Assembly: GCF_014699075.1 (NCBI RefSeq)
Contig: NZ_JACXAB010000003.1
Location: 124,001 to 188,000, forward strand
Source of the DNA: Microvirga sp.
Lineage (GTDB): Bacteria; Pseudomonadota; Alphaproteobacteria; Rhizobiales; Beijerinckiaceae
Direction of reading: 5' to 3'
DNA: 64,000 nucleotides
Below the pieces are notes generated by a model. It ran no database searches and was not told the DNA's origin. It was given only the letters and a program-made list of their open reading frames with translations. Both the position numbers and the translations under genes were made by a program. This document shows, piece by piece, positions 1-64,000 of the stretch. Within the stretch, counting starts at the first letter, position 1. Every line of letters starts with the position of its first letter.

Positions 1-722
1 GAGCCGTCGTAATGCTCGACCACGGCGGTGCAGGATTCGACCCAGTCACCCGTGTTTACATAAGCCACCCCGAACTGGTCGTGCATGACCGCATGATGGA
101 TGTGGCCGCAGATCACGCCGTCGGCCTCATGGCGCGCGGCCTCGGCAGCGAGCAGTTCCTCGAACCGGCTGATGTAGTTGACCGCGTTCTTGACCCTCAG
201 CTTGGCCCAGGACGAGAGGGACCAGTAGGTCAGCCCGAGGCGCCGCCGGATCATGTTGAGATGGGTGTTGATGAAGAGAGCGGCCGTATAGGCCCCGTCC
301 CCGAGGAGCGCCAGCCACCGGGCGTGCCGGACCACGAGATCGAACTGGTCCCCATGGATCACGAGGTAGCGCTTGCCGTCGGCGGCCTCGTGCAGGGCAT
401 AATCCGCCAGCTCGATGCCTCCGAGATTGACCCCGAGATAATCGCGCAGGAACTCGTCATGATTGCCGGGGAGGTAGATGAGGCGGGCCCCTTTCCGCAC
501 CTTGCGCAGGAGCTTCTGCACCACATCGTTATGCGTCTGCGGCCAGTACCAGCCCGATTTCAGCTTCCATCCGTCGACGATGTCGCCGACGAGATAGATG
601 GTGTCAGCGTCATAAGCCTTGAGGAAGTCGAGCAACGCGTCTGCCTGGCACCCCCTGGTGCCGAGATGGAGGTCAGACAGAAACAGCGTTCGCACGCGAA
701 TGGGATCTGCGTCCTGAGCCAT
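1..722 (-). CDS. LpxH-like UDP-2,3-diacylglucosamine diphosphatase family metallophosphoesterase (3' end cut)
   Basis: This is a calcineurin-like metallophosphoesterase whose C-terminus lies beyond the left edge; 240 residues are visible. Translating the minus strand from the ATG at 722 gives every metal-binding block of the family: D17 and H19 in SDLHLG, GDIVDGW around D47, GNHD at 86-89, HGD at 123-125 and GHIHH at 206-210. The spacing and the W-rich stretch after GDIVDGW fit the UDP-2,3-diacylglucosamine pyrophosphatase (LpxH-like, COG2908) family, which acts in lipid A synthesis. Many alphaproteobacteria use LpxI for that step, so the true substrate of this paralogue is uncertain. A long open frame on the opposite strand over the same bases is a shadow. 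Confidence 0.85.
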   Translation of the reverse strand, partial: MAQDADPIRVRTLFLSDLHLGTRGCQADALLDFLKAYDADTIYLVGDIVDGWKLKSGWYWPQTHNDVVQKLLRKVRKGARLIYLPGNHDEFLRDYLGVNLGGIELADYALHEAADGKRYLVIHGDQFDLVVRHARWLALLGDGAYTAALFINTHLNMIRRRLGLTYWSLSSWAKLRVKNAVNYISRFEELLAAEAARHEADGVICGHIHHAVMHDQFGVAYVNTGDWVESCTAVVEHYDG

Positions 723-844
723 GGGCCTCCCCGACGAGCTTGCGGAACCGAGACAATCGGATTCGCATCTCGTCCCCATGACGGTTTGCCTGCAGATTTG
801 TGACGGTCCGTGAAGACAATTCCAAGATGGCGTAGGTTGCCCTA

Positions 845-895
845 AAGCATCGGACCCAAAAGTGGATTTGCACTTTTGGGATTGATCCGATGCTT
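845..895. repeat. Palindromic element, nested hairpin
   Basis: Outer arms AAGCATCGGA (845-854) and TCCGATGCTT (886-895) enclose inner arms CCCAAAAGTG (855-864) and CACTTTTGGG (871-880). All arms pair perfectly, leaving a 6-nt loop and a 5-nt bulge. It lies in the gap between two divergent genes and resembles the dispersed palindromic elements common in Hyphomicrobiales genomes. Confidence 0.75.
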
Positions 896-908
896 CTTCC
901 TTGATTGA

Positions 909-977
909 GAGCATCGTGTGACCGGAAAACCGGGTCCACTTTTCGCTAGAGCGGCCCGCTGGGTCCGCACGATGCTC
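909..977. repeat. Second palindromic element of the same cluster
   Basis: Perfect 10-bp terminal inverted repeats GAGCATCGTG (909-918) and CACGATGCTC (968-977) bracket an interior that contains an accgggtccactttt core. The core resembles that of the element at 14895-14938. It lies 13 bp downstream of the first palindrome and ends 35 bp before the next gene. It is probably a non-coding dispersed repeat; a regulatory or terminator role is possible. Confidence 0.65.
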
Positions 978-1012
978 TAGAGGGTCCCCTGCGGATCAGA
1001 CGGAGACCATGG

Positions 1013-1261
1013 ATGAGCGTGCCTGACATCATAGGGCTGGCCGGAGTTGTGGCCTATCTGTCGGCCTACGGCCTGTTGCAGCTGGGAATCCTGAAGGCGG
1101 AGGATCTGCGCTATGCACTCCTCAATGCGGTCGGGGCGCTCCTGATCCTCTATTCGCTGATCTTCGATTTCAACCTGGCGTCCTTCGTGACGCAAGCGGC
1201 GTGGCTTGTTCTGACTCCCCTGGGCTACATTCGCTCACGCATGAAAGGCCGGACGACCTGA
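1013..1261 (+). CDS. Small integral membrane protein, CBU_0592-like
   Basis: This 82-residue protein is almost entirely hydrophobic, with about three membrane segments (roughly residues 4-24, 33-50 and 55-73) and a basic tail ending RSRMKGRTT. The pattern of a GxxGVxAYLxAYxLLQ start, an aligned LNxxGAxLIxxSLxxxxNxxSxxxQ middle and a short basic end is that of the CBU_0592 family of small membrane proteins, whose function is unknown. GGAG at 1002-1005 supports the ATG at 1013 over the overlapping ATG at 1009, which is out of frame. Confidence 0.65.
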   Translation: MSVPDIIGLAGVVAYLSAYGLLQLGILKAEDLRYALLNAVGALLILYSLIFDFNLASFVTQAAWLVLTPLGYIRSRMKGRTT

Positions 1262-1336
1262 ACCCGGACCAATCCCATGCACCCGGCGCAGGGGCTTTCG
1301 ACCCGAATGAGGCTTCACGCAGCCGCCTGAACGTGG

Positions 1337-2317
1337 TTGTCTGCCTCCCCTCGCCAGCGACCCACCCGTGACGATGCGCCTCCTGTGAAACCTCTCCTAG
1401 GGATATCCCTCAAAGTCTTGTCCGCCCTCGTCTTCACGATGATGTCGGCGACGCTCAAGACGATGATGGTCCGCTACCCGATCGGAGAAGTCGTGTTCTT
1501 CCGCTCGGCCTTTGCGCTGCTGCCGCTTCTGGTGTGGCTCAAATGGCAGGGGGATCTCATCAACGCGGTCAGGACGAGGAACGTCGTCGGGCATTTCAAG
1601 CGCGGCCTGATCGGCACGAGCGGCATGTATCTTGGCTTTGCGGCCCTGTCCTACCTGCCACTCCACGATGCCATCGCCATCGGCTATGCCTCGCCGCTGA
1701 TCGTCGTGATCCTGGCGGCGCTGCTTCTCAACGAGAAGGTCCGGGCCTACCGCTGGACGGCCGTCGGTATTGGGTTCGCGGGCGTTCTGATCATGCTCTC
1801 CCCCTATCTGAAGCTCGAGACCTTCTCAGGCGGTCTGGCTGCCGGCCCGACCCTGGGCGCCCTGTGCGCCTTCGCCGGCGCCTTCTGCTCCGCGGGCGCC
1901 ATGATCCAGGTGCGCCGCCTGACGGCGACCGAGAAGACGGGCGCCATCGTGTTCTATTTCTTCATCCTGGCGTCAGTCCTTTCCCTCTGCACGATCTTGC
2001 TCGGCTGGCGCATGCCGGATGCCCAGGACTGGGCCCTGTTCGTGGTTGCCGGGATCCTGGGCGGGATCGGGCAGATCCTGCTCACCCAGAGCTACCGTTT
2101 CGCCGACACGTCCGTCATCGCTCCCTTCGAGTACACCACGATGATCTGGGCGCTGCTGTTCGGCTGGTTCGTGTTCGGGGACCTGCCCACCGCGACCGTG
2201 CTCACCGGCGCCACCATCGTGGCGGTAACCGGCCTGTTCATCGTCTGGCGCGAGCACCAGCTCGGCTTGCTGCGCACCAAGGAGTTCCAGGCTGCACCCC
2301 AGCGGCCGGGGGTCTGA
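1337..2317 (+). CDS. DMT superfamily (EamA) transporter
   Basis: An inner-membrane permease of 326 residues with the ten-helix, two-repeat EamA architecture of drug/metabolite exporters. The repeat signatures are visible: an early RSxFALLPL stretch, LPLHDAIAIGYASPLIVVILAALLLNEKV at the end of repeat one, and FADTSVIAPFEYTTMIWALLFGWFVFGDLP in repeat two. The substrate cannot be read from sequence. The frame opens at a TTG (1337); a GTG at 1385, just before the first membrane helix, is an alternative start. The HTH-cupin regulator immediately downstream on the same strand may control it, as such pairs often do. Confidence 0.85.
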   Translation: MSASPRQRPTRDDAPPVKPLLGISLKVLSALVFTMMSATLKTMMVRYPIGEVVFFRSAFALLPLLVWLKWQGDLINAVRTRNVVGHFKRGLIGTSGMYLGFAALSYLPLHDAIAIGYASPLIVVILAALLLNEKVRAYRWTAVGIGFAGVLIMLSPYLKLETFSGGLAAGPTLGALCAFAGAFCSAGAMIQVRRLTATEKTGAIVFYFFILASVLSLCTILLGWRMPDAQDWALFVVAGILGGIGQILLTQSYRFADTSVIAPFEYTTMIWALLFGWFVFGDLPTATVLTGATIVAVTGLFIVWREHQLGLLRTKEFQAAPQRPGV

Positions 2318-2434
2318 AACGCCCTCAGGGGGATAAAGAAAGACCACGGCAGCTCCGACGCTTGACCCGCCCTGCCGATTACCCCACAACCGTTTTGAGG
2401 AACGAGCGTACGGTTTTTCAGAACAGAGGCAGCG

Positions 2435-3052
2435 ATGGGCGTCGAGGGCAAAGAGCGGAACCGGGAGCTGGAAACGGGCGCGCAGGTTCTGTCCGGCAAC
2501 ATGGGCAAGACGATCCAGCGCCTGCGCAAGGCCTACAACCTGTCCCTGTCGGAGCTTGCCGAGCAATCCGGGGTCGCCAAGTCGATCATCAGCCAGATCG
2601 AGCGCAACGAGACCAACCCGACGCTCGCCACCATCTGGCGGCTGAGCCAGGCTCTCGACGTGTCTATCGAGCGGGTGCTCGCCTCAGGGGATGAGGAGCC
2701 CTTCATCGAGAAGTCGTCCAAGGCCGACACGCCGATCCTCGTCTCCGAGGACGGCAAGATGCGGCTTGCCATCATCGGCTGGCTCAAGACCATCGAGTGG
2801 CTGCAATGGTACGACGTGCAGTCGGAGCCCGGCGGCGTGCTCGACTCCGACAGCCACCAGCGCGGCTCGGTGGAATGCCTGTCGGTTCTCGAGGGCGAGT
2901 TCGAGGTCGAGGTGGGCGGCGTCGTCCAGCAGGCGAAGGCCGGCGAAAGCCTGCGCTACCGCTGCGACCGCCCCCACTCCGTGCGCTGCATCGGCGACAA
3001 GCCCGGACGCGCCACCATGGTCTGCATCCTCAAGGCCGCCGTCATGGATTGA
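2435..3052 (+). CDS. XRE-family regulator with C-terminal cupin domain
   Basis: A 205-residue transcription regulator. An N-terminal helix-turn-helix spans about residues 25-80 (IQRLRKAYNLSLSELAEQSG, then the SxISQIERNxTNPTLATIWRLS recognition region). It is followed by a cupin barrel at about 125-203 with the SVECLSVLEGEFEVEVGG and RYRCDRPHSVRCIG strands. This HTH-cupin layout (PuuR/SutR type) usually senses a small metabolite in the cupin and controls a neighbouring transporter or catabolic gene. The likely partner is the EamA permease that ends 117 bp upstream. The ATG at 2435 is the first in frame. The ligand is unknown. Confidence 0.85.
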   Translation: MGVEGKERNRELETGAQVLSGNMGKTIQRLRKAYNLSLSELAEQSGVAKSIISQIERNETNPTLATIWRLSQALDVSIERVLASGDEEPFIEKSSKADTPILVSEDGKMRLAIIGWLKTIEWLQWYDVQSEPGGVLDSDSHQRGSVECLSVLEGEFEVEVGGVVQQAKAGESLRYRCDRPHSVRCIGDKPGRATMVCILKAAVMD

Positions 3053-3084
3053 GGCCTGTCCTCAATCCCGGATCTTCCACGCCT

Positions 3085-4017
3085 TTATTCCGGTCCCTTG
3101 AAGCCCTGCCTCGGCGGCAGGGACAGAAGGTACTCCGCCATGGCCTGCCGGTCCGCATCGGGCAGTTGGGCGGTGTTGGCCACAACAGCGCCCATCGGTC
3201 CGCCGACCGTATCGAACAGCGGCGTCTCGCCGGTCTTCAGCAATGTGGCCAATTCCTCGGGCGACCAGCCGCCGATGCCGCTTTGGTGCGGCGTGATGTT
3301 GGGAACGATGCCCCTGCCCTCCGGATCGGGACCACCCGCGAAGCGGCGCTCATCGATGATGGCGCCGGCAACATTGCGCTCGCTGTGGCACTCCACGCAG
3401 TGGCCCGGCCCTTCCACTAGGTAGGCTCCCCGGTTGAGGCTCGCCGACTTCGACGCATCCGGTTTGAAGACCTCTCCATCGAGGAAGGCCAGCTTCCAGA
3501 GGCCCACGCCGCGGCGGATGTTGAACGGGAATGGCAGTTCATGGTCCCGCGCACGGCCCTCGACGGCGGGCAGCGTCTGCATGAAGGCGAAGAGATCGGA
3601 GAGATCCTCAGCGCTCATGCGCTGATAGGACGTATAGGGAAACGCCGGATAGTAGTGGCGCCCATCCGGGGATACGCCATCGCGCATGGCGCGGATGAAG
3701 TCGGCCGTCGTCCACGAGCCGATGCCGTCCTGCTTGTGGGATGAGATATTCGGGACGTGAAACGTGCCGAACGGGGATTTCAGGGCATAGCCGCCCCCGA
3801 GACGCAGCTTGTCGTCGTTGTTGGGCACTGCGTGGCAGGAGGTGCAGCCTCCGGCGAAGAACAGGACGCGGCCGTTCTCGACGTTCGGGGGCCGGTTGGC
3901 ATCCGGGGCGGACGCCTCGGCGCGGATGAGGCGATAGGCCGAAGGCGATGTGAGGGCTAGGAAGCCGATCACGCCGAGAATGACCAGGGCGATGAGCCCT
4001 ACGAGCGCTTTACGCAT
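3085..4017 (-). CDS. Membrane-anchored diheme c-type cytochrome
   Basis: A 310-residue electron carrier with an uncleaved-looking N-terminal membrane segment (about residues 4-24) and two heme c sites, CTSCH at 58-62 and CVECH at 207-211. Each sits in its own cytochrome c domain. The overall pattern (GGYALKSPFGTFHVPNI, then WTTADFIRAMRDGVSPDGRHYYPAFPY) matches the cytochrome subunits that accept electrons from periplasmic alcohol, aldehyde or sugar dehydrogenases. No dehydrogenase gene is adjacent, so its donor is unknown. It lies just downstream of the cytochrome c' gene on the same strand, with a hairpin between them. Confidence 0.85.
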   Translation of the reverse strand: MRKALVGLIALVILGVIGFLALTSPSAYRLIRAEASAPDANRPPNVENGRVLFFAGGCTSCHAVPNNDDKLRLGGGYALKSPFGTFHVPNISSHKQDGIGSWTTADFIRAMRDGVSPDGRHYYPAFPYTSYQRMSAEDLSDLFAFMQTLPAVEGRARDHELPFPFNIRRGVGLWKLAFLDGEVFKPDASKSASLNRGAYLVEGPGHCVECHSERNVAGAIIDERRFAGGPDPEGRGIVPNITPHQSGIGGWSPEELATLLKTGETPLFDTVGGPMGAVVANTAQLPDADRQAMAEYLLSLPPRQGFKGPE

Positions 4018-4039
4018 CGCCTCTTCTCCAAATGAAATA

Positions 4040-4057
4040 GGCGGCCCAAAGGCCGCC
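4040..4057 (-). terminator. Hairpin after the cytochrome c' gene
   Basis: A perfect 7-bp GC stem, GGCGGCC (4040-4046) and GGCCGCC (4051-4057), has a 4-nt loop and is followed on the minus strand by a short T-rich run. It lies 20 bp beyond the cytochrome c' stop codon and before the next minus-strand gene, so it is a plausible intrinsic or attenuating terminator. Confidence 0.55.
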
Positions 4058-4077
4058 CATTGCTCAGCATCGTCCGA

Positions 4078-4515
4078 TCAAGAGGTCTTCTTGCGGAACT
4101 CGTTATGGCAGGCACCGCAGTTCTGGAGCACCTTCGGCATCTCGGTCTTGAAGGAAGCCTCATCCTTGATGGTGGCCAAGGCGGTCTGGGCGTCCTGGCT
4201 CATCTTGTTGCCGAGAGACTCGAACTTGGCCTTATTCTCCCAGATCGTCGGCAAAGCCTCGGTCTTCTCGGCGTTCTTCGAGCTTTCCGGGAACAAGGTG
4301 ACGAACTTCTTGGGGTTCTCGGCAAACACCTTCAGGCCGGCCTGAGCCTTGGCAAGATCGAAGGGTTCCTGGCCGCGCATCATGGCGCCGATCGGACGGG
4401 TCTGGGCGCCGATCTCTTTCATCAGAGCCTGACGCTGCTCGACCACATTGCTCTGGGCAATGGCGGCGGTCACCCCAATCGCCAGGAGGCTGGCGACGAA
4501 CATTGTACGCTTCAT
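4078..4515 (-). CDS. Cytochrome c' (class II cytochrome c)
   Basis: A 145-residue periplasmic cytochrome. A Sec signal peptide (about residues 1-20, ending AAIA) is followed by a helical-bundle domain with the heme site near the C-terminus, CGACH at 133-137, as expected for class II cytochromes. The ALMKEIGAQTRPIGAMMRGQEPFD start and LPTIWENKAKFE middle also match the family. Family members bind NO or CO or shuttle electrons and often protect against nitrosative stress. It is followed by the diheme cytochrome on the same strand, so a shared redox role is possible but unproven. Confidence 0.9.
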   Translation of the reverse strand: MKRTMFVASLLAIGVTAAIAQSNVVEQRQALMKEIGAQTRPIGAMMRGQEPFDLAKAQAGLKVFAENPKKFVTLFPESSKNAEKTEALPTIWENKAKFESLGNKMSQDAQTALATIKDEASFKTEMPKVLQNCGACHNEFRKKTS

Positions 4516-4652
4516 TTATATGTTTCCCTCGTGGGCACGACAGACGGTTTTCCTACGAACCGTCCTCGGCGGGGCAACATTAGCGCACAACTCCCCAAGC
4601 TTGAGCACTCTACTTTAGAACACATCTATGTGATCGTTCGAGAAACGGAGCC

Positions 4653-4970
4653 TCACTCCACCGACTCACCCGCGGCTGCCCAGTCCTTGAAGCCGCCCTT
4701 GTAGTGCTCGCGGATATCGCGGCGGGCTGCCTGAGCAAACTCGATGGCCCTGACGGACCGGACGCCTGCCGCACAGGAAAAGACGATTCGCTTCCCCTCG
4801 GGCAGCGTTGTGGGATCGAACATCGACAGCGGATGGGAGACGGAGCCTGGAATATGGCCGGCGGCGAACTCATGCGGCTCGCGGACGTCGACCAGGAGAA
4901 GGGAGCCTTCGCGTAGCCCCTGCTTGATGGCCTCACGGTCGAGATCGATAACCTGCGGCGCTTCGCTCAT
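4653..4970 (-). CDS. Rhodanese-like domain protein
   Basis: A single-domain, 105-residue cytoplasmic rhodanese. It carries the CH2A block LLVDVREPHEFAAGHIPGS and the active-site loop CAAGVRS with Cys66, the residue expected to hold the persulfide sulfur. I place the start at the ATG at 4970, because GGAGGAG lies just upstream on the minus strand; an upstream in-frame start at 5000 lacks this. The physiological sulfur donor and acceptor are unknown. Confidence 0.85.
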   Translation of the reverse strand: MSEAPQVIDLDREAIKQGLREGSLLLVDVREPHEFAAGHIPGSVSHPLSMFDPTTLPEGKRIVFSCAAGVRSVRAIEFAQAARRDIREHYKGGFKDWAAAGESVE

Positions 4971-5034
4971 GAAAACTCCTCCCTGCTGTGTCTGCCACAT
5001 ATCGGCATCGCAGGGAGGAGCGCAATCCGAGCCT

Positions 5035-5481
5035 CTACGAAAGCGGCGGAATCCGCAGGACCCAGCCCGGCTGGATCATGTCGGGATCCTTGACCGGGGG
5101 CGAATTGGCTTTGACGATCTCGGTGTGCTTCGCGCCCTTGCCTTTGCCGTAGTGCTTCTCGGCGATCTCCCAGAGGGTATCCCCCTTCTGGACCGTGTAC
5201 ATCGTTGACTGGGCCGACGGCTGCTGGACCTGGAGATCGGAGGTATCGACCTCGGCGACGCCATAGGTGTTGCCGAGGGACAGGATGATCTTCTCGGCTT
5301 CCTCCTGGTTCATGGCTTGGCCCGACAGCTTGACCTTGTCGCCTTCGACCTGGATTCCGAGCTTGCTGGCGTCGAACCCGTGCCCCTGGACCTCCTGCTG
5401 CAGCTTCTCCGGCGTGGCAGCGGCGGCGCTTCCGCCGAAGATCTTGGCCCCGGCCTCCTTGATGAACTTGAACAGGCCCAT
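5035..5481 (-). CDS. kbp: Kbp/YgaU-like BON and LysM domain protein
   Basis: A 148-residue cytoplasmic protein with no signal peptide. An N-terminal MGLFKFIKEAGAKIF stretch leads into a BON domain (about residues 25-85, with GIQVEGDKVKLSGQA) and a C-terminal LysM domain (about 93-146, YTVQKGDTLWEIAEKHYG to PGWVLRIP). Order, length and the opening residues match E. coli Kbp (YgaU), a potassium-binding protein that needs both domains for K+ binding. The insertion of a short KGKGAKHTE stretch in LysM is typical of homologues. The role here is transferred from the family. Confidence 0.85.
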   Translation of the reverse strand: MGLFKFIKEAGAKIFGGSAAAATPEKLQQEVQGHGFDASKLGIQVEGDKVKLSGQAMNQEEAEKIILSLGNTYGVAEVDTSDLQVQQPSAQSTMYTVQKGDTLWEIAEKHYGKGKGAKHTEIVKANSPPVKDPDMIQPGWVLRIPPLS

Positions 5482-5559
5482 GTCGTCCTCCTCTCACTAT
5501 GCTCAGCTCAAGACAGCCAAGCTCAGACGATGACGCGCAGGGACCCGAACGGTTCCGCG

Positions 5560-6999
5560 TTAAGCCAGGCTCGAGAACACGTCTGCCAGCGACGGCAACC
5601 GATCCTTGAGCCGCAGAAGGGCGATCAGCTCGATCTGCACGATGGCCGTCGCGAACTCCTGCTCCGGATCATGCTCAAGCCGCTCCTCGAAGGCCGTGAG
5701 GATCTCGTCCTTGGAGCGTCCCTTCACCGCCATGATGAACGGGAAGCCGAATTTTTCCTTGTAGAGATCGTTGAGGGCCAGGAAGCGGTCGCGCTCCTCC
5801 TCCGTCAGGCTGTTGAGCCCGGCAGACGACTGCTCGTTGCGGGAGTCGGCCGTCAAATCGGCGAGCTTGAGGCGCCCGGCAAGATCGGGATGGGCGTTGA
5901 TCAGCGCCAGCTTCTGCCCGTGGCTTGCCCCCGAGAGCACATGCACCATGGCGGCATGAAGCCCCTCGGCCGTGTCCTGGCCGGTGGTGAGGCCGGCGTC
6001 AAAAGCCCGCTCGGCGATCCAGGGCGAATGCTCGAAGATGTCGCCGAAGGCCTCCACGAAGAGCGCGCGGCTCATGGTGCTGGGCTTCAGGCCCACCGGG
6101 CGGTGCTGCCGGAGCCAGTGGCGTGCGATGTCGATGCGACGGGCTACCCAGACATCTTCATGGGATGCGACATAGTCCAGAAAGCGCGCCAGCGCGGCGG
6201 CCCGCCCGGGGCGGCCCACGAGTCGGCAATGGAGACCAACTGAGAGCATCTTCGGCGCAGTCTCGCCTTCGGCATAAAGGTTGTCGAACGAGTCCTTCAG
6301 ATAGGCGAAGAACTGGTCGCCCGCATTGAAGCCCTGCGGGGTGGCAAAGCGCATGTCGTTGGCGTCCAGCGTATAGGGCACGATGAGCTGCTGCCTGTCC
6401 CCATGCTGCTCCCAATAGGGCAGCTCGTCGGCATAGGAGTCGGCGCTGTAGAGGAAGCCGCCCTCCTCCGCCACGAGGCGGTTGGTGTGCTCCGAGGTGC
6501 GGCCCGTATACCAGCCGAGCGGCCGTTCGCCCGTCACCTCGGTGTGGATGCGGATCGCCTCCTTCATATGCGCCCGCTCCTCTTCCGAGGAGAAGTCGCG
6601 ATAGTCGATCCACTTGAGCCCATGGCTCGCGATCTCCCAGTTGGCTTCCTTCATGGCCGCGACCGCTTCCGGATTGCGCATGAGGGCTGTGGCGACGCCG
6701 TAGACCGTCACCGGCATGCCGCGTTCGGTGAACATCCGCCACAGGCGCCAGAAGCCGGCGCGGGAGCCGTATTCGTAGATCGACTCCATGCTCATATGCC
6801 GCTGGCCGGGCCATGCCTGGGCGCCCACGATCTCCGACAGGAAGGCCTCGGAGGCGCGATCGCCGTGGAGAATGTTGTTCTCGCCGCCCTCCTCGTAGTT
6901 GATCACGAACTGCACGCAGATCCGTGCGCCGTTCGGCCAGCGCGGATGCGGCGGGTTGCGGCCATAGCCGACGAGGTCGCGGGGATAGGAGGCGGGCAT
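5560..6999 (-). CDS. puuE-uraD: Bifunctional allantoinase (PuuE) / OHCU decarboxylase (UraD)
   Basis: A 479-residue fusion of two enzymes of the urate-to-allantoate pathway. Residues 1 to about 305 are a polysaccharide-deacetylase-like allantoinase (PuuE), with YPRDLVGYGRNPPHPRWPNGARICVQFVINYEEGGE at the start and WEIASHGLKWIDY in the core. Residues from about 313 to the end are 2-oxo-4-hydroxy-4-carboxy-5-ureidoimidazoline decarboxylase (UraD), with FGDIFEHSPWIAE carrying the expected catalytic His and FPFIMAVKGRS near the end. It starts 2 bp after uraH. GGAAG precedes the ATG. The two domains act in sequence, UraD making allantoin and PuuE opening it, so the fusion could aid transfer. Confidence 0.92.
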   Translation of the reverse strand: MPASYPRDLVGYGRNPPHPRWPNGARICVQFVINYEEGGENNILHGDRASEAFLSEIVGAQAWPGQRHMSMESIYEYGSRAGFWRLWRMFTERGMPVTVYGVATALMRNPEAVAAMKEANWEIASHGLKWIDYRDFSSEEERAHMKEAIRIHTEVTGERPLGWYTGRTSEHTNRLVAEEGGFLYSADSYADELPYWEQHGDRQQLIVPYTLDANDMRFATPQGFNAGDQFFAYLKDSFDNLYAEGETAPKMLSVGLHCRLVGRPGRAAALARFLDYVASHEDVWVARRIDIARHWLRQHRPVGLKPSTMSRALFVEAFGDIFEHSPWIAERAFDAGLTTGQDTAEGLHAAMVHVLSGASHGQKLALINAHPDLAGRLKLADLTADSRNEQSSAGLNSLTEEERDRFLALNDLYKEKFGFPFIMAVKGRSKDEILTAFEERLEHDPEQEFATAIVQIELIALLRLKDRLPSLADVFSSLA

Positions 7000-7001
7000 G
7001 G

Positions 7002-7355
7002 TCAGCTTCCTCGATAGGTGGAATAGCTCCAGGGGGAGGCGAGGAGCGGAACATGGTAATGCCCGTCGGGCTCGGCGATGGTGAATCGGATCGGCACGAT
7101 GTCCAGGAACGGCGGATCGGCCATGGCCGTGCCGAGCGCCTTGAAATAGGCCCCGATCTCGAAGACGAGTTCGTAGGTTCCGATGCGGAAGGCTTCACCG
7201 ATCATCAGCGGCGCATCCGTGCGCCCGTCCGCGTTGGTGACGGTGCGCAGGACGGAGCGGCGCCCCTCGCCCTCGATGGCAAACAGTTCGATGACGACGC
7301 CGCGGGCGGGCTTGCCGTTGACGGTGTCCAGAACGTGGGTGGACAGGCGACCCAT
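7002..7355 (-). CDS. uraH: 5-hydroxyisourate hydrolase (transthyretin-like)
   Basis: At 117 residues this has the usual length for HIU hydrolase. It hydrolyses 5-hydroxyisourate, the urate oxidase product, to OHCU. The diagnostic signatures are present: LSTHVLDTVNGKPA at the N-terminus (active-site His), a central RTDAPL, and the C-terminal YHVPLLASPWSYSTYRGS ending in the invariant YRGS. It is the first gene of the minus-strand unit, directly followed by the PuuE-UraD fusion, and is divergent from puuD. The product of PuuD therefore feeds straight into this enzyme. Confidence 0.95.
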   Translation of the reverse strand: MGRLSTHVLDTVNGKPARGVVIELFAIEGEGRRSVLRTVTNADGRTDAPLMIGEAFRIGTYELVFEIGAYFKALGTAMADPPFLDIVPIRFTIAEPDGHYHVPLLASPWSYSTYRGS

Positions 7356-7440
7356 GAAACCTCGCGGATGGGAGAAAGGGCAGATCGAACCCGGGATTCT
7401 TTCGGACCCGCGCGTTCCGCGTCAAGCCACATCCATCGAA

Positions 7441-7488
7441 CCTGTTGTGAAAAGGCAGGTTTGACGGGAAACGGTTCCTGTTGAAAAA
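7441..7488. promoter_or_regulatory. Direct repeats in the uraH-puuD divergent promoter gap
   Basis: The 206-bp gap between uraH and puuD contains two similar blocks, CCTGTTGTGAAAA (7441-7453) and CCTGTTGAAAAA (7477-7488), 36 bp apart start to start. These could be binding sites for a regulator shared by both transcription units. No regulator of the ureide pathway is encoded in the window. Confidence 0.35.
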
Positions 7489-7561
7489 GCTTAAGCCACG
7501 GCCTATCGCAATCACGACCGCCGCCCTAGGCTAAGCATCCGTTCAATTTATCAGTGACTGC

Positions 7562-8788
7562 ATGATCGACCCGCAAATTTCCGAATGGATCAGCCAGATC
7601 ATCCGCTGGGTCCATGTGATCACGGCCATCGCCTGGATCGGCTCCTCATTCTACTTCATCCATCTCGACCTCAGCCTGAAGAAGCGGGAAGGTTTGCCTG
7701 AAGGCGTTGGCGGCGAGGCCTGGCAGGTCCATGGCGGCGGGTTCTACAACATGCGCAAGTATCTCGTTGCGCCGCCCGAACTGCCCAAGGAGCTGACCTG
7801 GTTCAAATGGGAGAGCTATTCCACCTGGATCAGCGGGTTCTTCCTCATCGTCTGGGTTTATTATCTCCAGGCCGACCTCTACACCATCGACCCAGCCGTC
7901 CGAGCCCTTGAGACCTGGCAGGCCGCCGCCATCGGCATCGGCGGAATCGCCCTGAGCTGGCTCGTCTATGAGGGTCTGTGCCGGTCACCGCTGGGCCGGA
8001 ACGGGCTCCTGCTCGGTGCCGTTCTCTTCGCCTATATCCTGGTGGCAGCCTACGCCTTCACCCAGGTCTTCAATGGCCGCGCCGCCTTCCTGCATACGGG
8101 CGCGATGATCGCCACCTGGATGTCGGCGAGCGTGTTCTTCGTGATCATTCCGAACCAGAAGAAAGTGGTGGCCACCCTCCTGGCCGGGCAGATTCCCGAC
8201 CCGAAGCTCGGCAAGGAAGCGAAGCTCCGGTCGACCCACAACAACTACCTGACGCTGCCCGTCATCTTCCTGATGCTGTCGAACCACTACCCGCTGGCAT
8301 GGTCGTCCGCCTATTCGGTCGGCATCGTCGGACTGATCGTGATCGCGGGTGCCGTCATCCGGCACTTCTTCAACTCGCAGCATGCCGGCAACGGCTCACC
8401 CTGGTGGACCTGGGCTCTGGCGGCGCTCTGTATCTGGGCAGCGATCTGGCTCTCGATCATCGGCAGGCCCGGCAACGCCAACATGGCCCAGGCGCCCTCC
8501 ACCGCGACGCCTGAGGTCATCACGGCCTCCTTCGACGAGGCGGTGCTGGCGATCCAATCCCGCTGCTCCATGTGCCACGCGGCCGAACCCGTCTGGGACG
8601 GGATCACCATTGCGCCAAAGGGGGTTCGCCTCGACACGCCCGAGGAGATCCAACGCCATCGGGAGATGATCCGGGTGCAAAGCGTGCTGACTCACGCCAT
8701 GCCGCCCAACAACATCACCGAGATGACCCTCGACGAGCGCAGGGCCGTGGCAACCTGGCTGGCCGCACGGGACACGGCCACCCGCTGA
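7562..8788 (+). CDS. puuD: Urate oxidase PuuD, membrane protein with C-terminal cytochrome c
   Basis: A 408-residue integral membrane urate oxidase of the PuuD type. The first ~300 residues hold about eight or nine membrane helices, starting IIRWVHVITAIAWIGSSFYFIHLD and including the conserved WFKWESYSTWISGF. A soluble cytochrome c domain follows with the heme site CSMCH at 335-339 and a distal Met region around MPPNNITEM. The family oxidises urate to 5-hydroxyisourate and passes electrons to cytochrome c rather than to oxygen directly. No soluble cofactor-free uricase gene is present. Placement next to uraH and puuE-uraD confirms the role. Confidence 0.93.
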   Translation: MIDPQISEWISQIIRWVHVITAIAWIGSSFYFIHLDLSLKKREGLPEGVGGEAWQVHGGGFYNMRKYLVAPPELPKELTWFKWESYSTWISGFFLIVWVYYLQADLYTIDPAVRALETWQAAAIGIGGIALSWLVYEGLCRSPLGRNGLLLGAVLFAYILVAAYAFTQVFNGRAAFLHTGAMIATWMSASVFFVIIPNQKKVVATLLAGQIPDPKLGKEAKLRSTHNNYLTLPVIFLMLSNHYPLAWSSAYSVGIVGLIVIAGAVIRHFFNSQHAGNGSPWWTWALAALCIWAAIWLSIIGRPGNANMAQAPSTATPEVITASFDEAVLAIQSRCSMCHAAEPVWDGITIAPKGVRLDTPEEIQRHREMIRVQSVLTHAMPPNNITEMTLDERRAVATWLAARDTATR

Positions 8789-8831
8789 ATTCCGCATCCT
8801 GCGGCCCATAACCCTATGATGGAGAAACCGA

Positions 8832-9266
8832 GTGACCGAACTCACCTTGGAAGCGGCTCAGACGATCGCCACCACGGCTCTCAAAACCGCCCGGGAGAAA
8901 TCCTTCAAGCCTCTCGCGGTGGTGGTTTATGACGCCCGCGGGGCGCTCAAAGCCCTCCTCTCCGAAGACGGCACCAGCATCAAGCGCGCCGAGATCGCCA
9001 TGGGCAAGGCCTATGGCGCCCTGGCGCTCGGCGTCGGCTCGCGCGCCCTGCACAAGATGGCAACAGACCGTCCCTACTTCATCGCTTCGGCCACCCATGC
9101 GGTCGGCGGGCAACTCGTCCCGGTTCCGGGCGGAGTGCTGATCAAGGACGGGCAAGGGCGCGTCCTGGGATCCGTCGGCGTCTCCGGCGATACCTCCGAC
9201 AACGACGAAATCGCCGCCGCGGCCGGCATCGAGGCGGTCGGAATGGTCTTCGACACGGGCGCCTGA
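8832..9266 (+). CDS. GlcG/HbpS-like (DUF336) protein
   Basis: A 144-residue protein of the GlcG/HbpS fold, with LTLEAAQTIATTALKTAREK at the start, VVVYDARGALKALLSEDGT, the KRAEIAMGKAYGALALG helix, and VPGGVLIKDGQGRVLGSVGVSG near the end. There is no signal peptide, so it is cytoplasmic. The start is GTG (8832) with GGAGA seven bases upstream. It lies 43 bp after puuD on the same strand and is probably co-transcribed. The family includes heme-binding and corrin-linked proteins, but its task beside a heme-containing urate oxidase is unknown. Confidence 0.75.
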   Translation: MTELTLEAAQTIATTALKTAREKSFKPLAVVVYDARGALKALLSEDGTSIKRAEIAMGKAYGALALGVGSRALHKMATDRPYFIASATHAVGGQLVPVPGGVLIKDGQGRVLGSVGVSGDTSDNDEIAAAAGIEAVGMVFDTGA

Positions 9267-9339
9267 GCTGTCTCCACAGGCCCAACCCATTGTTATCCCA
9301 GTATTTCCTTAATTTTTTGGATAGTACTGGACATAAACA

Positions 9340-9353
9340 GTTGATTGATCAAC
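9340..9353. promoter_or_regulatory. Inverted repeat upstream of oppA
   Basis: GTTGAT (9340-9345) and ATCAAC (9348-9353), separated by 2 nt, form a small dyad in the AT-rich 169-bp leader of the opp operon. It has the size of a regulator half-site pair. No adjacent regulator gene was found. Confidence 0.35.
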
Positions 9354-9435
9354 AAATAGGACAAGGTTACTGCCTTACCGGCTCTGACCGAAACATTCAA
9401 AAAACCCTGAGATAATCAGAAAGGGAACGCGTCCA

Positions 9436-11028
9436 ATGTCATCATGGTTGAAACGTACCGCTCTGGCGGCTGCCGCAACGGTAGCCTTTTCGAGCTTCGC
9501 GGTCGCACAAGTCGTCTACCACCGTGGCAACGACGGCGAGCCGGAAACGCTCGATGCCCACAAGACCTCCACCGTTGGCGAGTCCCACGTTCTGCGTGAC
9601 CTCTACGAAGGTCTCGTGATCAAGAACAACAAGGGCGAAGTGGTGCCCGGCGTTGCCGAGAAGTGGGAGATGGCCGACGACGGCAAGACCTACCGTTTCA
9701 CGCTGCGCGCCAATGCAAAGTGGTCCAATGGCGACCCGCTGAAGGCACCGGATTTCGTGTTCGCCTACCGCCGGATCATGAACCCGGAAACCGGCGCCAA
9801 GTACGCCAACATCCTCTATCCGATCCTGAATGCCGAAAAGGTGAACAAGGGTCAGGCCAAGCCTGAGGAGCTCGGTGTGAAGGCGGTCGACGACCGCACG
9901 CTCGAGATCCGCCTCGAGCAGCCGACCCCCTACTTCATCGAGCAGCTGACCCACCAGACGGGTCTGCCCATCCACCAAGCTTCCGTCGAGAAGTTCGGCA
10001 AGGATTACGTGAAGCCTGGCAACCTGGTGTCCAACGGCGCCTATACGCTGGCCGAGTTCGTGCCGAACTCGCACATCAAGGTCGTGAAGAATCCGAACTT
10101 CCATGATGCTGCGAACGTCAAGATCGACCAGGTGATGTTCTACCCGATCTCCGATCTTGCTGCGGCCGTCCGCCGCTTCCAGGCCGGCGAGCTTCACTCC
10201 ACCCCGGATATTCCGGCCGACCAGGTGAAGGCCCTCAAGGAGCGCTTCGGCAAGCAGGTCGTGATCGGCCCGTATCTCGGCGTGTACGCCCTGCCGGTGA
10301 ACTCGTCGAAGCCCCCGTTCGATGACGTGCGCGTCCGCAAGGCCCTCTCCATGGCCATCGACCGTGAGTTCATCGCGGAGCAGATCTGGGGCGGCACCAT
10401 GCTGCCGGCCTATTCCTTCGTGCCTCCGGGCATCGGCAACTACGGCAAGCCGGCCCAGGCCGAATACGCCTCCATGTCGCCGATCGACCGGGAAGACAAG
10501 GCGAAGGCCATGCTCAAGGAAGCCGGCTACGGCCCCGGCGGCAAGCCGCTGAAGGTTGAGGTCCGCTACAACACCACGGACAACAACCGTAACACGGTTG
10601 TGGCGATTGCCGACCAGTGGAAGGCTCTCGGCGTCGAGACCTCCTTCATCAACACCGACTCCAAGACGCACTTCGCGCATCTGCGTGACGGCGGCGACTT
10701 CGACGTTGCCCGCTACGGCTGGATCGGCGACTACTCGGATCCGCAGAACTTCCTGTTCCTGCTTGAGAGCGACAACAAGGGCTTCAACTACGGCAAGTGG
10801 AAGAACGCCCAGTTCGACGACCTCATGAAGAACAAGGCTGCCAAGGAGGGCGATCTCAAGAAGCGCGCCGAGTACCTGCTGCAGGCCGAGCAGATCTTCA
10901 TGAAGGAAGAGCCGTGGATTCCGCTGCTCCACTACAGCACCAAGAACCTGATCTCGGACAAGCTCGTCGGCTTCAACCAGAACATTTCTGGCGTGTACCC
11001 GAGCCGCTTCCTCTCCCTGAAGCAGTAA
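9436..11028 (+). CDS. oppA: Peptide ABC transporter, periplasmic substrate-binding protein
   Basis: A 530-residue solute-binding protein of the OppA/DppA cluster (SBP family 5). It has a Sec signal peptide (about residues 1-24, ending SSFAVAQ), then VYHRGNDGEPETLDAHKTSTVGESHVLRDLYEGLV, the family opening, and later FDVARYGWIGDYSDPQNFL and EEPWIPLLHYSTKNLI, which match oligopeptide-binding OppA. It delivers oligopeptides to the permease pair encoded downstream. An intercistronic hairpin follows it, which would fit higher expression of the binding protein than of the membrane parts. A long frame on the opposite strand is a shadow. Confidence 0.92.
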   Translation: MSSWLKRTALAAAATVAFSSFAVAQVVYHRGNDGEPETLDAHKTSTVGESHVLRDLYEGLVIKNNKGEVVPGVAEKWEMADDGKTYRFTLRANAKWSNGDPLKAPDFVFAYRRIMNPETGAKYANILYPILNAEKVNKGQAKPEELGVKAVDDRTLEIRLEQPTPYFIEQLTHQTGLPIHQASVEKFGKDYVKPGNLVSNGAYTLAEFVPNSHIKVVKNPNFHDAANVKIDQVMFYPISDLAAAVRRFQAGELHSTPDIPADQVKALKERFGKQVVIGPYLGVYALPVNSSKPPFDDVRVRKALSMAIDREFIAEQIWGGTMLPAYSFVPPGIGNYGKPAQAEYASMSPIDREDKAKAMLKEAGYGPGGKPLKVEVRYNTTDNNRNTVVAIADQWKALGVETSFINTDSKTHFAHLRDGGDFDVARYGWIGDYSDPQNFLFLLESDNKGFNYGKWKNAQFDDLMKNKAAKEGDLKKRAEYLLQAEQIFMKEEPWIPLLHYSTKNLISDKLVGFNQNISGVYPSRFLSLKQ

Positions 11029-11043
11029 GCATCCTCGATCCTG

Positions 11044-11067
11044 CCGGGCGGTCTTACGACCGCTCGG
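11044..11067 (+). terminator. Intercistronic hairpin between oppA and oppB
   Basis: CCGGGCGGTC (11044-11053) and GACCGCTCGG (11058-11067) form a 10-bp stem with one G-T pair and a 4-nt loop, 16 bp beyond the oppA stop. No strong T-run follows, so partial attenuation or mRNA 3' end protection is more likely than full termination. Confidence 0.5.
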
Positions 11068-11139
11068 CTCACAAACAACACGTCGGCCGCCAAGGCTGCC
11101 TCCCTCGCTGAGGGGTTGTTATCGAGCGGAGTCGATACC

Positions 11140-12060
11140 GTGATCCCCTTCGTTTTCCGCCGACTTCTCTCGGCGATTCCCACCCTTTTCATCATCATCA
11201 CAATTTCGTTCTTTCTGATCCGGCTGGCGCCAGGCGGCCCCTTTGACCTGGAGCGCCCGCTCGAGGCCAAGGTCATGGAGAACCTGCAGAAGATTTACGG
11301 CCTCGACCGTCCGCTCTTCGAGCAGTACCTGCGCTATCTTGCGGCCGTCGTGCAGGGCGATTTCGGCCCCTCCTTCATCATGCGCGATTTCAGCGTCGCC
11401 GAGCTCTTCGCCAACGGTCTCCCCGTCTCGATGCGGATCGGTGGGCTCGCGCTCGGCCTCGCCATCATCGTCGGCGGCACGCTCGGCTCCATTGCGGCGT
11501 TTCGCCAGAACAGCATGATCGACTACATGGTGAGCGGCCTCGGCACGTTCGGTCTGACGATCCCCACCTTCGTGATTGCCCCGGTGCTTCAGATCGTGTT
11601 CGGCCTCGCCTTGGCGCTGCTGCCCGTTGCGGGCTGGGCGGGCGGTGCTCCCCGCAATCTGATCCTGCCGGTCATCACCCTCGCGCTGCCGCAGATTGCC
11701 ATCATCGCACGCATGACCCGTGCGGCCATGATCGAGAACCTGCGCTCGAACCATATCCGCACACTGCGTTCGCTCGGTTTGCCCCGTTGGGTCATCGTGC
11801 GGCACGCCCTGCGTGGCGCGGCCCTGCCGGTGGTGTCGTACCTTGGACCGGCCGCCGCTGCCCTGCTTACAGGCTCGGTCGTGGTGGAGACCATCTTCGC
11901 CCTGCCGGGAGTCGGCCGTTACTTCGTCGAAGCTGCGCTGAACCGCGATTACACCCTCGTGATGGGCACCGTCGTGGTGGTGGCGGTATTCGTGCTCATC
12001 TTCAATTTGATCGTCGACATCCTCTATGCGGTGATCGACCCCCGCGTCCGTTACGACTGA
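11140..12060 (+). CDS. oppB: Peptide ABC transporter permease (OppB-like)
   Basis: A 306-residue inner-membrane permease of the DppB/OppB family. It opens with FRRLLSAIPTLFIIITISFFLIRLAPGGPFD and has the EAA-type coupling region RTLRSLGLPRWVIVRHALRGAALPVV and the ETIFALPGVGRYFVEAALNRDYTLVMG ending. I take the GTG at 11140 as the start: GGAG lies eight bases upstream and the first residues then match the family. A TTG at 11116 is a weaker alternative. It pairs with the OppC-like permease that starts 9 bp downstream. Confidence 0.9.
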   Translation: MIPFVFRRLLSAIPTLFIIITISFFLIRLAPGGPFDLERPLEAKVMENLQKIYGLDRPLFEQYLRYLAAVVQGDFGPSFIMRDFSVAELFANGLPVSMRIGGLALGLAIIVGGTLGSIAAFRQNSMIDYMVSGLGTFGLTIPTFVIAPVLQIVFGLALALLPVAGWAGGAPRNLILPVITLALPQIAIIARMTRAAMIENLRSNHIRTLRSLGLPRWVIVRHALRGAALPVVSYLGPAAAALLTGSVVVETIFALPGVGRYFVEAALNRDYTLVMGTVVVVAVFVLIFNLIVDILYAVIDPRVRYD

Positions 12061-12069
12061 GGCACCGCC

Positions 12070-13212
12070 ATGGCTGAAGGCGCCGTCATATCCGATATTC
12101 CCGTCACTGGTCCCGTCACCGGTCGTTCACTCTGGGCCGATGCGAGAGCCCGCCTCCTGCGCAACAAGGCCTCCGTAGCCAGCATGATCATCCTAACGCT
12201 GATCGCGCTCGCGTGCATTTTTGGGCCATTCTTCACCGGTCATCCCTTCGACCGGGTTTATCCCGACTACGTGCGCGCGCCGGCGAGCCTGACCGCCTAT
12301 CCCAAGGCCGAACAGATCATTCCGCAGGCCGAGCGCATCGGTTCGCGTGTCAGGGCGAAGCCCGAGAACATCGAGATCACCGGCGACGCGGTGCGCATGG
12401 CTCTCGTCAGCACCAGCACGCGGCCCGTCGACGAGCGGCTGCTGGCCTATTTCGAGCGCTCGGATCTCTTCGGCACAGCGCAGGTGGTGGAGCGGCAGGA
12501 CGAGGGACGCCGCCTCATAGTCGATGTCCCCATCGAGAAGCAGTACTTCTTCTTCGGCACCGAAGCCAATGGACGCGATCTCCTCACCCGCACCATGAAG
12601 GCCGGGCAGGTCTCGCTGGCCATCGGACTTCTGGCGACCCTTGTGGCGATCGTGATCGGCGTCGTCTATGGGGCCACATCCGGCTACCTCGGAGGACGCA
12701 CCGACCTCGTGATGATGCGTATCGTCGACGTCCTCTACTCGCTGCCATTCATCTTCTTCGTCATCATGCTGGTCGTGTTCTTCGGCCGCAACTTTGTGCT
12801 GGTGTTCCTCGCCGTGGGCGCCGTCGAGTGGCTCGACATGGCCCGCATCGTCCGTGGCCAGACGCTCTCGATCAAGCGGCAGGAATATGTCCAGGCCGCG
12901 GAGGCGCTCGGGGTTGAAACGAAAGGCATTATCCGCCGTCACGTGATCCCGAACACCCTCGGGCCTGTGGTGGTCTATATGACCCTGATGGTGCCGCGGG
13001 TGATCCTGCTCGAAAGCTTCCTGTCCTTCCTCGGCCTTGGTGTCCAGGAGCCCTATACCAGCCTCGGCGTATTGATCTCCGAAGGCGCCAAGAGCATCCA
13101 GGACTCCACTTGGATGCTGATCTATCCCGCACTGACGCTTGTCGCGATCCTGTTCTGCCTCAACTTCATCGGCGACGGCTTGCGCGATGCTCTCGATCCG
13201 AAGGACCGCTGA
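12070..13212 (+). CDS. oppC: Peptide ABC transporter permease (OppC-like) with enlarged periplasmic segment
   Basis: A 380-residue permease partner of OppB. After the first membrane helix (about residues 38-57, SMIILTLIALACIFGPFF) comes a long soluble stretch of roughly 110 residues before FFGTEANGRDLLTRTMKAGQVSLAIGLLATLVAIVIG, where the conserved permease domain begins. The EAA-type region (YVQAAEALGVETKGIIRRHVIPNTLGPVVV) and the ESFLSFLGLGVQEPYTSLGVLI ending are typical. E. coli OppC has about 300 residues, so the size difference comes from this insertion, which should face the periplasm and may contact OppA. The ATG at 12070 lies 9 bp after oppB. Confidence 0.88.
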   Translation: MAEGAVISDIPVTGPVTGRSLWADARARLLRNKASVASMIILTLIALACIFGPFFTGHPFDRVYPDYVRAPASLTAYPKAEQIIPQAERIGSRVRAKPENIEITGDAVRMALVSTSTRPVDERLLAYFERSDLFGTAQVVERQDEGRRLIVDVPIEKQYFFFGTEANGRDLLTRTMKAGQVSLAIGLLATLVAIVIGVVYGATSGYLGGRTDLVMMRIVDVLYSLPFIFFVIMLVVFFGRNFVLVFLAVGAVEWLDMARIVRGQTLSIKRQEYVQAAEALGVETKGIIRRHVIPNTLGPVVVYMTLMVPRVILLESFLSFLGLGVQEPYTSLGVLISEGAKSIQDSTWMLIYPALTLVAILFCLNFIGDGLRDALDPKDR

Positions 13213-13213
13213 C

Positions 13214-14848
<1,635 letters not shown>

Positions 14849-14894
14849 GGGTTGGAACCGGAGACCATGGCGCGGATTTGATCTTTAGTTTGCC

Positions 14895-14938
14895 GCATGA
14901 TCGTGCGGTGAACCGGTATCCACTTCACCGGATCATGC
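14895..14938. repeat. Palindromic element after the opp operon
   Basis: Arms GCATGATC (14895-14902) and GATCATGC (14931-14938) enclose inner arms CGGTGAA (14906-14912) and TTCACCG (14924-14930). The loop carries ccggtatccac, similar to the accgggtccac core of the element at 909-977. It sits in the 99-bp gap between oppDF and the LigD-like gene and could also act as a terminator for opp. Confidence 0.7.
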
Positions 14939-14947
14939 TCTGGCACC

Positions 14948-16525
14948 ATGGCAAAGCTCGCAGCCTATCGCGCCAAGCGCGACTTCACGAAAACTTCGGA
15001 GCCGGCAGGCAAGGCCTCCCGGCGCCCCGGCGCATCCTTCGTCGTGCAGAAGCACGATGCCTCCCGCCTGCACTACGACTTCCGGCTCGAACTCGACGGC
15101 GTGCTGAAGAGCTGGGCGGTGGCCAAGGGGCCCAGCCTTGTCAAAGGCGAGAAGCGTCTGGCGGTCGAAGTCGAGGATCATCCGCTGGACTACGGCAGTT
15201 TCGAAGGCACCATCCCCGACGGCCAGTATGGCGGCGGCACAGTTCTGGTGTGGGATCGGGGAACCTGGGAGCCGGAGGGCGATCCTCAGGAGGCTTACGA
15301 GAAGGGCCGCCTCACCTTTCGTCTCGACGGCGAGAAGCTGAAAGGCACGTGGCATCTCGTGCGCATGGCGAAGCGACCGCGCGAGCGTCAGCCGTCCTGG
15401 CTACTGATCAAAGCCGACGATGCACAGGCAAGGACCGAGGACGACCCGGACATTCTCGAAGAGGCACCGCTGTCTGTGAAGACCGGACGCTCGCTTGAGG
15501 AGATCGCACCCAGACGCTCCGGCAAGGCTCCTGCGAAACGGAAAGCGGCCCCGAAGAGCGCCTCATCGGCAAAACACGCAAAGCCTGCGAAGGGCGCCTC
15601 AAGCGCCAAGAAAGCGACGGCCGGCGACATTCAGGTGGCGGGTGTGCCTCTCACCCATCCGGATCGCGTGCTATGGGAGGATCAGGGGCTCACCAAGCAG
15701 GAATTGGCGGAGTTCTATCTCGACATCGGGGAGTGGCTCCTGCCGCATCTCGCCAATCGCCCCCTCACCCTCATCCGCTGCCCCGGAGGCGCGGAGAAGA
15801 AGTGCTTCGTCCAGCGGCATTCCTGGGCCGGCATGAGCGACTTCATCCATCGCACCACGATTCCGGACAACAGCGGCACACAGGAGGCTCTGACCGTCAC
15901 CGACATTCAAGGCGTGATCGCCCTTGTGCAGTCGGGTGTCCTGGAGATGCATGTCTGGGGCGCGACCCTTGCCGATCTGGAACGCCCCGACCGCCTCATC
16001 TTCGACCTCGATCCCGGCGAAGGCTTGGATTGGCCGCGCGTGATCGAGGGCGCTCTTGCAGTTCGCGAGAGGCTGAACGCCCTGGGACTGGAGAGCTTCG
16101 TCAAGACCACGGGTGGCAAGGGCCTGCACGTAGTTGTTCCCCTGAAGCCGAAATCGCTCTGGAATGAGGCCCTCGCCTTCTCGCGCGGGATCGCCGAGGC
16201 GATGGCGGCCGACGAGCCGGATCGCTACACCATCACCTCCGTCAAGCAGGAACGTGAGGGCCGCATCTTCATCGACTACCTGCGCAACAACCGCGAGGCC
16301 TCGGCTGTCGCGCCCTATTCCACCCGCTCCCGGCCCGGTGCGCCCGTGGCGACACCGGTGGCTTGGAAAGAGCTTTCGCCCGAGCTCAGGCCCAACGGCT
16401 TCACCGTCGAGAACCTGGGCAAACGCCTCTCGTCGCTCAAGAAGGATCCTTGGGCGGATATCGGAAAGGTCGATCAGGTTTTGCCTCCGGCAAAGCCCGC
16501 AAAACGCACGCCGCGGAGAAAGTAG
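14948..16525 (+). CDS. LigD-like protein: 3'-phosphoesterase and primase-polymerase domains, no ligase domain
   Basis: A 525-residue protein related to the non-homologous end-joining enzyme LigD. Residues about 30-150 form the 3'-phosphoesterase domain, with HDASRLHYDFRLELDG (H36, H42) and DYGSFEGTIPDGQYGGG. Residues about 230-515 form the archaeo-eukaryotic-primase-type polymerase domain, with RCPGGAEKKCFVQRH, the catalytic pair D353/D355 in FDLDPGEG, and TTGGKGLHVVVPL. Between them lies a low-complexity Ala/Lys/Ser linker (about 180-225) at the place where Pseudomonas-type LigD carries its ATP-dependent ligase domain. No KxDG ligase motif is present. No ku gene is nearby; ligation would need another protein. 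Confidence 0.88.
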   Translation: MAKLAAYRAKRDFTKTSEPAGKASRRPGASFVVQKHDASRLHYDFRLELDGVLKSWAVAKGPSLVKGEKRLAVEVEDHPLDYGSFEGTIPDGQYGGGTVLVWDRGTWEPEGDPQEAYEKGRLTFRLDGEKLKGTWHLVRMAKRPRERQPSWLLIKADDAQARTEDDPDILEEAPLSVKTGRSLEEIAPRRSGKAPAKRKAAPKSASSAKHAKPAKGASSAKKATAGDIQVAGVPLTHPDRVLWEDQGLTKQELAEFYLDIGEWLLPHLANRPLTLIRCPGGAEKKCFVQRHSWAGMSDFIHRTTIPDNSGTQEALTVTDIQGVIALVQSGVLEMHVWGATLADLERPDRLIFDLDPGEGLDWPRVIEGALAVRERLNALGLESFVKTTGGKGLHVVVPLKPKSLWNEALAFSRGIAEAMAADEPDRYTITSVKQEREGRIFIDYLRNNREASAVAPYSTRSRPGAPVATPVAWKELSPELRPNGFTVENLGKRLSSLKKDPWADIGKVDQVLPPAKPAKRTPRRK

Positions 16526-16528
16526 CGC

Positions 16529-17164
16529 TCAGAAGACCGGAGCCTTGATGCCTTCAGCTTCGAGCGCCTGCTGCACTGCGGGCCGGGCAAGGACTCGCTC
16601 GGCCAGGGCGTTCAGGTTCGGAAGGCTGCGCGGCGGGCGCGGCATGCCCCGGCCCCAACGGATCAGCATGAACAGGAAGAGGTCGGCGGCAGAGAACCGA
16701 TCGCCGAGAAGCCATGTCTTGTCGCCGAGTTGCTCGGAGATCACGTCGAACATGCGGGTGAGGCGCTCATTGGCCGCCTGCTTCACCGCCGGTGAGGCAG
16801 ACTCTTCGCTCACATGCTCATTGGGGTAGAACCAAGCCCGGTATTCCGCCTGCGGGGTGTTCGTCAGGTGAAACATCCACTTGTAGAACTCAGCCCGCTC
16901 CGCGGTTCCGACGGCAGGCGCGAGACCCGTCTGCGGGAATTTGTCGGCCAGATGCATGGCAATCGCGGCCGTCTCGAACAGCACGAGGTCGCCATCGACC
17001 AGAACCGGGATACGGCCATTGGGGTTGAGCCTGAGATACTCGGCGCTCTTCTGAGCATTCTGCCCACGGTCCACAAGGCGCAGGTCGAACTCGGCTCCGA
17101 TCTCGCGCAGCATCATGTGCGGCAAAAGGCTGGCATTGCCGGGATAGTAGTAGAGAGCGAGCAT
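16529..17164 (-). CDS. Glutathione S-transferase family protein
   Basis: A 211-residue cytosolic GST. The N-terminal thioredoxin-like domain (1-80) starts MLALYYYPGNASLLPHMMLREIG and holds NPNGRIPVLVDGDLVLFETAAIAMHLAD, the glutathione-binding cis-Pro and Glu-Thr/Ser block. The C-terminal helical domain has LLGDRFSAADLFLFMLI, the conserved N-capping motif. The ATG at 17164 is chosen because the family starts with this strand; an in-frame extension to 17305 adds unrelated residues. It converges with the LigD-like gene, with only 3 bp between the stop codons. The substrate is unknown. Confidence 0.88.
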   Translation of the reverse strand: MLALYYYPGNASLLPHMMLREIGAEFDLRLVDRGQNAQKSAEYLRLNPNGRIPVLVDGDLVLFETAAIAMHLADKFPQTGLAPAVGTAERAEFYKWMFHLTNTPQAEYRAWFYPNEHVSEESASPAVKQAANERLTRMFDVISEQLGDKTWLLGDRFSAADLFLFMLIRWGRGMPRPPRSLPNLNALAERVLARPAVQQALEAEGIKAPVF

Positions 17165-17268
17165 CGTGAGCCCCTGGGAGGTTATGATCGGCTCCGTCTT
17201 GGTAGATGGCGCCGTATGCTGCGTAAAGAGCAGCCTGCCGACGATCCCAATCTTCCTTTCACGCCTGC

Positions 17269-18129
17269 ATGCCCTATCGTCCTGAAGACGAACAGGAGAT
17301 GACATTGACGGATCTGGCCAAGACTTTGATCGAGAAGCTGCGGGTCAGCCCCGACAGAAAAGCTCGTCTTCGGGATCGAGACCCGCGTGACAAATCCCTC
17401 TTTGGTGATGAGCAGCAGACCAAAGCCAACACGGCGTCTCTCGCCAAGGAGATCGATGCCTTGCAGGATCGGCTCTATGCCGATGGCTCGCGGGCGCTCC
17501 TCGTGATCCTTCAGGGCACCGATACCTCCGGCAAGGACGGCACGATCCGCAGCGTCTTCAACGCGACAGGTCCCCTGGGCGTCTCGGTTCATGCCTTCGG
17601 GCCGCCCACGAAGCTCGAACTGGAGCATGACTATCTCTGGCGCGTGCACGCCGTCTGCCCCCGGCGGGGGACCATCGGCATTTTCAACCGCTCTCATTAC
17701 GAAGACGTCCTGATCGGCAAGGTGCGGAAATTCGCGCCCGCGGCGGCGATCGAGCAGCGCTATGAGCAGATCAACGCTTTTGAGAAGATGCTGGTCGAGA
17801 ACGGCACCACGATCCTCAAGTTCATGCTCCACATCTCGAAGGACGAGCAGAAGGAGCGCCTCCAGGCCCGCCTCGACGATCCCACCAAGCATTGGAAGTT
17901 CAATCCCGGCGATCTGGAGGACAGGGAGCACTGGGACGATTACCAGGAGGCTTACGAGACGATGCTCCATCGCTGCTCGACCTCGTGGGCGCCCTGGCAC
18001 ATTATCCCGGCCGACCGCAAATGGGTGCGCAACGCTGCCATTGCGAACATCGTCAAGGCAACGCTCGAGGAGATGAACCCGCAATACCCGCAGGTCTCCT
18101 GGAATCCTGGTGACTTCTCAGTCGTCTGA
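17269..18129 (+). CDS. ppk2: Polyphosphate kinase 2 family protein
   Basis: A 286-residue PPK2-type phosphotransferase, which moves phosphate between polyphosphate and nucleotides. The P-loop is GTDTSGKDGTI (about residues 84-94), the Walker B region is FNRSHYEDVLIGKV, and the family blocks FGPPTKLELEHDYLWRVHAVCPRRGTIGIF and WKFNPGDLEDREHWDDYQEAYE are intact. The nucleotide preference (ADP, AMP or both) cannot be fixed from these motifs. The ATG at 17269 has no clear ribosome site; an in-frame ATG at 17299 has AGGAG directly abutting it, too close to work well. Confidence 0.9.
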   Translation: MPYRPEDEQEMTLTDLAKTLIEKLRVSPDRKARLRDRDPRDKSLFGDEQQTKANTASLAKEIDALQDRLYADGSRALLVILQGTDTSGKDGTIRSVFNATGPLGVSVHAFGPPTKLELEHDYLWRVHAVCPRRGTIGIFNRSHYEDVLIGKVRKFAPAAAIEQRYEQINAFEKMLVENGTTILKFMLHISKDEQKERLQARLDDPTKHWKFNPGDLEDREHWDDYQEAYETMLHRCSTSWAPWHIIPADRKWVRNAAIANIVKATLEEMNPQYPQVSWNPGDFSVV

Positions 18130-18174
18130 GCTCTGATATATTGAAGCGCATCTATTCCTGTGCTTCCTAGGCCT

Positions 18175-18978
18175 ATGCAAAAGCTCCTTGATCTTTATGA
18201 CACCGAAGTCCGTGGCTCGCTTGTGGCTCCTGCGCCGGGTTATCGCGCCGAGCGTGACGGGTCGGTTGTGCGTCTCGTCGGGCCGAGCCCAGACCCCAAC
18301 GACAACGCCGTCACCCTCACCCAGCTCACGGAGGCTACTGCGGACCGGGAGATTGCCCGGCAGATCAGTTTCTTCGGCGCACTCGGGCATGCTTTCGAGT
18401 GGAAGCATTTCAGCCACGATCAGCCGGCGAGCCTGCCGGACAAGCTGCGCGCTGCAGGCTTCGAGGCTCAGGAATCCGAGACTCTCGTGGTCCTGGATGC
18501 CAATCAGAACTTTGCCGATGCCGATCTTCAGGATGGCATCAGGATCAAAGAATTGAAGGACCCTGCCGCCCTGGAAGCCATTGGTGTGGTGAACACCGCC
18601 GTTTACGGAAACCCTCGGCATTCGGAGTGGCTGGTTGCCTCGATCGCGACGGAAAAGCAATCGGATCCCGCCTCGATCAGGATCTATGCGGCCTTTGCGG
18701 GAGACCGGCCCGTCAGCGTCGGCTGGGTCCGTCACAAGCGGGGGGAAACTTTCGGCAGCCTCTGGGGCGGCTCAACCTTGAAGGAATGGCGCGGCAAGGG
18801 CGTCTACTCGGCGCTGGTTGCCGTCCGGGCGCGTGCGGCGCGACAGCAGGGCTGCAAATGGCTGACGGTGGATTGCAGCCCGATGAGCCTGCCGATCCTG
18901 GAACGGCGGGGGTTCCAACGCCTCAGCACCACGACACCCTTTGTCTGGTCGCCAAAGGCCTTCAACAGGGAGACCTGA
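18175..18978 (+). CDS. GNAT family N-acetyltransferase
   Basis: A protein of about 267 residues whose C-terminal half is a GNAT acetyltransferase. The region SVGWVRHKRGETFGSLWGGSTLKEWRGKGVYSALVAVRARAARQQGCKWLTVDCSPMSLPILERRGFQRL shows the acetyl-CoA-binding RGKGVYSALV loop and the closing LERRGFQ strand. The N-terminal ~130 residues are a separate, less conserved domain seen in two-domain GNATs. The ATG at 18175 is preferred over the GTG at 18160. The acceptor substrate is unknown. It lies between ppk2 and a universal stress gene on the same strand. Confidence 0.8.
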   Translation: MQKLLDLYDTEVRGSLVAPAPGYRAERDGSVVRLVGPSPDPNDNAVTLTQLTEATADREIARQISFFGALGHAFEWKHFSHDQPASLPDKLRAAGFEAQESETLVVLDANQNFADADLQDGIRIKELKDPAALEAIGVVNTAVYGNPRHSEWLVASIATEKQSDPASIRIYAAFAGDRPVSVGWVRHKRGETFGSLWGGSTLKEWRGKGVYSALVAVRARAARQQGCKWLTVDCSPMSLPILERRGFQRLSTTTPFVWSPKAFNRET

Positions 18979-19023
18979 GGAGCCCTCTTGCCGACGAGCG
19001 GCTAAAGCGCGACAATAATTCTT

Positions 19024-19860
19024 ATGAAAAGCATTCTTGTCCCGATTGAAGACCACGGCGTCATCGAGCCTCAGCTGGAGGCTGCGCTGCAGCTGGCCCA
19101 GCTGTTCGACAGCTATATCGAGGGGATTGCGATCACGCCGGATTATCCGGTGGTCCTGCCGGTGGATATCGCCATCGGCGTTCCCTCCCCCATCACCCCC
19201 GAGAACCGCCTCGAGATGGCCCGCGCCTGCCGCGAACGCTTCGAGGCCTTCATGACCGAAAAGCAGATTTCACGCGCCGCTGCCGGGATGGCGGGCTTGA
19301 GCTCCGGCTGGCGGCAGGATGGCTTGATGGAGGATGCCTTCCTGGGGGCCTATGGACGGGTTTTCGACCTGATCGTCGTGGGACGCCCCGATGGCTCGAA
19401 CGGGCAGACCCGCCTGTCCACCGCAGAAGCCGCCCTCTTCGAGGCCGGACGGCCGGTGCTGATCGCTCCGCCTGTTCCAACCCGCAGCTTCGGTGAAACG
19501 GCTGTTATTGCGTGGAACCGGAGCACGGAAACAGCCCGTGCGGTGCTGGACTCGATGCCGCTGCTCCGCAAAGCCAAGCGGATCGTCGTTCTTGAGCTCG
19601 ACGACTGGGGTGTTCCCGGGCCTTCCGGCTCGGAGCTTGCCCGCCACCTTCGGATGCATGATCTGCCGGCAGAAGCCATCACGGCGGCGGATCCCTCAAA
19701 CCGGCCTGGCGAAGCAATCCTGAAGGAGGCTGCTGCCCTTGGCTGCGACCTGCTGGTGAAAGGCGCTTATACCCAGAGCCGCCTGCGGCAGATGTTCTTC
19801 GGCGGCGCCACCAGCCATATCCTGGGCAACACGACTATGCCTGTCCTGATGGCTCACTGA
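19024..19860 (+). CDS. Universal stress protein, two tandem domains
   Basis: A 278-residue cytoplasmic protein. The first UspA-like domain (about 1-145) opens MKSILVPIEDHGVIEPQLEAALQLAQLFDSYIEGIAI and the second (about 155-278) has TAVIAWNRSTETARAVLDSMPLL and ends with the SRLRQMFFGGATSHILGNTTMPVLMAH block. That block corresponds to the nucleotide-binding G-2x-G-9x-G(S/T) region. Tandem Usp proteins of this form are common in alphaproteobacteria and are usually linked to starvation or redox stress. The partner or ligand is not evident here. Confidence 0.87.
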   Translation: MKSILVPIEDHGVIEPQLEAALQLAQLFDSYIEGIAITPDYPVVLPVDIAIGVPSPITPENRLEMARACRERFEAFMTEKQISRAAAGMAGLSSGWRQDGLMEDAFLGAYGRVFDLIVVGRPDGSNGQTRLSTAEAALFEAGRPVLIAPPVPTRSFGETAVIAWNRSTETARAVLDSMPLLRKAKRIVVLELDDWGVPGPSGSELARHLRMHDLPAEAITAADPSNRPGEAILKEAAALGCDLLVKGAYTQSRLRQMFFGGATSHILGNTTMPVLMAH

Positions 19861-19878
19861 CGTTAGGTGTCGGGCTCC

Positions 19879-20793
19879 ATGTTCCGGGATGTTGCCGTCG
19901 TCCTCGATGATCGTTTCCAGCGCCTGCACATCGGATCCGCACGGCTGGAGAAGCTGGCAGAGGGATGCCGCTGGGCGGAGGGCCCGGCCTATTTTCCGGC
20001 GGGCCGCTACCTGATCTGGAGCGATGTGCCCAACGACCGGATGATGCGCTTCGACGAGACGTCCGGCACTGTGAGCGTCTTTCGCCCTTCGTCAGGCTAC
20101 TCCAACGGCAACACCGTCGACCGGCAGGGCCGCCTCGTCACCTGCGAGCATGGCAACCGACGTGTGACGCGCACCGAGCATGACGGCTCCATCACGGTGC
20201 TCGCCAGCCAACACCAGGGCCGGCGTTTCAACAGCCCCAACGACGTGGTGGTGAAGTCCGATGGATCGATCTGGTTCACGGATCCGGCCTACGGGATCGA
20301 TTCCGACTACGAGGGGCACAAGGCGGAGAGCGAGATCGGCGCTTGTCACGTGTACTGCATCGACCCGCACACGGGCGATGTCCGCAGCGTCGCCGACGAT
20401 TTCGTGCGCCCGAACGGAATCGCCTTCTCGCCCGACGAGCGGCGCCTCTATGTGGCCGACACCGGCGCCACCCATGTGAAGGACGGGCCGCGGCACATCC
20501 GGGTTTTCGATGTCAGCGACAGCGGAAACCTCTCGGGTGGCAGCGTTTTCGCCACCTGCACGCAGGGCTTGTTCGACGGCTTCAGGCTGGATGAGGCCGG
20601 GCGGATCTGGACGAGCGCCGGCGATGGCGTTCACTGCTACGAGAGCGACGGCACGCTGATCGGCAAGATCCTGGTTCCGGAAGCGGTCGCCAACGTGGTG
20701 TTCGGGGGGCCGAAGCGGAATCGTCTCTACATCTGCGCCACGACATCGCTCTATGCCATCATGCTGCCGGTCAACGGCGCCAAGACCTTCTAG
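19879..20793 (+). CDS. SMP-30/gluconolactonase family protein
   Basis: About 304 residues forming a six-bladed propeller lactonase. The metal-ligand positions of the family are visible: Glu in WAEGPAYFPAGRYLIWSDVPNDRM, Asn in FNSPNDVVVKSDGSIWFTDPAYGI, Asn in VRPNGIAFSPDERRLYVADT, and an Asp in the QGLFDGFRLDEAGRIWTS block. The family hydrolyses sugar lactones or related esters. There is no signal peptide, so it is cytoplasmic. The ATG at 19879 is preferred; a GTG at 19867 would add four residues. It starts 18 bp after the Usp gene. The substrate is unknown. Confidence 0.85.
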   Translation: MFRDVAVVLDDRFQRLHIGSARLEKLAEGCRWAEGPAYFPAGRYLIWSDVPNDRMMRFDETSGTVSVFRPSSGYSNGNTVDRQGRLVTCEHGNRRVTRTEHDGSITVLASQHQGRRFNSPNDVVVKSDGSIWFTDPAYGIDSDYEGHKAESEIGACHVYCIDPHTGDVRSVADDFVRPNGIAFSPDERRLYVADTGATHVKDGPRHIRVFDVSDSGNLSGGSVFATCTQGLFDGFRLDEAGRIWTSAGDGVHCYESDGTLIGKILVPEAVANVVFGGPKRNRLYICATTSLYAIMLPVNGAKTF

Positions 20794-20828
20794 CGTCTCC
20801 AGGGCCTTCAACCTCAATCAACGCGCAT

Positions 20829-20852
20829 TGGGCTAGGAATCAAGCCCATTTT
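20829..20852 (+). terminator. Putative intrinsic terminator
   Basis: TGGGCT (20829-20834) and AGCCCA (20843-20848) form a 6-bp stem with an 8-nt loop followed directly by TTTT (20849-20852). It lies 36 bp beyond the lactonase stop codon and just ahead of the next permease gene. Confidence 0.5.
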
Positions 20853-20870
20853 CTCGCATTGATCCTTCCC

Positions 20871-21806
20871 ATGTCTCAATCCGGTTCCTCCCCAGCCCAC
20901 AAGGTTCGGTCAGGCGTCCTTGTCGGCATCGGCCTGATGCTGCTCGGCGTCTTCATGTTCGCCATGAACGACGTGATGGGCAAATGGCTCGTCGCCACCT
21001 ATTCCGTCGGGCAGGTCCTGCTCCTGCGCAGCGTCGCGGCCCTCATGGTCCTTCTGCCCCTCATGCGCCGGCAGAAGGTTCCGTTCGAGATCCCGCCGCA
21101 GCCGGGCTTGCATCTGGTGCGCATCACCCTCTCGACCCTGGAGGTCGCCTGCTTCTACTGGGCCGTCACCTATCTGCCCCTGGCCGACGTGATGACCTAT
21201 TACCTGGCCGGGCCGATCTATGTGGCGGCCTTCGCGGCCTTCTGGCTTGGGGAGAAGATCGACAAGCGGCGCATGCTCGCGATTGCCTGCGGCTTCGTCG
21301 GCGTGCTGATCGCCCTGCGCCCGTCAAGCGCCACCCTGTCCCTGCCAGCGCTCATCGCGCTCGCGGGAAGCCTGTTCTACTCTCTCCTCATGATCACGAC
21401 GCGCAAGCTGCGGGAGACCCACGACGCCACCCTCGTGCTTGGTCAGATCCTCGGAGCCCTGATCTTCGGCCTCGCCGCGGCGCCGCTCGCCTGGGTCACG
21501 CCGGGTCCGCTCGATCTCGCAGGCCTGTTCCTGCTCGGCATCGTGTCCATGGCAGCGCATGTGTGCGTGAACAGGTCCCTGAAGATTGCGCCTGCATCTG
21601 TCGTCGCCCCCTATCAGTACACCCTCATCGTCTGGGCGATCGTGCTCGGCTATCTGTTCTTCGGCGATGTCGTGGGATTCTGGACGCTCGTTGGTGCCGC
21701 CGTGATCTGCGGCGCAGGGCTGGTCCTCCTGCTGCTTGAGCGTGAGGCAGCCCGGCGAGGGCGCGAGGCGAAAGACATCGAGACGCCGGTGCTGCCGGAG
21801 GCTTGA
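20871..21806 (+). CDS. DMT superfamily (EamA) transporter
   Basis: A second EamA-type permease of 311 residues with two five-helix repeats. Repeat one ends LEVACFYWAVTYLPLADVMTYYLAGPIYVAAFAAFWLGEKI; repeat two ends IAPASVVAPYQYTLIVWAIVLGYLFFGDVVGFWTLVGAAVI. Both show the family pattern of a Pro-containing helix followed by a WLGE/FGD turn. The ATG at 20871 is preferred over a TTG at 20859. It is similar in layout to the permease at 1337-2317, but the two are not adjacent. The substrate is unknown; exporters of amino acids or related metabolites are common in this family. Confidence 0.87.
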   Translation: MSQSGSSPAHKVRSGVLVGIGLMLLGVFMFAMNDVMGKWLVATYSVGQVLLLRSVAALMVLLPLMRRQKVPFEIPPQPGLHLVRITLSTLEVACFYWAVTYLPLADVMTYYLAGPIYVAAFAAFWLGEKIDKRRMLAIACGFVGVLIALRPSSATLSLPALIALAGSLFYSLLMITTRKLRETHDATLVLGQILGALIFGLAAAPLAWVTPGPLDLAGLFLLGIVSMAAHVCVNRSLKIAPASVVAPYQYTLIVWAIVLGYLFFGDVVGFWTLVGAAVICGAGLVLLLLEREAARRGREAKDIETPVLPEA

Positions 21807-21913
21807 GCCTTGTCCGTTCCATCATCCTTTCTGACTAGGGACGGCGCCGGACGCGCGCTTGACATGCTGCACTGCAAGGTCGTCAATGGCGCAATAACAA
21901 TACGGGGAGACCG

Positions 21914-23104
21914 ATGCGCCTGGGACTTAAAATCGCTGCCGCTACGGCAGGAATTTTCTTTGCATCTTCAGCTTTTGCTCAAGACATAAAGATCGCACTG
22001 ATCGCTGGCAAGACCGGTCCGCTCGAGGCGTATGCCAAGCAGACCGAAGCCGGCTTCATGATGGGCCTCGAGTATCTCACCAAGGGCACGATGGCCATCA
22101 ACGGCCGCAAGATCAACGTGATCGTCAAGGACGATCAGCTCAAGGCGGATCTCTCCAAGACGCTGCTGGAGCAGGCCTATAATGACGACAAGGTCGATCT
22201 TGCTGTTGGCACCACTTCGTCCGCTGCCGCTCTTGCCATGCTTCCCGTCGCCGAGGAGAACGGCAAGGTTCTGATTGTGGAGCCCGCCGTCGCCGATGCG
22301 ATCACCGGCGAGAAGTGGAACCGCTTCATCTTCCGCACTGCCCGCAACTCGACGCAGGATGCCTATGGCGCGGCCGCGGCCGTTCCGGCCAGCGGTGACG
22401 TGTCGATTGCAACCCTTGCGCAGGATTATGCCTTCGGCAAGGACGGTGTTGCGGCCCTGAAGAACGCGCTCGCTCAGATCCGCCCGAATGCAAAGGTGGT
22501 GTTTGAGGAATATGCTCCGCAGAACGCCACCGACTTCACCGCCTCCGCTCAGCGCATCTTCGACGCGCTGAAGGACAAGCCGGGCAAGAAGATCATCAAC
22601 ATCATCTGGGCCGGCCAGCACCCGCTGCCGAAGATCGCCGACCTGAAGCCCGAGCGCTTCGGCATCGAGATCGCGCCCGGCGGCAACATCCTGCCCGCCA
22701 TGCAGATCTACAAGAACTATCCCGGCATGGAAGGCGCGGTGTATTACTACTACGCGTTCCCCAAGAACGCGATGAACGACTGGCTCCTGTCTGAGCACCA
22801 GAAGCGCTTCAACGCGCCGCCCGACTTCTTCACCGCGGGCGGCTTCGCTGCGGCCTCCGCTGCCGTCACGGCCATCCAGAAGGCCGGCGGCACCGACACC
22901 GAGAAGCTGATCACGGCCATGGAAGGCATGACCTTCGAGACGCCGAAGGGTCCGATGACCTTCCGCAAGGAAGATCACCAGGCCATGCAGGAGATGTATC
23001 ACTTCAAGGTCAAGGCGAACGGCAAGGACGCGAACGACCTGCTCGATCTCGTCGCCACCATCCCGGCCGACAAGATGCCGGTCCCGGTTCGGAACAAGCG
23101 CTAA
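21914..23104 (+). CDS. LIV-type ABC transporter, substrate-binding protein
   Basis: A 396-residue periplasmic binding protein of the branched-chain amino acid (LivK-like, type I fold) family. A signal peptide (about 1-22, ending SSAFAQ) is followed by IKIALIAGKTGPLEAYAKQTEAGFMMGLEYL, the family opening, then VDLAVGTTSSAAALAMLPVAEENGKVLIVEPAVAD, and FRKEDHQAMQEMYHFKVK near the end. It is the first gene of a five-gene unit in order binding protein, two ATPases, two permeases. Family members of this subgroup often bind compounds other than leucine, isoleucine and valine, including amides, so the ligand is left open. Confidence 0.9.
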   Translation: MRLGLKIAAATAGIFFASSAFAQDIKIALIAGKTGPLEAYAKQTEAGFMMGLEYLTKGTMAINGRKINVIVKDDQLKADLSKTLLEQAYNDDKVDLAVGTTSSAAALAMLPVAEENGKVLIVEPAVADAITGEKWNRFIFRTARNSTQDAYGAAAAVPASGDVSIATLAQDYAFGKDGVAALKNALAQIRPNAKVVFEEYAPQNATDFTASAQRIFDALKDKPGKKIINIIWAGQHPLPKIADLKPERFGIEIAPGGNILPAMQIYKNYPGMEGAVYYYYAFPKNAMNDWLLSEHQKRFNAPPDFFTAGGFAAASAAVTAIQKAGGTDTEKLITAMEGMTFETPKGPMTFRKEDHQAMQEMYHFKVKANGKDANDLLDLVATIPADKMPVPVRNKR

Positions 23105-23112
23105 ACAGACCA

Positions 23113-23892
23113 GTGACCCTATCCGCGACAACGACGCCCGCGCTTGAAACGCGCGGGCTTACTATTCGCTTCGGCGGCCATGTGGCCGTCAACCACGTAT
23201 CGTGCCGCTTCACCCCCGGCACGCTCACGGCCATTGTCGGCCCCAACGGCGCCGGCAAGACTACCTACTTCAACCTGATCTCCGGCCAGTTGCGCGCCAC
23301 ATCGGGCCAGGTGATCGTCGGCGGCGAGGACATCACGGGCCTTGCGCCATCGGCCCGCACTAAGCGCGGGCTCGGACGCGCCTTTCAGCTCACCAATCTT
23401 TTTCCGCAGCTCACCGCGCTTGAGAATGTGCGCCTTGCAGTGCAGAGCCGCGCCGATGCAGGCTGGTCGCTCCTCAAGGTGTGGAACACGCGCCGCGACC
23501 TGATCGAGCAGGCGGAGGCCGTCTTGGAGCGGGTGCGCCTGGCCGACAAGCGCCACATCGCCCCGAAGGCTCTCTCGCACGGGGATCAGCGCAAGCTCGA
23601 AGTCGCTCTTCTCATCGCCATGGAGCCCAAGGTCTTCATGTTCGACGAGCCGACCGCCGGCATGAGCGTCGACGAGGTGCCGACCATTCTCGAACTCATC
23701 CACGACATCAAGCAGCGGAGTGATGCCACCGTGCTCCTCGTGGAGCACAAAATGGACGTGGTGCGCTCGCTCTCCGACCGCATCATCGTGCTGCACAACG
23801 GCGTCCTCGTGGCCGACGGGGATCCCGCAGAGGTCATCGCGTCGCCGGTGGTGCAGGAAGCCTATCTCGGCGTGGAGGTCGCCCGTGACTGA
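23113..23892 (+). CDS. livG: LIV-type ABC transporter ATPase (LivG-like)
   Basis: A 259-residue ATPase with Walker A GPNGAGKTTYF, a Q-loop in GRAFQLTNLFPQLTALENV, signature region LSHGDQRKLEVALLIAMEPK and Walker B VFMFDEPTAGMS, followed by the H-loop LLVEHKMDVV. The signature is LSHGDQ rather than LSGGQ, as is usual for LivG proteins. The start is GTG at 23113, 8 bp after the binding-protein stop. The last 8 bp overlap the GTG start of the second ATPase, which implies coupled translation. Confidence 0.92.
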   Translation: MTLSATTTPALETRGLTIRFGGHVAVNHVSCRFTPGTLTAIVGPNGAGKTTYFNLISGQLRATSGQVIVGGEDITGLAPSARTKRGLGRAFQLTNLFPQLTALENVRLAVQSRADAGWSLLKVWNTRRDLIEQAEAVLERVRLADKRHIAPKALSHGDQRKLEVALLIAMEPKVFMFDEPTAGMSVDEVPTILELIHDIKQRSDATVLLVEHKMDVVRSLSDRIIVLHNGVLVADGDPAEVIASPVVQEAYLGVEVARD

Positions 23893-24610
23893 GCCCCTCC
23901 TGCAGCTTTCCGGCGTTCACACGCATATCGGTCCCTATCACATTCTTCATGGCGTGGACTTCGCTGTTCCGGCCGGCGAACTGACGATGCTGCTCGGCCG
24001 CAACGGCGCCGGCAAGACGACGACACTTCGCACCATCATGGGACTGTGGCAGGCCTCTTCGGGCCGTATCCGCTTCGACGGCAGCGACATCACCACAAAG
24101 TCCACGCCGGACATCGCCCGCGCTGGCATCGCCTATGTGCCGGAAGCCATGGGCATCTTCACGGATCTGACAGTGCGTGAAAACATCGTGCTCGCGGCTC
24201 GCAGCGGTCCCGTCGACAAGAATCGGCTCGATTGGATCCTCGGGCTGTTTCCCGCCCTCAAGCGCTTCTGGAACCTGCCCGCCGGCAATCTCTCCGGCGG
24301 GCAGAAGCAGATGCTGGCCATCGCCCGTGCCATCGCCGAGCCACGCCGCCTGCTGCTCATCGATGAGCCCACCAAGGGCTTAGCCCCAGTGATGGTGCGC
24401 AGCATGATCGAGGCTTTCAGGGCCCTGAAGGCGTCCGGCGAGACGATCCTGCTCGTGGAACAGAACTTCTATGCCGCTTCGGCGCTCGGCGACAATGTGG
24501 TCGTGATGGACGACGGGCGCATCGTGCATTCCGGCCCCATGAGCGACCTCGTGGCGGACAAAGACATGCAGCAGCGCCTGCTCGGCCTCTCTCTGGATGC
24601 TCACCAATGA
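23885..24610 (+). CDS. livF: LIV-type ABC transporter ATPase (LivF-like)
   Basis: A 241-residue ATPase that pairs with the LivG-like subunit. It has Walker A GRNGAGKTTTLRTIMGLW, the YVPEAMGIFTDLTVRENI block typical of LivF, signature LSGGQKQMLAIARAI and Walker B LLLIDEPTKGLAP. The GTG at 23885 lies in the GTGACTGA overlap with livG; an in-frame extension back to 23720 is overlapping-frame sequence. Its stop overlaps the next start by 4 bp (ATGA). Confidence 0.92.
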   Translation: MTEPLLQLSGVHTHIGPYHILHGVDFAVPAGELTMLLGRNGAGKTTTLRTIMGLWQASSGRIRFDGSDITTKSTPDIARAGIAYVPEAMGIFTDLTVRENIVLAARSGPVDKNRLDWILGLFPALKRFWNLPAGNLSGGQKQMLAIARAIAEPRRLLLIDEPTKGLAPVMVRSMIEAFRALKASGETILLVEQNFYAASALGDNVVVMDDGRIVHSGPMSDLVADKDMQQRLLGLSLDAHQ

Positions 24611-25629
24611 GTGACATGGCTGCCCAATCCTCGGCTCCCGCCGAGCTCCCCCGCGCCAAGACGGATTGGCTACCGCTCCTGCTCATTCCGGCGCTCGCCC
24701 TTCTGGCGCTGCCCTTCGTCGGCAATCCTTCGACCTGGGTGACGCTCACGGTAGCGGGGCTCGCCATGGGCATGATGATCTTCCTGATGGCCTCGGGGCT
24801 CACCCTCGTGTTCGGCCTCATGGACATCATCAATTTCGGCCACGGCGTCTTCATCTCGCTCGGCGCCTACGCCACGCTCCTCGTGCTGGGCCCCTTGGCC
24901 GGATGGGCGCTGTCGGACTCCATCGGGTTGAACCTGGCACTCTTGGGATTATGCATCCTGGTCGCCATGGCCGTCACAGCTCTTGCCGGTGCCGTCTTCG
25001 AGCGCGTGATCGTCCGTCCCGTCTATGGCAGCCATCTGAAGCAGATCCTGGTCACCATGGGCGGCCTGATCGTCACCGAGCAGCTGATCCATGCCATCTG
25101 GGGCGCCTCGCCCATCCCGATCCCGTTGCCGCAATCCCTGCGCGGTGCCTTCGTGCTCGGCGACATCGTCATGGAGCGCTACCGGGTCATCGCGGTCGTC
25201 ATCGGCCTTGTGGTCTTCCTCGGCATGCAGCTGATCCTCAACCGCACCCGGATCGGCCTGCTCATCCGCGCCGGCGTCGAGAACCCGGAGATGGTCGAGG
25301 CGCTCGGCTACCGGATCCGCCGGCTCTTCGTGAGCGTGTTCATCGCCGGTTCGGCGCTCGCCGGCCTCGGAGGTGTCATGTGGGCATTCTACCGCCAGAC
25401 CCTCACCGCCGGCATGGGCATGGAGGTGATGGTGCTGGTGTTCATCGTCATCATCATCGGCGGCCTCGGCTCCGTCGGCGGCTGCTTCGTGGGCTCCATC
25501 CTTGTTGCTCTCGTGGCCAACTATGTCGGCTTCATCGAGCCGAAGCTGGCGCTGATCTCCAACATCCTCGTCATGGCCCTCGTCCTGATCTGGCGCCCCC
25601 AGGGCCTGTTTCCGGTAGCACGCCGATGA
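24607..25629 (+). CDS. livH: LIV-type ABC transporter permease (LivH-like)
   Basis: A 340-residue inner-membrane permease. After a hydrophilic N-terminus it shows FLMASGLTLVFGLMDIINFGHGVFISLGAYATLLV, the LivH hallmark, then VYGSHLKQILVTMGGLIVTEQLI, RIGLLIRAGVENPEMVEALGYRIRRLFVSVF (coupling region) and the C-terminal VFIVIIIGGLGSVGGCFVGSILVALV. It overlaps livF by 4 bp upstream and livM by 4 bp downstream, so it belongs to the same tightly packed operon. The N-terminus is about 30 residues longer than in many LivH proteins. Confidence 0.92.
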   Translation: MSDMAAQSSAPAELPRAKTDWLPLLLIPALALLALPFVGNPSTWVTLTVAGLAMGMMIFLMASGLTLVFGLMDIINFGHGVFISLGAYATLLVLGPLAGWALSDSIGLNLALLGLCILVAMAVTALAGAVFERVIVRPVYGSHLKQILVTMGGLIVTEQLIHAIWGASPIPIPLPQSLRGAFVLGDIVMERYRVIAVVIGLVVFLGMQLILNRTRIGLLIRAGVENPEMVEALGYRIRRLFVSVFIAGSALAGLGGVMWAFYRQTLTAGMGMEVMVLVFIVIIIGGLGSVGGCFVGSILVALVANYVGFIEPKLALISNILVMALVLIWRPQGLFPVARR

Positions 25630-26744
25630 GCACCTCCCCCGCCCTCCCCCTGGCCTTCGACGAAACCCGCCGGCGCGGCGGGATCCTCACCGGGCTCCTG
25701 TCCTCCGACCTGCCCCGTTCCCGCGCACTCAGCTTCATCCTGCTTGCCATCTTCGTGCTTTTGGCCGCGACCCCGTTCCTGTTCTCGGGTAGCCAGCCTG
25801 TGGGCACGGCGGCGAAGATCTGCGTGTTCATCGTGCTGGTCGCAAGCTACGACCTGCTGCTCGGCTATTCCGGCATCGTCTCCTTCGCCCACACCATGTT
25901 CTACGGCATCGGCGGCTACGGCATCGCCATTGCGCTCGAGCGCATCAGCCCCACTTGGAGTTCGGTCGCCATCGGCCTGGTGGCGGCGCTTGCCCTATCA
26001 GCCGTTCTGGCAATTGCTATCGGTTTGCTGTCACTTCGAGTGCGCGCCATCTTCTTCTCGATGATCACCCTGGCGGTGGCGACCGCGGCGGCTGTTCTGG
26101 CCTCCCAGCTGTCCGAGATCACAGGGGGTGAGGATGGCCTGTCGTTCCAGCTGCCTCCGGCGCTTCGCCCGGCCTTCCGGCTCCTCTCGGAGCCGGTCTT
26201 CGGCACCATGATCAACGGGCGCCTGCTCGCTTATTATCTGGTCTTCACTGTCTCGCTCATCGTTTTCCTCGCCCTGCTACGCATCGTGAACTCGCCCTTC
26301 GGCCGTGTGCTGCAGGCGATCCGCGAGAACGAGTTCCGGGCCGAGGCCCTGGGCTACCGCGTTGTTGCCTACCGCACGGCTGCCTCCGTCATCTCGGCTC
26401 TTGCCGCGACGATTGCCGGTGCCCTCATGGCTTTGTGGCTGCGCTACAACGGACCGGACACGACCCTGTCCTTCTCGATCATGATCGACATCCTGCTCAT
26501 GGTCGTGATCGGCGGCATGGGCACCATGTACGGCGCCGTCATCGGGGCAGCCCTGTTCGTGCTGGCCCAGAGCTACCTGCAGGTGCTCATGGGGGCCGGA
26601 AACGCTGCCCTCGCGGGCATCCCGCTCCTGCCCAACCTCATCCACCCGGACCGCTGGCTCCTGTGGCTCGGCGCCTTGTTCATCATCAGCGTCTATGCCT
26701 TTCCCGGCGGCATCGTCGGTCGCCTGAGGCAAGGGAAACCCTAA
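25626..26744 (+). CDS. livM: LIV-type ABC transporter permease (LivM-like)
   Basis: A 372-residue permease that completes the five-gene transporter. It shows SYDLLLGYSGIVSFAHTMFYGIGGYGIAIAL, the LivM hallmark, then LSLRVRAIFFSMITLAVATAAAVLASQLSEITGGEDGLSF, the coupling region GRVLQAIRENEFRAEALGYRVVAYR, and VVIGGMGTMYGAVIGAALFVLAQSYL. The ATG at 25626 overlaps the livH stop. A much longer in-frame reading from 24666 overlaps livH and is rejected. The order K-G-F-H-M differs from the second LIV-type operon at 37.3-42.1 kb, which is K-H-M-G-F. Confidence 0.92.
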   Translation: MSTSPALPLAFDETRRRGGILTGLLSSDLPRSRALSFILLAIFVLLAATPFLFSGSQPVGTAAKICVFIVLVASYDLLLGYSGIVSFAHTMFYGIGGYGIAIALERISPTWSSVAIGLVAALALSAVLAIAIGLLSLRVRAIFFSMITLAVATAAAVLASQLSEITGGEDGLSFQLPPALRPAFRLLSEPVFGTMINGRLLAYYLVFTVSLIVFLALLRIVNSPFGRVLQAIRENEFRAEALGYRVVAYRTAASVISALAATIAGALMALWLRYNGPDTTLSFSIMIDILLMVVIGGMGTMYGAVIGAALFVLAQSYLQVLMGAGNAALAGIPLLPNLIHPDRWLLWLGALFIISVYAFPGGIVGRLRQGKP

Positions 26745-26804
26745 AGGCCTAGCGGGGAAACTTAGCCGGTTTCGAACGTTTTCCTCCCAGGCGGAGGAAG
26801 CGCC

Positions 26805-27272
26805 ATGAGTCGTGCCTTTGTTCGTGAAGCTGAGGGCGGAGAAGCCTTCGAGGACCTGCCTGACCGGTCGATCAGTCCTCACCATCTCGTCACACCGGCA
26901 GGTCTGGCCCGCATGGATGCTGAAATCGCGTCGCTTGAGAAGCGCCTGACGGACGCCCAGGTCAGGGACGACAAGGCTGAGGTCGCCCGTCTCTCCCGCG
27001 ATCTGCGCTATTGGTCGGCCCGCAGGGTCTCAGCCGAGGTGGTGCCTCCGCCCACGGACACGTCTCATGTCCGCTTCGGAGCCGAAGTCACCTTCAAGCG
27101 CGAGGACGGACGACGACAGACCTACCGCATCGTCGGTGAGGATGAGGCCGATCCGGCCAAAGGCAGCCTCTCTTACATCTCACCCTTGGCTCAGGCCCTC
27201 ATGGGCACGGAGGTCGGAGATACGGTTGCCGTCGGGCAAGGTCAGGCCGAGATCGTCTCAATCGCCATCTGA
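26805..27272 (+). CDS. GreA/GreB-family elongation factor-like protein with short coiled coil
   Basis: A 155-residue protein with a Gre-type C-terminal FKBP-like domain (about 85-155, VRFGAEVTFKREDGRRQTYRIVGEDEADPAKGSLSYISPLAQALMGTEVGDTV). That block matches GreA/GreB, which bind RNA polymerase through this domain. The N-terminal coiled coil is short: helix one about 32-52, an acidic tip RDDK (D55, D56), helix two about 58-80. Canonical GreA has longer arms. It is preceded by GGAGGAAG, a strong ribosome site. It may stimulate transcript cleavage like GreA or compete at the secondary channel like Rnk or Gfh1; sequence alone does not decide. Confidence 0.8.
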   Translation: MSRAFVREAEGGEAFEDLPDRSISPHHLVTPAGLARMDAEIASLEKRLTDAQVRDDKAEVARLSRDLRYWSARRVSAEVVPPPTDTSHVRFGAEVTFKREDGRRQTYRIVGEDEADPAKGSLSYISPLAQALMGTEVGDTVAVGQGQAEIVSIAI

Positions 27273-27289
27273 GATCCGCACGCCTCAGC

Positions 27290-29026
27290 TCATGCAGGAT
27301 CCTTGAGCGGCACGACATTGTCCGTCGCGCCGGAGGTTGCATCGTTTGCGGCCGCAGAGGCCAGCATCCTGTCGCGCAGCATGAGGTCGAGCTCCTGCTG
27401 GATCTGCAAAAAGTCGCTCCATTTCGAGGTCGTAATCAGAGCGCAGATCTCGACCTTCGGCTTCTCCTCATGCCCTTCCCGCAGCCTCGCCTGGACGGAG
27501 CCGCGCTCGATTCTCGGGTGTTCCGCCACAAGGGCAGCAACGGCCTCGATCTCGTGGCGGATCGCTGCCGTATCTGTAGCGAGCAGCCCGATGACCCGGT
27601 CGTAAGGCATTCGATCCCGGTTCGTCAGGTTGATGATGTTCATGTTCACGAAGGTGGCGTTCGGGATCGTGATCAGGGTGCGGTCGAGGCCCCTGATCCG
27701 GGTGGAGCGGATGCCGATTTCCTCGACGCGGCCTTCGAGAGTGCCGAACCGGCACAGATCCCCCACTCTAACCGGCCGATCTGCATACAGGATCAAACCT
27801 CCTATGAAGTTCTCCAGAGTCGGCTTGGCCGCAAGAGCAACTGCCAGACCACCAACCCCCAAACCGGCCAGGAGACCGGCGAGCGGAATGCCGAGATGGG
27901 AGGCGCCGTAGATGAGAAGGGTAACGGCGGCGGCAAGGCCGGCAACCCGAACCGCAGCCCGTGCCAGATGAGCATCGATGCTCTTCGTCGCCGTCAGGTA
28001 GAGCCTTCCGGCAACGGCGTTGGAGAACGCAATGACGGCCCAGATCATGGCGATATAGGCGATGCCTTCGGCAACCTCCTCCACGAAGTTGTTGACCCGG
28101 CCTGTCAGGTTGATCTGGTTGTCGCTCATATAGCGCACGAACAAAGCCGCCACTGCGACGGCACCAGGCACAATCACACCCGCCAAGACCTGCACTATTC
28201 CGCTTTGCGAGGCGTCCGCATCGCGCGCCAGCAAGCGCACTCCGAGGACGGCTACGGCAGCGAGACCTGTCAGGAGCAAGAACGCGATCCATTGCCAGAC
28301 TGCCTGCCCCTCGATCTCTACCTTCAGGGATGCCGGCAGGGCTTCGATCACGCCAAACCATTTCGGCGGCAGCAGATGGCCGGGCGACTGGCTGAAGAAG
28401 TCATAGAAATCGGTCTTTGCGCCGCTCAGGTTGGGCTCGCTGCGGATCATGCGATAGAAGCTCTCGAGTCCCAGCACGGTCCCGCCGGAGAAGAGGTACT
28501 CCCCGGCCCTCGCGCCATCTGCCACGCGCACGATCCGAAGATCCGTTCCGGGCACATTCCAGCTTGCCGGCGGCTTTGCCGCGACCTCATCGTCACCCGG
28601 GATCGTGCCTGAGCCCGGCAATGGGACACGATCGAGGATCTCTTTCAGGAGAATGACGGATTCAAGCCGCCGGTGCTCCAGTTCAACCGGAGGGATATCC
28701 CGCAGGTCTAGGGTCTGGGAGGCCCTGGCCAGCAGGGCCTCGGCCTCAGCGGCTTTCCGGGTGGCGCTCTCGCTCAAGGACAGGCCGGGTTCGGACCTGC
28801 TCTCCCGATAAGCCTCCATGAGCAGAGCCGTTGCCCGCGATGCGTCGGCGCGGAAGCTTTCCAGGGTTGCCCTGGGGCTCGATGTCTGCGCCGGAGAGAG
28901 GAAGCCGAGACCGCCGAGTGCCTGAGGTGTCCCTAGAACCTGCAAGGCGATGAACAGGGCCAACAGAAGCGCGCCGACCAGCGGGATTGCCATCTCGCGT
29001 AGTGCTCGTCGCAGGGAGGTCATCAT
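27290..29026 (-). CDS. MscS-family mechanosensitive ion channel with large N-terminal region
   Basis: A 578-residue membrane protein. A membrane anchor near residues 10-30 is followed by a ~200-residue periplasmic region with helical ESFRADASRATALLMEAYRESRSE. Several membrane helices then lead to the MscS pore helix (GIPLAGLLAGLGVGGLAVALAAKPTLENFIGGLILYADRPVRVGDLCRFG) and the beta domain (GRVEEIGIRSTRIRGLDRTLITIPNATFVNMNIINLTNRDR). The GLGVGGLAVALAAKP block is the TM3 signature. Family members release osmolytes when membrane tension rises. The ATG at 29026 is preferred, with GGGGA upstream; an in-frame start at 29062 lacks this. A long plus-strand frame here is a shadow. Confidence 0.9.
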   Translation of the reverse strand: MMTSLRRALREMAIPLVGALLLALFIALQVLGTPQALGGLGFLSPAQTSSPRATLESFRADASRATALLMEAYRESRSEPGLSLSESATRKAAEAEALLARASQTLDLRDIPPVELEHRRLESVILLKEILDRVPLPGSGTIPGDDEVAAKPPASWNVPGTDLRIVRVADGARAGEYLFSGGTVLGLESFYRMIRSEPNLSGAKTDFYDFFSQSPGHLLPPKWFGVIEALPASLKVEIEGQAVWQWIAFLLLTGLAAVAVLGVRLLARDADASQSGIVQVLAGVIVPGAVAVAALFVRYMSDNQINLTGRVNNFVEEVAEGIAYIAMIWAVIAFSNAVAGRLYLTATKSIDAHLARAAVRVAGLAAAVTLLIYGASHLGIPLAGLLAGLGVGGLAVALAAKPTLENFIGGLILYADRPVRVGDLCRFGTLEGRVEEIGIRSTRIRGLDRTLITIPNATFVNMNIINLTNRDRMPYDRVIGLLATDTAAIRHEIEAVAALVAEHPRIERGSVQARLREGHEEKPKVEICALITTSKWSDFLQIQQELDLMLRDRMLASAAANDATSGATDNVVPLKDPA

Positions 29027-29112
29027 GGCGCGTCCCCGGCCGTGGGATCCAAGGACCGCCATCCTAGTCCATCAGAAGGGACCTTCCAACCGACGCCAGC
29101 CTTCATTCCCGC

Positions 29113-29568
29113 TCAGGGTGCCGCCCGATGGGGAACAATGGCGGTCGCTTCAATTTCGATCCGAGCGGCCTTTTCCACGAGGCGCACGACCTGGACGAGC
29201 GCCATGGCAGGGTAATGGGTGCCAAACACGTCCCGATAGGCGCGGCCGAGTTCGCGCAGATTTGTAAGATAATCTTCGATATCGACCACATACCAGGTCA
29301 GCCGCACCAGATGCCGCGGCTCCGCACCACCCTCGGCCAGGATCGCCCGGACATTCTCGAAGATCTGGCGCGCCTGCGCGACGAAGCCATCGGCGAAAAC
29401 ACCTTTCTCGTCCCATCCGACGATACCGCCGGTGACGACGACCCTGCCCTCCGCCATCATGCCGTTGGCATAGCCCTTCGGGGTCGGCCAGTGCTTCGGG
29501 TTGAGAACTTCGGGCCCATCATCAGCGACGGGCAAGGGAGCCCCTCCAACAGCGGCTGTCATCGGCAT
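29113..29568 (-). CDS. RidA family protein (YjgF-like), enamine/imine deaminase candidate
   Basis: A 151-residue Rid-family protein. It shows LNPKHWPTPKGYANGMMAEGRVVVTGGIVGWDEKGVFADGFVAQARQIFENVRAILAEGGAEPRHLVRLTWYVVD, the usual Rid opening, and ends near GTHYPAMALVQVVRLVEKAARIEIEATAIV. The trailing Glu region and the Arg-containing loop resemble active Rid deaminases, but the exact Arg105-equivalent needs an alignment. It is the last gene of the aromatic-CoA unit, 8 bp after the acyl-CoA dehydrogenase. That places it where a ring enamine from a 2-amino aromatic would need hydrolysis to ammonia. The ATG at 29568 follows a purine-rich GAGAGAGA. Confidence 0.85.
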   Translation of the reverse strand: MPMTAAVGGAPLPVADDGPEVLNPKHWPTPKGYANGMMAEGRVVVTGGIVGWDEKGVFADGFVAQARQIFENVRAILAEGGAEPRHLVRLTWYVVDIEDYLTNLRELGRAYRDVFGTHYPAMALVQVVRLVEKAARIEIEATAIVPHRAAP

Positions 29569-29576
29569 TCTCTCTC

Positions 29577-30761
29577 TCAATGCTTGGATTGCTGTGCGTG
29601 CATCTTCAGGAGCTCCCGTGCAATCACGATCTTCTGCACTTCAGTCGCTCCCTCGTAAATCCTCAAGGCTCTGATCTCACGATAGAGCTCCTCAACCTTC
29701 ACGCCCTTGGTCACGCCGAGACCGCCGAAGATCTGCACTGCTTTGTCGATCACGCGCTGCGCCTCTTCCGTGGCGTGCATCTTCGCCATGGCGGCTTCGC
29801 GGGTGACGCGCTCCGCCCCCAGATCTTTGGTCCACGCCGCGCGGTAGACGAGGAGCGCAGCCGTATCGACACCGGTGGCCATGTCGGCCAGTGAGGCTTG
29901 CGTCAACTGAAGTTCTCCCAAAGGAGCCCCGAAGAGCTTGCGGAAGGAAGCGTGCTGCAGCGCCTCGTCGAGGGCGCGACGGGCTAGCCCGAGTGCCGCT
30001 GCTCCCACGGTCGAGCGAAAGACATCGAGCGTCGCCATGGCCACCCTGAACCCATCTCCCGGACCTCCGATGCGATGCGAAAGCGGCACGCGGCATCCCT
30101 CAAATCGAAGTGTCGCGAGAGGATGAGGCGCTATGACATCGATCCGGTTCTCGATCGTCAGCCCCGGTGTCTGCGCATCGACCACATAGGTCGACAGACC
30201 CTTTGCTCCAGGAGCCTCGTCCGACCTGGCGAAGACCACGTAATGGTCCGCAATGCCGCCATTCGAAATCCACGTCTTCACGCCGTCGAGGCGCACATGA
30301 TCCGGCCCGTCGGGCGTCGCCGTCATGCTCATGGCGGCCACATCCGATCCGGCCTCCGGCTCCGACAATGCAAAGGCTGCAATGGACTCGCCACGGGCAA
30401 CCGGCGGCAGGTACCGATCCTTCAGCGCTTCCGAGCCGAACAGGGTGATCGGGCCCGTTCCGAGACCCTGCATGGCGAAGGCGAAATCCGCCAGCCCGTC
30501 CTGACAGGCCAACGTCTCGCGGGCAAGGCACAGGGTGCGGACATCGAAGGTCGGTGTCAGGCCACCATAGGCCTGAGGCACGACCGCCTTGAGCCATCCG
30601 CCTTCGCCGAGGCGGCGTACGAGATTGCGGCAGGACGCGTCCACGTCATGGTGATCGACAAGAGGACGGATCTCCCGTGCAGCCCAGTCGCGCAAACCCT
30701 CGGCAAACTGCCGATGGCGGGCCTCAAAGAAGGGCCAGGAGAGAAAGCTCGAATCGACCAC
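29577..30761 (-). CDS. Acyl-CoA dehydrogenase
   Basis: A 394-residue flavin enzyme with the standard acyl-CoA dehydrogenase order. It has the N-terminal helices, then the FAD block [23 protein letters not shown], then [19 protein letters not shown], the C-terminal helix bundle, and [19 protein letters not shown], where the Glu of YEG occupies the usual catalytic base position. The start is GTG at 30761 with AGGGAG upstream. It follows the crotonase gene by 1 bp and precedes RidA, inside the aromatic-CoA degradation unit. It probably oxidises an acyl- or ring-CoA intermediate formed after the oxidoreductase step. The precise substrate is inference. Confidence 0.88.
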
Positions 30762-30762
30762 G

Positions 30763-31599
30763 TCAATCTCCCTTGAAGACCGGTTTTTCCTTCGCCGCGA
30801 AGGCGCGATAGGCGCGGGCGAAGTCCTCGGTCGTCATGCACAGGGCCTGGGCCACCGCCTCGGCTTCGATGGCCTCTTCGACCGACATGGCCCATTCCAT
30901 CGCGAGCATGCGCTTCGTCATCGTGTTGGCGTAGGTCGGCCCGGTGCCGATCATCTGGGCCAGATTACGCGCTTCGCCCAGAAGCTCACCGGAATCGACA
31001 ACGCGACTGAAGAAGCCCCACCGCTCGCCTTCTTCGGCACTCATGAAGCGACCGGTATAGAGCAGCTCCGAGGCGCGTCCCTGACCGATGATGCGAGGGA
31101 GAATGGCACAGGCGCCCATGTCGCAGCCTGCAAGGCCCACCTTGTTGAACAGGAATGCCACCTTTGCGCCGGGGGCCGCCAGACGGATGTCGGAGGCCAT
31201 GGCCACGATCGCGCCTGCGCCGGCGCAGATGCCCTCGACGGCCGCGATGATCGGCTGAGGCGCCGCCCGCATTGCCTTCACGAGTTCTCCGGTCATGCGA
31301 GTGAAGGCGGTAAGGTCTTTCGTATTCATCTCGACCAGCGGACCGATGATCTCGAAGACATCGCCGCCGGACGAGAAGTTGCCACCGGCACCGGTCACAA
31401 CAATAACCTTGACGTCCTCGTCCTTCGCACAGGCATGAAAGAAATCCGCCAGCTCGCGATAGCTCTCAAAGGTGAGCGGGTTCTTCTTCTCCGGACGATT
31501 GAGCGTGACCGTTGCAACAGGTCCGTCAACGGTCAGGAGAAAATGACGTGGCTCATACGTTGCGAGCGGCAGCGTAACGGAATTGGCAAACTGCATCAC
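30763..31599 (-). CDS. Enoyl-CoA hydratase/isomerase (crotonase) family protein lacking the canonical Glu pair
   Basis: A 278-residue crotonase-fold protein. The oxyanion block [17 protein letters not shown] and the second block [26 protein letters not shown] are clear. Compared with classical hydratases, the first catalytic Glu (GGGCELAM) is replaced by Ile in GAGAIVAM. The second (GQPEILLG) is replaced by Lys in LFNKVGLAG, while an Asp stands in GLAGCDMGA, a position used by isomerases and some hydrolases of the family. Hydration of a plain enoyl-CoA therefore looks unlikely, and isomerisation or ring hydrolysis is possible. It overlaps the MarR gene by 4 bp. Confidence 0.82.
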
Positions 31600-32105
31600 T
31601 GGCCTTCTCCCTGGATGGCACGCCGTGCCGACAGCTTGGTTTTTCCAAGAAGTCGCATGAGCTCGCCCCGTTCCTTCTCCGTCAGATCACCGAACAGCTC
31701 CGCAATCCAGTGCTCGTGCTCCGCCGCCATGGCGCGAAACTCGACGCGTCCGCTCTGCGTCAGGCTGATCACCGACGCTCTGCGATCCGTCGGAGAAGCA
31801 GTGCGCACGATATGACCGGAGGCGACCAACCGGTCGACGAGACCAGTGAGATTGCCGTTCGAGACCATCATGCGCTTGGAGAGGTCGGACAAGGTCATGC
31901 CATCGGGTGCCTTGTCGAGTTGAGCCATCAGGTCGAAACGGGGCAAAGTCACGTCGAACTGTTCTCGCAGGCGACGGCGCACCTCGCCTTCGATGAGGGT
32001 GGTGCAGGTGAGAAGGCGCAGCCAGAGGCGCAGTTCCTCCCGGTGATCCTCCGGCATCTCGACGGCCTTGGTTTCGGCGTCGAGCGGAATGGCCTGATCG
32101 TCCAT
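31596..32105 (-). CDS. MarR family transcription regulator
   Basis: A 169-residue regulator with a winged helix. The N-terminal helices ([38 protein letters not shown]) lead to the HTH ([30 protein letters not shown]) and the wing [16 protein letters not shown], with the family Asp-Arg pair. MarR proteins of aromatic-acid clusters usually repress until the aryl-CoA ester binds. It lies inside the unit between the SDR and the crotonase, so it probably regulates its own operon. Two matching AT-rich dyads at 35255-35274 and 37150-37169 are candidate operators. Confidence 0.9.
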
Positions 32106-32106
32106 C

Positions 32107-32868
32107 CTAGATCTCCCCCCCGGCCACGACGACGGCCTGCCCCGTCACGGAGCGTGCTTCCTCGCTGCAGAGCCAAAGCACTGCACCGGCCACTTCCGAC
32201 GGGTCAATCAATCGGCCCTGAGGATTGTGCTTCACAAGCTCTCCAAGGGCTTCCTCTCGTGTCCTGCCGGTCTTTGCCATGATCGTCCCGAGACTCTCTG
32301 CCACGAGATCGGTGTCGGTAAAACCCGGACAGACGGCATTCACCGTCACGCCGGTTCTGGCGGTCTCGAGCGCCAGGGCGCGAACGAAGCCGATCACGGC
32401 GTGCTTGGCGGCGCAGTAAGCGCTCACATAAGGATAGCCCTTCAGACCCGCAGTCGAAGCGACGGCAACAATGCGTCCGAAACCTCGTTGGGTCATGGAA
32501 TGCAGCACCGCCTGAGCCACGTTCGTGACGCCGAGCAGGTTCACATCCAGCATCTGCCGAAAGACCTCTGGGCCGGATTTCATGAAAGGTGCGGAAGCCG
32601 CCCCGCCGGCATTGGCGATCATCAGATCGACAGGGCCGTAGCGCGAGACCGATTCCTCCACGGCGGCCTGCACTCTTTCAGCATCCGAGACATCAGCCAC
32701 GGCCGCCGCGTGAGCATCGCCATGCATGATGGCCTGCTCGAGCGTCGCAGGGTTGCGCCCCACGATAGTCACAGTCGCCCCGGTTTTTACGAGAGAGGCT
32801 GCGATGGCCCTTCCGATTCCGCGGCCGCCGCCCGTGACCAGTGCATGCCGGCCTTTGAGAGTTGTCAT
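32107..32868 (-). CDS. Short-chain dehydrogenase/reductase (SDR)
   Basis: A 253-residue classical SDR. It has the coenzyme motif TGGGRGIGRA near residue 13, NAGG in the middle, the catalytic SAYCAAKH (Tyr and Lys of YxxxK) and VCPGFTDTDLV after it. The ATG at 32868 matches the family start; an in-frame upstream start at 32901 adds unrelated residues that overlap the previous gene. In this cluster it is a candidate for oxidising or reducing a hydroxy- or oxo-ring intermediate bound as a CoA ester. Cofactor preference is not settled by the motif alone. It is followed by the MarR gene with 1 bp between them. Confidence 0.88.
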   Translation of the reverse strand: MTTLKGRHALVTGGGRGIGRAIAASLVKTGATVTIVGRNPATLEQAIMHGDAHAAAVADVSDAERVQAAVEESVSRYGPVDLMIANAGGAASAPFMKSGPEVFRQMLDVNLLGVTNVAQAVLHSMTQRGFGRIVAVASTAGLKGYPYVSAYCAAKHAVIGFVRALALETARTGVTVNAVCPGFTDTDLVAESLGTIMAKTGRTREEALGELVKHNPQGRLIDPSEVAGAVLWLCSEEARSVTGQAVVVAGGEI

Positions 32869-32875
32869 GATCGTC

Positions 32876-35230
32876 TCACTCTGCCGCCAGAGGCTTCTCA
32901 CCGGCCTCCATCTTCAGCTCAGCGCGGGTCTTAGGCTTGGCCTTGATCTTGAGCTCCTCCAGATCCTGCCGGTCGCGCACGGAATTGCGGAAGATCTGAT
33001 CCCGGCCGGCATGATACTGCGGCGGACAGTGAATGCCGGCCGCGCCGTACCAGGCCGCAGCCTTCATGGTGAAGAACGGATCGACGAGGTGCGGACGTCC
33101 GAGCGCCACGAGATCCGCACGGCCCGCAGCCAGGATCGTGTTCACCTGGTCGGCCGTCGTGATGTTGCCGACGCACATGGTGGCGACACGGGCCTCGTTG
33201 CGAACCTGATCCGAGAACGGCGTCTGGAACATGCGCCCATAGATCGGCCGTGCCTCGCGCACGGTCTGCCCGGTCGAAACATCAACGAGATCGACTCCAT
33301 GCTCTGCGAAGGCGCGGGCAACCTCGACCGCTTCTTCACCAGTGACGCCTCCCTCGGCCCAATCGGTCGCAGAAATGCGAACCGACATGGGCTTGTGCGC
33401 AGGCCAGACCTCACGCATGGCCTCGAAAACCTCCAGCGGATAGCGCAGGCGGTTTTCGAGGGATCCTCCATATTCGTCCGTGCGCCGGTTGGTGAGCGGC
33501 GAGATGAAGCTCGCCAGCAGGTACCCGTGCGCGCAGTGGAGTTCGAGCATGTCGAAGCCGGCGCGCTCGCCACGGATGGCAGCCTCGACGAACTGCACCT
33601 TGATGGTGTCGAGTTCCGCCCGGGTCACCTCGCGAGGCATCTGGCTGTCCGGGAAGTAGGGAATGGGCGATGCGGAGCAGATGTCCCAGGCACCCTCCTC
33701 CAGCGGCCGGTCGATGCCCTCCCACATCAGCTTGGTGGCGCCCTTACGGCCTGCATGGCCGAGCTGCAGGCAGATCTTCGTCTCCGAGTTCGCATGAACG
33801 AAGTCGACGATGCGCTTCCAGGCGGCCTCCTGTTCGTCGTTCCATAGTCCCGTGCAGCCTAGCGTGATGCGGGATTCCGGCGAGACGCAGGTCATCTCCG
33901 TGAACACGAGCCCCGCCCCGCCTGTGGCACGGGAGCCGTAATGCACAAGATGAAAGTCGTTCGGCACGCCGTCCTTCGCCGAATACATGTCCATGGGCGA
34001 CACCACCACCCGGTTGGCGACCGTCATCTCGCGCAGGCGGTAGGGCTGGAACATGGGGACCGTGGGGTTCTCGACCGCAACGTCGAAGCCCTGCCGGCGC
34101 ACCTGTTTGGCAAAGGTCTGATCGACGGCCGCGACGAAATCGGGCGCCCGCAGACGCAGGTTGTCGTAGGTGATCGCTTTGGCGCGGGTCATCACACCGA
34201 AAGCAAACTGCACCGGGTCGAAGTCCCAGAAGCGGGCCACATGCTCGAACCACACGAGCGACACGTCAGCCGCGTGCTGGGTTTTCTCCACCTCCTCGCG
34301 CCGTCCCGTCTCGTAGAGCGCCAAGGCCCCTTCCACGCTCCGCTCGCGGCGGATAGCTTCATAGAGCGCGATGGCATCCTCCATGGCGAGCTTCGTGCCC
34401 GAGCCGATGGAAAAATGCGCCGAGGCCTTGGCGTCGCCAAGCAGCACCCTGTTGCCCATGACCCAGCGCTTGTTGCGGATCATCGGGAAATTGCGCCAGA
34501 TCGAACGGTTGGTGAGAACGCGGTGCCCGCCGAGGAACCAGCCGAAGATCTGCTCCATGAGCGCGGCGGATTCTGCCTCGTTCTTGTCCTTCAGCCCGGC
34601 TCTCTCGAAGGTCTCCGGGTCGGTCTCGAACACCCAGGTCGAGCGGTTCGCCTCGTACTGATAGGCATGGGCGATGAAGGGCCCCCACTCGGTCTCCTGG
34701 AAGATGAAGGTGAAGGCGTCGAGCGGCTTGGTCGAACCCATCCAGGTGAACTTGTTGGGCCTCAGGTCGACCTCGGGCTGGAAGTGATCCGCATAGCGCT
34801 CCCGGAAGCGGCTGTTGATGCCATCGGCCACCACGACCAGATCCGCATCAGCGAACAGGCTCTCGTCGTCGACATCCGCTTCGTAGCGCAACGTGACGCC
34901 GAGTTCCTCCGCCCGATCCTGCAGGATCAGGAGCAGCGTGCGCCGCGAGCATCCGCAGAAGCCGTTACCCCCGATCCGGTGCTCGGTGTCCCTGAAATGA
35001 ATGGCGATGTCGTCCCAATAGGCGAACTCCCGGACGATCCGCTGGTAGCTTGGCAGATCGTATTTTTCGAAATTGTCGAGTGTCGCATCGGAAAAAACGA
35101 CCCCGAAGCCGAAGGTCTCGTCAGCCCGGTTACGCTCATAGACCGTGATGCTGGATTCCGGCCGAAGCTTCTTCAGCAGAATTGCAAAATACAGCCCAGC
35201 AGGGCCGCCGCCGATGATCGCCGTTTTCAT
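32876..35230 (-). CDS. Bifunctional flavin monooxygenase/OYE-type reductase of 2-aminobenzoyl-CoA or salicylyl-CoA type
   Basis: A 784-residue two-domain flavoenzyme. The N-terminal part (about 1-380) is an FAD aromatic monooxygenase with [24 protein letters not shown] and [34 protein letters not shown]. The C-terminal part (about 395-760) is an Old Yellow Enzyme barrel with [39 protein letters not shown] and [28 protein letters not shown]. This architecture is that of 2-aminobenzoyl-CoA monooxygenase/reductase from Azoarcus evansii, which hydroxylates and then reduces the ring. Database names also call such proteins salicylyl-CoA 5-hydroxylase/oxidoreductase. The nearby RidA favours an amino substrate. 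A long plus-strand frame here is a shadow. Confidence 0.88.
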
Positions 35231-35254
35231 GGGATCCTGTCCGAGTTACACGTT

Positions 35255-35274
35255 TATTTTAAGCTTAAAGCAAT
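35255..35274. promoter_or_regulatory. Candidate MarR operator 1
   Basis: TATTTTAAGCTTAAAGCAAT lies in the 89-bp gap upstream of the monooxygenase/reductase gene (transcribed leftward). Its core TTTAAGCTTAAA (35258-35269) is a perfect 12-bp palindrome. It matches the site at 37150-37169 in 18 of 20 positions. The position is right for a repressor site of the downstream unit that also encodes MarR. Confidence 0.6.
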
Positions 35275-35319
35275 TTCCGATCAACCTGAAAGCCCGTTGC
35301 CAGGCTTCCGGCCTTATCG

Positions 35320-36969
35320 TCAGGCACTCATCGCCTCCTGCGGCTTGGACACGTCCTGCGCGATGCGCCGCAATTCGAAACGCTGGAGCTTGCCAGTCTG
35401 AGTCCGGGGCAACGCGTCCACAAATTCAATCAGGCGTGGATATTTATATGGAGCGATTTCCTGCTTCACGTGATCCTGCAGCGCCTTCATCAGCTCGGCG
35501 CTTGGAACATGATCCGGACGAAGGACCACGTAAGCTTTGACCACGGTGCCCCGGCCATCGTCCGGCGCGCCAACGACGCCGCATTCCGCGACAGCCGGGT
35601 GGGTAAGGAGCGCCGCCTCGACCTCAGGACCAGCAATGTTATATCCAGCGGAGATGATCATGTCGTCGGAGCGCGCCTGATACCAGAAGTATCCATCCTC
35701 ATCCATGAGGTAGGTGTCCCCGGTGACGTTCCAGCCATTCTGCACGTATTTGCCCTGCCGTTCGTCGGCGAGATAGCGACATCCTGTTGGCCCACGGACA
35801 GCGAGACGGCCGACACTTCCGAGCGGAAGATCCCGCCCCTCTTCGTCGATGACCTTCGCCTCATAACCGGGAACGGGTTTGCCGGTGGCACCGGGGCGGA
35901 TCTCCTCTTCCCTGGCAGCGATGAAGATGTGCAGCATTTCCGTCGCGCCGATGCCGTCCATCAGCCGGATGTTCGTTGCATCCCTCCACGCCTCGAACGT
36001 GCCCTTCGGCAGCGGCTCGCCGGCAGAGACGCACTTGCGCAGGGACGAGATGTCGTAGCCTTCCAGCTTCGACAACATAGCGCGATAGGCGGTCGGTGCC
36101 GTGAAGCAGATCGTGGCTTTATACTGCATGATCGCCGGGAGAAGATCGTCAGGACCGGCCTTCTCCAGCAGCACGGTCGAGGCTCCCACGCTCATGGGGA
36201 ACAGCACGATGCCGCCAAGCCCGAATGTGAAGGCGAGCGGCGGGGAGCCGATGAAGCGGTCGCTCGGCTCGGGCCGCAGCACGTTGCGGGAATAGGCATC
36301 GCAGATCGCGAGCATGTCGCGATGGAAATGCATGGTGCCCTTCGGCTCGCCCGTCGTGCCCGAGGTGAAGCCCATCAGGCACACATCGTTCGCGGCCGTA
36401 TCGACGGCCTCGAACTCGGCTGAAGCCCCGCTGATCAAGCTCTCCAGGCTGTCCGGTTTGCCCGGGCCCCAATACACCACGTGCTGCAGATCAGGCGCCA
36501 AAGCCTTGGCGCGCTCCATCTCCTCCGCGAGGCGATGATCGCAAAGCGCAATCGTGATGCGGGCCTTGTTCAGCGGATAGGCGATCTCCCTGGCCCGCAG
36601 TAGCGGCATGGTAGCGACGACGACACCGCCGGCCTTCAGCACCGCCAGGTAGGCCGCGACCATCATCGGGTTGTTGGCGGATCGCAGAAGGACCCGGTTG
36701 CCAGGCACGAAACCGAGCCTCTGGACCAGCACGTTGCAGATCCGGTTCACCCGGTCCTGAAGTTCGCGGTAGGTGAGCGTCTCGGCCGGGCTGATGAGGC
36801 AGGGCTCGTCACCCCTGCCCGCCTCGACCCACCTGTCGAGGAATGCCGCGGCGCAGTTCAGCCGCTCGGGATACTGCAGTTCGGGTCGGTTGAAGATGAA
36901 TGCCGGCCATTGATCCCGGGGCGGAAGGTTGTCTCTCGCGAAGGTATCCACATGCGCCGTGTTCGCCAT
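35320..36969 (-). CDS. Aryl-CoA ligase of the benzoate/2-aminobenzoate family
   Basis: A 549-residue AMP-forming acid-CoA ligase that activates the aromatic acid. The core motifs are complete: LMGFTSGTTGEPKGTMHFHRDML (ATP loop), MDGIGATEMLHIF, GDTYLMDEDGYFWYQARSDDMIISAGYNIAGPEVE and the C-terminal PRTQTGKLQRFELR carrying the adenylation Lys. GATEMLHIF and the HFHRDML stretch resemble benzoate-CoA and 2-aminobenzoate-CoA ligases more than fatty-acid ligases. The start has a strong GGAGGAG. It is transcribed leftward from the gap shared with the divergent transport operon. Confidence 0.87.
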   Translation of the reverse strand: MANTAHVDTFARDNLPPRDQWPAFIFNRPELQYPERLNCAAAFLDRWVEAGRGDEPCLISPAETLTYRELQDRVNRICNVLVQRLGFVPGNRVLLRSANNPMMVAAYLAVLKAGGVVVATMPLLRAREIAYPLNKARITIALCDHRLAEEMERAKALAPDLQHVVYWGPGKPDSLESLISGASAEFEAVDTAANDVCLMGFTSGTTGEPKGTMHFHRDMLAICDAYSRNVLRPEPSDRFIGSPPLAFTFGLGGIVLFPMSVGASTVLLEKAGPDDLLPAIMQYKATICFTAPTAYRAMLSKLEGYDISSLRKCVSAGEPLPKGTFEAWRDATNIRLMDGIGATEMLHIFIAAREEEIRPGATGKPVPGYEAKVIDEEGRDLPLGSVGRLAVRGPTGCRYLADERQGKYVQNGWNVTGDTYLMDEDGYFWYQARSDDMIISAGYNIAGPEVEAALLTHPAVAECGVVGAPDDGRGTVVKAYVVLRPDHVPSAELMKALQDHVKQEIAPYKYPRLIEFVDALPRTQTGKLQRFELRRIAQDVSKPQEAMSA

Positions 36970-37345
36970 CGTCCGCTCCTCCGTTCGGTTGTGGAGCAGG
37001 AGAGCAATGCCGCGCGGGCCTGGGAAGCCGGGACCTGATGCGCCGAGGGCCGCAAACGCGCTCCTCAGGCTCCCTCGTCCCGCCTCTCACGCAGCCGTCA
37101 TCCCACCAACCTTCCCCAGCGAAACAATCCACTTGAAGAAGGCAGAAATTATTTTAAACTTAAAACAATACTTGGCAATCCCAAATTTGGGGATGCCGGT
37201 GCGAGGGCTCCGATAAAGGGAGTGTTCGCAAGCAACGTTTTGCGGCAGATTAGCGCCGCCCCTTCCGTCGAGGCGCCTTACGTCCCGCCGGGAACAATCA
37301 CGCAAGCACGGCAAACGTGCGCAGGGAACAGCCACTCGGGAGACT
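36970..37345. promoter_or_regulatory. 376-bp divergent promoter region between the ligase and the LIV-type transport operon
   Basis: No gene of credible size is seen in this gap. It separates the leftward aryl-CoA ligase from the rightward substrate-binding protein. About 37140-37200 is markedly AT-rich and holds the second operator-like dyad, which could serve both promoters. The remainder is GC-rich, with no other motif I can support. Confidence 0.6.
37150..37169. promoter_or_regulatory. Candidate MarR operator 2
   Basis: TATTTTAAACTTAAAACAAT in the divergent gap differs from the 35255-35274 site at only two positions, both G to A. The TTTTAA..TTAAAA arms keep the dyad. It lies about 180 bp from each of the two flanking start codons, so it could control both the ligase and the transporter. 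Confidence 0.6.
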
Positions 37346-38524
37346 ATGATGAACGCAACAATCAAAACGCTTGGCCTTGCAGCGGCCGTGACTCTGACTG
37401 CCGCGCCTGCCATGGCGCAGGAGAAGCTGAAGGTCGGCCTTCTCCTCACCCTCTCCGGCCCATCGGCCGTTCTCGGCCAGCATGCGCGGGACGGCTTCCA
37501 ACTCGCCATGAAGGATCTGGGCGGCAAACTCGGTGGACGCGACGTCGAAGTGATCGTCGTCGATGACGAACTGAAGCCCGATGTTGCCGTGACGAAGGTC
37601 AAAGGCCTCATCGAACGCGACAAGGTCGACTTCGTTGTCGGCCCGATCTTTTCGAACGTGGCGGTCGCCACCCACAAGCCGATCGTCGACTCCAAGACCT
37701 TCTACATCAGCGTGAATGCCGGCCCCTCGAACCTCGCCGGCAAGAGCTGCAATCCGTACTTCTTCGCCACCTCGTACCAAAACGACCAGAACCATGAGGT
37801 TCTCGGCAAGGTGGCGCAGGACCGCGGTTACAAGAAGGTCTATCTGCTGGCCCCGAACTATCAGGCCGGCAAGGATGCTCTGGCGGGCTTCAAGCGGCAC
37901 TACAAGGGTGAGATCGTCGAGGAATCCTACACACCTCTCAATACCCTCGACTTCCAGTCCGAGCTTGCGAAAATCGCCTCCATGCAGCCGGACGCCATCT
38001 TCACGTTCATGCCGGGCGGCATGGGCGTGAACCTCGTCAAGCAGTACCGCGCGGCAGGCCTTGCAGACCGCATCCCATTCCTCTCCGCCTTCACGGTGGA
38101 CGAGACGAACCTGCCGGCGCAGCAGGATGCCGCCATCGGCATGCTCAGCGGCTCGAATTGGGCCCCGAACATGGATACGCCGGAGAACAAGAAGTTTGTC
38201 GCTGCATACGAGGCCGCCTACAACACGGTGCCTGCCTCCTACGCGATGCACTCCTATGACGCGGCTCTCCTGATCGATGCCGCTCTCAAGGCAACGGGCG
38301 GCAAGACCGACAACAAGGACGCCGTGCGCGCGGCCATCCAGAAGGCCGAGTTCAAGTCCCTACGCGGCGACTTCAAGTTCGGCGCCAACGGCTTCCCGGT
38401 CCAGGACTTTTATCTGGTGAAGGCGGCCAAGCGTTCCGACGGCAAGCTGCAGACGGAAATCGCCGAGAAGGTGTTCGACAACTATGCGGACGCCTATGCC
38501 AAGGAATGCGCACCGACGAACTAA
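37346..38524 (+). CDS. LIV-type ABC transporter, substrate-binding protein (aromatic-acid cluster)
   Basis: A 392-residue periplasmic binding protein. A signal peptide (about 1-24, ending PAMAQ) is followed by EKLKVGLLLTLSGPSAVLGQHARDGFQLAMKDLGGKLGGRDVEVIVVDDELKPDVAV, the LivK-like opening, then VDFVVGPIFSNVAVATHKPIV and the hinge MPGGMGVNLVKQYRAAGL. The ATG pair at 37346/37349 leaves the exact start open by one residue. It heads an operon with two permeases, two ATPases and a hydrolase, and is divergent from the aryl-CoA ligase. Binding proteins of this kind serve aromatic acids in Rhodopseudomonas and Azoarcus, so an aromatic ligand is likely. Confidence 0.9.
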   Translation: MMNATIKTLGLAAAVTLTAAPAMAQEKLKVGLLLTLSGPSAVLGQHARDGFQLAMKDLGGKLGGRDVEVIVVDDELKPDVAVTKVKGLIERDKVDFVVGPIFSNVAVATHKPIVDSKTFYISVNAGPSNLAGKSCNPYFFATSYQNDQNHEVLGKVAQDRGYKKVYLLAPNYQAGKDALAGFKRHYKGEIVEESYTPLNTLDFQSELAKIASMQPDAIFTFMPGGMGVNLVKQYRAAGLADRIPFLSAFTVDETNLPAQQDAAIGMLSGSNWAPNMDTPENKKFVAAYEAAYNTVPASYAMHSYDAALLIDAALKATGGKTDNKDAVRAAIQKAEFKSLRGDFKFGANGFPVQDFYLVKAAKRSDGKLQTEIAEKVFDNYADAYAKECAPTN

Positions 38525-38540
38525 GCTCATTGAGCTGACC

Positions 38541-38572
38541 CGGCCTGTCTCGGAGACCTCTGAGACAGGCCG
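38541..38572 (+). terminator. Intercistronic hairpin after the binding-protein gene
   Basis: CGGCCTGTCTC (38541-38551) and GAGACAGGCCG (38562-38572) form a perfect 11-bp stem with a 10-nt loop, followed by tctctttc. It lies 16 bp after the binding-protein stop and 90 bp before the permease start. Partial termination here would give more binding protein than permease. Confidence 0.65.
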
Positions 38573-38661
38573 TCTCTTTCAGTGCACCTTTTGATGCCCT
38601 CGCCTGAGGGCATGCGAGCGGAGGCTCGGTTGATGCAGGGCCAGCAGCCAGTGACGCGCCA

Positions 38662-39582
38662 ATGACAGCAACCCTCTTTTTCGTCCAGGCTCTGAACGGC
38701 CTTCAGTTCGGCCTCATCCTCTTCCTCATCGCCGCGGGCCTAACGCTGGTCTTCGGGGTGATGGACTTCATCAACCTGGCGCACGGCGTGCAGTACATGG
38801 TCGGCGCCTATCTGGTCGCGGCGTTCAGCACCTGGACTGGAAGCTTCGGCTGGGCGCTGCTCCTCGCCCTTCCCTCGGCGCTGGCCTTCGGCCTCCTCCT
38901 GGAAGCGCTCGTGTTCCGCCACCTCTACGACCGTGATCATCTCGACCAGGTGCTGGCGACCTTCGGGGTGATCCTGTTCCTGAACCAGGGTGTGAAGTTC
39001 GTCTGGGGCGCGGCACCTTTAAGCGTTCCCGTGCCCGAACTGCTCTCGGGATCGGTTGAGATCGCTAACGGGCTCCTCTACCCGGTCTACCGGCTCGCCA
39101 TCATCGCCGCCGGTCTCGTCATCGCGGCCCTGCTTTACGTTCTGGTCAATCACACCCGCGTCGGCATGCTGGTGCGCGCGGGCGCCAGCAACGCGGCGAT
39201 GGTCTCGGCGCTCGGCGTCAACATCCAGCGGCTGTTCATGGTGGTGTTCGGGTTCGGCGCCATGCTGGCGGGCTTTGCCGGCGCCATGGTCGCGCCAATC
39301 CTTTCTGTCGAGCCGGGCATGGGCGACAACATCCTCATCCTGGCCTTTGTGGTGATCGTCATCGGCGGCATCGGCTCGATTCGTGGTGCTTTCCTCGCCG
39401 CACTCCTGATCGGCCTCGTGGATACGGTCGGCCGCTCTTTCGCGCCCAACCTGCTGCGCCTCGTCCTCGATCCCGCAGCCGCGAGCCAGACCGGGCGCGC
39501 CATCGCACCGATGCTGATCTACATCTTCATGGCTGCCGTGCTGTTCTTCCGTCCCTCCGGCCTGTTTCCTGTCAAGCGTTAA
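38662..39582 (+). CDS. livH: LIV-type ABC transporter permease (LivH-like)
   Basis: A 306-residue permease, the usual LivH length. FLIAAGLTLVFGVMDFINLAHGVQYMVGAYLVAAF is the family hallmark. It is followed by YDRDHLDQVLATFGVILFLNQGVKFVWG, the coupling region TRVGMLVRAGASNAAMVSALGVNIQRLFMVVFG and LAFVVIVIGGIGSIRGAFLAALLIGLV. It is the first membrane gene after the binding protein and the hairpin, and starts 10 bp before livM. It belongs to the aromatic-acid transport operon. Confidence 0.92.
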   Translation: MTATLFFVQALNGLQFGLILFLIAAGLTLVFGVMDFINLAHGVQYMVGAYLVAAFSTWTGSFGWALLLALPSALAFGLLLEALVFRHLYDRDHLDQVLATFGVILFLNQGVKFVWGAAPLSVPVPELLSGSVEIANGLLYPVYRLAIIAAGLVIAALLYVLVNHTRVGMLVRAGASNAAMVSALGVNIQRLFMVVFGFGAMLAGFAGAMVAPILSVEPGMGDNILILAFVVIVIGGIGSIRGAFLAALLIGLVDTVGRSFAPNLLRLVLDPAAASQTGRAIAPMLIYIFMAAVLFFRPSGLFPVKR

Positions 39583-39592
39583 GGGCGGAGCC

Positions 39593-40624
39593 ATGACCGA
39601 GATCGCCGAAACCCACTCCGCTCCCGCCCCGTCTCTCACGACGCGGCTGGAGATCGTCCCCTTGGTACTCTTCACCGCCTTTGCGGCGGCACCGCTTCTC
39701 GCCGCCTACTCCGGTGCGGAAGGCTATGTCCTGTCCCTGCTCACGCGGGTGATGATCTTCGGCATCGCCGCCATGGCGCTCGATCTCATCCTCGGCTATG
39801 GCGCTCTCGTGAGTTTTGGCCATGCAGCCTTTCTCGGCCTTGGCGGCTATGCGGTCGGCATCCTGGCGAGCCACGGCTTCGAGGATGCTCTCATTCAGGT
39901 CCCCGTCGCGCTCCTTGCCTCTGCTGCCTTCGCTTTCGTCACGGGTGCCATTTCCCTGCGGACGAAGGGCGTCTACTTCATCATGATCACCCTCGCCTTC
40001 GGGCAGATGCTGTACTTCCTTGCGACTTCGCTTGCGCCTTATGGCGGGGACGATGGCATGACGCTCGCATCCCGTAGCCTCGTTGCCGGGACCGACTGGC
40101 TGGAGAACGATTTCACCTTCTACTGGGTGTGCCTGCTCTGCCTGTTTGGAGTCTATGCCCTCTCCCGCTCGATCGCCGCCTCGCGGTTCGGCCGCGTCCT
40201 GCGCGGCACCCGGGAAAATGCCATTCGCATGGAAGCCATTGGCTTCCGGCCCTTCCGCTTTCAGCTCGCGGCCTATGTGATCAGCGGCATGATGGCAGGC
40301 CTCGCCGGATGCCTCCTGGCCAATCAGGCGGAATTCGTCAGTCCGTCCTTCATGACATGGCAGCGTTCAGGCGAGTTGATCTTCATGGTGGTGCTCGGCG
40401 GGCTCGGCTCCCTGCACGGAGCAATCATCGGAGCCGCCGCCTTCCTGCTGCTGGAGGAGTTTCTGCCTGAGATCCTCCATACTTTGAGCTTCTTTCTGAG
40501 CGAAGAGACACGGTCGCATCTTGCCGAGAACTGGAAAATGGTGTTCGGCCCCCTGCTCATCCTGATCGTGCTGTTCGTCAGGGGCGGGATCATGGGTCTG
40601 CTGCGGAGGCCGCATCATGGCTGA
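39593..40624 (+). CDS. livM: LIV-type ABC transporter permease (LivM-like)
   Basis: A 343-residue permease. It shows AMALDLILGYGALVSFGHAAFLGLGGYAVGILA, the LivM hallmark, then ISLRTKGVYFIMITLAFGQMLYFLATSLAPYGGDDGMTL, the coupling region FGRVLRGTRENAIRMEAIGFRPFRFQLAAYV and MVVLGGLGSLHGAIIGAAAFLLLEEFL. Its 3' end overlaps the ATPase start by 8 bp. Together with the LivH-like protein it should form the membrane channel of this transporter. Confidence 0.92.
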   Translation: MTEIAETHSAPAPSLTTRLEIVPLVLFTAFAAAPLLAAYSGAEGYVLSLLTRVMIFGIAAMALDLILGYGALVSFGHAAFLGLGGYAVGILASHGFEDALIQVPVALLASAAFAFVTGAISLRTKGVYFIMITLAFGQMLYFLATSLAPYGGDDGMTLASRSLVAGTDWLENDFTFYWVCLLCLFGVYALSRSIAASRFGRVLRGTRENAIRMEAIGFRPFRFQLAAYVISGMMAGLAGCLLANQAEFVSPSFMTWQRSGELIFMVVLGGLGSLHGAIIGAAAFLLLEEFLPEILHTLSFFLSEETRSHLAENWKMVFGPLLILIVLFVRGGIMGLLRRPHHG

Positions 40625-41372
40625 GGCGCTGCTCGAACTCCGCAACCTGCGGAAGAACTACGGCGCGCTCGTCGTAACCGATGATGTCAGCCTCTCGGTT
40701 GAGCCCGGCGAGTTGCATGCCATCATCGGCCCCAACGGCGCGGGCAAGACGACCCTCATTCACCAGATCTCAGGGATGCTGCCGTCCAACTCAGGACAGG
40801 TCCTGTTCGCCGGCGAGGACATCACGCATCTCGCCATGCCGCGGAGGGTGGAACGCGGGCTGGCACGCTCGTTCCAGATCACGTCGATCTTGCCCGGTTT
40901 CTCCGCGTTGGAGAATGTGGCACTAGCGGTGCAGGCCCGCTCCGGCTCGAGTTTTCGCTTCCTCGGCAATGCATCGCAGGAGAAAGACCTGAACGGCACG
41001 GCGTTGGAATGCCTCGGCGAGGTCGGCCTCGGCGCACGCGCCCACATCCCGGCCGGGCTTCTGTCCTATGGCGAGAAGCGCCAGCTGGAGCTTGCCATTG
41101 GCCTTGCGACGGCGCCGAAGCTGCTCCTTCTCGACGAGCCGCTTGCAGGAACGGGCCACGACGAGTCTCAACGCGTGGTCGAGACCCTGCGCCGCCTGAA
41201 GAACCGTTTGACCATCGTTCTCATCGAGCACGACATGGAGGCAGTCTTCTCCCTGGCCGACCGCGTCTCGGTTCTCGTCTATGGGCGCGTCATCGCTACC
41301 GACACGCCGGAGCGGATCAGAGCCAACCCCGAAGTGCGTGCTGCATACCTTGGCGACGAGGAGATGGTCTGA
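40617..41372 (+). CDS. livG: LIV-type ABC transporter ATPase (LivG-like)
   Basis: A 251-residue ATPase with Walker A GPNGAGKTTLIHQISG, Q-loop ARSFQITSILPGFSALENVALAVQA, signature LLSYGEKRQLELAIGLA (LSYGE, as usual in LivG), Walker B LLLLDEPLAGTG and the H-loop VLIEHDMEAV. It overlaps the preceding permease by 8 bp and shares 1 bp with the following ATPase start, so translation is probably coupled. Its regular partner is the LivF-like ATPase directly downstream. Confidence 0.92.
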   Translation: MAEALLELRNLRKNYGALVVTDDVSLSVEPGELHAIIGPNGAGKTTLIHQISGMLPSNSGQVLFAGEDITHLAMPRRVERGLARSFQITSILPGFSALENVALAVQARSGSSFRFLGNASQEKDLNGTALECLGEVGLGARAHIPAGLLSYGEKRQLELAIGLATAPKLLLLDEPLAGTGHDESQRVVETLRRLKNRLTIVLIEHDMEAVFSLADRVSVLVYGRVIATDTPERIRANPEVRAAYLGDEEMV

Positions 41373-42070
41373 TGCTCTCCGTCCGACATCTCCAGGCCTC
41401 TTACGGCGCAGCCCAGGTTCTGTTCGACATCTCTCTCGACGTCGGCGCCGGCGAGGTGGTGACGCTGCTCGGGCGCAACGGCATGGGCAAGACCACCACG
41501 GTGCGCTCCATCATGGGCCTCCTGCGCCCGCGTGGCGGCGAAGTCCACTTTGAGGGCAGTGTCGTCACAGGGCTCGCACCCTATCGCATCGCCCAGACCG
41601 GCATCGGCCTCGTGCCGGAAGGGCGCCAGATCTTCCCGACCCTGACGGTCGAAGAGAACCTCGTCGCCACCGCATCCACACGAACTGGCTCGCGCCGCTG
41701 GACCCTGGATGCGGTGTACGACCTGTTTCCGCGCCTGAAGGAGCGTCGGAGCAATCTCGGGACGCAGCTCTCAGGCGGCGAGCAGCAGATGCTCGCCATT
41801 GGTCGCGCCCTGATGACGAACCCAAAATTGCTCATTCTGGATGAAGCGACGGAGGGCTTGGCTCCATTGATCCGCGCCGAGATCTGGACCTGCCTCAAGC
41901 GTCTCAAGGGTGAGCGCCAATCGATTCTGGTCATCGACAAGAACGTGGGTGTGCTGGCCACCTTCGCCGATCGCCATGTGATCATCGAGAAGGGCCGCTC
42001 GGTCTGGACGGGAACCAGTGACGAGCTGATGACTGACGCCAGCCTCAAGGACCGGTATCTGCACGTCTAA
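41372..42070 (+). CDS. livF: LIV-type ABC transporter ATPase (LivF-like)
   Basis: A 232-residue ATPase with Walker A GRNGMGKTTTVRSIMGLL, the LVPEGRQIFPTLTVEENLVATA block, signature LSGGEQQMLAIGRAL and Walker B LLILDEATEGLAP. In the last motif the common DEP is DEA, and the Glu is kept. The ATG at 41372 overlaps the livG stop by 1 bp; an in-frame extension to 41009 lies within livG and is rejected. It completes the transporter in order K-H-M-G-F. Confidence 0.92.
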   Translation: MLSVRHLQASYGAAQVLFDISLDVGAGEVVTLLGRNGMGKTTTVRSIMGLLRPRGGEVHFEGSVVTGLAPYRIAQTGIGLVPEGRQIFPTLTVEENLVATASTRTGSRRWTLDAVYDLFPRLKERRSNLGTQLSGGEQQMLAIGRALMTNPKLLILDEATEGLAPLIRAEIWTCLKRLKGERQSILVIDKNVGVLATFADRHVIIEKGRSVWTGTSDELMTDASLKDRYLHV

Positions 42071-42081
42071 GGACACACGCC

Positions 42082-42903
42082 ATGGCATCCGATGACCTCG
42101 ATTTCGAGGCTGAATACAACAATCGGGCGCGAGTGCCGGACCATCCCGTTCATATTGCCGGCTGGCAGCGGGATGCCGCCGCTTATCGCGAGACGGCTCG
42201 CGGCGAGTTCGATCTAACCTATGGTCCTGGCGAGCGGCACCGGCTCGACCTCTTCTTCCCGGAGAACGGCGATGGCGCCGGTCCCGTCGTGCTGTTCATC
42301 CATGGGGGCTACTGGCAAGCCTTCGATAAATCCTCCTCCAGCCATCTCGCCCGTGGCGCCAACATGCGTGGGCTGACGGTGGCGGTGCCGAGCTACACCC
42401 TCGCGCCTGCAGCCACACTCGCCGAGATCATCACTGAGATCGAAGCCGCAGCGGACTTTATCATGCAGCGGACAGGCCGCTCCATTGTTGCCACAGGTCA
42501 CTCGGCCGGCGGGCACTTGGCCGCCTGCCTCATGGCACGGTCAGCTCCGTCGCAGCGCCCCGTCCGGGCAGCCATGCCGATTTCCGGCCTGTTCGATCTT
42601 CCGCCTCTGGTAGGAACCTCGATCAACAAGGCACTCGGGCTCACGGTCGAGGAGGCGCACCGCCTCAGCCCTCTTGAATGGACGTCGCCAAGCCGCGGAA
42701 ATCTTGTCGCCGTTGTCGGCGGGGCGGAAAGCAGCGAGTTCCTGCGCCAATCCCGCGTCATCGTGGACACATGGAGAAGAGCCGGAGTGACGACCCGCTA
42801 TCACGAAGTGCCAGGCGCCCACCATTTTGACGTGATCGCCGGCCTTGCGGATTCGGCGGATCCGCTCGTTGACATCCTGGTCGAGCTCGCCGCAGAGGCC
42901 TGA
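42082..42903 (+). CDS. Alpha/beta hydrolase of the kynurenine formamidase (AFMID) type
   Basis: A 273-residue cytoplasmic hydrolase. It has the oxyanion motif HGGYWQ, the nucleophile elbow GHSAGG (Ser141) and a C-terminal GAHHFD with the catalytic His (247 or 248). The stretch ISGLFDLPPLVGTSINKALGLTVEEAHRLSPL closely follows the animal-type arylformamidase pattern of SGxFDLxPxxxTSxNxALxLTxExAxxxSP. These enzymes cleave N-formylkynurenine, which leads towards anthranilate. It is the last gene of the transport operon, 11 bp after livF, and so probably acts on the imported compound. Other amide or ester substrates are possible. Confidence 0.8.
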   Translation: MASDDLDFEAEYNNRARVPDHPVHIAGWQRDAAAYRETARGEFDLTYGPGERHRLDLFFPENGDGAGPVVLFIHGGYWQAFDKSSSSHLARGANMRGLTVAVPSYTLAPAATLAEIITEIEAAADFIMQRTGRSIVATGHSAGGHLAACLMARSAPSQRPVRAAMPISGLFDLPPLVGTSINKALGLTVEEAHRLSPLEWTSPSRGNLVAVVGGAESSEFLRQSRVIVDTWRRAGVTTRYHEVPGAHHFDVIAGLADSADPLVDILVELAAEA

Positions 42904-42921
42904 TCCTGCAGCGCAGTGAAA

Positions 42922-43461
42922 TCAGCCTCGCGTGCGGCGAGAGATTACCTGAGCGACCGGAAGATCCGCAACGGGCTCGCTGGTCCTCTGTCCGGAGGCC
43001 GAGATCCATGCGCGACCCGACTGCCGCGAATGGAACACATGGCCTGTCCTCTCCGGGCTAAGGATCGACGAGGTGAGATTGTCGAGAATGTATTGTCCCT
43101 GGGCTGTCGAGACCAGAAGCACCGCATGAGCTTCACCCTGCGCGGTGGCGCCGACCGTGATCGAGAGGGCCGACGAGGGCCAGCCGCGCTCGATCAGCAT
43201 CTTGCGCTTCAGCATCGCGAAATCCTCGCAATCACCCTTACCGCTGGTGGGGAGCGCCCACACGTCCTCACGGCCATATTGCTCCAAGTCCGAGACCTCA
43301 CGGATGGTGCTGTTCACATGACTGTTGATCTGCTGCATCTGCGACATCCGATCGGCTGTCAGGATGAATGAGCTGCCGGGTTTCGCCTGGACGGAGGCGA
43401 CTGGCAGAACCATAAGGCCGGCAGCAACGCCGAGCGCAGCCTTCCGTGCGATGAAAATCAT
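42922..43461 (-). CDS. Transglutaminase-like cysteine peptidase (BTLCP family), secreted
   Basis: A 179-residue periplasmic protein with a signal peptide (about 1-26, MIFIARKAALGVAAGLMVLPVASVQA). The mature part has the catalytic triad of bacterial transglutaminase-like cysteine proteinases: Cys in GKGDCEDFA, His in GEAHAVLLV and Asp in YILDNLT. The ATG at 43461 matches a normal signal sequence and has a G-rich site upstream; the longer frame to 43482 is less likely. The family is common in rhizobia and Brucella. Its natural target is unknown. It converges with the hydrolase gene, with an 18-bp gap. Confidence 0.88.
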   Translation of the reverse strand: MIFIARKAALGVAAGLMVLPVASVQAKPGSSFILTADRMSQMQQINSHVNSTIREVSDLEQYGREDVWALPTSGKGDCEDFAMLKRKMLIERGWPSSALSITVGATAQGEAHAVLLVSTAQGQYILDNLTSSILSPERTGHVFHSRQSGRAWISASGQRTSEPVADLPVAQVISRRTRG

Positions 43462-43599
43462 TGAACATGCCCCCTGTGCCACTTGTCGGCATCTGCCGAA
43501 GCTGTAGATCCGCTTCGGTCTGCTTTATCTTGCTGACATGTAGAGCTGCTTTATGAGACAACATTGAGGCAGCTTGACCGTTCGACGCGGGAGCTTTTC

Positions 43600-44157
43600 A
43601 TGCGCTGGCCTGTGGGTCTGGTGATCATCATGCTGACGGGCTGGGCCAACGCCGCTTGGGCATCCGATGAGGCTTGGCAGGCTTTGCAGCAGGGAGGCAC
43701 GGTGGCCCTGTTTCGCCACGCTCGTGCGCCGGGGACGGGCGACCCGGCCAACTTCAGGCTGGACGACTGCTCGACGCAGCGAAATCTCTCTGATGAGGGC
43801 CGCCAACAGGCGCAACGCATCGGGGATCAGTTCAGGACCCGAAGTGTTCCTGTTGAGCGGGTGCTGTCGAGCCGCTGGTGCCGTGCTCTGGAGACCGCCC
43901 GCCTGGCCTTCGGCGGCTTGGCACAGCCATCGGCGCCGCTGGACTCGTTCTTCTCGGGGCGCGAGCAGGAACCTGCCCAAACGCAGGCCGTGCGCCGGAT
44001 TATAGAGGAATGGCGCTCGACCGGCGTTCTCGTACTGGTGACCCATCAGGTCAATATTACGGCGTTGACCGGGATCTTTCCAAGCGAAGGCGAAATGCTC
44101 GTCCTCAGGCTACGGGCAGGTTCAGGGTTCGATATTGTCGGACGAGCAGGCCTCTAG
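43600..44157 (+). CDS. Histidine phosphatase family protein, probably secreted
   Basis: A 185-residue protein with an N-terminal signal peptide (MRWPVGLVIIMLTGWANAAWA). It has the phosphatase motif VALFRHARAPG, where RHA replaces the common RHG, then CSTQRNLSDEGRQQAQRIGDQF, SSRWCRALETA and the second catalytic His in VTHQVNITALTG. The layout fits periplasmic acid-phosphatase-like members. GGGAG eight bases upstream supports the ATG at 43600 rather than the TTG at 43564. The substrate is unknown. Confidence 0.85.
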   Translation: MRWPVGLVIIMLTGWANAAWASDEAWQALQQGGTVALFRHARAPGTGDPANFRLDDCSTQRNLSDEGRQQAQRIGDQFRTRSVPVERVLSSRWCRALETARLAFGGLAQPSAPLDSFFSGREQEPAQTQAVRRIIEEWRSTGVLVLVTHQVNITALTGIFPSEGEMLVLRLRAGSGFDIVGRAGL

Positions 44158-44160
44158 GAT

Positions 44161-44388
44161 CTAGTCTTCGGCTCTGAGCTGATCGACAACGCCCTGGCTC
44201 ATATAAGGATGGCCCGCTTCGTTCAGAGCGCGGTCGAGAGCCTCGATTGCGACAAGGATCTTCGTCAGCTCCTCGGCCATCTCGACCGACGGAAGAGGTG
44301 CCTCGGACAGCTGCCTGGCCATTTCCCTGCGGCGCTTCACGAGGCTCTCCCGTGCTGCATTCAACTCTTTAATCTCTTCCGAGGTCAT
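44161..44388 (-). CDS. Small hypothetical helical protein
   Basis: A 75-residue cytoplasmic protein that I do not recognise. It is rich in Glu, Arg and Leu, and about residues 1-55 (SEEIKELNAARESLVKRRRE onward) should form two long helices, possibly a coiled coil. GAGGAG just upstream supports the ATG at 44388; a longer frame to 44451 has no such site. Its stop lies 3 bp from the convergent phosphatase gene, and it is the next minus-strand gene after mfd, 84 bp away. Confidence 0.6.
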   Translation of the reverse strand: MTSEEIKELNAARESLVKRRREMARQLSEAPLPSVEMAEELTKILVAIEALDRALNEAGHPYMSQGVVDQLRAED

Positions 44389-44472
44389 CGGCTCCTCACG
44401 CTGATTACCACTTCCAAGGATAAGTCTTACAGACGCAATCCGTTCGCGCATGAACGGACTAGCATGCTTGTC

Positions 44473-47400
44473 TCATTGTTCGAGCCGGACCAGGAGGTCA
44501 CGGATACACTTCTCCCTCTCATCGGCGTGCTCCTCCGCGATTGCGAAGACGAGCCGCTCCCCACTCCAGCGAAGCGCTCCCTGGTTCTCCGAGATGACGT
44601 CCTGCACAGGTAGTTTCTCCGCAGCTCCCGGCCTGAAGCTCAGGGCGATCGCTTGAGGGCCCGCATCGATGCGAGCAATGCCCATTCGACGGCAGATCTG
44701 TCTCATGTCCGTGAGGCGCAGAAGATGCCCCAAGGATTCCGGAAGCGGTCCAAAACGATCCTCGATTTCCTCCTCAATGTCGTCAATGGACTCGGAGATG
44801 TCTATGCGCGCAATGCGAGCATAGAGGTTGATTCGCACCTCGGGCTCGTGAACGTACTCGGCCGGAATCGAGCCTGTCAGGCCAATGTTGAGTTCAGGGG
44901 TCCAATCGTCTGCGTAAGTCTGGCCGCGTAGGGCACGCTTGAGCAGGTGCTGGTACAAATCCGCTCCGATAAGCTTCATATGCCCCGCCTGCTCTTCCCC
45001 AAGAAGAGCACCGGCTCCACGCTGATCGAGATCCTGCGCGCTGATGGCAAACCCAGCTCCAAGCCGGTCGAGCGCTTCCAGCGTGCGCAGGCGCTTCTCC
45101 GTCGCTTTTGGCAGTTGCTGCCCTGGCTCCGTCAGTAGATATGTGGTGCCGCGGATGCGACCGCGCCCGACGCGCCCGCGAAGCTGATGAAGCTGAGACA
45201 GGCCAAAGCGATCAGCCCGCCACACCAGCATGGTGTTGGCGCGAGGAACATCCAGACCGCTTTCGATGATGTTGGTGGCGAGCAGGACGTCGCCCTCGCC
45301 ATCAGCGAAGCGCACCATTACATCGTCGGTTTCGGCCGGCGGCATCTGGCCGTGCGCAACAAGGACCTTCAGTTCAGGTACGAGCTTTGCAAGCTGCTCG
45401 CGCATTGGCTCGATGTCCTCCACACGAGAGCAGACCACGAAGCTCTGCCCACGACGGCGGCGTTCGCGCATGAGAGCCTGCCGAGCGGTCGCAGGGTCAA
45501 ACTCCGTCAGGAAGGTGCGGATGGGCTGTCGCCGGGCTGGAGGCGTCGCAATGATGCTCAGCTCCTGTAAACCCACCAGGGCCGATTGCAAGGTGCGCGG
45601 AATTGGCGTTGCAGTCAGCGTCAACACGTGCCCGCGTGAGGCTATCGCCCGGAGCTTTGACTTATGGGCAGCCCCGAACCTCTGCTCCTCATCAATGATG
45701 ACGAGACCAAGATCCTTAAAGGCGACGCCTTTGGCAGCCAAGGCGTGCGTGCCGATCACGATCCGAACCGACCCGTCGGCCAAGCCATTCTTCACGGAAC
45801 GCGCTTCGGATGCCGTCACCAGGCGAGATAGATGGACGACCTCAAGGCCTAAGCCCGCAAAGCGCCTTTGGAAGCTGCGCACATGCTGACGCGCCAGCAC
45901 TGTTGTGGGCGCGATCACGGCGACCTGCTTGCCCGAAAGCGCCACAGCTGCCGCGGCACGCAGGGCGACCTCCGTCTTGCCGAATCCGACATCTCCGCAA
46001 ATCAACCGGTCCATAGGGTGTCCGGACGCCAAGTCTTCGAGAACATCTTCTATGGCACGAAGCTGATCTGGCGTTTCCGAGAAGGGAAAGCGCGCAACGA
46101 AACGTTCGTACTCGCGTGATGGAGGAATGATCGGCTCGAGCTTCACTGCCTCACGTTCTTTGACCAGCTTGCTCAAACGTAGGGCCGCTTCGCGGGTTTC
46201 TGCCTCAATGGCTGCAAGTTTCGCAATCCAGGTATCGCTCTTCAACTTATCGAGCTGCAGCGACTCGGACATGCGTCCATAGCGCCACACACGGCCCATA
46301 TCAGTTGCTGGGATCATGAGGGTTGTGTCGCCTGCATAAACGAGCCGGACGGTATCGCTTATGCCCCCCTCACCTGCGCTGATGGTTTCGGTTCCTTCCA
46401 GAAGTCCGAGCCCATGATCGACATGAATAACTGTATCGCCGATCTGAAACTGCATGTCGGTGAATTGGCGAGCCGTCGACCTGACTTCCTGGGCATACCC
46501 GCTCGATGCGCGGCTCCCCAGAACATCAGCCGCTGTGACAACAGCAATGCCATGACGGTCGTCGATGAACCCGCTCCTGATCTCAGCTTGAAGGGCGAAG
46601 ATGCCTTTCGGCGGCCCAGCAACGGCGTCGCTCCAGCGCTCGATCATGATTGGGTTGAGTTGCAGGGACTGAACCCGGCGTCTTATGCGGTTCAGGTCGT
46701 CCTCCGTGGCAGCCACCAGAACGAGCTTGCGATCAAGGCCTTGCTGTGCTTGAACGAAACTTGCAAGCGCATGCGCCGTCCTCGCGGCCGCAGCAAAGCG
46801 CGGAACAGCGCTCTGCTCGGCCTCCTCCTCTGATGGAGCATGGATGAGAGTCAGACGGCGCTCACACAAAATCTTCCGCCACTCGTCATCTCTGATGAAT
46901 AGACGCTCCGTTGCCATGGCAGAATTAGCGCCACTCCCCTCCGCTCGCAGCGACATACGGCTTTCGTAAGCGTCGGCGACCTGTTCCATCACCAACTGAC
47001 GCCGCTCCTCCGCTCCGGAGGCAATAACGATCGGAGCATCCGGCCAATAATCGAAGATTGTCTCAAGAGACCCATAATGCTCCGGCAGCCGATGCTCGAT
47101 TCCGTCGAAGCGTTCCGGCAGCGACCGATCGTCTGATCTGTCGAGCAGAACTTCGGAAGCGGGATCGAGGAGAAGGCGTTCAATTTCTGTCTCGGTGCGC
47201 TGCGAAACGGGATCATAGGTGCGGATGGCACCTATGATCTGTCCATCATGCTCAATTCGATAGGGCAAGGAGCTGCTTGCAGGAAAGATATCGACGACCT
47301 GTCCGCGGATGGCAGCTTCGCCAGGCTCGTCCACCCTCTCATCCAGGATATACCCAGCGCGATGGAGGTAGAATTCCAGTTCATCCTGCGAGAAGGCTTC

Positions 47401-47805
47401 GCCTGTCGCGAGTTGGAGGCAGGCCTGTTTCCAGATGCTCCGCGGAGGCACACGTTGGATAGCGGCAGCGCTGCTCGTGATCAGCAACTGCCTCCACTCC
47501 CCCGGCTCACTCATGCGCCGGAGGATGGACATGCGCCGTCCCATCGCCTCCCGTGAGGGCGAAGTGCTGTCATAGGGAAGACAATCCCACGGTGGAAAGA
47601 GGTAAACATCCAAGTCCGGGGCCAGTCCCTTCAGAGCTTGAGCGATCTGCTCGGCCCTGTTCTCGCCCCCTGACAGATAGACGAGCTGCCTATGCCCCCC
47701 GTTAAAAGCCTGCTCGATCAGGTGTGCCGCATGAAGCCCTATGGACGGCGGCAAGATCAGGTCGATACGCCGGATATCCTGGGAAGGAGCAGGCTTCATG
47801 TGCAT
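44473..47805 (-). CDS. mfd: Transcription-repair coupling factor (Mfd) family translocase
   Basis: A 1110-residue SF2 translocase with the Mfd domain order: a UvrB-like N-terminus (LVYLSGGENRAEQIAQALKG, FPPWDCLPYDSTSPSREAMGRRM), an RNA-polymerase-binding region (IGDTVIHVDHGLGLLEGTETI, LVYAGDTTLMIPATDMGRVWRYG), the translocase with CGDVGFGKTEVALRAAAA, IIDEEQRFG and ATPIPRTL, QLRGRVGRG, and a C-terminal TRCF domain. Mfd removes RNA polymerase stalled at lesions and recruits UvrA. It is shorter than the usual ~1160 residues, and several otherwise conserved stretches differ (for example AISAQDLDQRGAGALLG), so it may be a second, divergent copy. The ATG at 47805 is the first credible start. Confidence 0.88.
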   Translation of the reverse strand: MHMKPAPSQDIRRIDLILPPSIGLHAAHLIEQAFNGGHRQLVYLSGGENRAEQIAQALKGLAPDLDVYLFPPWDCLPYDSTSPSREAMGRRMSILRRMSEPGEWRQLLITSSAAAIQRVPPRSIWKQACLQLATGEAFSQDELEFYLHRAGYILDERVDEPGEAAIRGQVVDIFPASSSLPYRIEHDGQIIGAIRTYDPVSQRTETEIERLLLDPASEVLLDRSDDRSLPERFDGIEHRLPEHYGSLETIFDYWPDAPIVIASGAEERRQLVMEQVADAYESRMSLRAEGSGANSAMATERLFIRDDEWRKILCERRLTLIHAPSEEEAEQSAVPRFAAAARTAHALASFVQAQQGLDRKLVLVAATEDDLNRIRRRVQSLQLNPIMIERWSDAVAGPPKGIFALQAEIRSGFIDDRHGIAVVTAADVLGSRASSGYAQEVRSTARQFTDMQFQIGDTVIHVDHGLGLLEGTETISAGEGGISDTVRLVYAGDTTLMIPATDMGRVWRYGRMSESLQLDKLKSDTWIAKLAAIEAETREAALRLSKLVKEREAVKLEPIIPPSREYERFVARFPFSETPDQLRAIEDVLEDLASGHPMDRLICGDVGFGKTEVALRAAAAVALSGKQVAVIAPTTVLARQHVRSFQRRFAGLGLEVVHLSRLVTASEARSVKNGLADGSVRIVIGTHALAAKGVAFKDLGLVIIDEEQRFGAAHKSKLRAIASRGHVLTLTATPIPRTLQSALVGLQELSIIATPPARRQPIRTFLTEFDPATARQALMRERRRRGQSFVVCSRVEDIEPMREQLAKLVPELKVLVAHGQMPPAETDDVMVRFADGEGDVLLATNIIESGLDVPRANTMLVWRADRFGLSQLHQLRGRVGRGRIRGTTYLLTEPGQQLPKATEKRLRTLEALDRLGAGFAISAQDLDQRGAGALLGEEQAGHMKLIGADLYQHLLKRALRGQTYADDWTPELNIGLTGSIPAEYVHEPEVRINLYARIARIDISESIDDIEEEIEDRFGPLPESLGHLLRLTDMRQICRRMGIARIDAGPQAIALSFRPGAAEKLPVQDVISENQGALRWSGERLVFAIAEEHADEREKCIRDLLVRLEQ

Positions 47806-47930
47806 GAAGGAACTCGTGCGGCGAGAGGGCTGAGGCGGGGACAACGCTCTGGCCCTGAGACCAGTTGCAGACAGCCATGGCCCTCTCCTGGAGCAGCACT
47901 TTGTAAACCATCCTCGGCCATAGTTTCCCT

Positions 47931-49322
47931 ATGACCTATCGGAATGCGACACGCCTCACCGTCAGCCTGAGCATGATCTTTCTCTCATGCTCGACACTCA
48001 GCAGCCTGAACAAAACGTGGGCGGCCTCCGAACCGGTGTCCACAGCCGTTCCGGCGCGCCAACCGTCAGGCCCTGTTGCGCCCTCCTCAGAACCTGAGCT
48101 GCGACAGAAAGCTGCAGTTCCGGCTGACCCCAAACCCAACCCACCGGCACCCTCAAAGCTTCCGGTGGCGGCGATTTCGCAGGATACCCGCCCGACTCTG
48201 GATGCCAGCACCTTCATCAACACGATGCGGGCTGCCTGGACCTACAAGCGGATTGCCGAAGCCGGAGGTTGGCCTTCGCTCCCTGACGGGACAATCATGA
48301 AGGCAGGCGACAAGGGACCACTCGTTCCGGTTCTCAGGAAACGCCTCATCGCCGAAGGAGATCTCTCGCCCGAACTCGCGAGCGGCACGACCTTCGACGC
48401 TGCTCTCATCGGCGCGGTCAAGCAGTTCCAGGCACGACATGGCCTGCCGGAAACTGGTGCCGTGCGCGCAAGGACACTTGAGGCGCTCAACATCCCCGCG
48501 GCAACGCGCCATCGCCAGCTCACCGCATCCGCACAACGGCTGGCGAGTTCCACCTTCTCATTCGGCAGCCGATATGTCGTGGTCAACATTCCCTCGGCTG
48601 CCGTGGAGGCTATCGAGCAGGGCCAGGTTGCCCGGCGTTATGTCGCCATCGTCGGCAAGGCCGACAGACCCTCGCCCAGTGTTGAAACCCGCGTCACGGC
48701 CATCAATCTCAATCCGACGTGGACGGTGCCGGTCTCCTTGATCAAGAAGGACATCATTCCCCATGTTCGTAAGGATGCGGATTATCTGCAGAAGATGAAG
48801 ATCCGCATCCTGGATGCGAAGGGGCAGGAGGTCGACCCGAAAGCGATCGATTGGTCGACGCAGAACGCCATCAACTACACACTCCGGCAGGATCCGGGTG
48901 CAATCAATTCGCTCGGTCAGATTCGCATCGACATGCCGAACAAGCATGCCGTTTATATGCATGACACGCCCAAGAAGCAGCTTTTCGCACAGGACATACG
49001 CTTCCATTCCTCAGGCTGCGTCCGTGTTGCCGATGTGGGTGACTTCGCCGAGTGGCTGCTGCGTGGCACCGCCGGACCTTCAGGAGCGTGGACGAAGGAA
49101 GGCATTGACACAGCCATCGTCAGCACGGCGCGCCAGGACATTCGTCTCGACAAGCCTGTTCCGGTCGCGTGGGTTTATCTGACGGGGTATGCAACAGCCG
49201 ACGGCATGGTGCATTTCCGGAACGATGTGTATGGACTCGATATGCCGAAGAATGAGCCTGCGCCCGAACCGGAGGCCATCGACGTGCCGGCGACCGCATC
49301 CATCAAAACCAAACGGCTTTGA
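47931..49322 (+). CDS. L,D-transpeptidase family protein (YcbB-like) with peptidoglycan-binding domain
   Basis: A 463-residue envelope enzyme. After an N-terminal signal or anchor (about 8-32, including a lipobox-like LSCS) comes a Pro/Ala-rich linker. A peptidoglycan-binding helix bundle follows (about 122-190, GDKGPLVPVLRKRLIAEGDL ... AVKQFQARHGLPETGAVRARTLEALN). The YkuD catalytic domain (about 210-375) has HDTPKKQLFAQDIRFHSSGCVRV, where Cys363 is the nucleophile. It should form 3-3 cross-links or attach proteins to peptidoglycan. It is divergent from mfd. The C-terminal ~80 residues extend beyond the catalytic domain. Confidence 0.9.
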   Translation: MTYRNATRLTVSLSMIFLSCSTLSSLNKTWAASEPVSTAVPARQPSGPVAPSSEPELRQKAAVPADPKPNPPAPSKLPVAAISQDTRPTLDASTFINTMRAAWTYKRIAEAGGWPSLPDGTIMKAGDKGPLVPVLRKRLIAEGDLSPELASGTTFDAALIGAVKQFQARHGLPETGAVRARTLEALNIPAATRHRQLTASAQRLASSTFSFGSRYVVVNIPSAAVEAIEQGQVARRYVAIVGKADRPSPSVETRVTAINLNPTWTVPVSLIKKDIIPHVRKDADYLQKMKIRILDAKGQEVDPKAIDWSTQNAINYTLRQDPGAINSLGQIRIDMPNKHAVYMHDTPKKQLFAQDIRFHSSGCVRVADVGDFAEWLLRGTAGPSGAWTKEGIDTAIVSTARQDIRLDKPVPVAWVYLTGYATADGMVHFRNDVYGLDMPKNEPAPEPEAIDVPATASIKTKRL

Positions 49323-49350
49323 AACCTTCGAAGCGCAGAACGCCTGACTC

Positions 49351-49725
49351 TCACAAACTCTTTCTGCGTAGCAGCCGCCCTGACGACGGCACCGTCATGC
49401 GAGCCTTGCGCCATTCGAATACCACATCCTGAAGCATGTCGATGGCAGCCATGGCTTGGGCGCGAGAAGCCGCGATCGCAGCTGGATCGCGAAGAGCGAA
49501 ACGGTCTGTGTCCTGAGCAAGCCGCCTGCAGCGATCTTCCACGAGGTGCCTCGCCTCCTGCAAGCGCGGATGCGGCGTAACGATGCCCGTCATCTCGTCG
49601 CAGAAGCGCAGGACTTCGCGCTCGAGATTTTCGCCTGAATACAAGCCTGAATAGCTATCGATCATGCTGCGGATATAACCGAGCGAACAACGAATTTCTT
49701 GCCTCAGTATCGTATCGCTGCTCAT
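49351..49725 (-). CDS. Hypothetical protein
   Basis: A 124-residue soluble protein that I do not recognise. It is mostly helical, with IRCSLGYIRSMIDSYSGLYSGENLEREVLRFCDEM in the first half and a basic C-terminal tail (SSGRLLRRKSL). GGGGAC seven bases upstream supports the ATG at 49725; the frame extends to 49752 without a better site. It converges with the L,D-transpeptidase gene. Confidence 0.55.
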   Translation of the reverse strand: MSSDTILRQEIRCSLGYIRSMIDSYSGLYSGENLEREVLRFCDEMTGIVTPHPRLQEARHLVEDRCRRLAQDTDRFALRDPAAIAASRAQAMAAIDMLQDVVFEWRKARMTVPSSGRLLRRKSL

Positions 49726-49807
49726 CGCGCGTCCCCGGATATGGAACTGCATTCCCGCCTGAATGGGCGATGAAGTGGGTTATACCCCACCGACTTCTAA
49801 AAAGGCG

Positions 49808-50008
49808 TTAGCCTGGCTTTCCCGCCTGCCGTTCAGAAGGAGTGTCGGATGGAGGCAACGCGGGCTGAACATTGCGCTCCGTCACCGAAAGCGGGGAAAA
49901 CAGAATTTTCTCAAGCACGGGACCTGCAACGATCCCGGCTACGAACATGAATGCAGCGACGACCAAGCCTACTCGGCCACAAAGGCTCAGCACATTTCTC
50001 AATGCCAT
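49808..50008 (-). CDS. Small single-pass membrane protein
   Basis: A 66-residue protein with one membrane segment (about residues 5-28, VLSLCGRVGLVVAAFMFVAGIVAGP) and a Pro/Ser-rich tail. GGGAGG upstream of the ATG at 50008 supports this short reading over a frame opening at 50164, whose first 52 residues look non-coding. I do not recognise a family. It lies 82 bp downstream of nothing on its own strand and is not clearly part of an operon. Confidence 0.5.
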   Translation of the reverse strand: MALRNVLSLCGRVGLVVAAFMFVAGIVAGPVLEKILFSPLSVTERNVQPALPPSDTPSERQAGKPG

Positions 50009-50373
50009 GGACCCGCCTCCCGCTTGCTTCGTCGGATGAAAGCTTAGGAGACGAAACCGCCGCCGCCAATAGGCTAAAGCACAAGATCGCGCGGCCATCG
50101 ATTGCCGCTGCTTGAGCAATTCTCCTGAAAGTCCCACAACCAAAGCAGTTTCGGACTCAGACAATCAGCAAAAAAATTATGAATTCTGGTACGAACAGTC
50201 CCTCCGCTCGCACCGGATGAAACATTGTACTAACGAATTTCCATGCAGATTCGGACCCGTGGCTCCTATGACCTTCTCACCCATGCAGGCATGCTGCGCA
50301 TCGTCAAATCGGCTGATTGGGTGAACAATTCAGCCTTGTTGGACTTGATCATTGATTGAACGGGATTGCTCGA
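50009..50373. other. 365-bp gap before selO
   Basis: Only short, compositionally poor frames are present. The central part (about 50155-50260) is AT-rich and may hold the promoters of the divergent small membrane gene and selO. No hairpin or repeat was seen that I would support. Confidence 0.5.
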
Positions 50374-51795
50374 ATGCCCTACTCGCCTTCCTTTATCGCT
50401 GCAAAGAATCACGAGGAACTTGGCCCGTCTTTCTTCGATATTGTCGAGCCCGCGAGCTTTCCGCAGCATATCCTGCGCTACCGCAACCAGCGATGGGCAG
50501 AGCGGGTTGGTCTCGGCCTTCTAACGGATCAGGAATGGATCGAACATTTCGGCCGCTTCAAACCATTGCCTGGAAGCTTCGAGCAACCGCTGGCCCTGCG
50601 CTACCATGGCCATCAGTTCAGGACCTACAATCCTCATCTCGGCGATGGGCGCGGATTTCTCTTCGCCCAGCTTAAAGATGCCGAGAATCGACGGCTTCTC
50701 GACCTTGGAACCAAGGGAAGCGGGCAGACACCCTGGTCACGCCATGCAGACGGGAGGCTCACGCTCAAGGGCGGCGTGCGGGAGATCCTAGCAACTGAAA
50801 TGCTGGAGGCGCTCGGAGTCGAGACTTCCAAATCCTTCAGCCTGATCGAGACTGGCGAGGAACTTGAGAGAGGAGACGAACCGTCCCCCACCCGGTCGGC
50901 GGTTCTGGTTCGCCTCAACCACTCCCACATCCGCATTGGAACGTTTCAGCGTTTTCTTTATCTCAACGAACCCGACAATCTCCGCAAGCTGCTCGACTAC
51001 AGTGTTCGAACTTACCTGCCCGAGACTTGGCGCGATGAGGAGCCGGCCCGTGCGGCCGCCTTTCTCGAGCATGTCAGCCAGCGCGTCGCCCGCATGGGCG
51101 CGCAGTGGATGGCCGCGGGCTTCGTGCACGGCGTTCTCAACACCGACAATATTAATGTTACGGGAGAAAGCTTCGACTACGGACCATGGCGCTTTCTGCC
51201 CCATTACGATCCAGGCTTCACGGCAGCCTACTTCGACGAGACGGGCCTCTACGCATTCGGACGACAGCCTGACGCGCTGCTCTGGAACCTCTACCGCTTG
51301 GCTGAGTGCCTGCTCCCTCTGGCACCGCAGGACTTGCTTGAGCAAGCGCTCGCCTCTTTCGAGCCCGCCCTTCATTATGAGTTCGCACAGGCAATCCTGC
51401 GTCGCCTCGGGCTCCAATCCAGAGGCTACGAGCACGACGGGGCTTTGGCCAAGGCTCTATGGACTTTCCTTCACGAGACTCACGCTCCGTTCGAGCAGAC
51501 GTTCTTTGACTGGTACGGAGGCACCCTGAGCGCCAAGCGTGCAGAGACGAGCAAGTCTGCAAGCCTCTATGAGCATGATTCCTTTCAGGCTTTCGGAAGC
51601 ACCCTTAGCGGCTTCTCACCCTCCCCTCACATCAACCACAGACACCCATACTTCGAGCGGCCTACGCCCTGCACCATGCTCATCGATGACGTCGAAGCCA
51701 TATGGGCCCCGATTGCCGCTGAAGACGACTGGTCGCTCCTTGCCGCCAAGCTCGACGATATTCGAGCGATGGCAGAAGCGTACCGGATCCAATGA
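50374..51795 (+). CDS. selO: Protein adenylyltransferase SelO
   Basis: A 473-residue pseudokinase-fold enzyme that transfers AMP to proteins (UPF0061/YdiU family). The signatures are intact: YHGHQFRTYNPHLGDGRGFLFAQL, LDLGTKGSGQTPWSRHADGRLTLKGGVREILATEML with the nucleotide loop, and GFVHGVLNTDNINVTGESFDYGPWRFL, containing the catalytic Asn and the metal-binding DYG. Family members commonly have a Cys or selenocysteine near the C-terminus; here the chain ends AEAYRIQ with none. The ATG at 50374 is preferred over the TTG at 50356. Confidence 0.9.
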   Translation: MPYSPSFIAAKNHEELGPSFFDIVEPASFPQHILRYRNQRWAERVGLGLLTDQEWIEHFGRFKPLPGSFEQPLALRYHGHQFRTYNPHLGDGRGFLFAQLKDAENRRLLDLGTKGSGQTPWSRHADGRLTLKGGVREILATEMLEALGVETSKSFSLIETGEELERGDEPSPTRSAVLVRLNHSHIRIGTFQRFLYLNEPDNLRKLLDYSVRTYLPETWRDEEPARAAAFLEHVSQRVARMGAQWMAAGFVHGVLNTDNINVTGESFDYGPWRFLPHYDPGFTAAYFDETGLYAFGRQPDALLWNLYRLAECLLPLAPQDLLEQALASFEPALHYEFAQAILRRLGLQSRGYEHDGALAKALWTFLHETHAPFEQTFFDWYGGTLSAKRAETSKSASLYEHDSFQAFGSTLSGFSPSPHINHRHPYFERPTPCTMLIDDVEAIWAPIAAEDDWSLLAAKLDDIRAMAEAYRIQ

Positions 51796-52053
51796 GCTTC
51801 TGCAGACTATTATCCTGCACACTCAGTCATAGTAGCAATGGCCAAGCTAGAATGAGGCATAACTTAGCTATAATGTTGTCAAACCAAGCCATTTAAGTCT
51901 AGCATAGCGTATGCCTCAGGAAAGTTCCCCTCGGATAACGATTAGATTTTTATCATAAGCCAGGAACGTTATTCATATACATGCGCCTGTTAGCCAAGCA
52001 CGCTGTCTTAAAGCAGCTACACATCACAATTGGCTAATTATGTAGGTGAACAC

Positions 52054-52860
52054 ATGAAGCGCTCACACGCTCTTGCTTTGTCTGGCGCAGCCCTCTTCCT
52101 TGCAATTGGCTCCCCGGCCTCTGCGCAAAGTTTCAGGTCCGGGCCACAGTGCATTCCGGCTGTTGCCAATCCCTCCATGTACCACAACTGCCGGCTTCAA
52201 ATCGTGCAAGGTCAGGAACTCTGCCGTTGCGCCATCCGCCCTCAGGCCCTGCGCAGGATGGACGATCGTACCAGTGAACGGAGTCAGACCGACGCTGTGA
52301 CCGGCTCGGTTGGCCGTAATCAGACCGTTGTTCCCGGCGCTGGAAATCCTGTGGTTGGCTCACCCGGCAACGTCAATGACGGACGGGGCCCCAGCCGTGG
52401 TGGTGGCGCTGTTGCAGATCGCGGCAACTCGGGAACCGGTGGTACGGGCAGCAATGGCGGCACCGGCAGCAATGGCGGCACGGGCGGAACCGGCAGCAAT
52501 GGTGGCACCGGCAATGACGGTGGCACGGGCGGTACAGGCGGCAACGGCGGCACGGGCGGCAATGGCGGCACGGGCGGCAATGGCGGCACCGGGGGTAACG
52601 GTGGCAATGGCGGCAACGGAAACGGTGGCACCGGGGGTAATAATGGCGGCGGCAATGGTGTAGATAATGCTCCCGGCAACTCAGGCGGCACACCAGGCAA
52701 CAACGCTAACGGCTCTCACTCCAACGGTCCCGGCAACTCAGATGGCGGGAACGGCGGCAAAGGTAACAACGGCAACAATGGTGGTGGCAACGGCAACAAT
52801 GGCTATGGAAATGGTGGCGGTGACGGCAGCCCGAATGGCAAGGACGATACGAACCGCTAA
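52054..52860 (+). CDS. Secreted Gly/Asn-rich repeat protein
   Basis: A 268-residue protein that I do not recognise as a known family. A signal peptide (about 1-24, MKRSHALALSGAALFLAIGSPASA) precedes a ~50-residue segment with four Cys (GPQCIPAV, HNCRLQ, ELCRCAI). A linker leads to a C-terminal stretch (from about residue 127) made almost only of Gly, Asn, Thr and Ser in GGTGGN/GSNGG-like units. The ATG at 52054 with AGGTGA upstream gives a normal signal sequence. The Cys-containing part may form disulfides in the periplasm; the repeat tail suggests a matrix or surface role, which is inference. Confidence 0.75.
   Translation: MKRSHALALSGAALFLAIGSPASAQSFRSGPQCIPAVANPSMYHNCRLQIVQGQELCRCAIRPQALRRMDDRTSERSQTDAVTGSVGRNQTVVPGAGNPVVGSPGNVNDGRGPSRGGGAVADRGNSGTGGTGSNGGTGSNGGTGGTGSNGGTGNDGGTGGTGGNGGTGGNGGTGGNGGTGGNGGNGGNGNGGTGGNNGGGNGVDNAPGNSGGTPGNNANGSHSNGPGNSDGGNGGKGNNGNNGGGNGNNGYGNGGGDGSPNGKDDTNR
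52437..52670 (+). repeat. Imperfect tandem repeats coding for GGTGGN-type units
   Basis: Units of about 9-21 bp built from ggcggcacgggc and ggcaatggcggc recur head to tail within the repeat protein gene and keep its frame. Such tracts are prone to slippage, so the copy number may vary between strains. A Pro-rich open frame on the opposite strand is only the complement of this tract. Confidence 0.75.
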
Positions 52861-52883
52861 GTCAGAACCCTAAGATCATGCAA

Positions 52884-52921
52884 CACAACCCCTCGGTAGC
52901 AGATGCCACCGAGGGGTTGTG
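52884..52921 (+). terminator. Strong hairpin after the repeat-protein gene
   Basis: CACAACCCCTCGGT (52884-52897) and ACCGAGGGGTTGTG (52908-52921) form a perfect 14-bp stem with a 10-nt loop, 24 bp beyond the stop codon. There is no long T-run, but stem strength and position fit a terminator. Confidence 0.7.
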
Positions 52922-53273
52922 CGTTATAAGAGGGTGTCCCGGAAAGACGTATCTATAGAGCCTATGAAGGGGCTAAGCCCGCTGGGTCAGTGGAGGTGCG
53001 CATTTCAGAAATGTCCGCATTCTCAACACGGGTGCTGCAGCGTTGAATCACGCTGGCCGTGCGCCTGTCCATAGCATATGGCAGCCGTAGGATCGGCTGC
53101 ATGGGAATTGTAAACTCTCCAATGCCGTATGGCAGTGTTGATGGATGGTTTACAAAGAAATTTTCAAGCGAGCCCTGGAGCGATCAACCCGGCGATCCAT
53201 GCAGAAGGCACAGGCTCAATAACTAGGCCACAGTAACTTACCATTGCAGACCAACCGAAGAGCGCTGTCAACA
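52922..53273. other. Intergenic stretch between the repeat-protein terminator and the glgA terminator
   Basis: About 350 bp without a credible gene. It contains an 8-bp inverted repeat, TTGTAAAC (53108-53115) and GTTTACAA (53148-53155), and two short copies of a tatggcag motif. It separates two convergent genes and so needs no promoter; it may be the remnant of a lost gene or element, but nothing identifiable remains. Confidence 0.45.
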
Positions 53274-53302
53274 AACCGGGCTGAGACCCGTTCAGCCCGG
53301 TT
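53274..53302 (-). terminator. Terminator after glgA
   Basis: AACCGGGCTGA (53274-53284) and TCAGCCCGGTT (53292-53302) form a perfect 11-bp stem with a 7-nt loop. On the minus strand it is followed by TGTTG. It lies 18 bp after the glgA stop. Confidence 0.65.
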
Positions 53303-53319
53303 ATGAAATGCTTTAGCGG

Positions 53320-54846
53320 TCACGCAGCAGCCGCTTGGCAGGCGCGCTCATACACATCCTGATACCGTGAGGCGGAACGATCCCAACCGTGAGGCCTGTT
53401 CATCGCAGCGCGACGCATGGCCGTGAGACGAGACCTCGAACGGAAGGTCTCAAGGCCTCGCCTGATCGCATCCTTGAACCGGTTGAGCGAAGGTTCGCCA
53501 AACAGGAACCCAGTGACACCATCCTCGATCGTGTCGGCCAACCCGCCGGTCCTGTGCGCGATGGGCAGGGAGCCGAAGCGCTGCGCATACATCTGGCTGA
53601 GGCCACAAGGCTCGAACCGGGAAGGCATGAGCAGAAAATCGCTGCCTGCATACATGCGACGGGCATCGCCCTCGTCATATCCGATCCTGACGCCGACGGA
53701 ACCGGGATGGCGGCTCGACAGAGCTTTCAGTTCCGCCTCGAACCGAGCCTCACCCTGTCCGATTACCGCGATCTGTCCCCCTTGGGAGACGATCGTTTCC
53801 GCCGCCGAGATGGCGAGGTCGACGCCTTTCTGATGAACGAGGCGCGACACCACCGCAAACAGAGGCCCAGAGGATACGTCGAGTCCGAAGTTTTTGCGCA
53901 CAATATTGGCGTTTGCACGCTTGCCTCGGAAGTTCTCGGCCGTAAATCGGCTGACCAAATAAGGGTCGGTGCTCGGATCCCAGCTCGCATCAATGCCGTT
54001 GATGATGCCGTCGAGACGCCCCTCTTCGGCGCGGGTCCGCAGAAGGCCATCGAGACCACACCCGAATTCCGGGCGTGTGATCTCCTGGGCATAGGTGGAG
54101 CTGACGGTCGTGATATGTGACGAGTAGTATATGCCTGCCTTCAGGAACGAGAGCTTGCCGTAAAATTCGACGCCGTTCATCTGAAAGGCTGCATCGGGAA
54201 TGCCCAAATGGGATAAGCGATTCCGGTCGAAGTTTCCCTGATAGGCGAGGTTGTGGATCGTCAGGATCGTCGGAATGCGCTGCCCGCGCCAAGCAAGATA
54301 GGCTGCCGCAAGTCCTGATGGCCAATCGTTAAGGTGCAGAAGATCGGCACGCCACAAGGAATCGCCATTGCCGCAGGCGATGTCGGCCGCCGCCAGGCCA
54401 AGGCGCGCGAAGCGGATGTCGTTATCGCTCCAGTCATTTCCGAAGTTGTCGACATAGGGCGATCCGTCACGGTCGTAGAGTTCCGGGCACAGAAGCACGT
54501 AAACCGTCAGGCCGTCCTGGGTTGTTCCGCGTCCAAGGCCGCAGGCCGGTATGCCGAAGGACGCCGGCAGCCGGGCTATTTCCTCCACATCGCCGATCTG
54601 CGACAGAACTTGGCGATAGCCCGGGATGAGAATTCGTACATCGTAGTGATGGCGGAGCGCGCGGGGCAATGCCGCCGACACTTCACCGAGGCCACCAGCC
54701 TTGATGTAATCAGCGATCTCGGATGTAACGAAAAGAATCGATTGACGGCGCTTAATGGAAACGGAAGCCTGGGCACTACTTAGAAGTTCGGCATGCGCCA
54801 AGGTCGAGACACCTGAAACAGTGTCCAGTTGAGATGAATCCAGCAT
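53320..54846 (-). CDS. glgA: Glycogen synthase
   Basis: A 508-residue GT5 glucosyltransferase that extends alpha-1,4-glucan from ADP-glucose. It has the ADP-glucose site as IKAGGLGEV, then LLHLNDWPSGLAAAYLAWRG, ILTIHNLAYQGNF, GIINGID, VSRLVHQKGVDL and the C-terminal PSRFEPCGLSQMYAQRFGSLPIAHRTGGLADTI. The chain has about 36 extra residues before the first core strand (QSILFVTSE), longer than in E. coli GlgA, and no internal Met offers a clear shorter start. It is divergent from treZ, and no glgB, glgC or glgP gene is present in the window. Confidence 0.92.
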   Translation of the reverse strand: MLDSSQLDTVSGVSTLAHAELLSSAQASVSIKRRQSILFVTSEIADYIKAGGLGEVSAALPRALRHHYDVRILIPGYRQVLSQIGDVEEIARLPASFGIPACGLGRGTTQDGLTVYVLLCPELYDRDGSPYVDNFGNDWSDNDIRFARLGLAAADIACGNGDSLWRADLLHLNDWPSGLAAAYLAWRGQRIPTILTIHNLAYQGNFDRNRLSHLGIPDAAFQMNGVEFYGKLSFLKAGIYYSSHITTVSSTYAQEITRPEFGCGLDGLLRTRAEEGRLDGIINGIDASWDPSTDPYLVSRFTAENFRGKRANANIVRKNFGLDVSSGPLFAVVSRLVHQKGVDLAISAAETIVSQGGQIAVIGQGEARFEAELKALSSRHPGSVGVRIGYDEGDARRMYAGSDFLLMPSRFEPCGLSQMYAQRFGSLPIAHRTGGLADTIEDGVTGFLFGEPSLNRFKDAIRRGLETFRSRSRLTAMRRAAMNRPHGWDRSASRYQDVYERACQAAAA

Positions 54847-55096
54847 GTTAGCTCAGAGGCGCGATCCCCATCGACTCCCCCGCGCCATAGGCAGTCGGGC
54901 TTTTAACTCACTCAGCCAGGATGTGGTTCCACAGAATTTTCATGAAATTTTTGATTAACCCTTTCGGCCAGCTTGGCTGATCAACGCGCGCAATGCACGA
55001 CTTACAGAAATCAGCTTGGCCGTTTTTCGTTTTGCTCCGGAACATTGCCCTGCAATGTTCGTTCGCAAGTGCCTTCCCCTGCTTTCCGGAGTTCAG

Positions 55097-56917
55097 ATGC
55101 GGCGCGTTCACTCCATGCCCTTCGGGGCTGAGATAACCCCCGATGGTATTCGCTTTGCCCTATGGGCTCCCACGGCCAAGGATGTGCGGCTCGTGCTCGA
55201 TACGGCCGAGCTTCCAATTGTGGCCGATGACGATGGTTGGTATCGCCACGTTTCACAGGATGCTCATGCGGGCAGCCGCTACGGCTATAAAATTGATGGC
55301 AGCCTCGTGGTGCCCGATCCAGCTTCCAGATTTCAGCCTGATGATGTCCACGGCCTGAGCCTCGTTGTGGATCCCGGAGCATATCATTGGTCTGACACAG
55401 CTTGGACGGGACGTTCCTGGGAAGAGACCGTCCTCTATGAAGTGCATGTGGGCACTGCCACCCCAGAGGGCACCTACGCAGGCCTGGTGACCAAGTTGGA
55501 GGACCTGCGCGATCTCGGCATCACGGCCGTCGAACTCATGCCCATCGGCGAGTTCCCGGGACGGCGCAACTGGGGCTATGACGGCGTTCTCCCCTACGCG
55601 CCGGATGCAGCCTATGGCAGCCCCGACGACCTGAAGCGCCTCGTGGAACGCGCACATGCCCTCGGCATCATGGTCTTCCTCGACGTGGTCTACAATCACT
55701 TCGGCCCGTCAGGCAATTATCTCCACGCCTATGCAACGACCTTCTTCACGGAGCGTCACCCGACGCCCTGGGGCGCGGGCATCAACGTGGATGGGGAAGG
55801 CAGCCGCAACGTGCGCGACTTCTTCTTTCACAACGCGCTCTACTGGCTGGAGGAATTCCATATCGATGGCCTTCGATTCGATGCCGTGCATGCGATTGTG
55901 GACGACGGCAAGCCGCATTTCATTGAGGAGCTGGCAAACAGAATCCGTGAAGCCATTCCCGATCGCCACGTTCACCTGGTGCTCGAAAATGAAGCCAACC
56001 AGGCGCGCTGGCTAGGCCGCGAAGCTGATGGGCAACCAAAGCTCCACACGGCACAATGGGCCGATGACATCCACAACGCGTGGCATGCGCTTCTGACCGG
56101 CGAGAACGAAGGCTATTACGAAGATTATGCCAACCGACCGCTCGAGCACCTCGGACGAGCGCTGGCGGAAGGTTTCGCCTATCAGGGCGACCCGTCTCCG
56201 CATAAGGACGGCGTCACCCGCGGCGAGCCCTCGGGCCATCTGACACCAACAGCCTTCGTGTCCTTTCTTCAGAACCACGATCAGGTGGGCAATCGCGCCT
56301 TCGGTGAACGCCTTTCGCATCTGATCTCACCCGAGCGCCTCGCTCTCGCACAAGGCGTCTTCCTCCTGTCGCCGCACATCCCGCTGATTTTCATGGGCGA
56401 GGAGTGGGCCGCCTCGACGCCATTCCAGTTCTTCGTCGATTTCGAGAGCGAGCCGGATCTGGCCAAAGCCGTACGCGAGGGACGACGCGGCGAGTTCAAG
56501 CGCTTCAAGGCTTTCACGGATCCGGAGATGTCGCAGCGCATTCCCGATCCGACCGACCGCGCGACCTTCGAGCGATCCAGGATCGATTGGTCAGAGCCTC
56601 GGCAATCGCCTCATCGAGAGTTTCACGCGCAGACCCGTCACCTGCTTGACCTTCGACAGACGGAGATTGTGCCTCTTCTAAAGAGCCAGTATCGCGGCTC
56701 GCGCTATACGATCTCACCCGAAAGAGCTCTCGCCGTGAACTGGACCTTTTCAGCTGGCACGCTTCGCCTGCTGGCCAATTTCGGAGACAGGACCGTGAGT
56801 GCGGCGACGGACGAAAATTTTCGCGTGCTCTGGTCCAACGGGAACGCCGAGAATGCGGATCAAAGCGTTCAGCTTCCGCCTTGGTCGGCAATCGTCATGA
56901 AGGGAGCATCCGCATGA
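55097..56917 (+). CDS. treZ: Malto-oligosyltrehalose trehalohydrolase
   Basis: A 606-residue GH13 enzyme that releases trehalose from maltooligosyl-trehalose. An N-terminal CBM48-like domain (about 1-100, MPFGAEITPDGIRFALWAPTAKDVRLVL) precedes the barrel with YNHFGPSGNY, the nucleophile Asp262 in GLRFDAVHAI, the acid Glu297 in LENEANQ and Asp395 in QNHDQVGN. EEWAASTPFQFFVDF is characteristic of TreZ. GGAG six bases upstream supports the ATG at 55097; the frame opens earlier, at 55016, but that extension does not look like family sequence. It overlaps the MalQ-TreY gene by 4 bp. Confidence 0.93.
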   Translation: MRRVHSMPFGAEITPDGIRFALWAPTAKDVRLVLDTAELPIVADDDGWYRHVSQDAHAGSRYGYKIDGSLVVPDPASRFQPDDVHGLSLVVDPGAYHWSDTAWTGRSWEETVLYEVHVGTATPEGTYAGLVTKLEDLRDLGITAVELMPIGEFPGRRNWGYDGVLPYAPDAAYGSPDDLKRLVERAHALGIMVFLDVVYNHFGPSGNYLHAYATTFFTERHPTPWGAGINVDGEGSRNVRDFFFHNALYWLEEFHIDGLRFDAVHAIVDDGKPHFIEELANRIREAIPDRHVHLVLENEANQARWLGREADGQPKLHTAQWADDIHNAWHALLTGENEGYYEDYANRPLEHLGRALAEGFAYQGDPSPHKDGVTRGEPSGHLTPTAFVSFLQNHDQVGNRAFGERLSHLISPERLALAQGVFLLSPHIPLIFMGEEWAASTPFQFFVDFESEPDLAKAVREGRRGEFKRFKAFTDPEMSQRIPDPTDRATFERSRIDWSEPRQSPHREFHAQTRHLLDLRQTEIVPLLKSQYRGSRYTISPERALAVNWTFSAGTLRLLANFGDRTVSAATDENFRVLWSNGNAENADQSVQLPPWSAIVMKGASA

Positions 56918-59900
56918 GCAAGCTGGATGCTCTGCTTGAGCGGGTGTCCGCGCTTGTCGGCATTTCCCCAGACTACAGCGATGCCTTCGGGAAACGCGTT
57001 GAGACGAGTTCCGAGACGCGCAAAGCCCTGCTCTCCGCTCTCGGGCTCGACGTCTCATCCGAGAAAGGCGCACAGGAGAGTCTGAAGCGCCTTGAGCGAC
57101 TGAAAGCAGGCTCAGTGCCCGCTGTTATAACGGTCGAAGCCGGAGCACCCGGGAAGATCAAGCTGCGTGGGGCAGCTGATGCCTCGACCTGGACGCTGAC
57201 GGAGGAAGACGGAACCACCCATGATGGCCGGCTTACCAAGGCCAGCCGCACTCTCGACCTGCCCTCCCTTCCAATGGGCTATCACCAACTTCAGTTGGGT
57301 GACCGAGCGGCAACCATCATCGCCGCTCCTGAGAGGTGTTGGGAGCCCGAAGCTCTGAAGGGTGACGCGAGATTGTGGGGGTTGACGGCACAGGTCTATT
57401 CCCTGCGCTCAGAGCGTGATCTCGGGATCGGCGACTACTCGGACGTGGGGCTCGCCGCAGAGGGTGTCGGTCGTGTTGGCGGCGCGTTCCTGGGCCTGAG
57501 CCCGGTCCACGCACTTTTCGCGGCGGATCGTTCGAAGATATCCCCCTATTCTCCATCCTCGCGCCTGTTCCTCGAATCCCTCTACATTGACCCGACGATT
57601 GTCGAAGGTTTCATTGAGAGTGGCGCGCAGAAACTCCTTGAGGCACCAGACGTGCAAAAGCGCCTCGCCAAGCTGCGAGATGCTTCACTGATCGATTATG
57701 CCGAGGTCTGGGCCATCAAGATCCCGATCCTGGATGCTCTGTGGACCTGGTTCCAAGCCTCGGGTGATCATAGTGCTCTCGACGCTTTCCGCCGACAGGG
57801 CGGCGAAGCTCTGGAGGCGCACGCGACCTTCGAGGCGCTCTCCGACCATTTCCGGGCGCAAGGTCGCTTCTGGACCGGCGAGTGGCCCGACTCCTTCCGG
57901 TCAGTCCGTTCTGACGAGGTCGGGCGCTTCCGGTTGGAGAAGCCAGAGCGTGTCGCCTTCCATGCCTGGCTGCAATGGTTGGCAGACCGGCAGTTGGGGC
58001 AGGCCGCCCAGCGGGCCCGCGCCGCCGGACTTCCCATCGGACTTTATCGCGATCTTGCCGTTGGGTCAGATGGCGGCGGATCTGAGATCTGGTCGACGCC
58101 CGAGCGCTATGCTCCCGGGTTATCCATCGGCGCGCCGCCGGATCCGCTCGGCCCGCAGGGGCAGGATTGGGGTCTGCCGCCCTTCAACCCGCTCACCCTG
58201 GAAGAGCAGGGTCTTGCTGCCTTCCGCAATCTCGTCTCGGCCAACATGCGCCATGCCGGCGCGATCCGCATCGACCACGCCTTCCAGCTTCAGCGTCTCT
58301 TCCTGATTCCGTCCGGTGCTCCGGCCTCGCAGGGGGCCTATGTGGATTACCCGTTCGAGGCCATGCTGGCGGTGCTGCGCATCGAGAGCCACCGCGCGCG
58401 TTGTCTCGTGATTGCGGAAGACCTCGGAACCGCGCCTGAAGGCTTCTCCGATGCGATCATGGAATCGGGTGTTCTCAGCTACCGGGTCCTCCCCTTCGAG
58501 CGCGAGGGCTCGGCCTTCAAGAAACCGGCCCAATACCCACGTTCGGCCCTTGCCGTGATCACCACCCACGACCTGCCGACCTTCACAGGATGGTGGCGCG
58601 GCCTCGATGTTGACCTGCGCCAGACCCTCGGCATCTTTAACCCGAAGACCTCTGACCAAGAGCGTGTCGCACGCAAGGCTGACAAGGTTCATTACACCAA
58701 GGCGCTTGCGGCAGAGGGTCTTCTAGCCTCGATGCAGGCACCGGAAGAGCCGCCGCTGGAAGCAACCATCCGTTACCTCGCCCGCACGTCCTCAGTGCTC
58801 ACAGCCGTGCAGATCGAGGATGCATCCGGCGAGCTGAACCAGCCGAATATGCCGGGCATGGACGTTGGTCACCCCAACTGGCGCCGCAGGCTGTCGAACA
58901 CGGTCGAGGACATTGCCGCTCCGGGCAGTCTGCTGGCGAAGCTCGCCGTCGCCCTCACCGAAGAGGGCCGGGACATTCGCGCCCGCAGGAGCAGCCTTGC
59001 CTCGCCGCCACCGCGCGCCACCTACCGCGTGCAATTTCACAAGGATTTCACGTTCGACGATGCCGTGAAGATTGTGCCTTATCTGGCAAGGCTCGGCATC
59101 AGCCATGTCTATTCCTCGCCCATCCAGGCGGCCGCGCCGGGATCCACCCACGGCTACGACATCGTCGATCATTCCGTGATCAATCCGGAGTTCGGTGGCG
59201 AGGAAGGGTTCCGCCGTTTCTCTAAGGCTCTGAAGGAGCACGGCCTCAAACTCGTGCTCGACATTGTACCGAACCACATGGGCGTCGGCGGAGAATCCAA
59301 CGGCTGGTGGCTCTCCGTGCTGGAATGGGGGCGCCTCTCCCCCGTGGCCGATGCTTTCGACATCGACTGGGAGCGTCCCGGAGCAGAGGGAAAGCTGATC
59401 ATCCCATCCCTGGGTGGCCTTTATGGCGAGGTTCTCGAAAGAGGTGAACTGCAGCTGAAATTCGATCCCGAGAACGGCTCCTTCAGCGTGTGGCATTGGG
59501 AGCATCGTTTCCCGGTTTGTCCGACAACTTACCCCGAGATCCTCGATCGCGCTTTGGTGTCCCTGAGCAATCCCGAAAAAGCCGGGAAGCTGCGAAACGT
59601 CACCGAACGCTTGCACGCCATGAGAGAGCAGGCCACCAGCGGGAGTTCCTCTTCTCTTCCAGTAGAGGCGGAGGGGCTGAAGCATGATCTCGCACAGGCT
59701 GTTGCTGGCTCTGCGGACATGCGGAAAGCCATCGATAGAGCCGTTGCGGCCTTTAACGGAAACCCGGATGATGCGGGAAGCTTCGAGGCCCTGCACCGCC
59801 TGCTGGAGGCGCAGGTCTACCGTCTTGCCTTCTGGCGGGTGGCATCGAGCGATATCAACTACCGCCGGTTCTTCGACATCAATACCCTGGCCGGCATCCG

Positions 59901-61767
59901 CGTCGAGATCCCGCACGTCTTCGACAAGACTCATGAGCTGATCCTCCGCCTCGTGAACGAGGGTCTCGTTCACGGCCTCAGGATTGACCACATCGATGGC
60001 CTCGCCGACCCGGAGGGCTATGCCCGCACCCTTCAAGAGAAGGTTGGCCCCGGTTTCTACGTGGTGGTCGAGAAGATCCTTGAGCCCGGCGAGGAACTGC
60101 CCCCCTGGCCCGTGGCAGGAACGTCGGGATACGACACACTCAACGTGATCGACGGCGTGCTGGTGGACGGACGAGCGAGCGATGATTTCGAGCGGATCTA
60201 CCGCGAGGGATCGGGTCTCCAGGGCTCCTACGGGGATCTCCTTAAGGAAGCCAAGGTCGAGATCATGGAGAAGAACTTCGCCAGCGAACTCGGGGTTCTG
60301 GTCTCCGACATCAAGGTCATCGCCGATGCCAACCGCCGCACACGCGACTATACCACATTCGCCCTGCGCCAAGCCTTGGTAGAGATCGTTGCCGCGTTCC
60401 CCGTCTACCGCAGCTATCTGAAAGAAGGTGAGCCTGCAGCCGAGGACGTGCGGCTGATCGAGGAAACGATCGCGGCTGCCAAAACCTCCAGCGCTCTTCC
60501 CGATCAAACCGTGCATGGCTTCATCGCCTCGGCCCTTCTCGGCCGAACGCAGTCCGGCGACGCTGACAACGTGCGCCGCTTCCGCCGCCGGTTCCAGCAG
60601 CTCACAGGGCCTGTCATGGCCAAGAGCCTGGAGGACACGCTCTTCTACCGGTATGGCCGCCTGATTGCCCTGAACGAAGTAGGCGGTGATCCCGGTCATT
60701 TCGGCCTGTCACCAGAGGGCTTCCATCGGTTAAACGAAGATCGTGCGCAAAACTGGCCTCACGCCATGATCGCCACCGCAACGCACGACACCAAGCGCGG
60801 CGAAGATGCGCGCGCCCGGCTTCTTGCACTCTCCGAAATGCCAGAAGAATGGGCGGAGGCCCTCGAGCTCTGGAAGGAGCTGGCATCCCCTCACCTGTCA
60901 CAGATCGACGGGGTTCCGGCGCCTGATGACAACGATCAGGTCATCCTGCTCCAGGCCCTCCTTGGCGCGTGGCCCTTGGAACTTCTGGAGAAGGCTGATT
61001 GCAAGAAATTGGCCTCGTTTCAGGAGCGGATGGAGGGCTATCTCACGAAGGCGCTCCGTGAAGCCAAGCGACACACGAGCTGGGTTGCCCCGCATGAAGC
61101 CTATGAGGAGGCCGCTCTCGGGCTTCTCAGAGCCGTGCTCGATCCGAAGGCCTCATTCCTGGAACGCTTCGGTGATCTGAACCGGCGCCTGTCTGTATTG
61201 GGCATGCTGAACGGATTGACCCGCACAGCCCTCAAGCTGACATTGCCCGGTGTGCCTGACATCTATCAAGGTACGGAGTTCTGGGATTTCTCCCTGGTCG
61301 ATCCCGACAACCGGCGTCCGGTGGATTACGCAGCTCGTTCCATTGCGCTGGAGAAAGATGACGCTCTCACCTCTCTGATGAGGGCTTGGACTGATGGGCG
61401 GATCAAGCAGAGGATCATCGCCGCTCTGTTGCGAGACCGGGCCCAATCACCTGCACTCTATGCGGAAGGCAACTATCAGACGCTGAAAGCCGAAGGTGAC
61501 CGTGCGGACCATCTTCTGGCTTATGTCAGGCGGCATGGGGCCGATTCGCTTGCCATCGTCGTTCCGCGTCTGTGGGCAGGATTGATGAAGAGCGATAACC
61601 CATCCATCGATGCTGCAATTTGGGGGGACACAAGCATTGAGCTTGCACAGGGTCGTTGGCTGAACGTGATAACAGGCAATGAAGTGCTTGTTGACGGGAG
61701 TCGGGCAAAAGTGTCTGGCCTGATGGGGGACGTTCCTTTCGCCGTTCTCAGGCTGAGGCCCTCATAG
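56914..61767 (+). CDS. malQ-treY: Fused 4-alpha-glucanotransferase (MalQ) and malto-oligosyltrehalose synthase (TreY)
   Basis: A 1617-residue fusion. The MalQ part (about 1-670) is a GH77 amylomaltase with D454 in RIDHAFQLQR, E502 in VIAEDLGTAP and D553 in THDLPTFTGWW. The TreY part (about 702-1617) is a GH13 synthase that turns the reducing end of a maltodextrin into trehalose linkage. It has ATYRVQFHKDFTFDDAVKIVPYLARLGISHVYSSPI, D1025 in LRIDHIDGLADPEGY, E1053 in VVEKILEPGEELP and D1292 in THDTKRGEDARARL. All catalytic residues are kept in both halves. The ATG at 56914 overlaps the treZ stop (ATGA), so the two are coupled. Confidence 0.93.
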   Translation: MSKLDALLERVSALVGISPDYSDAFGKRVETSSETRKALLSALGLDVSSEKGAQESLKRLERLKAGSVPAVITVEAGAPGKIKLRGAADASTWTLTEEDGTTHDGRLTKASRTLDLPSLPMGYHQLQLGDRAATIIAAPERCWEPEALKGDARLWGLTAQVYSLRSERDLGIGDYSDVGLAAEGVGRVGGAFLGLSPVHALFAADRSKISPYSPSSRLFLESLYIDPTIVEGFIESGAQKLLEAPDVQKRLAKLRDASLIDYAEVWAIKIPILDALWTWFQASGDHSALDAFRRQGGEALEAHATFEALSDHFRAQGRFWTGEWPDSFRSVRSDEVGRFRLEKPERVAFHAWLQWLADRQLGQAAQRARAAGLPIGLYRDLAVGSDGGGSEIWSTPERYAPGLSIGAPPDPLGPQGQDWGLPPFNPLTLEEQGLAAFRNLVSANMRHAGAIRIDHAFQLQRLFLIPSGAPASQGAYVDYPFEAMLAVLRIESHRARCLVIAEDLGTAPEGFSDAIMESGVLSYRVLPFEREGSAFKKPAQYPRSALAVITTHDLPTFTGWWRGLDVDLRQTLGIFNPKTSDQERVARKADKVHYTKALAAEGLLASMQAPEEPPLEATIRYLARTSSVLTAVQIEDASGELNQPNMPGMDVGHPNWRRRLSNTVEDIAAPGSLLAKLAVALTEEGRDIRARRSSLASPPPRATYRVQFHKDFTFDDAVKIVPYLARLGISHVYSSPIQAAAPGSTHGYDIVDHSVINPEFGGEEGFRRFSKALKEHGLKLVLDIVPNHMGVGGESNGWWLSVLEWGRLSPVADAFDIDWERPGAEGKLIIPSLGGLYGEVLERGELQLKFDPENGSFSVWHWEHRFPVCPTTYPEILDRALVSLSNPEKAGKLRNVTERLHAMREQATSGSSSSLPVEAEGLKHDLAQAVAGSADMRKAIDRAVAAFNGNPDDAGSFEALHRLLEAQVYRLAFWRVASSDINYRRFFDINTLAGIRVEIPHVFDKTHELILRLVNEGLVHGLRIDHIDGLADPEGYARTLQEKVGPGFYVVVEKILEPGEELPPWPVAGTSGYDTLNVIDGVLVDGRASDDFERIYREGSGLQGSYGDLLKEAKVEIMEKNFASELGVLVSDIKVIADANRRTRDYTTFALRQALVEIVAAFPVYRSYLKEGEPAAEDVRLIEETIAAAKTSSALPDQTVHGFIASALLGRTQSGDADNVRRFRRRFQQLTGPVMAKSLEDTLFYRYGRLIALNEVGGDPGHFGLSPEGFHRLNEDRAQNWPHAMIATATHDTKRGEDARARLLALSEMPEEWAEALELWKELASPHLSQIDGVPAPDDNDQVILLQALLGAWPLELLEKADCKKLASFQERMEGYLTKALREAKRHTSWVAPHEAYEEAALGLLRAVLDPKASFLERFGDLNRRLSVLGMLNGLTRTALKLTLPGVPDIYQGTEFWDFSLVDPDNRRPVDYAARSIALEKDDALTSLMRAWTDGRIKQRIIAALLRDRAQSPALYAEGNYQTLKAEGDRADHLLAYVRRHGADSLAIVVPRLWAGLMKSDNPSIDAAIWGDTSIELAQGRWLNVITGNEVLVDGSRAKVSGLMGDVPFAVLRLRPS

Positions 61768-61891
61768 GCAAATGCAAGTCGTCTGCGAGAATGGAGAGCC
61801 GAACTTATAGTTCAGCTTAGCGGGGACTTCCTGCAGGCTTGCGCGTTGACGAGCACAGACATTTTGCCTCGCTTGGCTTCCGAGATTTCCA

Positions 61892-64000
61892 ATGAATGAC
61901 AAAGTAGATACCCGTGAGCAGTCGCAGCCTCAGATCGTCGCCCCGAACGTGCGGCGCACGTCCCGCGTCCGGGAAGGACTTCCCTACCCACTTGGAGCCA
62001 CATGGGATGGGCTAGGCGTCAATTTTGCAATCTTCTCCGCGAATGCCACGAAGGTTGAGCTTTGCCTGTTCGACGAAGACGGCGAGCGGGAAATCGAGCG
62101 GATCGAGCTTCCAGAATACACGGATGAGGTCTGGCATGGTTACCTGCCGGATGCGCGGCCAGGCACAACCTACGGCTACCGGGTTCATGGCCCCTACGAG
62201 CCCATGGCCGGCCACCGCTTCAACCCCAACAAGCTCCTGCTCGATCCTTACGCCAAGCAGCTCATCGGCGACCTGAAGTGGAACCCGGCACTGTTCGGAT
62301 ACACCCTCGGATCGCCCGATGCCGACCTTTCCTTCGACAAGCGCGACAGCGCGTCGTTCATGCAAAAATGCCGGGTCGTGGAGTCGGCTTTTACCTGGGC
62401 GCGGGCGCGGCGGCCGCAGATCCCGTGGGAACGGTCCATCATCTACGAGACTCATCTGCGCGGCTTCACCATGCAGCATCCGGCAGTGCCGAAGGAGTTT
62501 CGCGGCACGTTCTCAGGGCTCATGCAGCATGAGGTGATCGAGTACATCAGGAGTCTCGGCGTCACAGCGGTCGAGCTGCTGCCGATTCATGCTTTCGTGG
62601 ATGACAGCTATCTGGTCGAGAAAAAGCTGAAGAACTACTGGGGCTACAATTCGATCGGCTTTTTCGCGCCACAACCGCGCTACCTCGCAACGCCCTTCAT
62701 CAACGAGGTGAAGGAGATGGTGAGCCATCTCCACGATGCCGGAATCGAGGTGATCCTGGATGTGGTTTACAACCACACGGCCGAAGGCAACGAACTGGGG
62801 CCGACCCTCTCCTTCCGGGGCATCGACAACGCTTCCTATTACCGGCTTGCGCCCGATCCCCGCTACTACATCAACGACACGGGTACCGGAAACACGGTAA
62901 ACCTCAGCCACTCCCGTGTGCTCCAGATGGTCACGGATTCATTGCGCTATTGGGCGCAGGAGGTTCAGATCGACGGCTTCCGCTTCGATCTCGCGACGAT
63001 CCTGGGCCGTGAGCCGCATGGTTTCGAGGAAGATGGCCGCTTCCTTGATGCCTGTCGCCAGGATCCTGCGCTCAGCCAAGTCAAGCTGATTGCTGAACCA
63101 TGGGATTGCGGACCGGGAGGCTATCAGGTCGGGCGCTTCTCGCCCGGCTGGGCCGAGTGGAACGACCGCTATCGCGATACGGTGCGTGCCTACTGGAAGG
63201 GTGAAGAGGGAAAGCTGCCGGAGCTTGCAGCCCGCCTCACGGCATCAGCGGACATCTTCAACAAGCGCGGGCGTCGACCCTGGTCTTCCGTGAATTTCAT
63301 CACCGCCCATGACGGCTTCACGCTAAACGATCTCGTCTCCTACAACGAGAAGCACAACGAGGCGAACGGAGAGGACAACAAGGACGGCCACGATCATAAC
63401 CTCTCCTTCAACTATGGCGTTGAAGGACCGACGGATGATCCGGAGATACGCTCGCTGCGCCTGCGCCAGATCCGCAACATGCTGGCCACCCTGCTCTTCT
63501 CGCAAGGAACGCCGATGCTGCTGGCCGGTGACGAGTTCGCCCGTACCCAGCAGGGCAACAACAACGCCTATTGTCAGGATAACGAGGTCTCCTGGATCGA
63601 TTGGGAAGGAATCGACGAGGACGGAGTTGACCTTCTCGAGTTCACCCGCAAGCTGATCCAGCTGCGTCAGAACCTGCCGATCCTGCGGCGCATGCGCTTT
63701 CTTTCCGGCATCTATAACGAGGAGCTCGACGTCAAGGACGTGACATGGCTCACTCCCGCAGGCGATGAGATGACGCCTGAGAACTGGGAGGATCCCAATG
63801 CCCGCTGCATCAGCATCCTGCTGGATGGACGTGCGCAGCCGACCGGCATCCGCAGGCGAGGCACGGACGTGACTCTCCTCATGATCCTGAATGCTCACAG
63901 CGATGTGGTGAAGTGCACCTTGCCGGAGGTGATCGGCGGAGAGGCCTGGATGTGTCACATCGACACCAACCAGCCTGATTTGGACACTCCGGCGGAATTC
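61892..64000 (+). CDS. glgX: Glycogen debranching enzyme GlgX/TreX (3' end cut)
   Basis: 703 residues are visible before the right edge; the family usually has about 700-760. It is a GH13 isoamylase-type enzyme that removes alpha-1,6 branches. A CBM48 domain (about 28-150, GLPYPLGATWDGLGVNFAIFSANATKVELCLF) is followed by the barrel with VVYNHTAEGNELGPTLSFRG, the nucleophile D366 in GFRFDLATILGREPHG, the acid E402 in LIAEPWDCGPGGYQ and D474 in FITAHDGFTLNDLVSYNEKHN. Placed after treZ and malQ-treY, it would supply linear maltodextrins for trehalose synthesis, the role called TreX. The ATG at 61892 is chosen; a +1 frame ATG at 61896 is not used. Confidence 0.92.
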   Translation, partial: MNDKVDTREQSQPQIVAPNVRRTSRVREGLPYPLGATWDGLGVNFAIFSANATKVELCLFDEDGEREIERIELPEYTDEVWHGYLPDARPGTTYGYRVHGPYEPMAGHRFNPNKLLLDPYAKQLIGDLKWNPALFGYTLGSPDADLSFDKRDSASFMQKCRVVESAFTWARARRPQIPWERSIIYETHLRGFTMQHPAVPKEFRGTFSGLMQHEVIEYIRSLGVTAVELLPIHAFVDDSYLVEKKLKNYWGYNSIGFFAPQPRYLATPFINEVKEMVSHLHDAGIEVILDVVYNHTAEGNELGPTLSFRGIDNASYYRLAPDPRYYINDTGTGNTVNLSHSRVLQMVTDSLRYWAQEVQIDGFRFDLATILGREPHGFEEDGRFLDACRQDPALSQVKLIAEPWDCGPGGYQVGRFSPGWAEWNDRYRDTVRAYWKGEEGKLPELAARLTASADIFNKRGRRPWSSVNFITAHDGFTLNDLVSYNEKHNEANGEDNKDGHDHNLSFNYGVEGPTDDPEIRSLRLRQIRNMLATLLFSQGTPMLLAGDEFARTQQGNNNAYCQDNEVSWIDWEGIDEDGVDLLEFTRKLIQLRQNLPILRRMRFLSGIYNEELDVKDVTWLTPAGDEMTPENWEDPNARCISILLDGRAQPTGIRRRGTDVTLLMILNAHSDVVKCTLPEVIGGEAWMCHIDTNQPDLDTPAEF

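Follow-up and report, generated by a model that had tools for sequence, protein, structure and literature searches.

Organization of the locus

The window, a stretch of 64,000 nucleotides from the soil bacterium Microvirga, carries at positions 29113–42903 a locus in which a catabolic operon faces a divergent operon made up of a five-gene LIV transporter and a hydrolase (Table 1). All the genes named in the preliminary description were recovered there from translated open reading frames and family scans, although the extent of fifteen kilobases given to them was slightly too large, the locus measuring 13.8 kb. From the RidA gene to the fusion gene the reading frames overlap or abut (gaps of -4, 1, -4, 1 and -26 bp), the ligase gene lies 89 bp beyond the fusion, and 376 bp separate the two operons.

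Table 1. Genes and predicted sites of the locus (positions in the window)
Feature	Position	Strand	Basis
RidA-family protein, candidate enamine/imine deaminase (P0002)	29113..29580	-	PF01042
Acyl-CoA dehydrogenase	29577..30761	-	family scans
Crotonase-fold enzyme (P0004), PRK08258 type, without hydratase glutamates, with Asp160	30763..31599	-	NF006107 above cut-off
MarR-family regulator	31596..32105	-	family scans
SDR oxidoreductase	32107..32901	-	family scans
784-aa flavin monooxygenase + OYE fusion, 2-aminobenzoyl-CoA monooxygenase/reductase type	32876..35230	-	NF006101
Aryl-CoA ligase, probably anthranilate-CoA ligase	35320..36969	-	TIGR02262 above cut-off; PDB match 4wv3
Candidate MarR operator, palindrome ATTATTTTAAACTTAAAACAAT	37148..37169	.	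conserved across 29 intergenic regions
Second palindrome GGCAATCCCAAATTTGGGGATGCC, conservation lower	37174..37197	.	
LIV-type periplasmic substrate-binding protein (P0009)	37346..38524	+	family scans
LIV permease 1 (P0010)	38662..39582	+	family scan
LIV permease 2 (P0011)	39593..40624	+	named from sequence and order alone
LIV ATPase 1 (P0012)	40617..41372	+	family scan
LIV ATPase 2 (P0013)	41369..42070	+	named from sequence and order alone
Alpha/beta hydrolase (P0014), candidate kynurenine formamidase	42082..42903	+	alpha/beta hydrolase families; PDB relatives; distribution

The ligase and substrate-binding protein genes are likewise divergent, over 247–395 bp, in 28 of the 30 other Microvirga loci with the fusion, and we therefore do not regard the arrangement as a product of chance; the two exceptions are a locus cut by a contig end (G003) and a rearranged one (G007). 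Synteny comparison showed that the greater part of the catabolic genes is shared with other alphaproteobacterial families. The hosts live in soil and include many named isolates.

A candidate MarR operator between the operons

The first palindrome of Table 1 recurs with 0–6 mismatches in all 29 ligase/transporter intergenic regions, whereas upstream of TDO (tryptophan dioxygenase) its best match within about 420 bp has 7–13 mismatches (36 TDO loci, several from one genome), and an operator shared with TDO was thus rejected. Conservation averages 0.88 over the palindrome and 0.72 over the intergenic region as a whole, but the palindrome comes only about 35th among 355 windows compared there; the most conserved part is the stretch beside the transporter start, so that the palindrome is not the best-conserved element. 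Among nine further loci, one of them the rearranged Microvirga locus (L075, from G007), seven hold a site with 3–6 mismatches compared with 7–10 in one shuffle each, in one case (L071) beating the shuffle by a single mismatch; the sites of L184 (7 mismatches, shuffle 10) and L188 (8, shuffle 7) are not convincing. At this predicted AT-rich palindrome the MarR regulator would probably repress the two divergent operons.

Linkage to tryptophan degradation and a probable divergent kynureninase clade

We surveyed 37 Microvirga genomes, 31 of which encode the fusion. TDO is present in 30 of these 31, one being a divergent TDO (relatedness was ignored in the co-occurrence tests); G010 has the fusion and lacks TDO, a full fusion is missing from the TDO-bearing genomes G015 and G029, and G025 combines TDO with a partial fusion match only. 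Physical linkage of the locus to the tryptophan side was observed three times independently: in M. pudoricolor (G002, locus L147), where a single run takes in ligase, transporter and hydrolase as well as TDO and a kynureninase-like gene; in Roseicella (L184), where the fusion cluster, TDO and a kynureninase-like gene are contiguous; and in one metagenome-assembled genome, where the kynureninase-like gene follows the fusion by about 90 bp on the same strand. The last of these had been sampled as both G307 and L188, which are 100% identical over 4173 bases, and is counted once. Since the TDO and kynureninase-like genes of the present genome sit on a different contig, the window alone does not hold the whole tryptophan route.

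The curated kynureninase model TIGR01814 finds no protein over its cut-off in any of the 37 genomes and gives weaker matches in two, one of which is to a member of the clade described next, and a canonical KynU in Microvirga was accordingly rejected; a search of the present genome at E 0.001 returned zero matches, so that the model misses its kynureninase-like protein, P0017. Members of the clade to which P0017 belongs are located no more than 300 bp from TDO in 71 of the 80 loci sampled. P0017 scores 34.2 bits against PF22580, the kynureninase C-terminal domain (cut-off 27), and its Y212-K213 pair, the tyrosine preceding the PLP lysine, is invariant in alignments of 12 and of 40 sequences. 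The Pseudomonas fluorescens kynureninase 1qz9 is the top match of the clade both by fold (clade model, E 6.4e-21, TM 0.82) and by profile (E 5.7e-17), with the Tyr-Lys pair and a C-terminal arginine, residues with roles in kynureninase, aligned; in contrast, identity is only about 20% and TIGR01814 does not recognise P0017. The TDO-paired clade probably does the work of kynureninase in Microvirga, which suggests that a kynureninase can be overlooked in genomes having TDO. No publication on the Microvirga locus or on this clade was found in the literature searched, though such papers may exist.

The hydrolase of the transporter operon

P0014 matches alpha/beta hydrolase families, and Drosophila kynurenine formamidase is the third of the 40 PDB relatives listed and the sole one named for kynurenine metabolism. 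The 28 Microvirga genomes with a P0014 orthologue at at least 54% identity all have TDO (relatedness again ignored), whereas G010, with no TDO, has only a 34% match elsewhere in its genome. The formamidase KynB is over cut-off in none of the 37 genomes (weaker matches in eight, none at all in the present genome), and a canonical KynB was rejected. These features are suggestive of the AFMID-like hydrolase seen here by the preliminary description, but three genomes with TDO (G004, G034 and G036) carry a different hydrolase (33–37%) in the same slot and two more (G015 and G029) have no P0014 match at E 1e-20; because of these exceptions, we leave P0014 as a formamidase candidate. The exceptions would suit a P0014 that, within the same pathway, frees anthranilate from environmental esters or amides instead of deformylating N-formylkynurenine, as would its 37% relative in the Paracoccus cluster, where the annotation of the 26-kb stretch examined shows no TDO. 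Given the co-occurrence with TDO, the lack of KynB over cut-off and the formamidase among the closest solved relatives, we consider this use of P0014 a real possibility, albeit the lesser one.

Residues of the crotonase and RidA

The positions of the two hydratase glutamates, placed by the catalytic residues of rat enoyl-CoA hydratase, are both non-acidic in all 13 aligned crotonases, that of the window included, and Asp160 of P0004 aligns with the catalytic aspartate of PaaG and is kept. Since the glutamates are absent and the PaaG-type aspartate is retained, P0004 probably works as an isomerase or by opening the ring and not as a classical hydratase. It resembles PaaG, the 1,2-epoxyphenylacetyl-CoA isomerase, in crotonase family, in the aligned aspartate and in the non-acidic glutamate positions of the aligned region, but differs in cluster and substrate, its best solved relative being 3g64, a 'putative enoyl-CoA hydratase'. 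A fold model of P0004 built from three sequences was set aside (mean pLDDT only 66).

An ordinary enoyl-CoA hydratase of the beta-oxidation spiral, as annotated, would agree with the family names of P0004, and beta-oxidation enzymes were reportedly proposed in 2001 to act in the 2-aminobenzoyl-CoA pathway; the residue pattern described above makes this assignment unlikely. A passage of a review repeats the 2001 proposal (PMC4539516). The isomerase or ring-opening reading of P0004 is thus the one retained below.

The compact conserved locus offers a candidate for most steps, two of them narrowed by residue. The candidates for the steps after ring reduction are weaker than the preliminary description implied: the crotonase has no hydratase residues, and in RidA the arginine is not conserved. 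Arg133, presumably the active-site arginine, is present here and in six of 13 relatives, including that of Arthrobacter (L107); the other seven (L070–L073, L108, L183 and L184) have Gly, Ala, Ser or Asp at this position.

Assignment of the substrate

The fusion unites PF01494 and PF00724 in one protein of 784 residues, scores 1146 bits against NF006101 (cut-off 1078) and has VioD and OYE as PDB relatives, as expected of the enzyme that the preliminary description called the hallmark of an A. evansii-type pathway. NCBI names this model salicylyl-CoA 5-hydroxylase/oxidoreductase, a name apparently taken over from a monooxygenase that has no OYE half. The best PDB match of the ligase is 4wv3, an anthranilate-CoA ligase. 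Because of this relative, the linkage to TDO and kynureninase-like genes and the co-occurrence with TDO, we favour anthranilate over the annotated salicylate. Salicylate degradation, in which the ligase would form salicylyl-CoA and the fusion hydroxylate it to gentisyl-CoA, is supported by the model name and by the same annotation on many plasmid relatives among those listed, but is very improbable against the tryptophan-side linkage in relatives, the ligase affinity and a RidA gene that fits a nitrogen-containing substrate. Our comparison suggests that the database name is misleading for clusters like this one. An alternative route through anthranilate 1,2-dioxygenase was rejected, since the enzyme is over cut-off in none of the 37 genomes (weaker matches in four) and has no match in the present one.

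According to a section of PMC3534580, ligases of Arthrobacter Rue61a are active on anthranilate, and C7H8O4-CoA was seen on anthranilate only. Anthranilate degradation by a 2-aminobenzoyl-CoA cluster is reported to have been verified genetically (Qu et al. 2017, cited by PMC6221969). Judged by gene content, ligase affinity and linkage in relatives, all of which bear out the anthranilate reading made at the outset, the locus most likely imports and degrades anthranilate, a tryptophan product, by an aerobic CoA route. Counting against this reading are the model name of the fusion, the missing operator match upstream of TDO, the variable RidA arginine, the genomes that have only one of TDO and a full fusion, and the separate contigs of TDO and the locus in the present genome.

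Proposed route

In the route that we propose, the LIV transporter would import anthranilate, kynurenine or tryptophan, and intracellular anthranilate could also arise from tryptophan through TDO, the arylformamidase-like hydrolase and the divergent kynureninase. By analogy with relatives of reported activity, the ligase would make 2-aminobenzoyl-CoA, which the fusion, if it acts as reported for the A. evansii enzyme, would hydroxylate at C5 and reduce in the ring to 2-amino-5-oxocyclohex-1-ene-1-carbonyl-CoA. Hydrolysis of this enamine, with RidA as candidate, would give 2,5-dioxocyclohexane-1-carbonyl-CoA; the crotonase may then open or isomerise the ring between C1 and C2, and the SDR and acyl-CoA dehydrogenase may pass the chain into beta-oxidation. 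MarR repression of both operons would perhaps be relieved by a CoA thioester.

The first two steps of the A. evansii pathway are summarised in a passage of PMC4539516, and the portions of the literature examined do not settle what becomes of the non-aromatic product. GapMind omits tryptophan degradation by this route, stating that knowledge is insufficient (section of PMC9007349). We tentatively suggest, as an idea with somewhat less than an even prospect, that the conserved crotonase with its PaaG-type aspartate is the missing non-oxygenolytic ring-opening or isomerising enzyme, with anthranilate fed by TDO-paired kynureninases outside the curated model. If true, Microvirga and other alphaproteobacteria would hold a full route from tryptophan to central metabolism that current annotation misses.

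Comparison with known clusters

The pathway is already known, and the Microvirga locus adds one more case of the Azoarcus evansii 2-aminobenzoyl-CoA kind. The clusters of Azoarcus (Aromatoleum) evansii reportedly comprise a CoA ligase, the monooxygenase/OYE fusion, three beta-oxidation-like enzymes, MarR, a RidA-type protein and an ABC transporter component (Schuehle et al. 2001). By this gene list, the linkage of ligase, fusion, SDR, crotonase, acyl-CoA dehydrogenase, MarR and RidA is shared, whereas Microvirga adds a full LIV transporter and the arylformamidase-like hydrolase, and in one relative TDO and a kynureninase-like gene belong to the same run as well.

The anthranilate cluster on pAL1 of Arthrobacter sp. 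Rue61a has a fusion and a ligase 53% and 55% identical to those of the window, and a RidA gene; in contrast, the annotation of its 26-kb stretch shows neither a crotonase nor an acyl-CoA dehydrogenase, an SDR or LIV genes, and includes an FAH-family hydrolase, a cupin, a thioesterase and PaaX-type regulators. Plasmid 1 of Paracoccus denitrificans PD1222 carries fusion, SDR, MarR, crotonase, acyl-CoA dehydrogenase, RidA, ligase, LIV transporter and hydrolase, and differs from Microvirga in having an additional thioesterase, these genes on one strand and a hydrolase that is only 37% identical.

Gene content and conservation of the locus

The locus consists of two divergent operons (coordinates are collected in the table below). 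Read from the ligase inwards, the minus-strand operon encodes the aryl-CoA ligase, monooxygenase/OYE fusion, SDR, MarR, crotonase, acyl-CoA dehydrogenase and RidA, with the genes from fusion to RidA overlapping or abutting and the ligase separated by 89 bp. The plus-strand operon encodes a substrate-binding protein, two permeases, two ATPases and an alpha/beta hydrolase. The fusion (1146 bits against a cut-off of 1078 for NF006101), the crotonase (NF006107) and the ligase (TIGR02262) all passed their family models, and the complete catabolic, transporter and hydrolase gene set of the preliminary description was borne out. The window is part of contig C35 in a 6.6-Mb assembly. Another LIV-type transporter, comprising a substrate-binding protein and permeases, is encoded a few kb from the locus, and several relatives have low-identity LIV genes close to the fusion cluster.

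Coordinates of the features discussed (window positions unless a contig or locus is named)
Feature	Position	Strand
PuuE-like frame and PuuD-like gene	5560-8788	
Second LIV-type transporter	21914-27272	+
Catabolic and transporter locus	29113-42903	both
Monooxygenase/OYE fusion	32876-35230	-
Palindrome ATTATTTTAAACTTAAAACAAT	37148-37169	
1628-aa frame	56881-61767	
TDO, source genome	C57:114148-114939	
Long TDO with kynureninase-like gene	L104:9044-10273	
Long TDO with kynureninase-like gene, Acidimicrobiia MAG	L183:2312-4683	
TDO grouping, Streptomyces goshikiensis plasmid	L202:5479-9179	

A full-length fusion above cut-off was present in 31 of 37 Microvirga genomes, and a partial one in G025. 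Mapping with the window proteins covered 35 further fusion loci, 30 from Microvirga and five from other families of the order. The window arrangement was common to the Microvirga loci, except in G007 (rearranged), G003 (ended by the contig end) and G010 (no match to the hydrolase); the five other loci carried most of the catabolic set. Within the mapped stretch, the ligase was not found in L070, the crotonase in L073 or MarR in L074. A Paracoccus plasmid carries the whole set, and 95 plasmid records held a fusion relative at ≥80% query coverage, all below 60% identity. Residue 414 in the OYE half, between SPM and MYS, is Asp, Ala or Cys among fusion relatives; in classical OYE relatives this position is often Cys.

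Anthranilate as the probable substrate

The database name of the fusion points to salicylate. Nevertheless, we favour anthranilate on four lines of sequence evidence: ligase affinity, linkage to tryptophan dioxygenase (TDO) and a kynureninase-like gene in G002, linkage in L184 and G307, and co-occurrence with TDO across the genus. The closest solved relative of the ligase is the anthranilate-CoA ligase 4wv3 (E 1e-110), with benzoate-CoA ligases behind (best 3.5e-83); the window ligase also shares 55% identity with its counterpart on Arthrobacter pAL1, which is reported to have anthranilate-CoA ligase activity (PMC3534580). In M. pudoricolor (G002, locus L147), the transporter operon extends into the hydrolase, then TDO, then the kynureninase-like gene, and Roseicella L184 has fusion cluster, TDO and kynureninase-like gene contiguously. 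In the MAG G307 (locus L188, the same genome and hence one case), ~90 bp separate the kynureninase-like gene from the fusion, both genes being on one strand, and TDO is on a different contig. TDO occurred in 30/31 fusion-bearing Microvirga, including G007 with a divergent TDO, vs. 3/6 without a full fusion, including G025 (Fisher p 0.0096, relatedness ignored). No anthranilate 1,2-dioxygenase scored above cut-off in the 37 genus genomes. The ligase affinity, the linkage in relatives and the TDO distribution uphold the earlier anthranilate reading, and assignment as a conserved anthranilate locus of known kind is well supported.

The hydrolase (P0014), a candidate kynurenine formamidase, shares HGGYW and GHSAG motifs with the Drosophila enzyme. 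Its orthologues (≥54% identity) occur in 28/37 genus genomes, all 28 with TDO, and none was found at that identity in G010, the sole fusion genome without TDO. Counter to this role, G015 and G029 have TDO but no orthologue, and a different hydrolase occupies the slot in G004, G034 and G036. KynB was not detected above cut-off in the 37 genomes.

A divergent kynureninase-like clade paired with TDO

In the source genome, a kynureninase-like protein (P0017) is encoded ~20 bp from TDO. Canonical kynureninase (TIGR01814) was above cut-off in 0/37 genus genomes, with no match whatever in the source genome; P0017 does contain the Pfam kynureninase C-terminal domain. A clade profile built from 40 members, selected from 80 loci, ranked Pseudomonas fluorescens kynureninase first (5.7e-17), ahead of a cysteine desulfurase-type protein (3.1e-7). 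When a relative at 93% identity was modelled (mean pLDDT 88) and searched with Foldseek, the P. fluorescens kynureninase was again the top match, with an E-value roughly two orders of magnitude below that of the runner-up. Among the best 80 of at least 589 confirmed clade loci, 27 of them Microvirga, TDO was in the locus in 75 and within 300 bp in 71; without Microvirga, the figures were 48/53 and 45/53. The five loci without TDO were L155, L166, L178, L188 and L192.

In the class sample, 9/289 genomes had a clade member. All nine, the only genomes counted for TDO, had a TDO match, four above cut-off; the member adjoins TDO in G000, G263, G072, G280 and G335, the fusion in G307, and neither in G064, G123 and G338. 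G072 and G338 also encode canonical kynureninase. Since NCBI already names Streptomyces relatives at 35% identity kynureninase, at most the recognition of the clade as a group is new. We propose this putative divergent kynureninase clade as a testable refinement to the anthranilate locus.

In L104, L168, L170, L183, L189 and L196, the kynureninase-like gene has as its partner a longer, divergent TDO, with open frames of 361-443 aa and, in the comparisons made, ~30% identity to the usual TDO. The neighbours of the pair in L183 include a RidA-like gene at 35% identity and a crotonase-like one at 47%, with no fusion within the stretch examined. In L202, an enediyne chromoprotein gene adjoins TDO, a kynureninase and a member of the benzoate-CoA ligase family, a grouping that may supply anthranilate to a natural product.

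Proposed downstream chemistry

The fusion product would be an enamine thioester, hydrolysis of which would give 2,5-dioxocyclohexane-1-carbonyl-CoA. In Arthrobacter, a C7H8O4 acid is reported to occur as its CoA ester only during growth on anthranilate (PMC3534580), and deaminase precedents for RidA relatives in aromatic routes are described in PMC6449761. The RidA arginine is replaced in 7/13 aligned relatives (L070-L073, L108, L183, L184), which may fit a thioester substrate without a free carboxylate, or another role. In the crotonase (P0004), both hydratase glutamate positions are non-acidic in 13/13 sequences, and the retained Asp160 aligns with the PaaG aspartate, to which PMC9493321 assigns a proton-relay role. 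Judged from these residues, the crotonase is probably not a hydratase, a further refinement to the anthranilate locus. Hydrolytic ring opening between C1 and C2 would yield 4-oxopimelyl-CoA, which SDR and dehydrogenase could hand on; the scheme fixes no order for the SDR step, deamination and ring opening.

A candidate operator between the operons

The AT-rich palindrome, a candidate MarR operator, aligns in 29/29 intergenic regions with 0-6 mismatches (shuffle mean 10.8), and in 7/9 further loci, going by ORF coordinates, a comparable site (3-6 mismatches) occurs close to the fusion or to the neighbour diverging from it. Since it is not the best-conserved stretch of the intergenic region and was absent from the sequence searched upstream of TDO, TDO is probably regulated by other means where it lies outside the operon.

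Other genes in the window

By eye, the 1628-aa frame reads as a 4-alpha-glucanotransferase fused to maltooligosyltrehalose synthase, adjoined by trehalose hydrolase-like and glycogen synthase-like genes. A polysaccharide-deacetylase-type allantoinase (PuuE-like) frame together with a PuuD-like membrane protein, likewise recognised by eye, suggests urate degradation.
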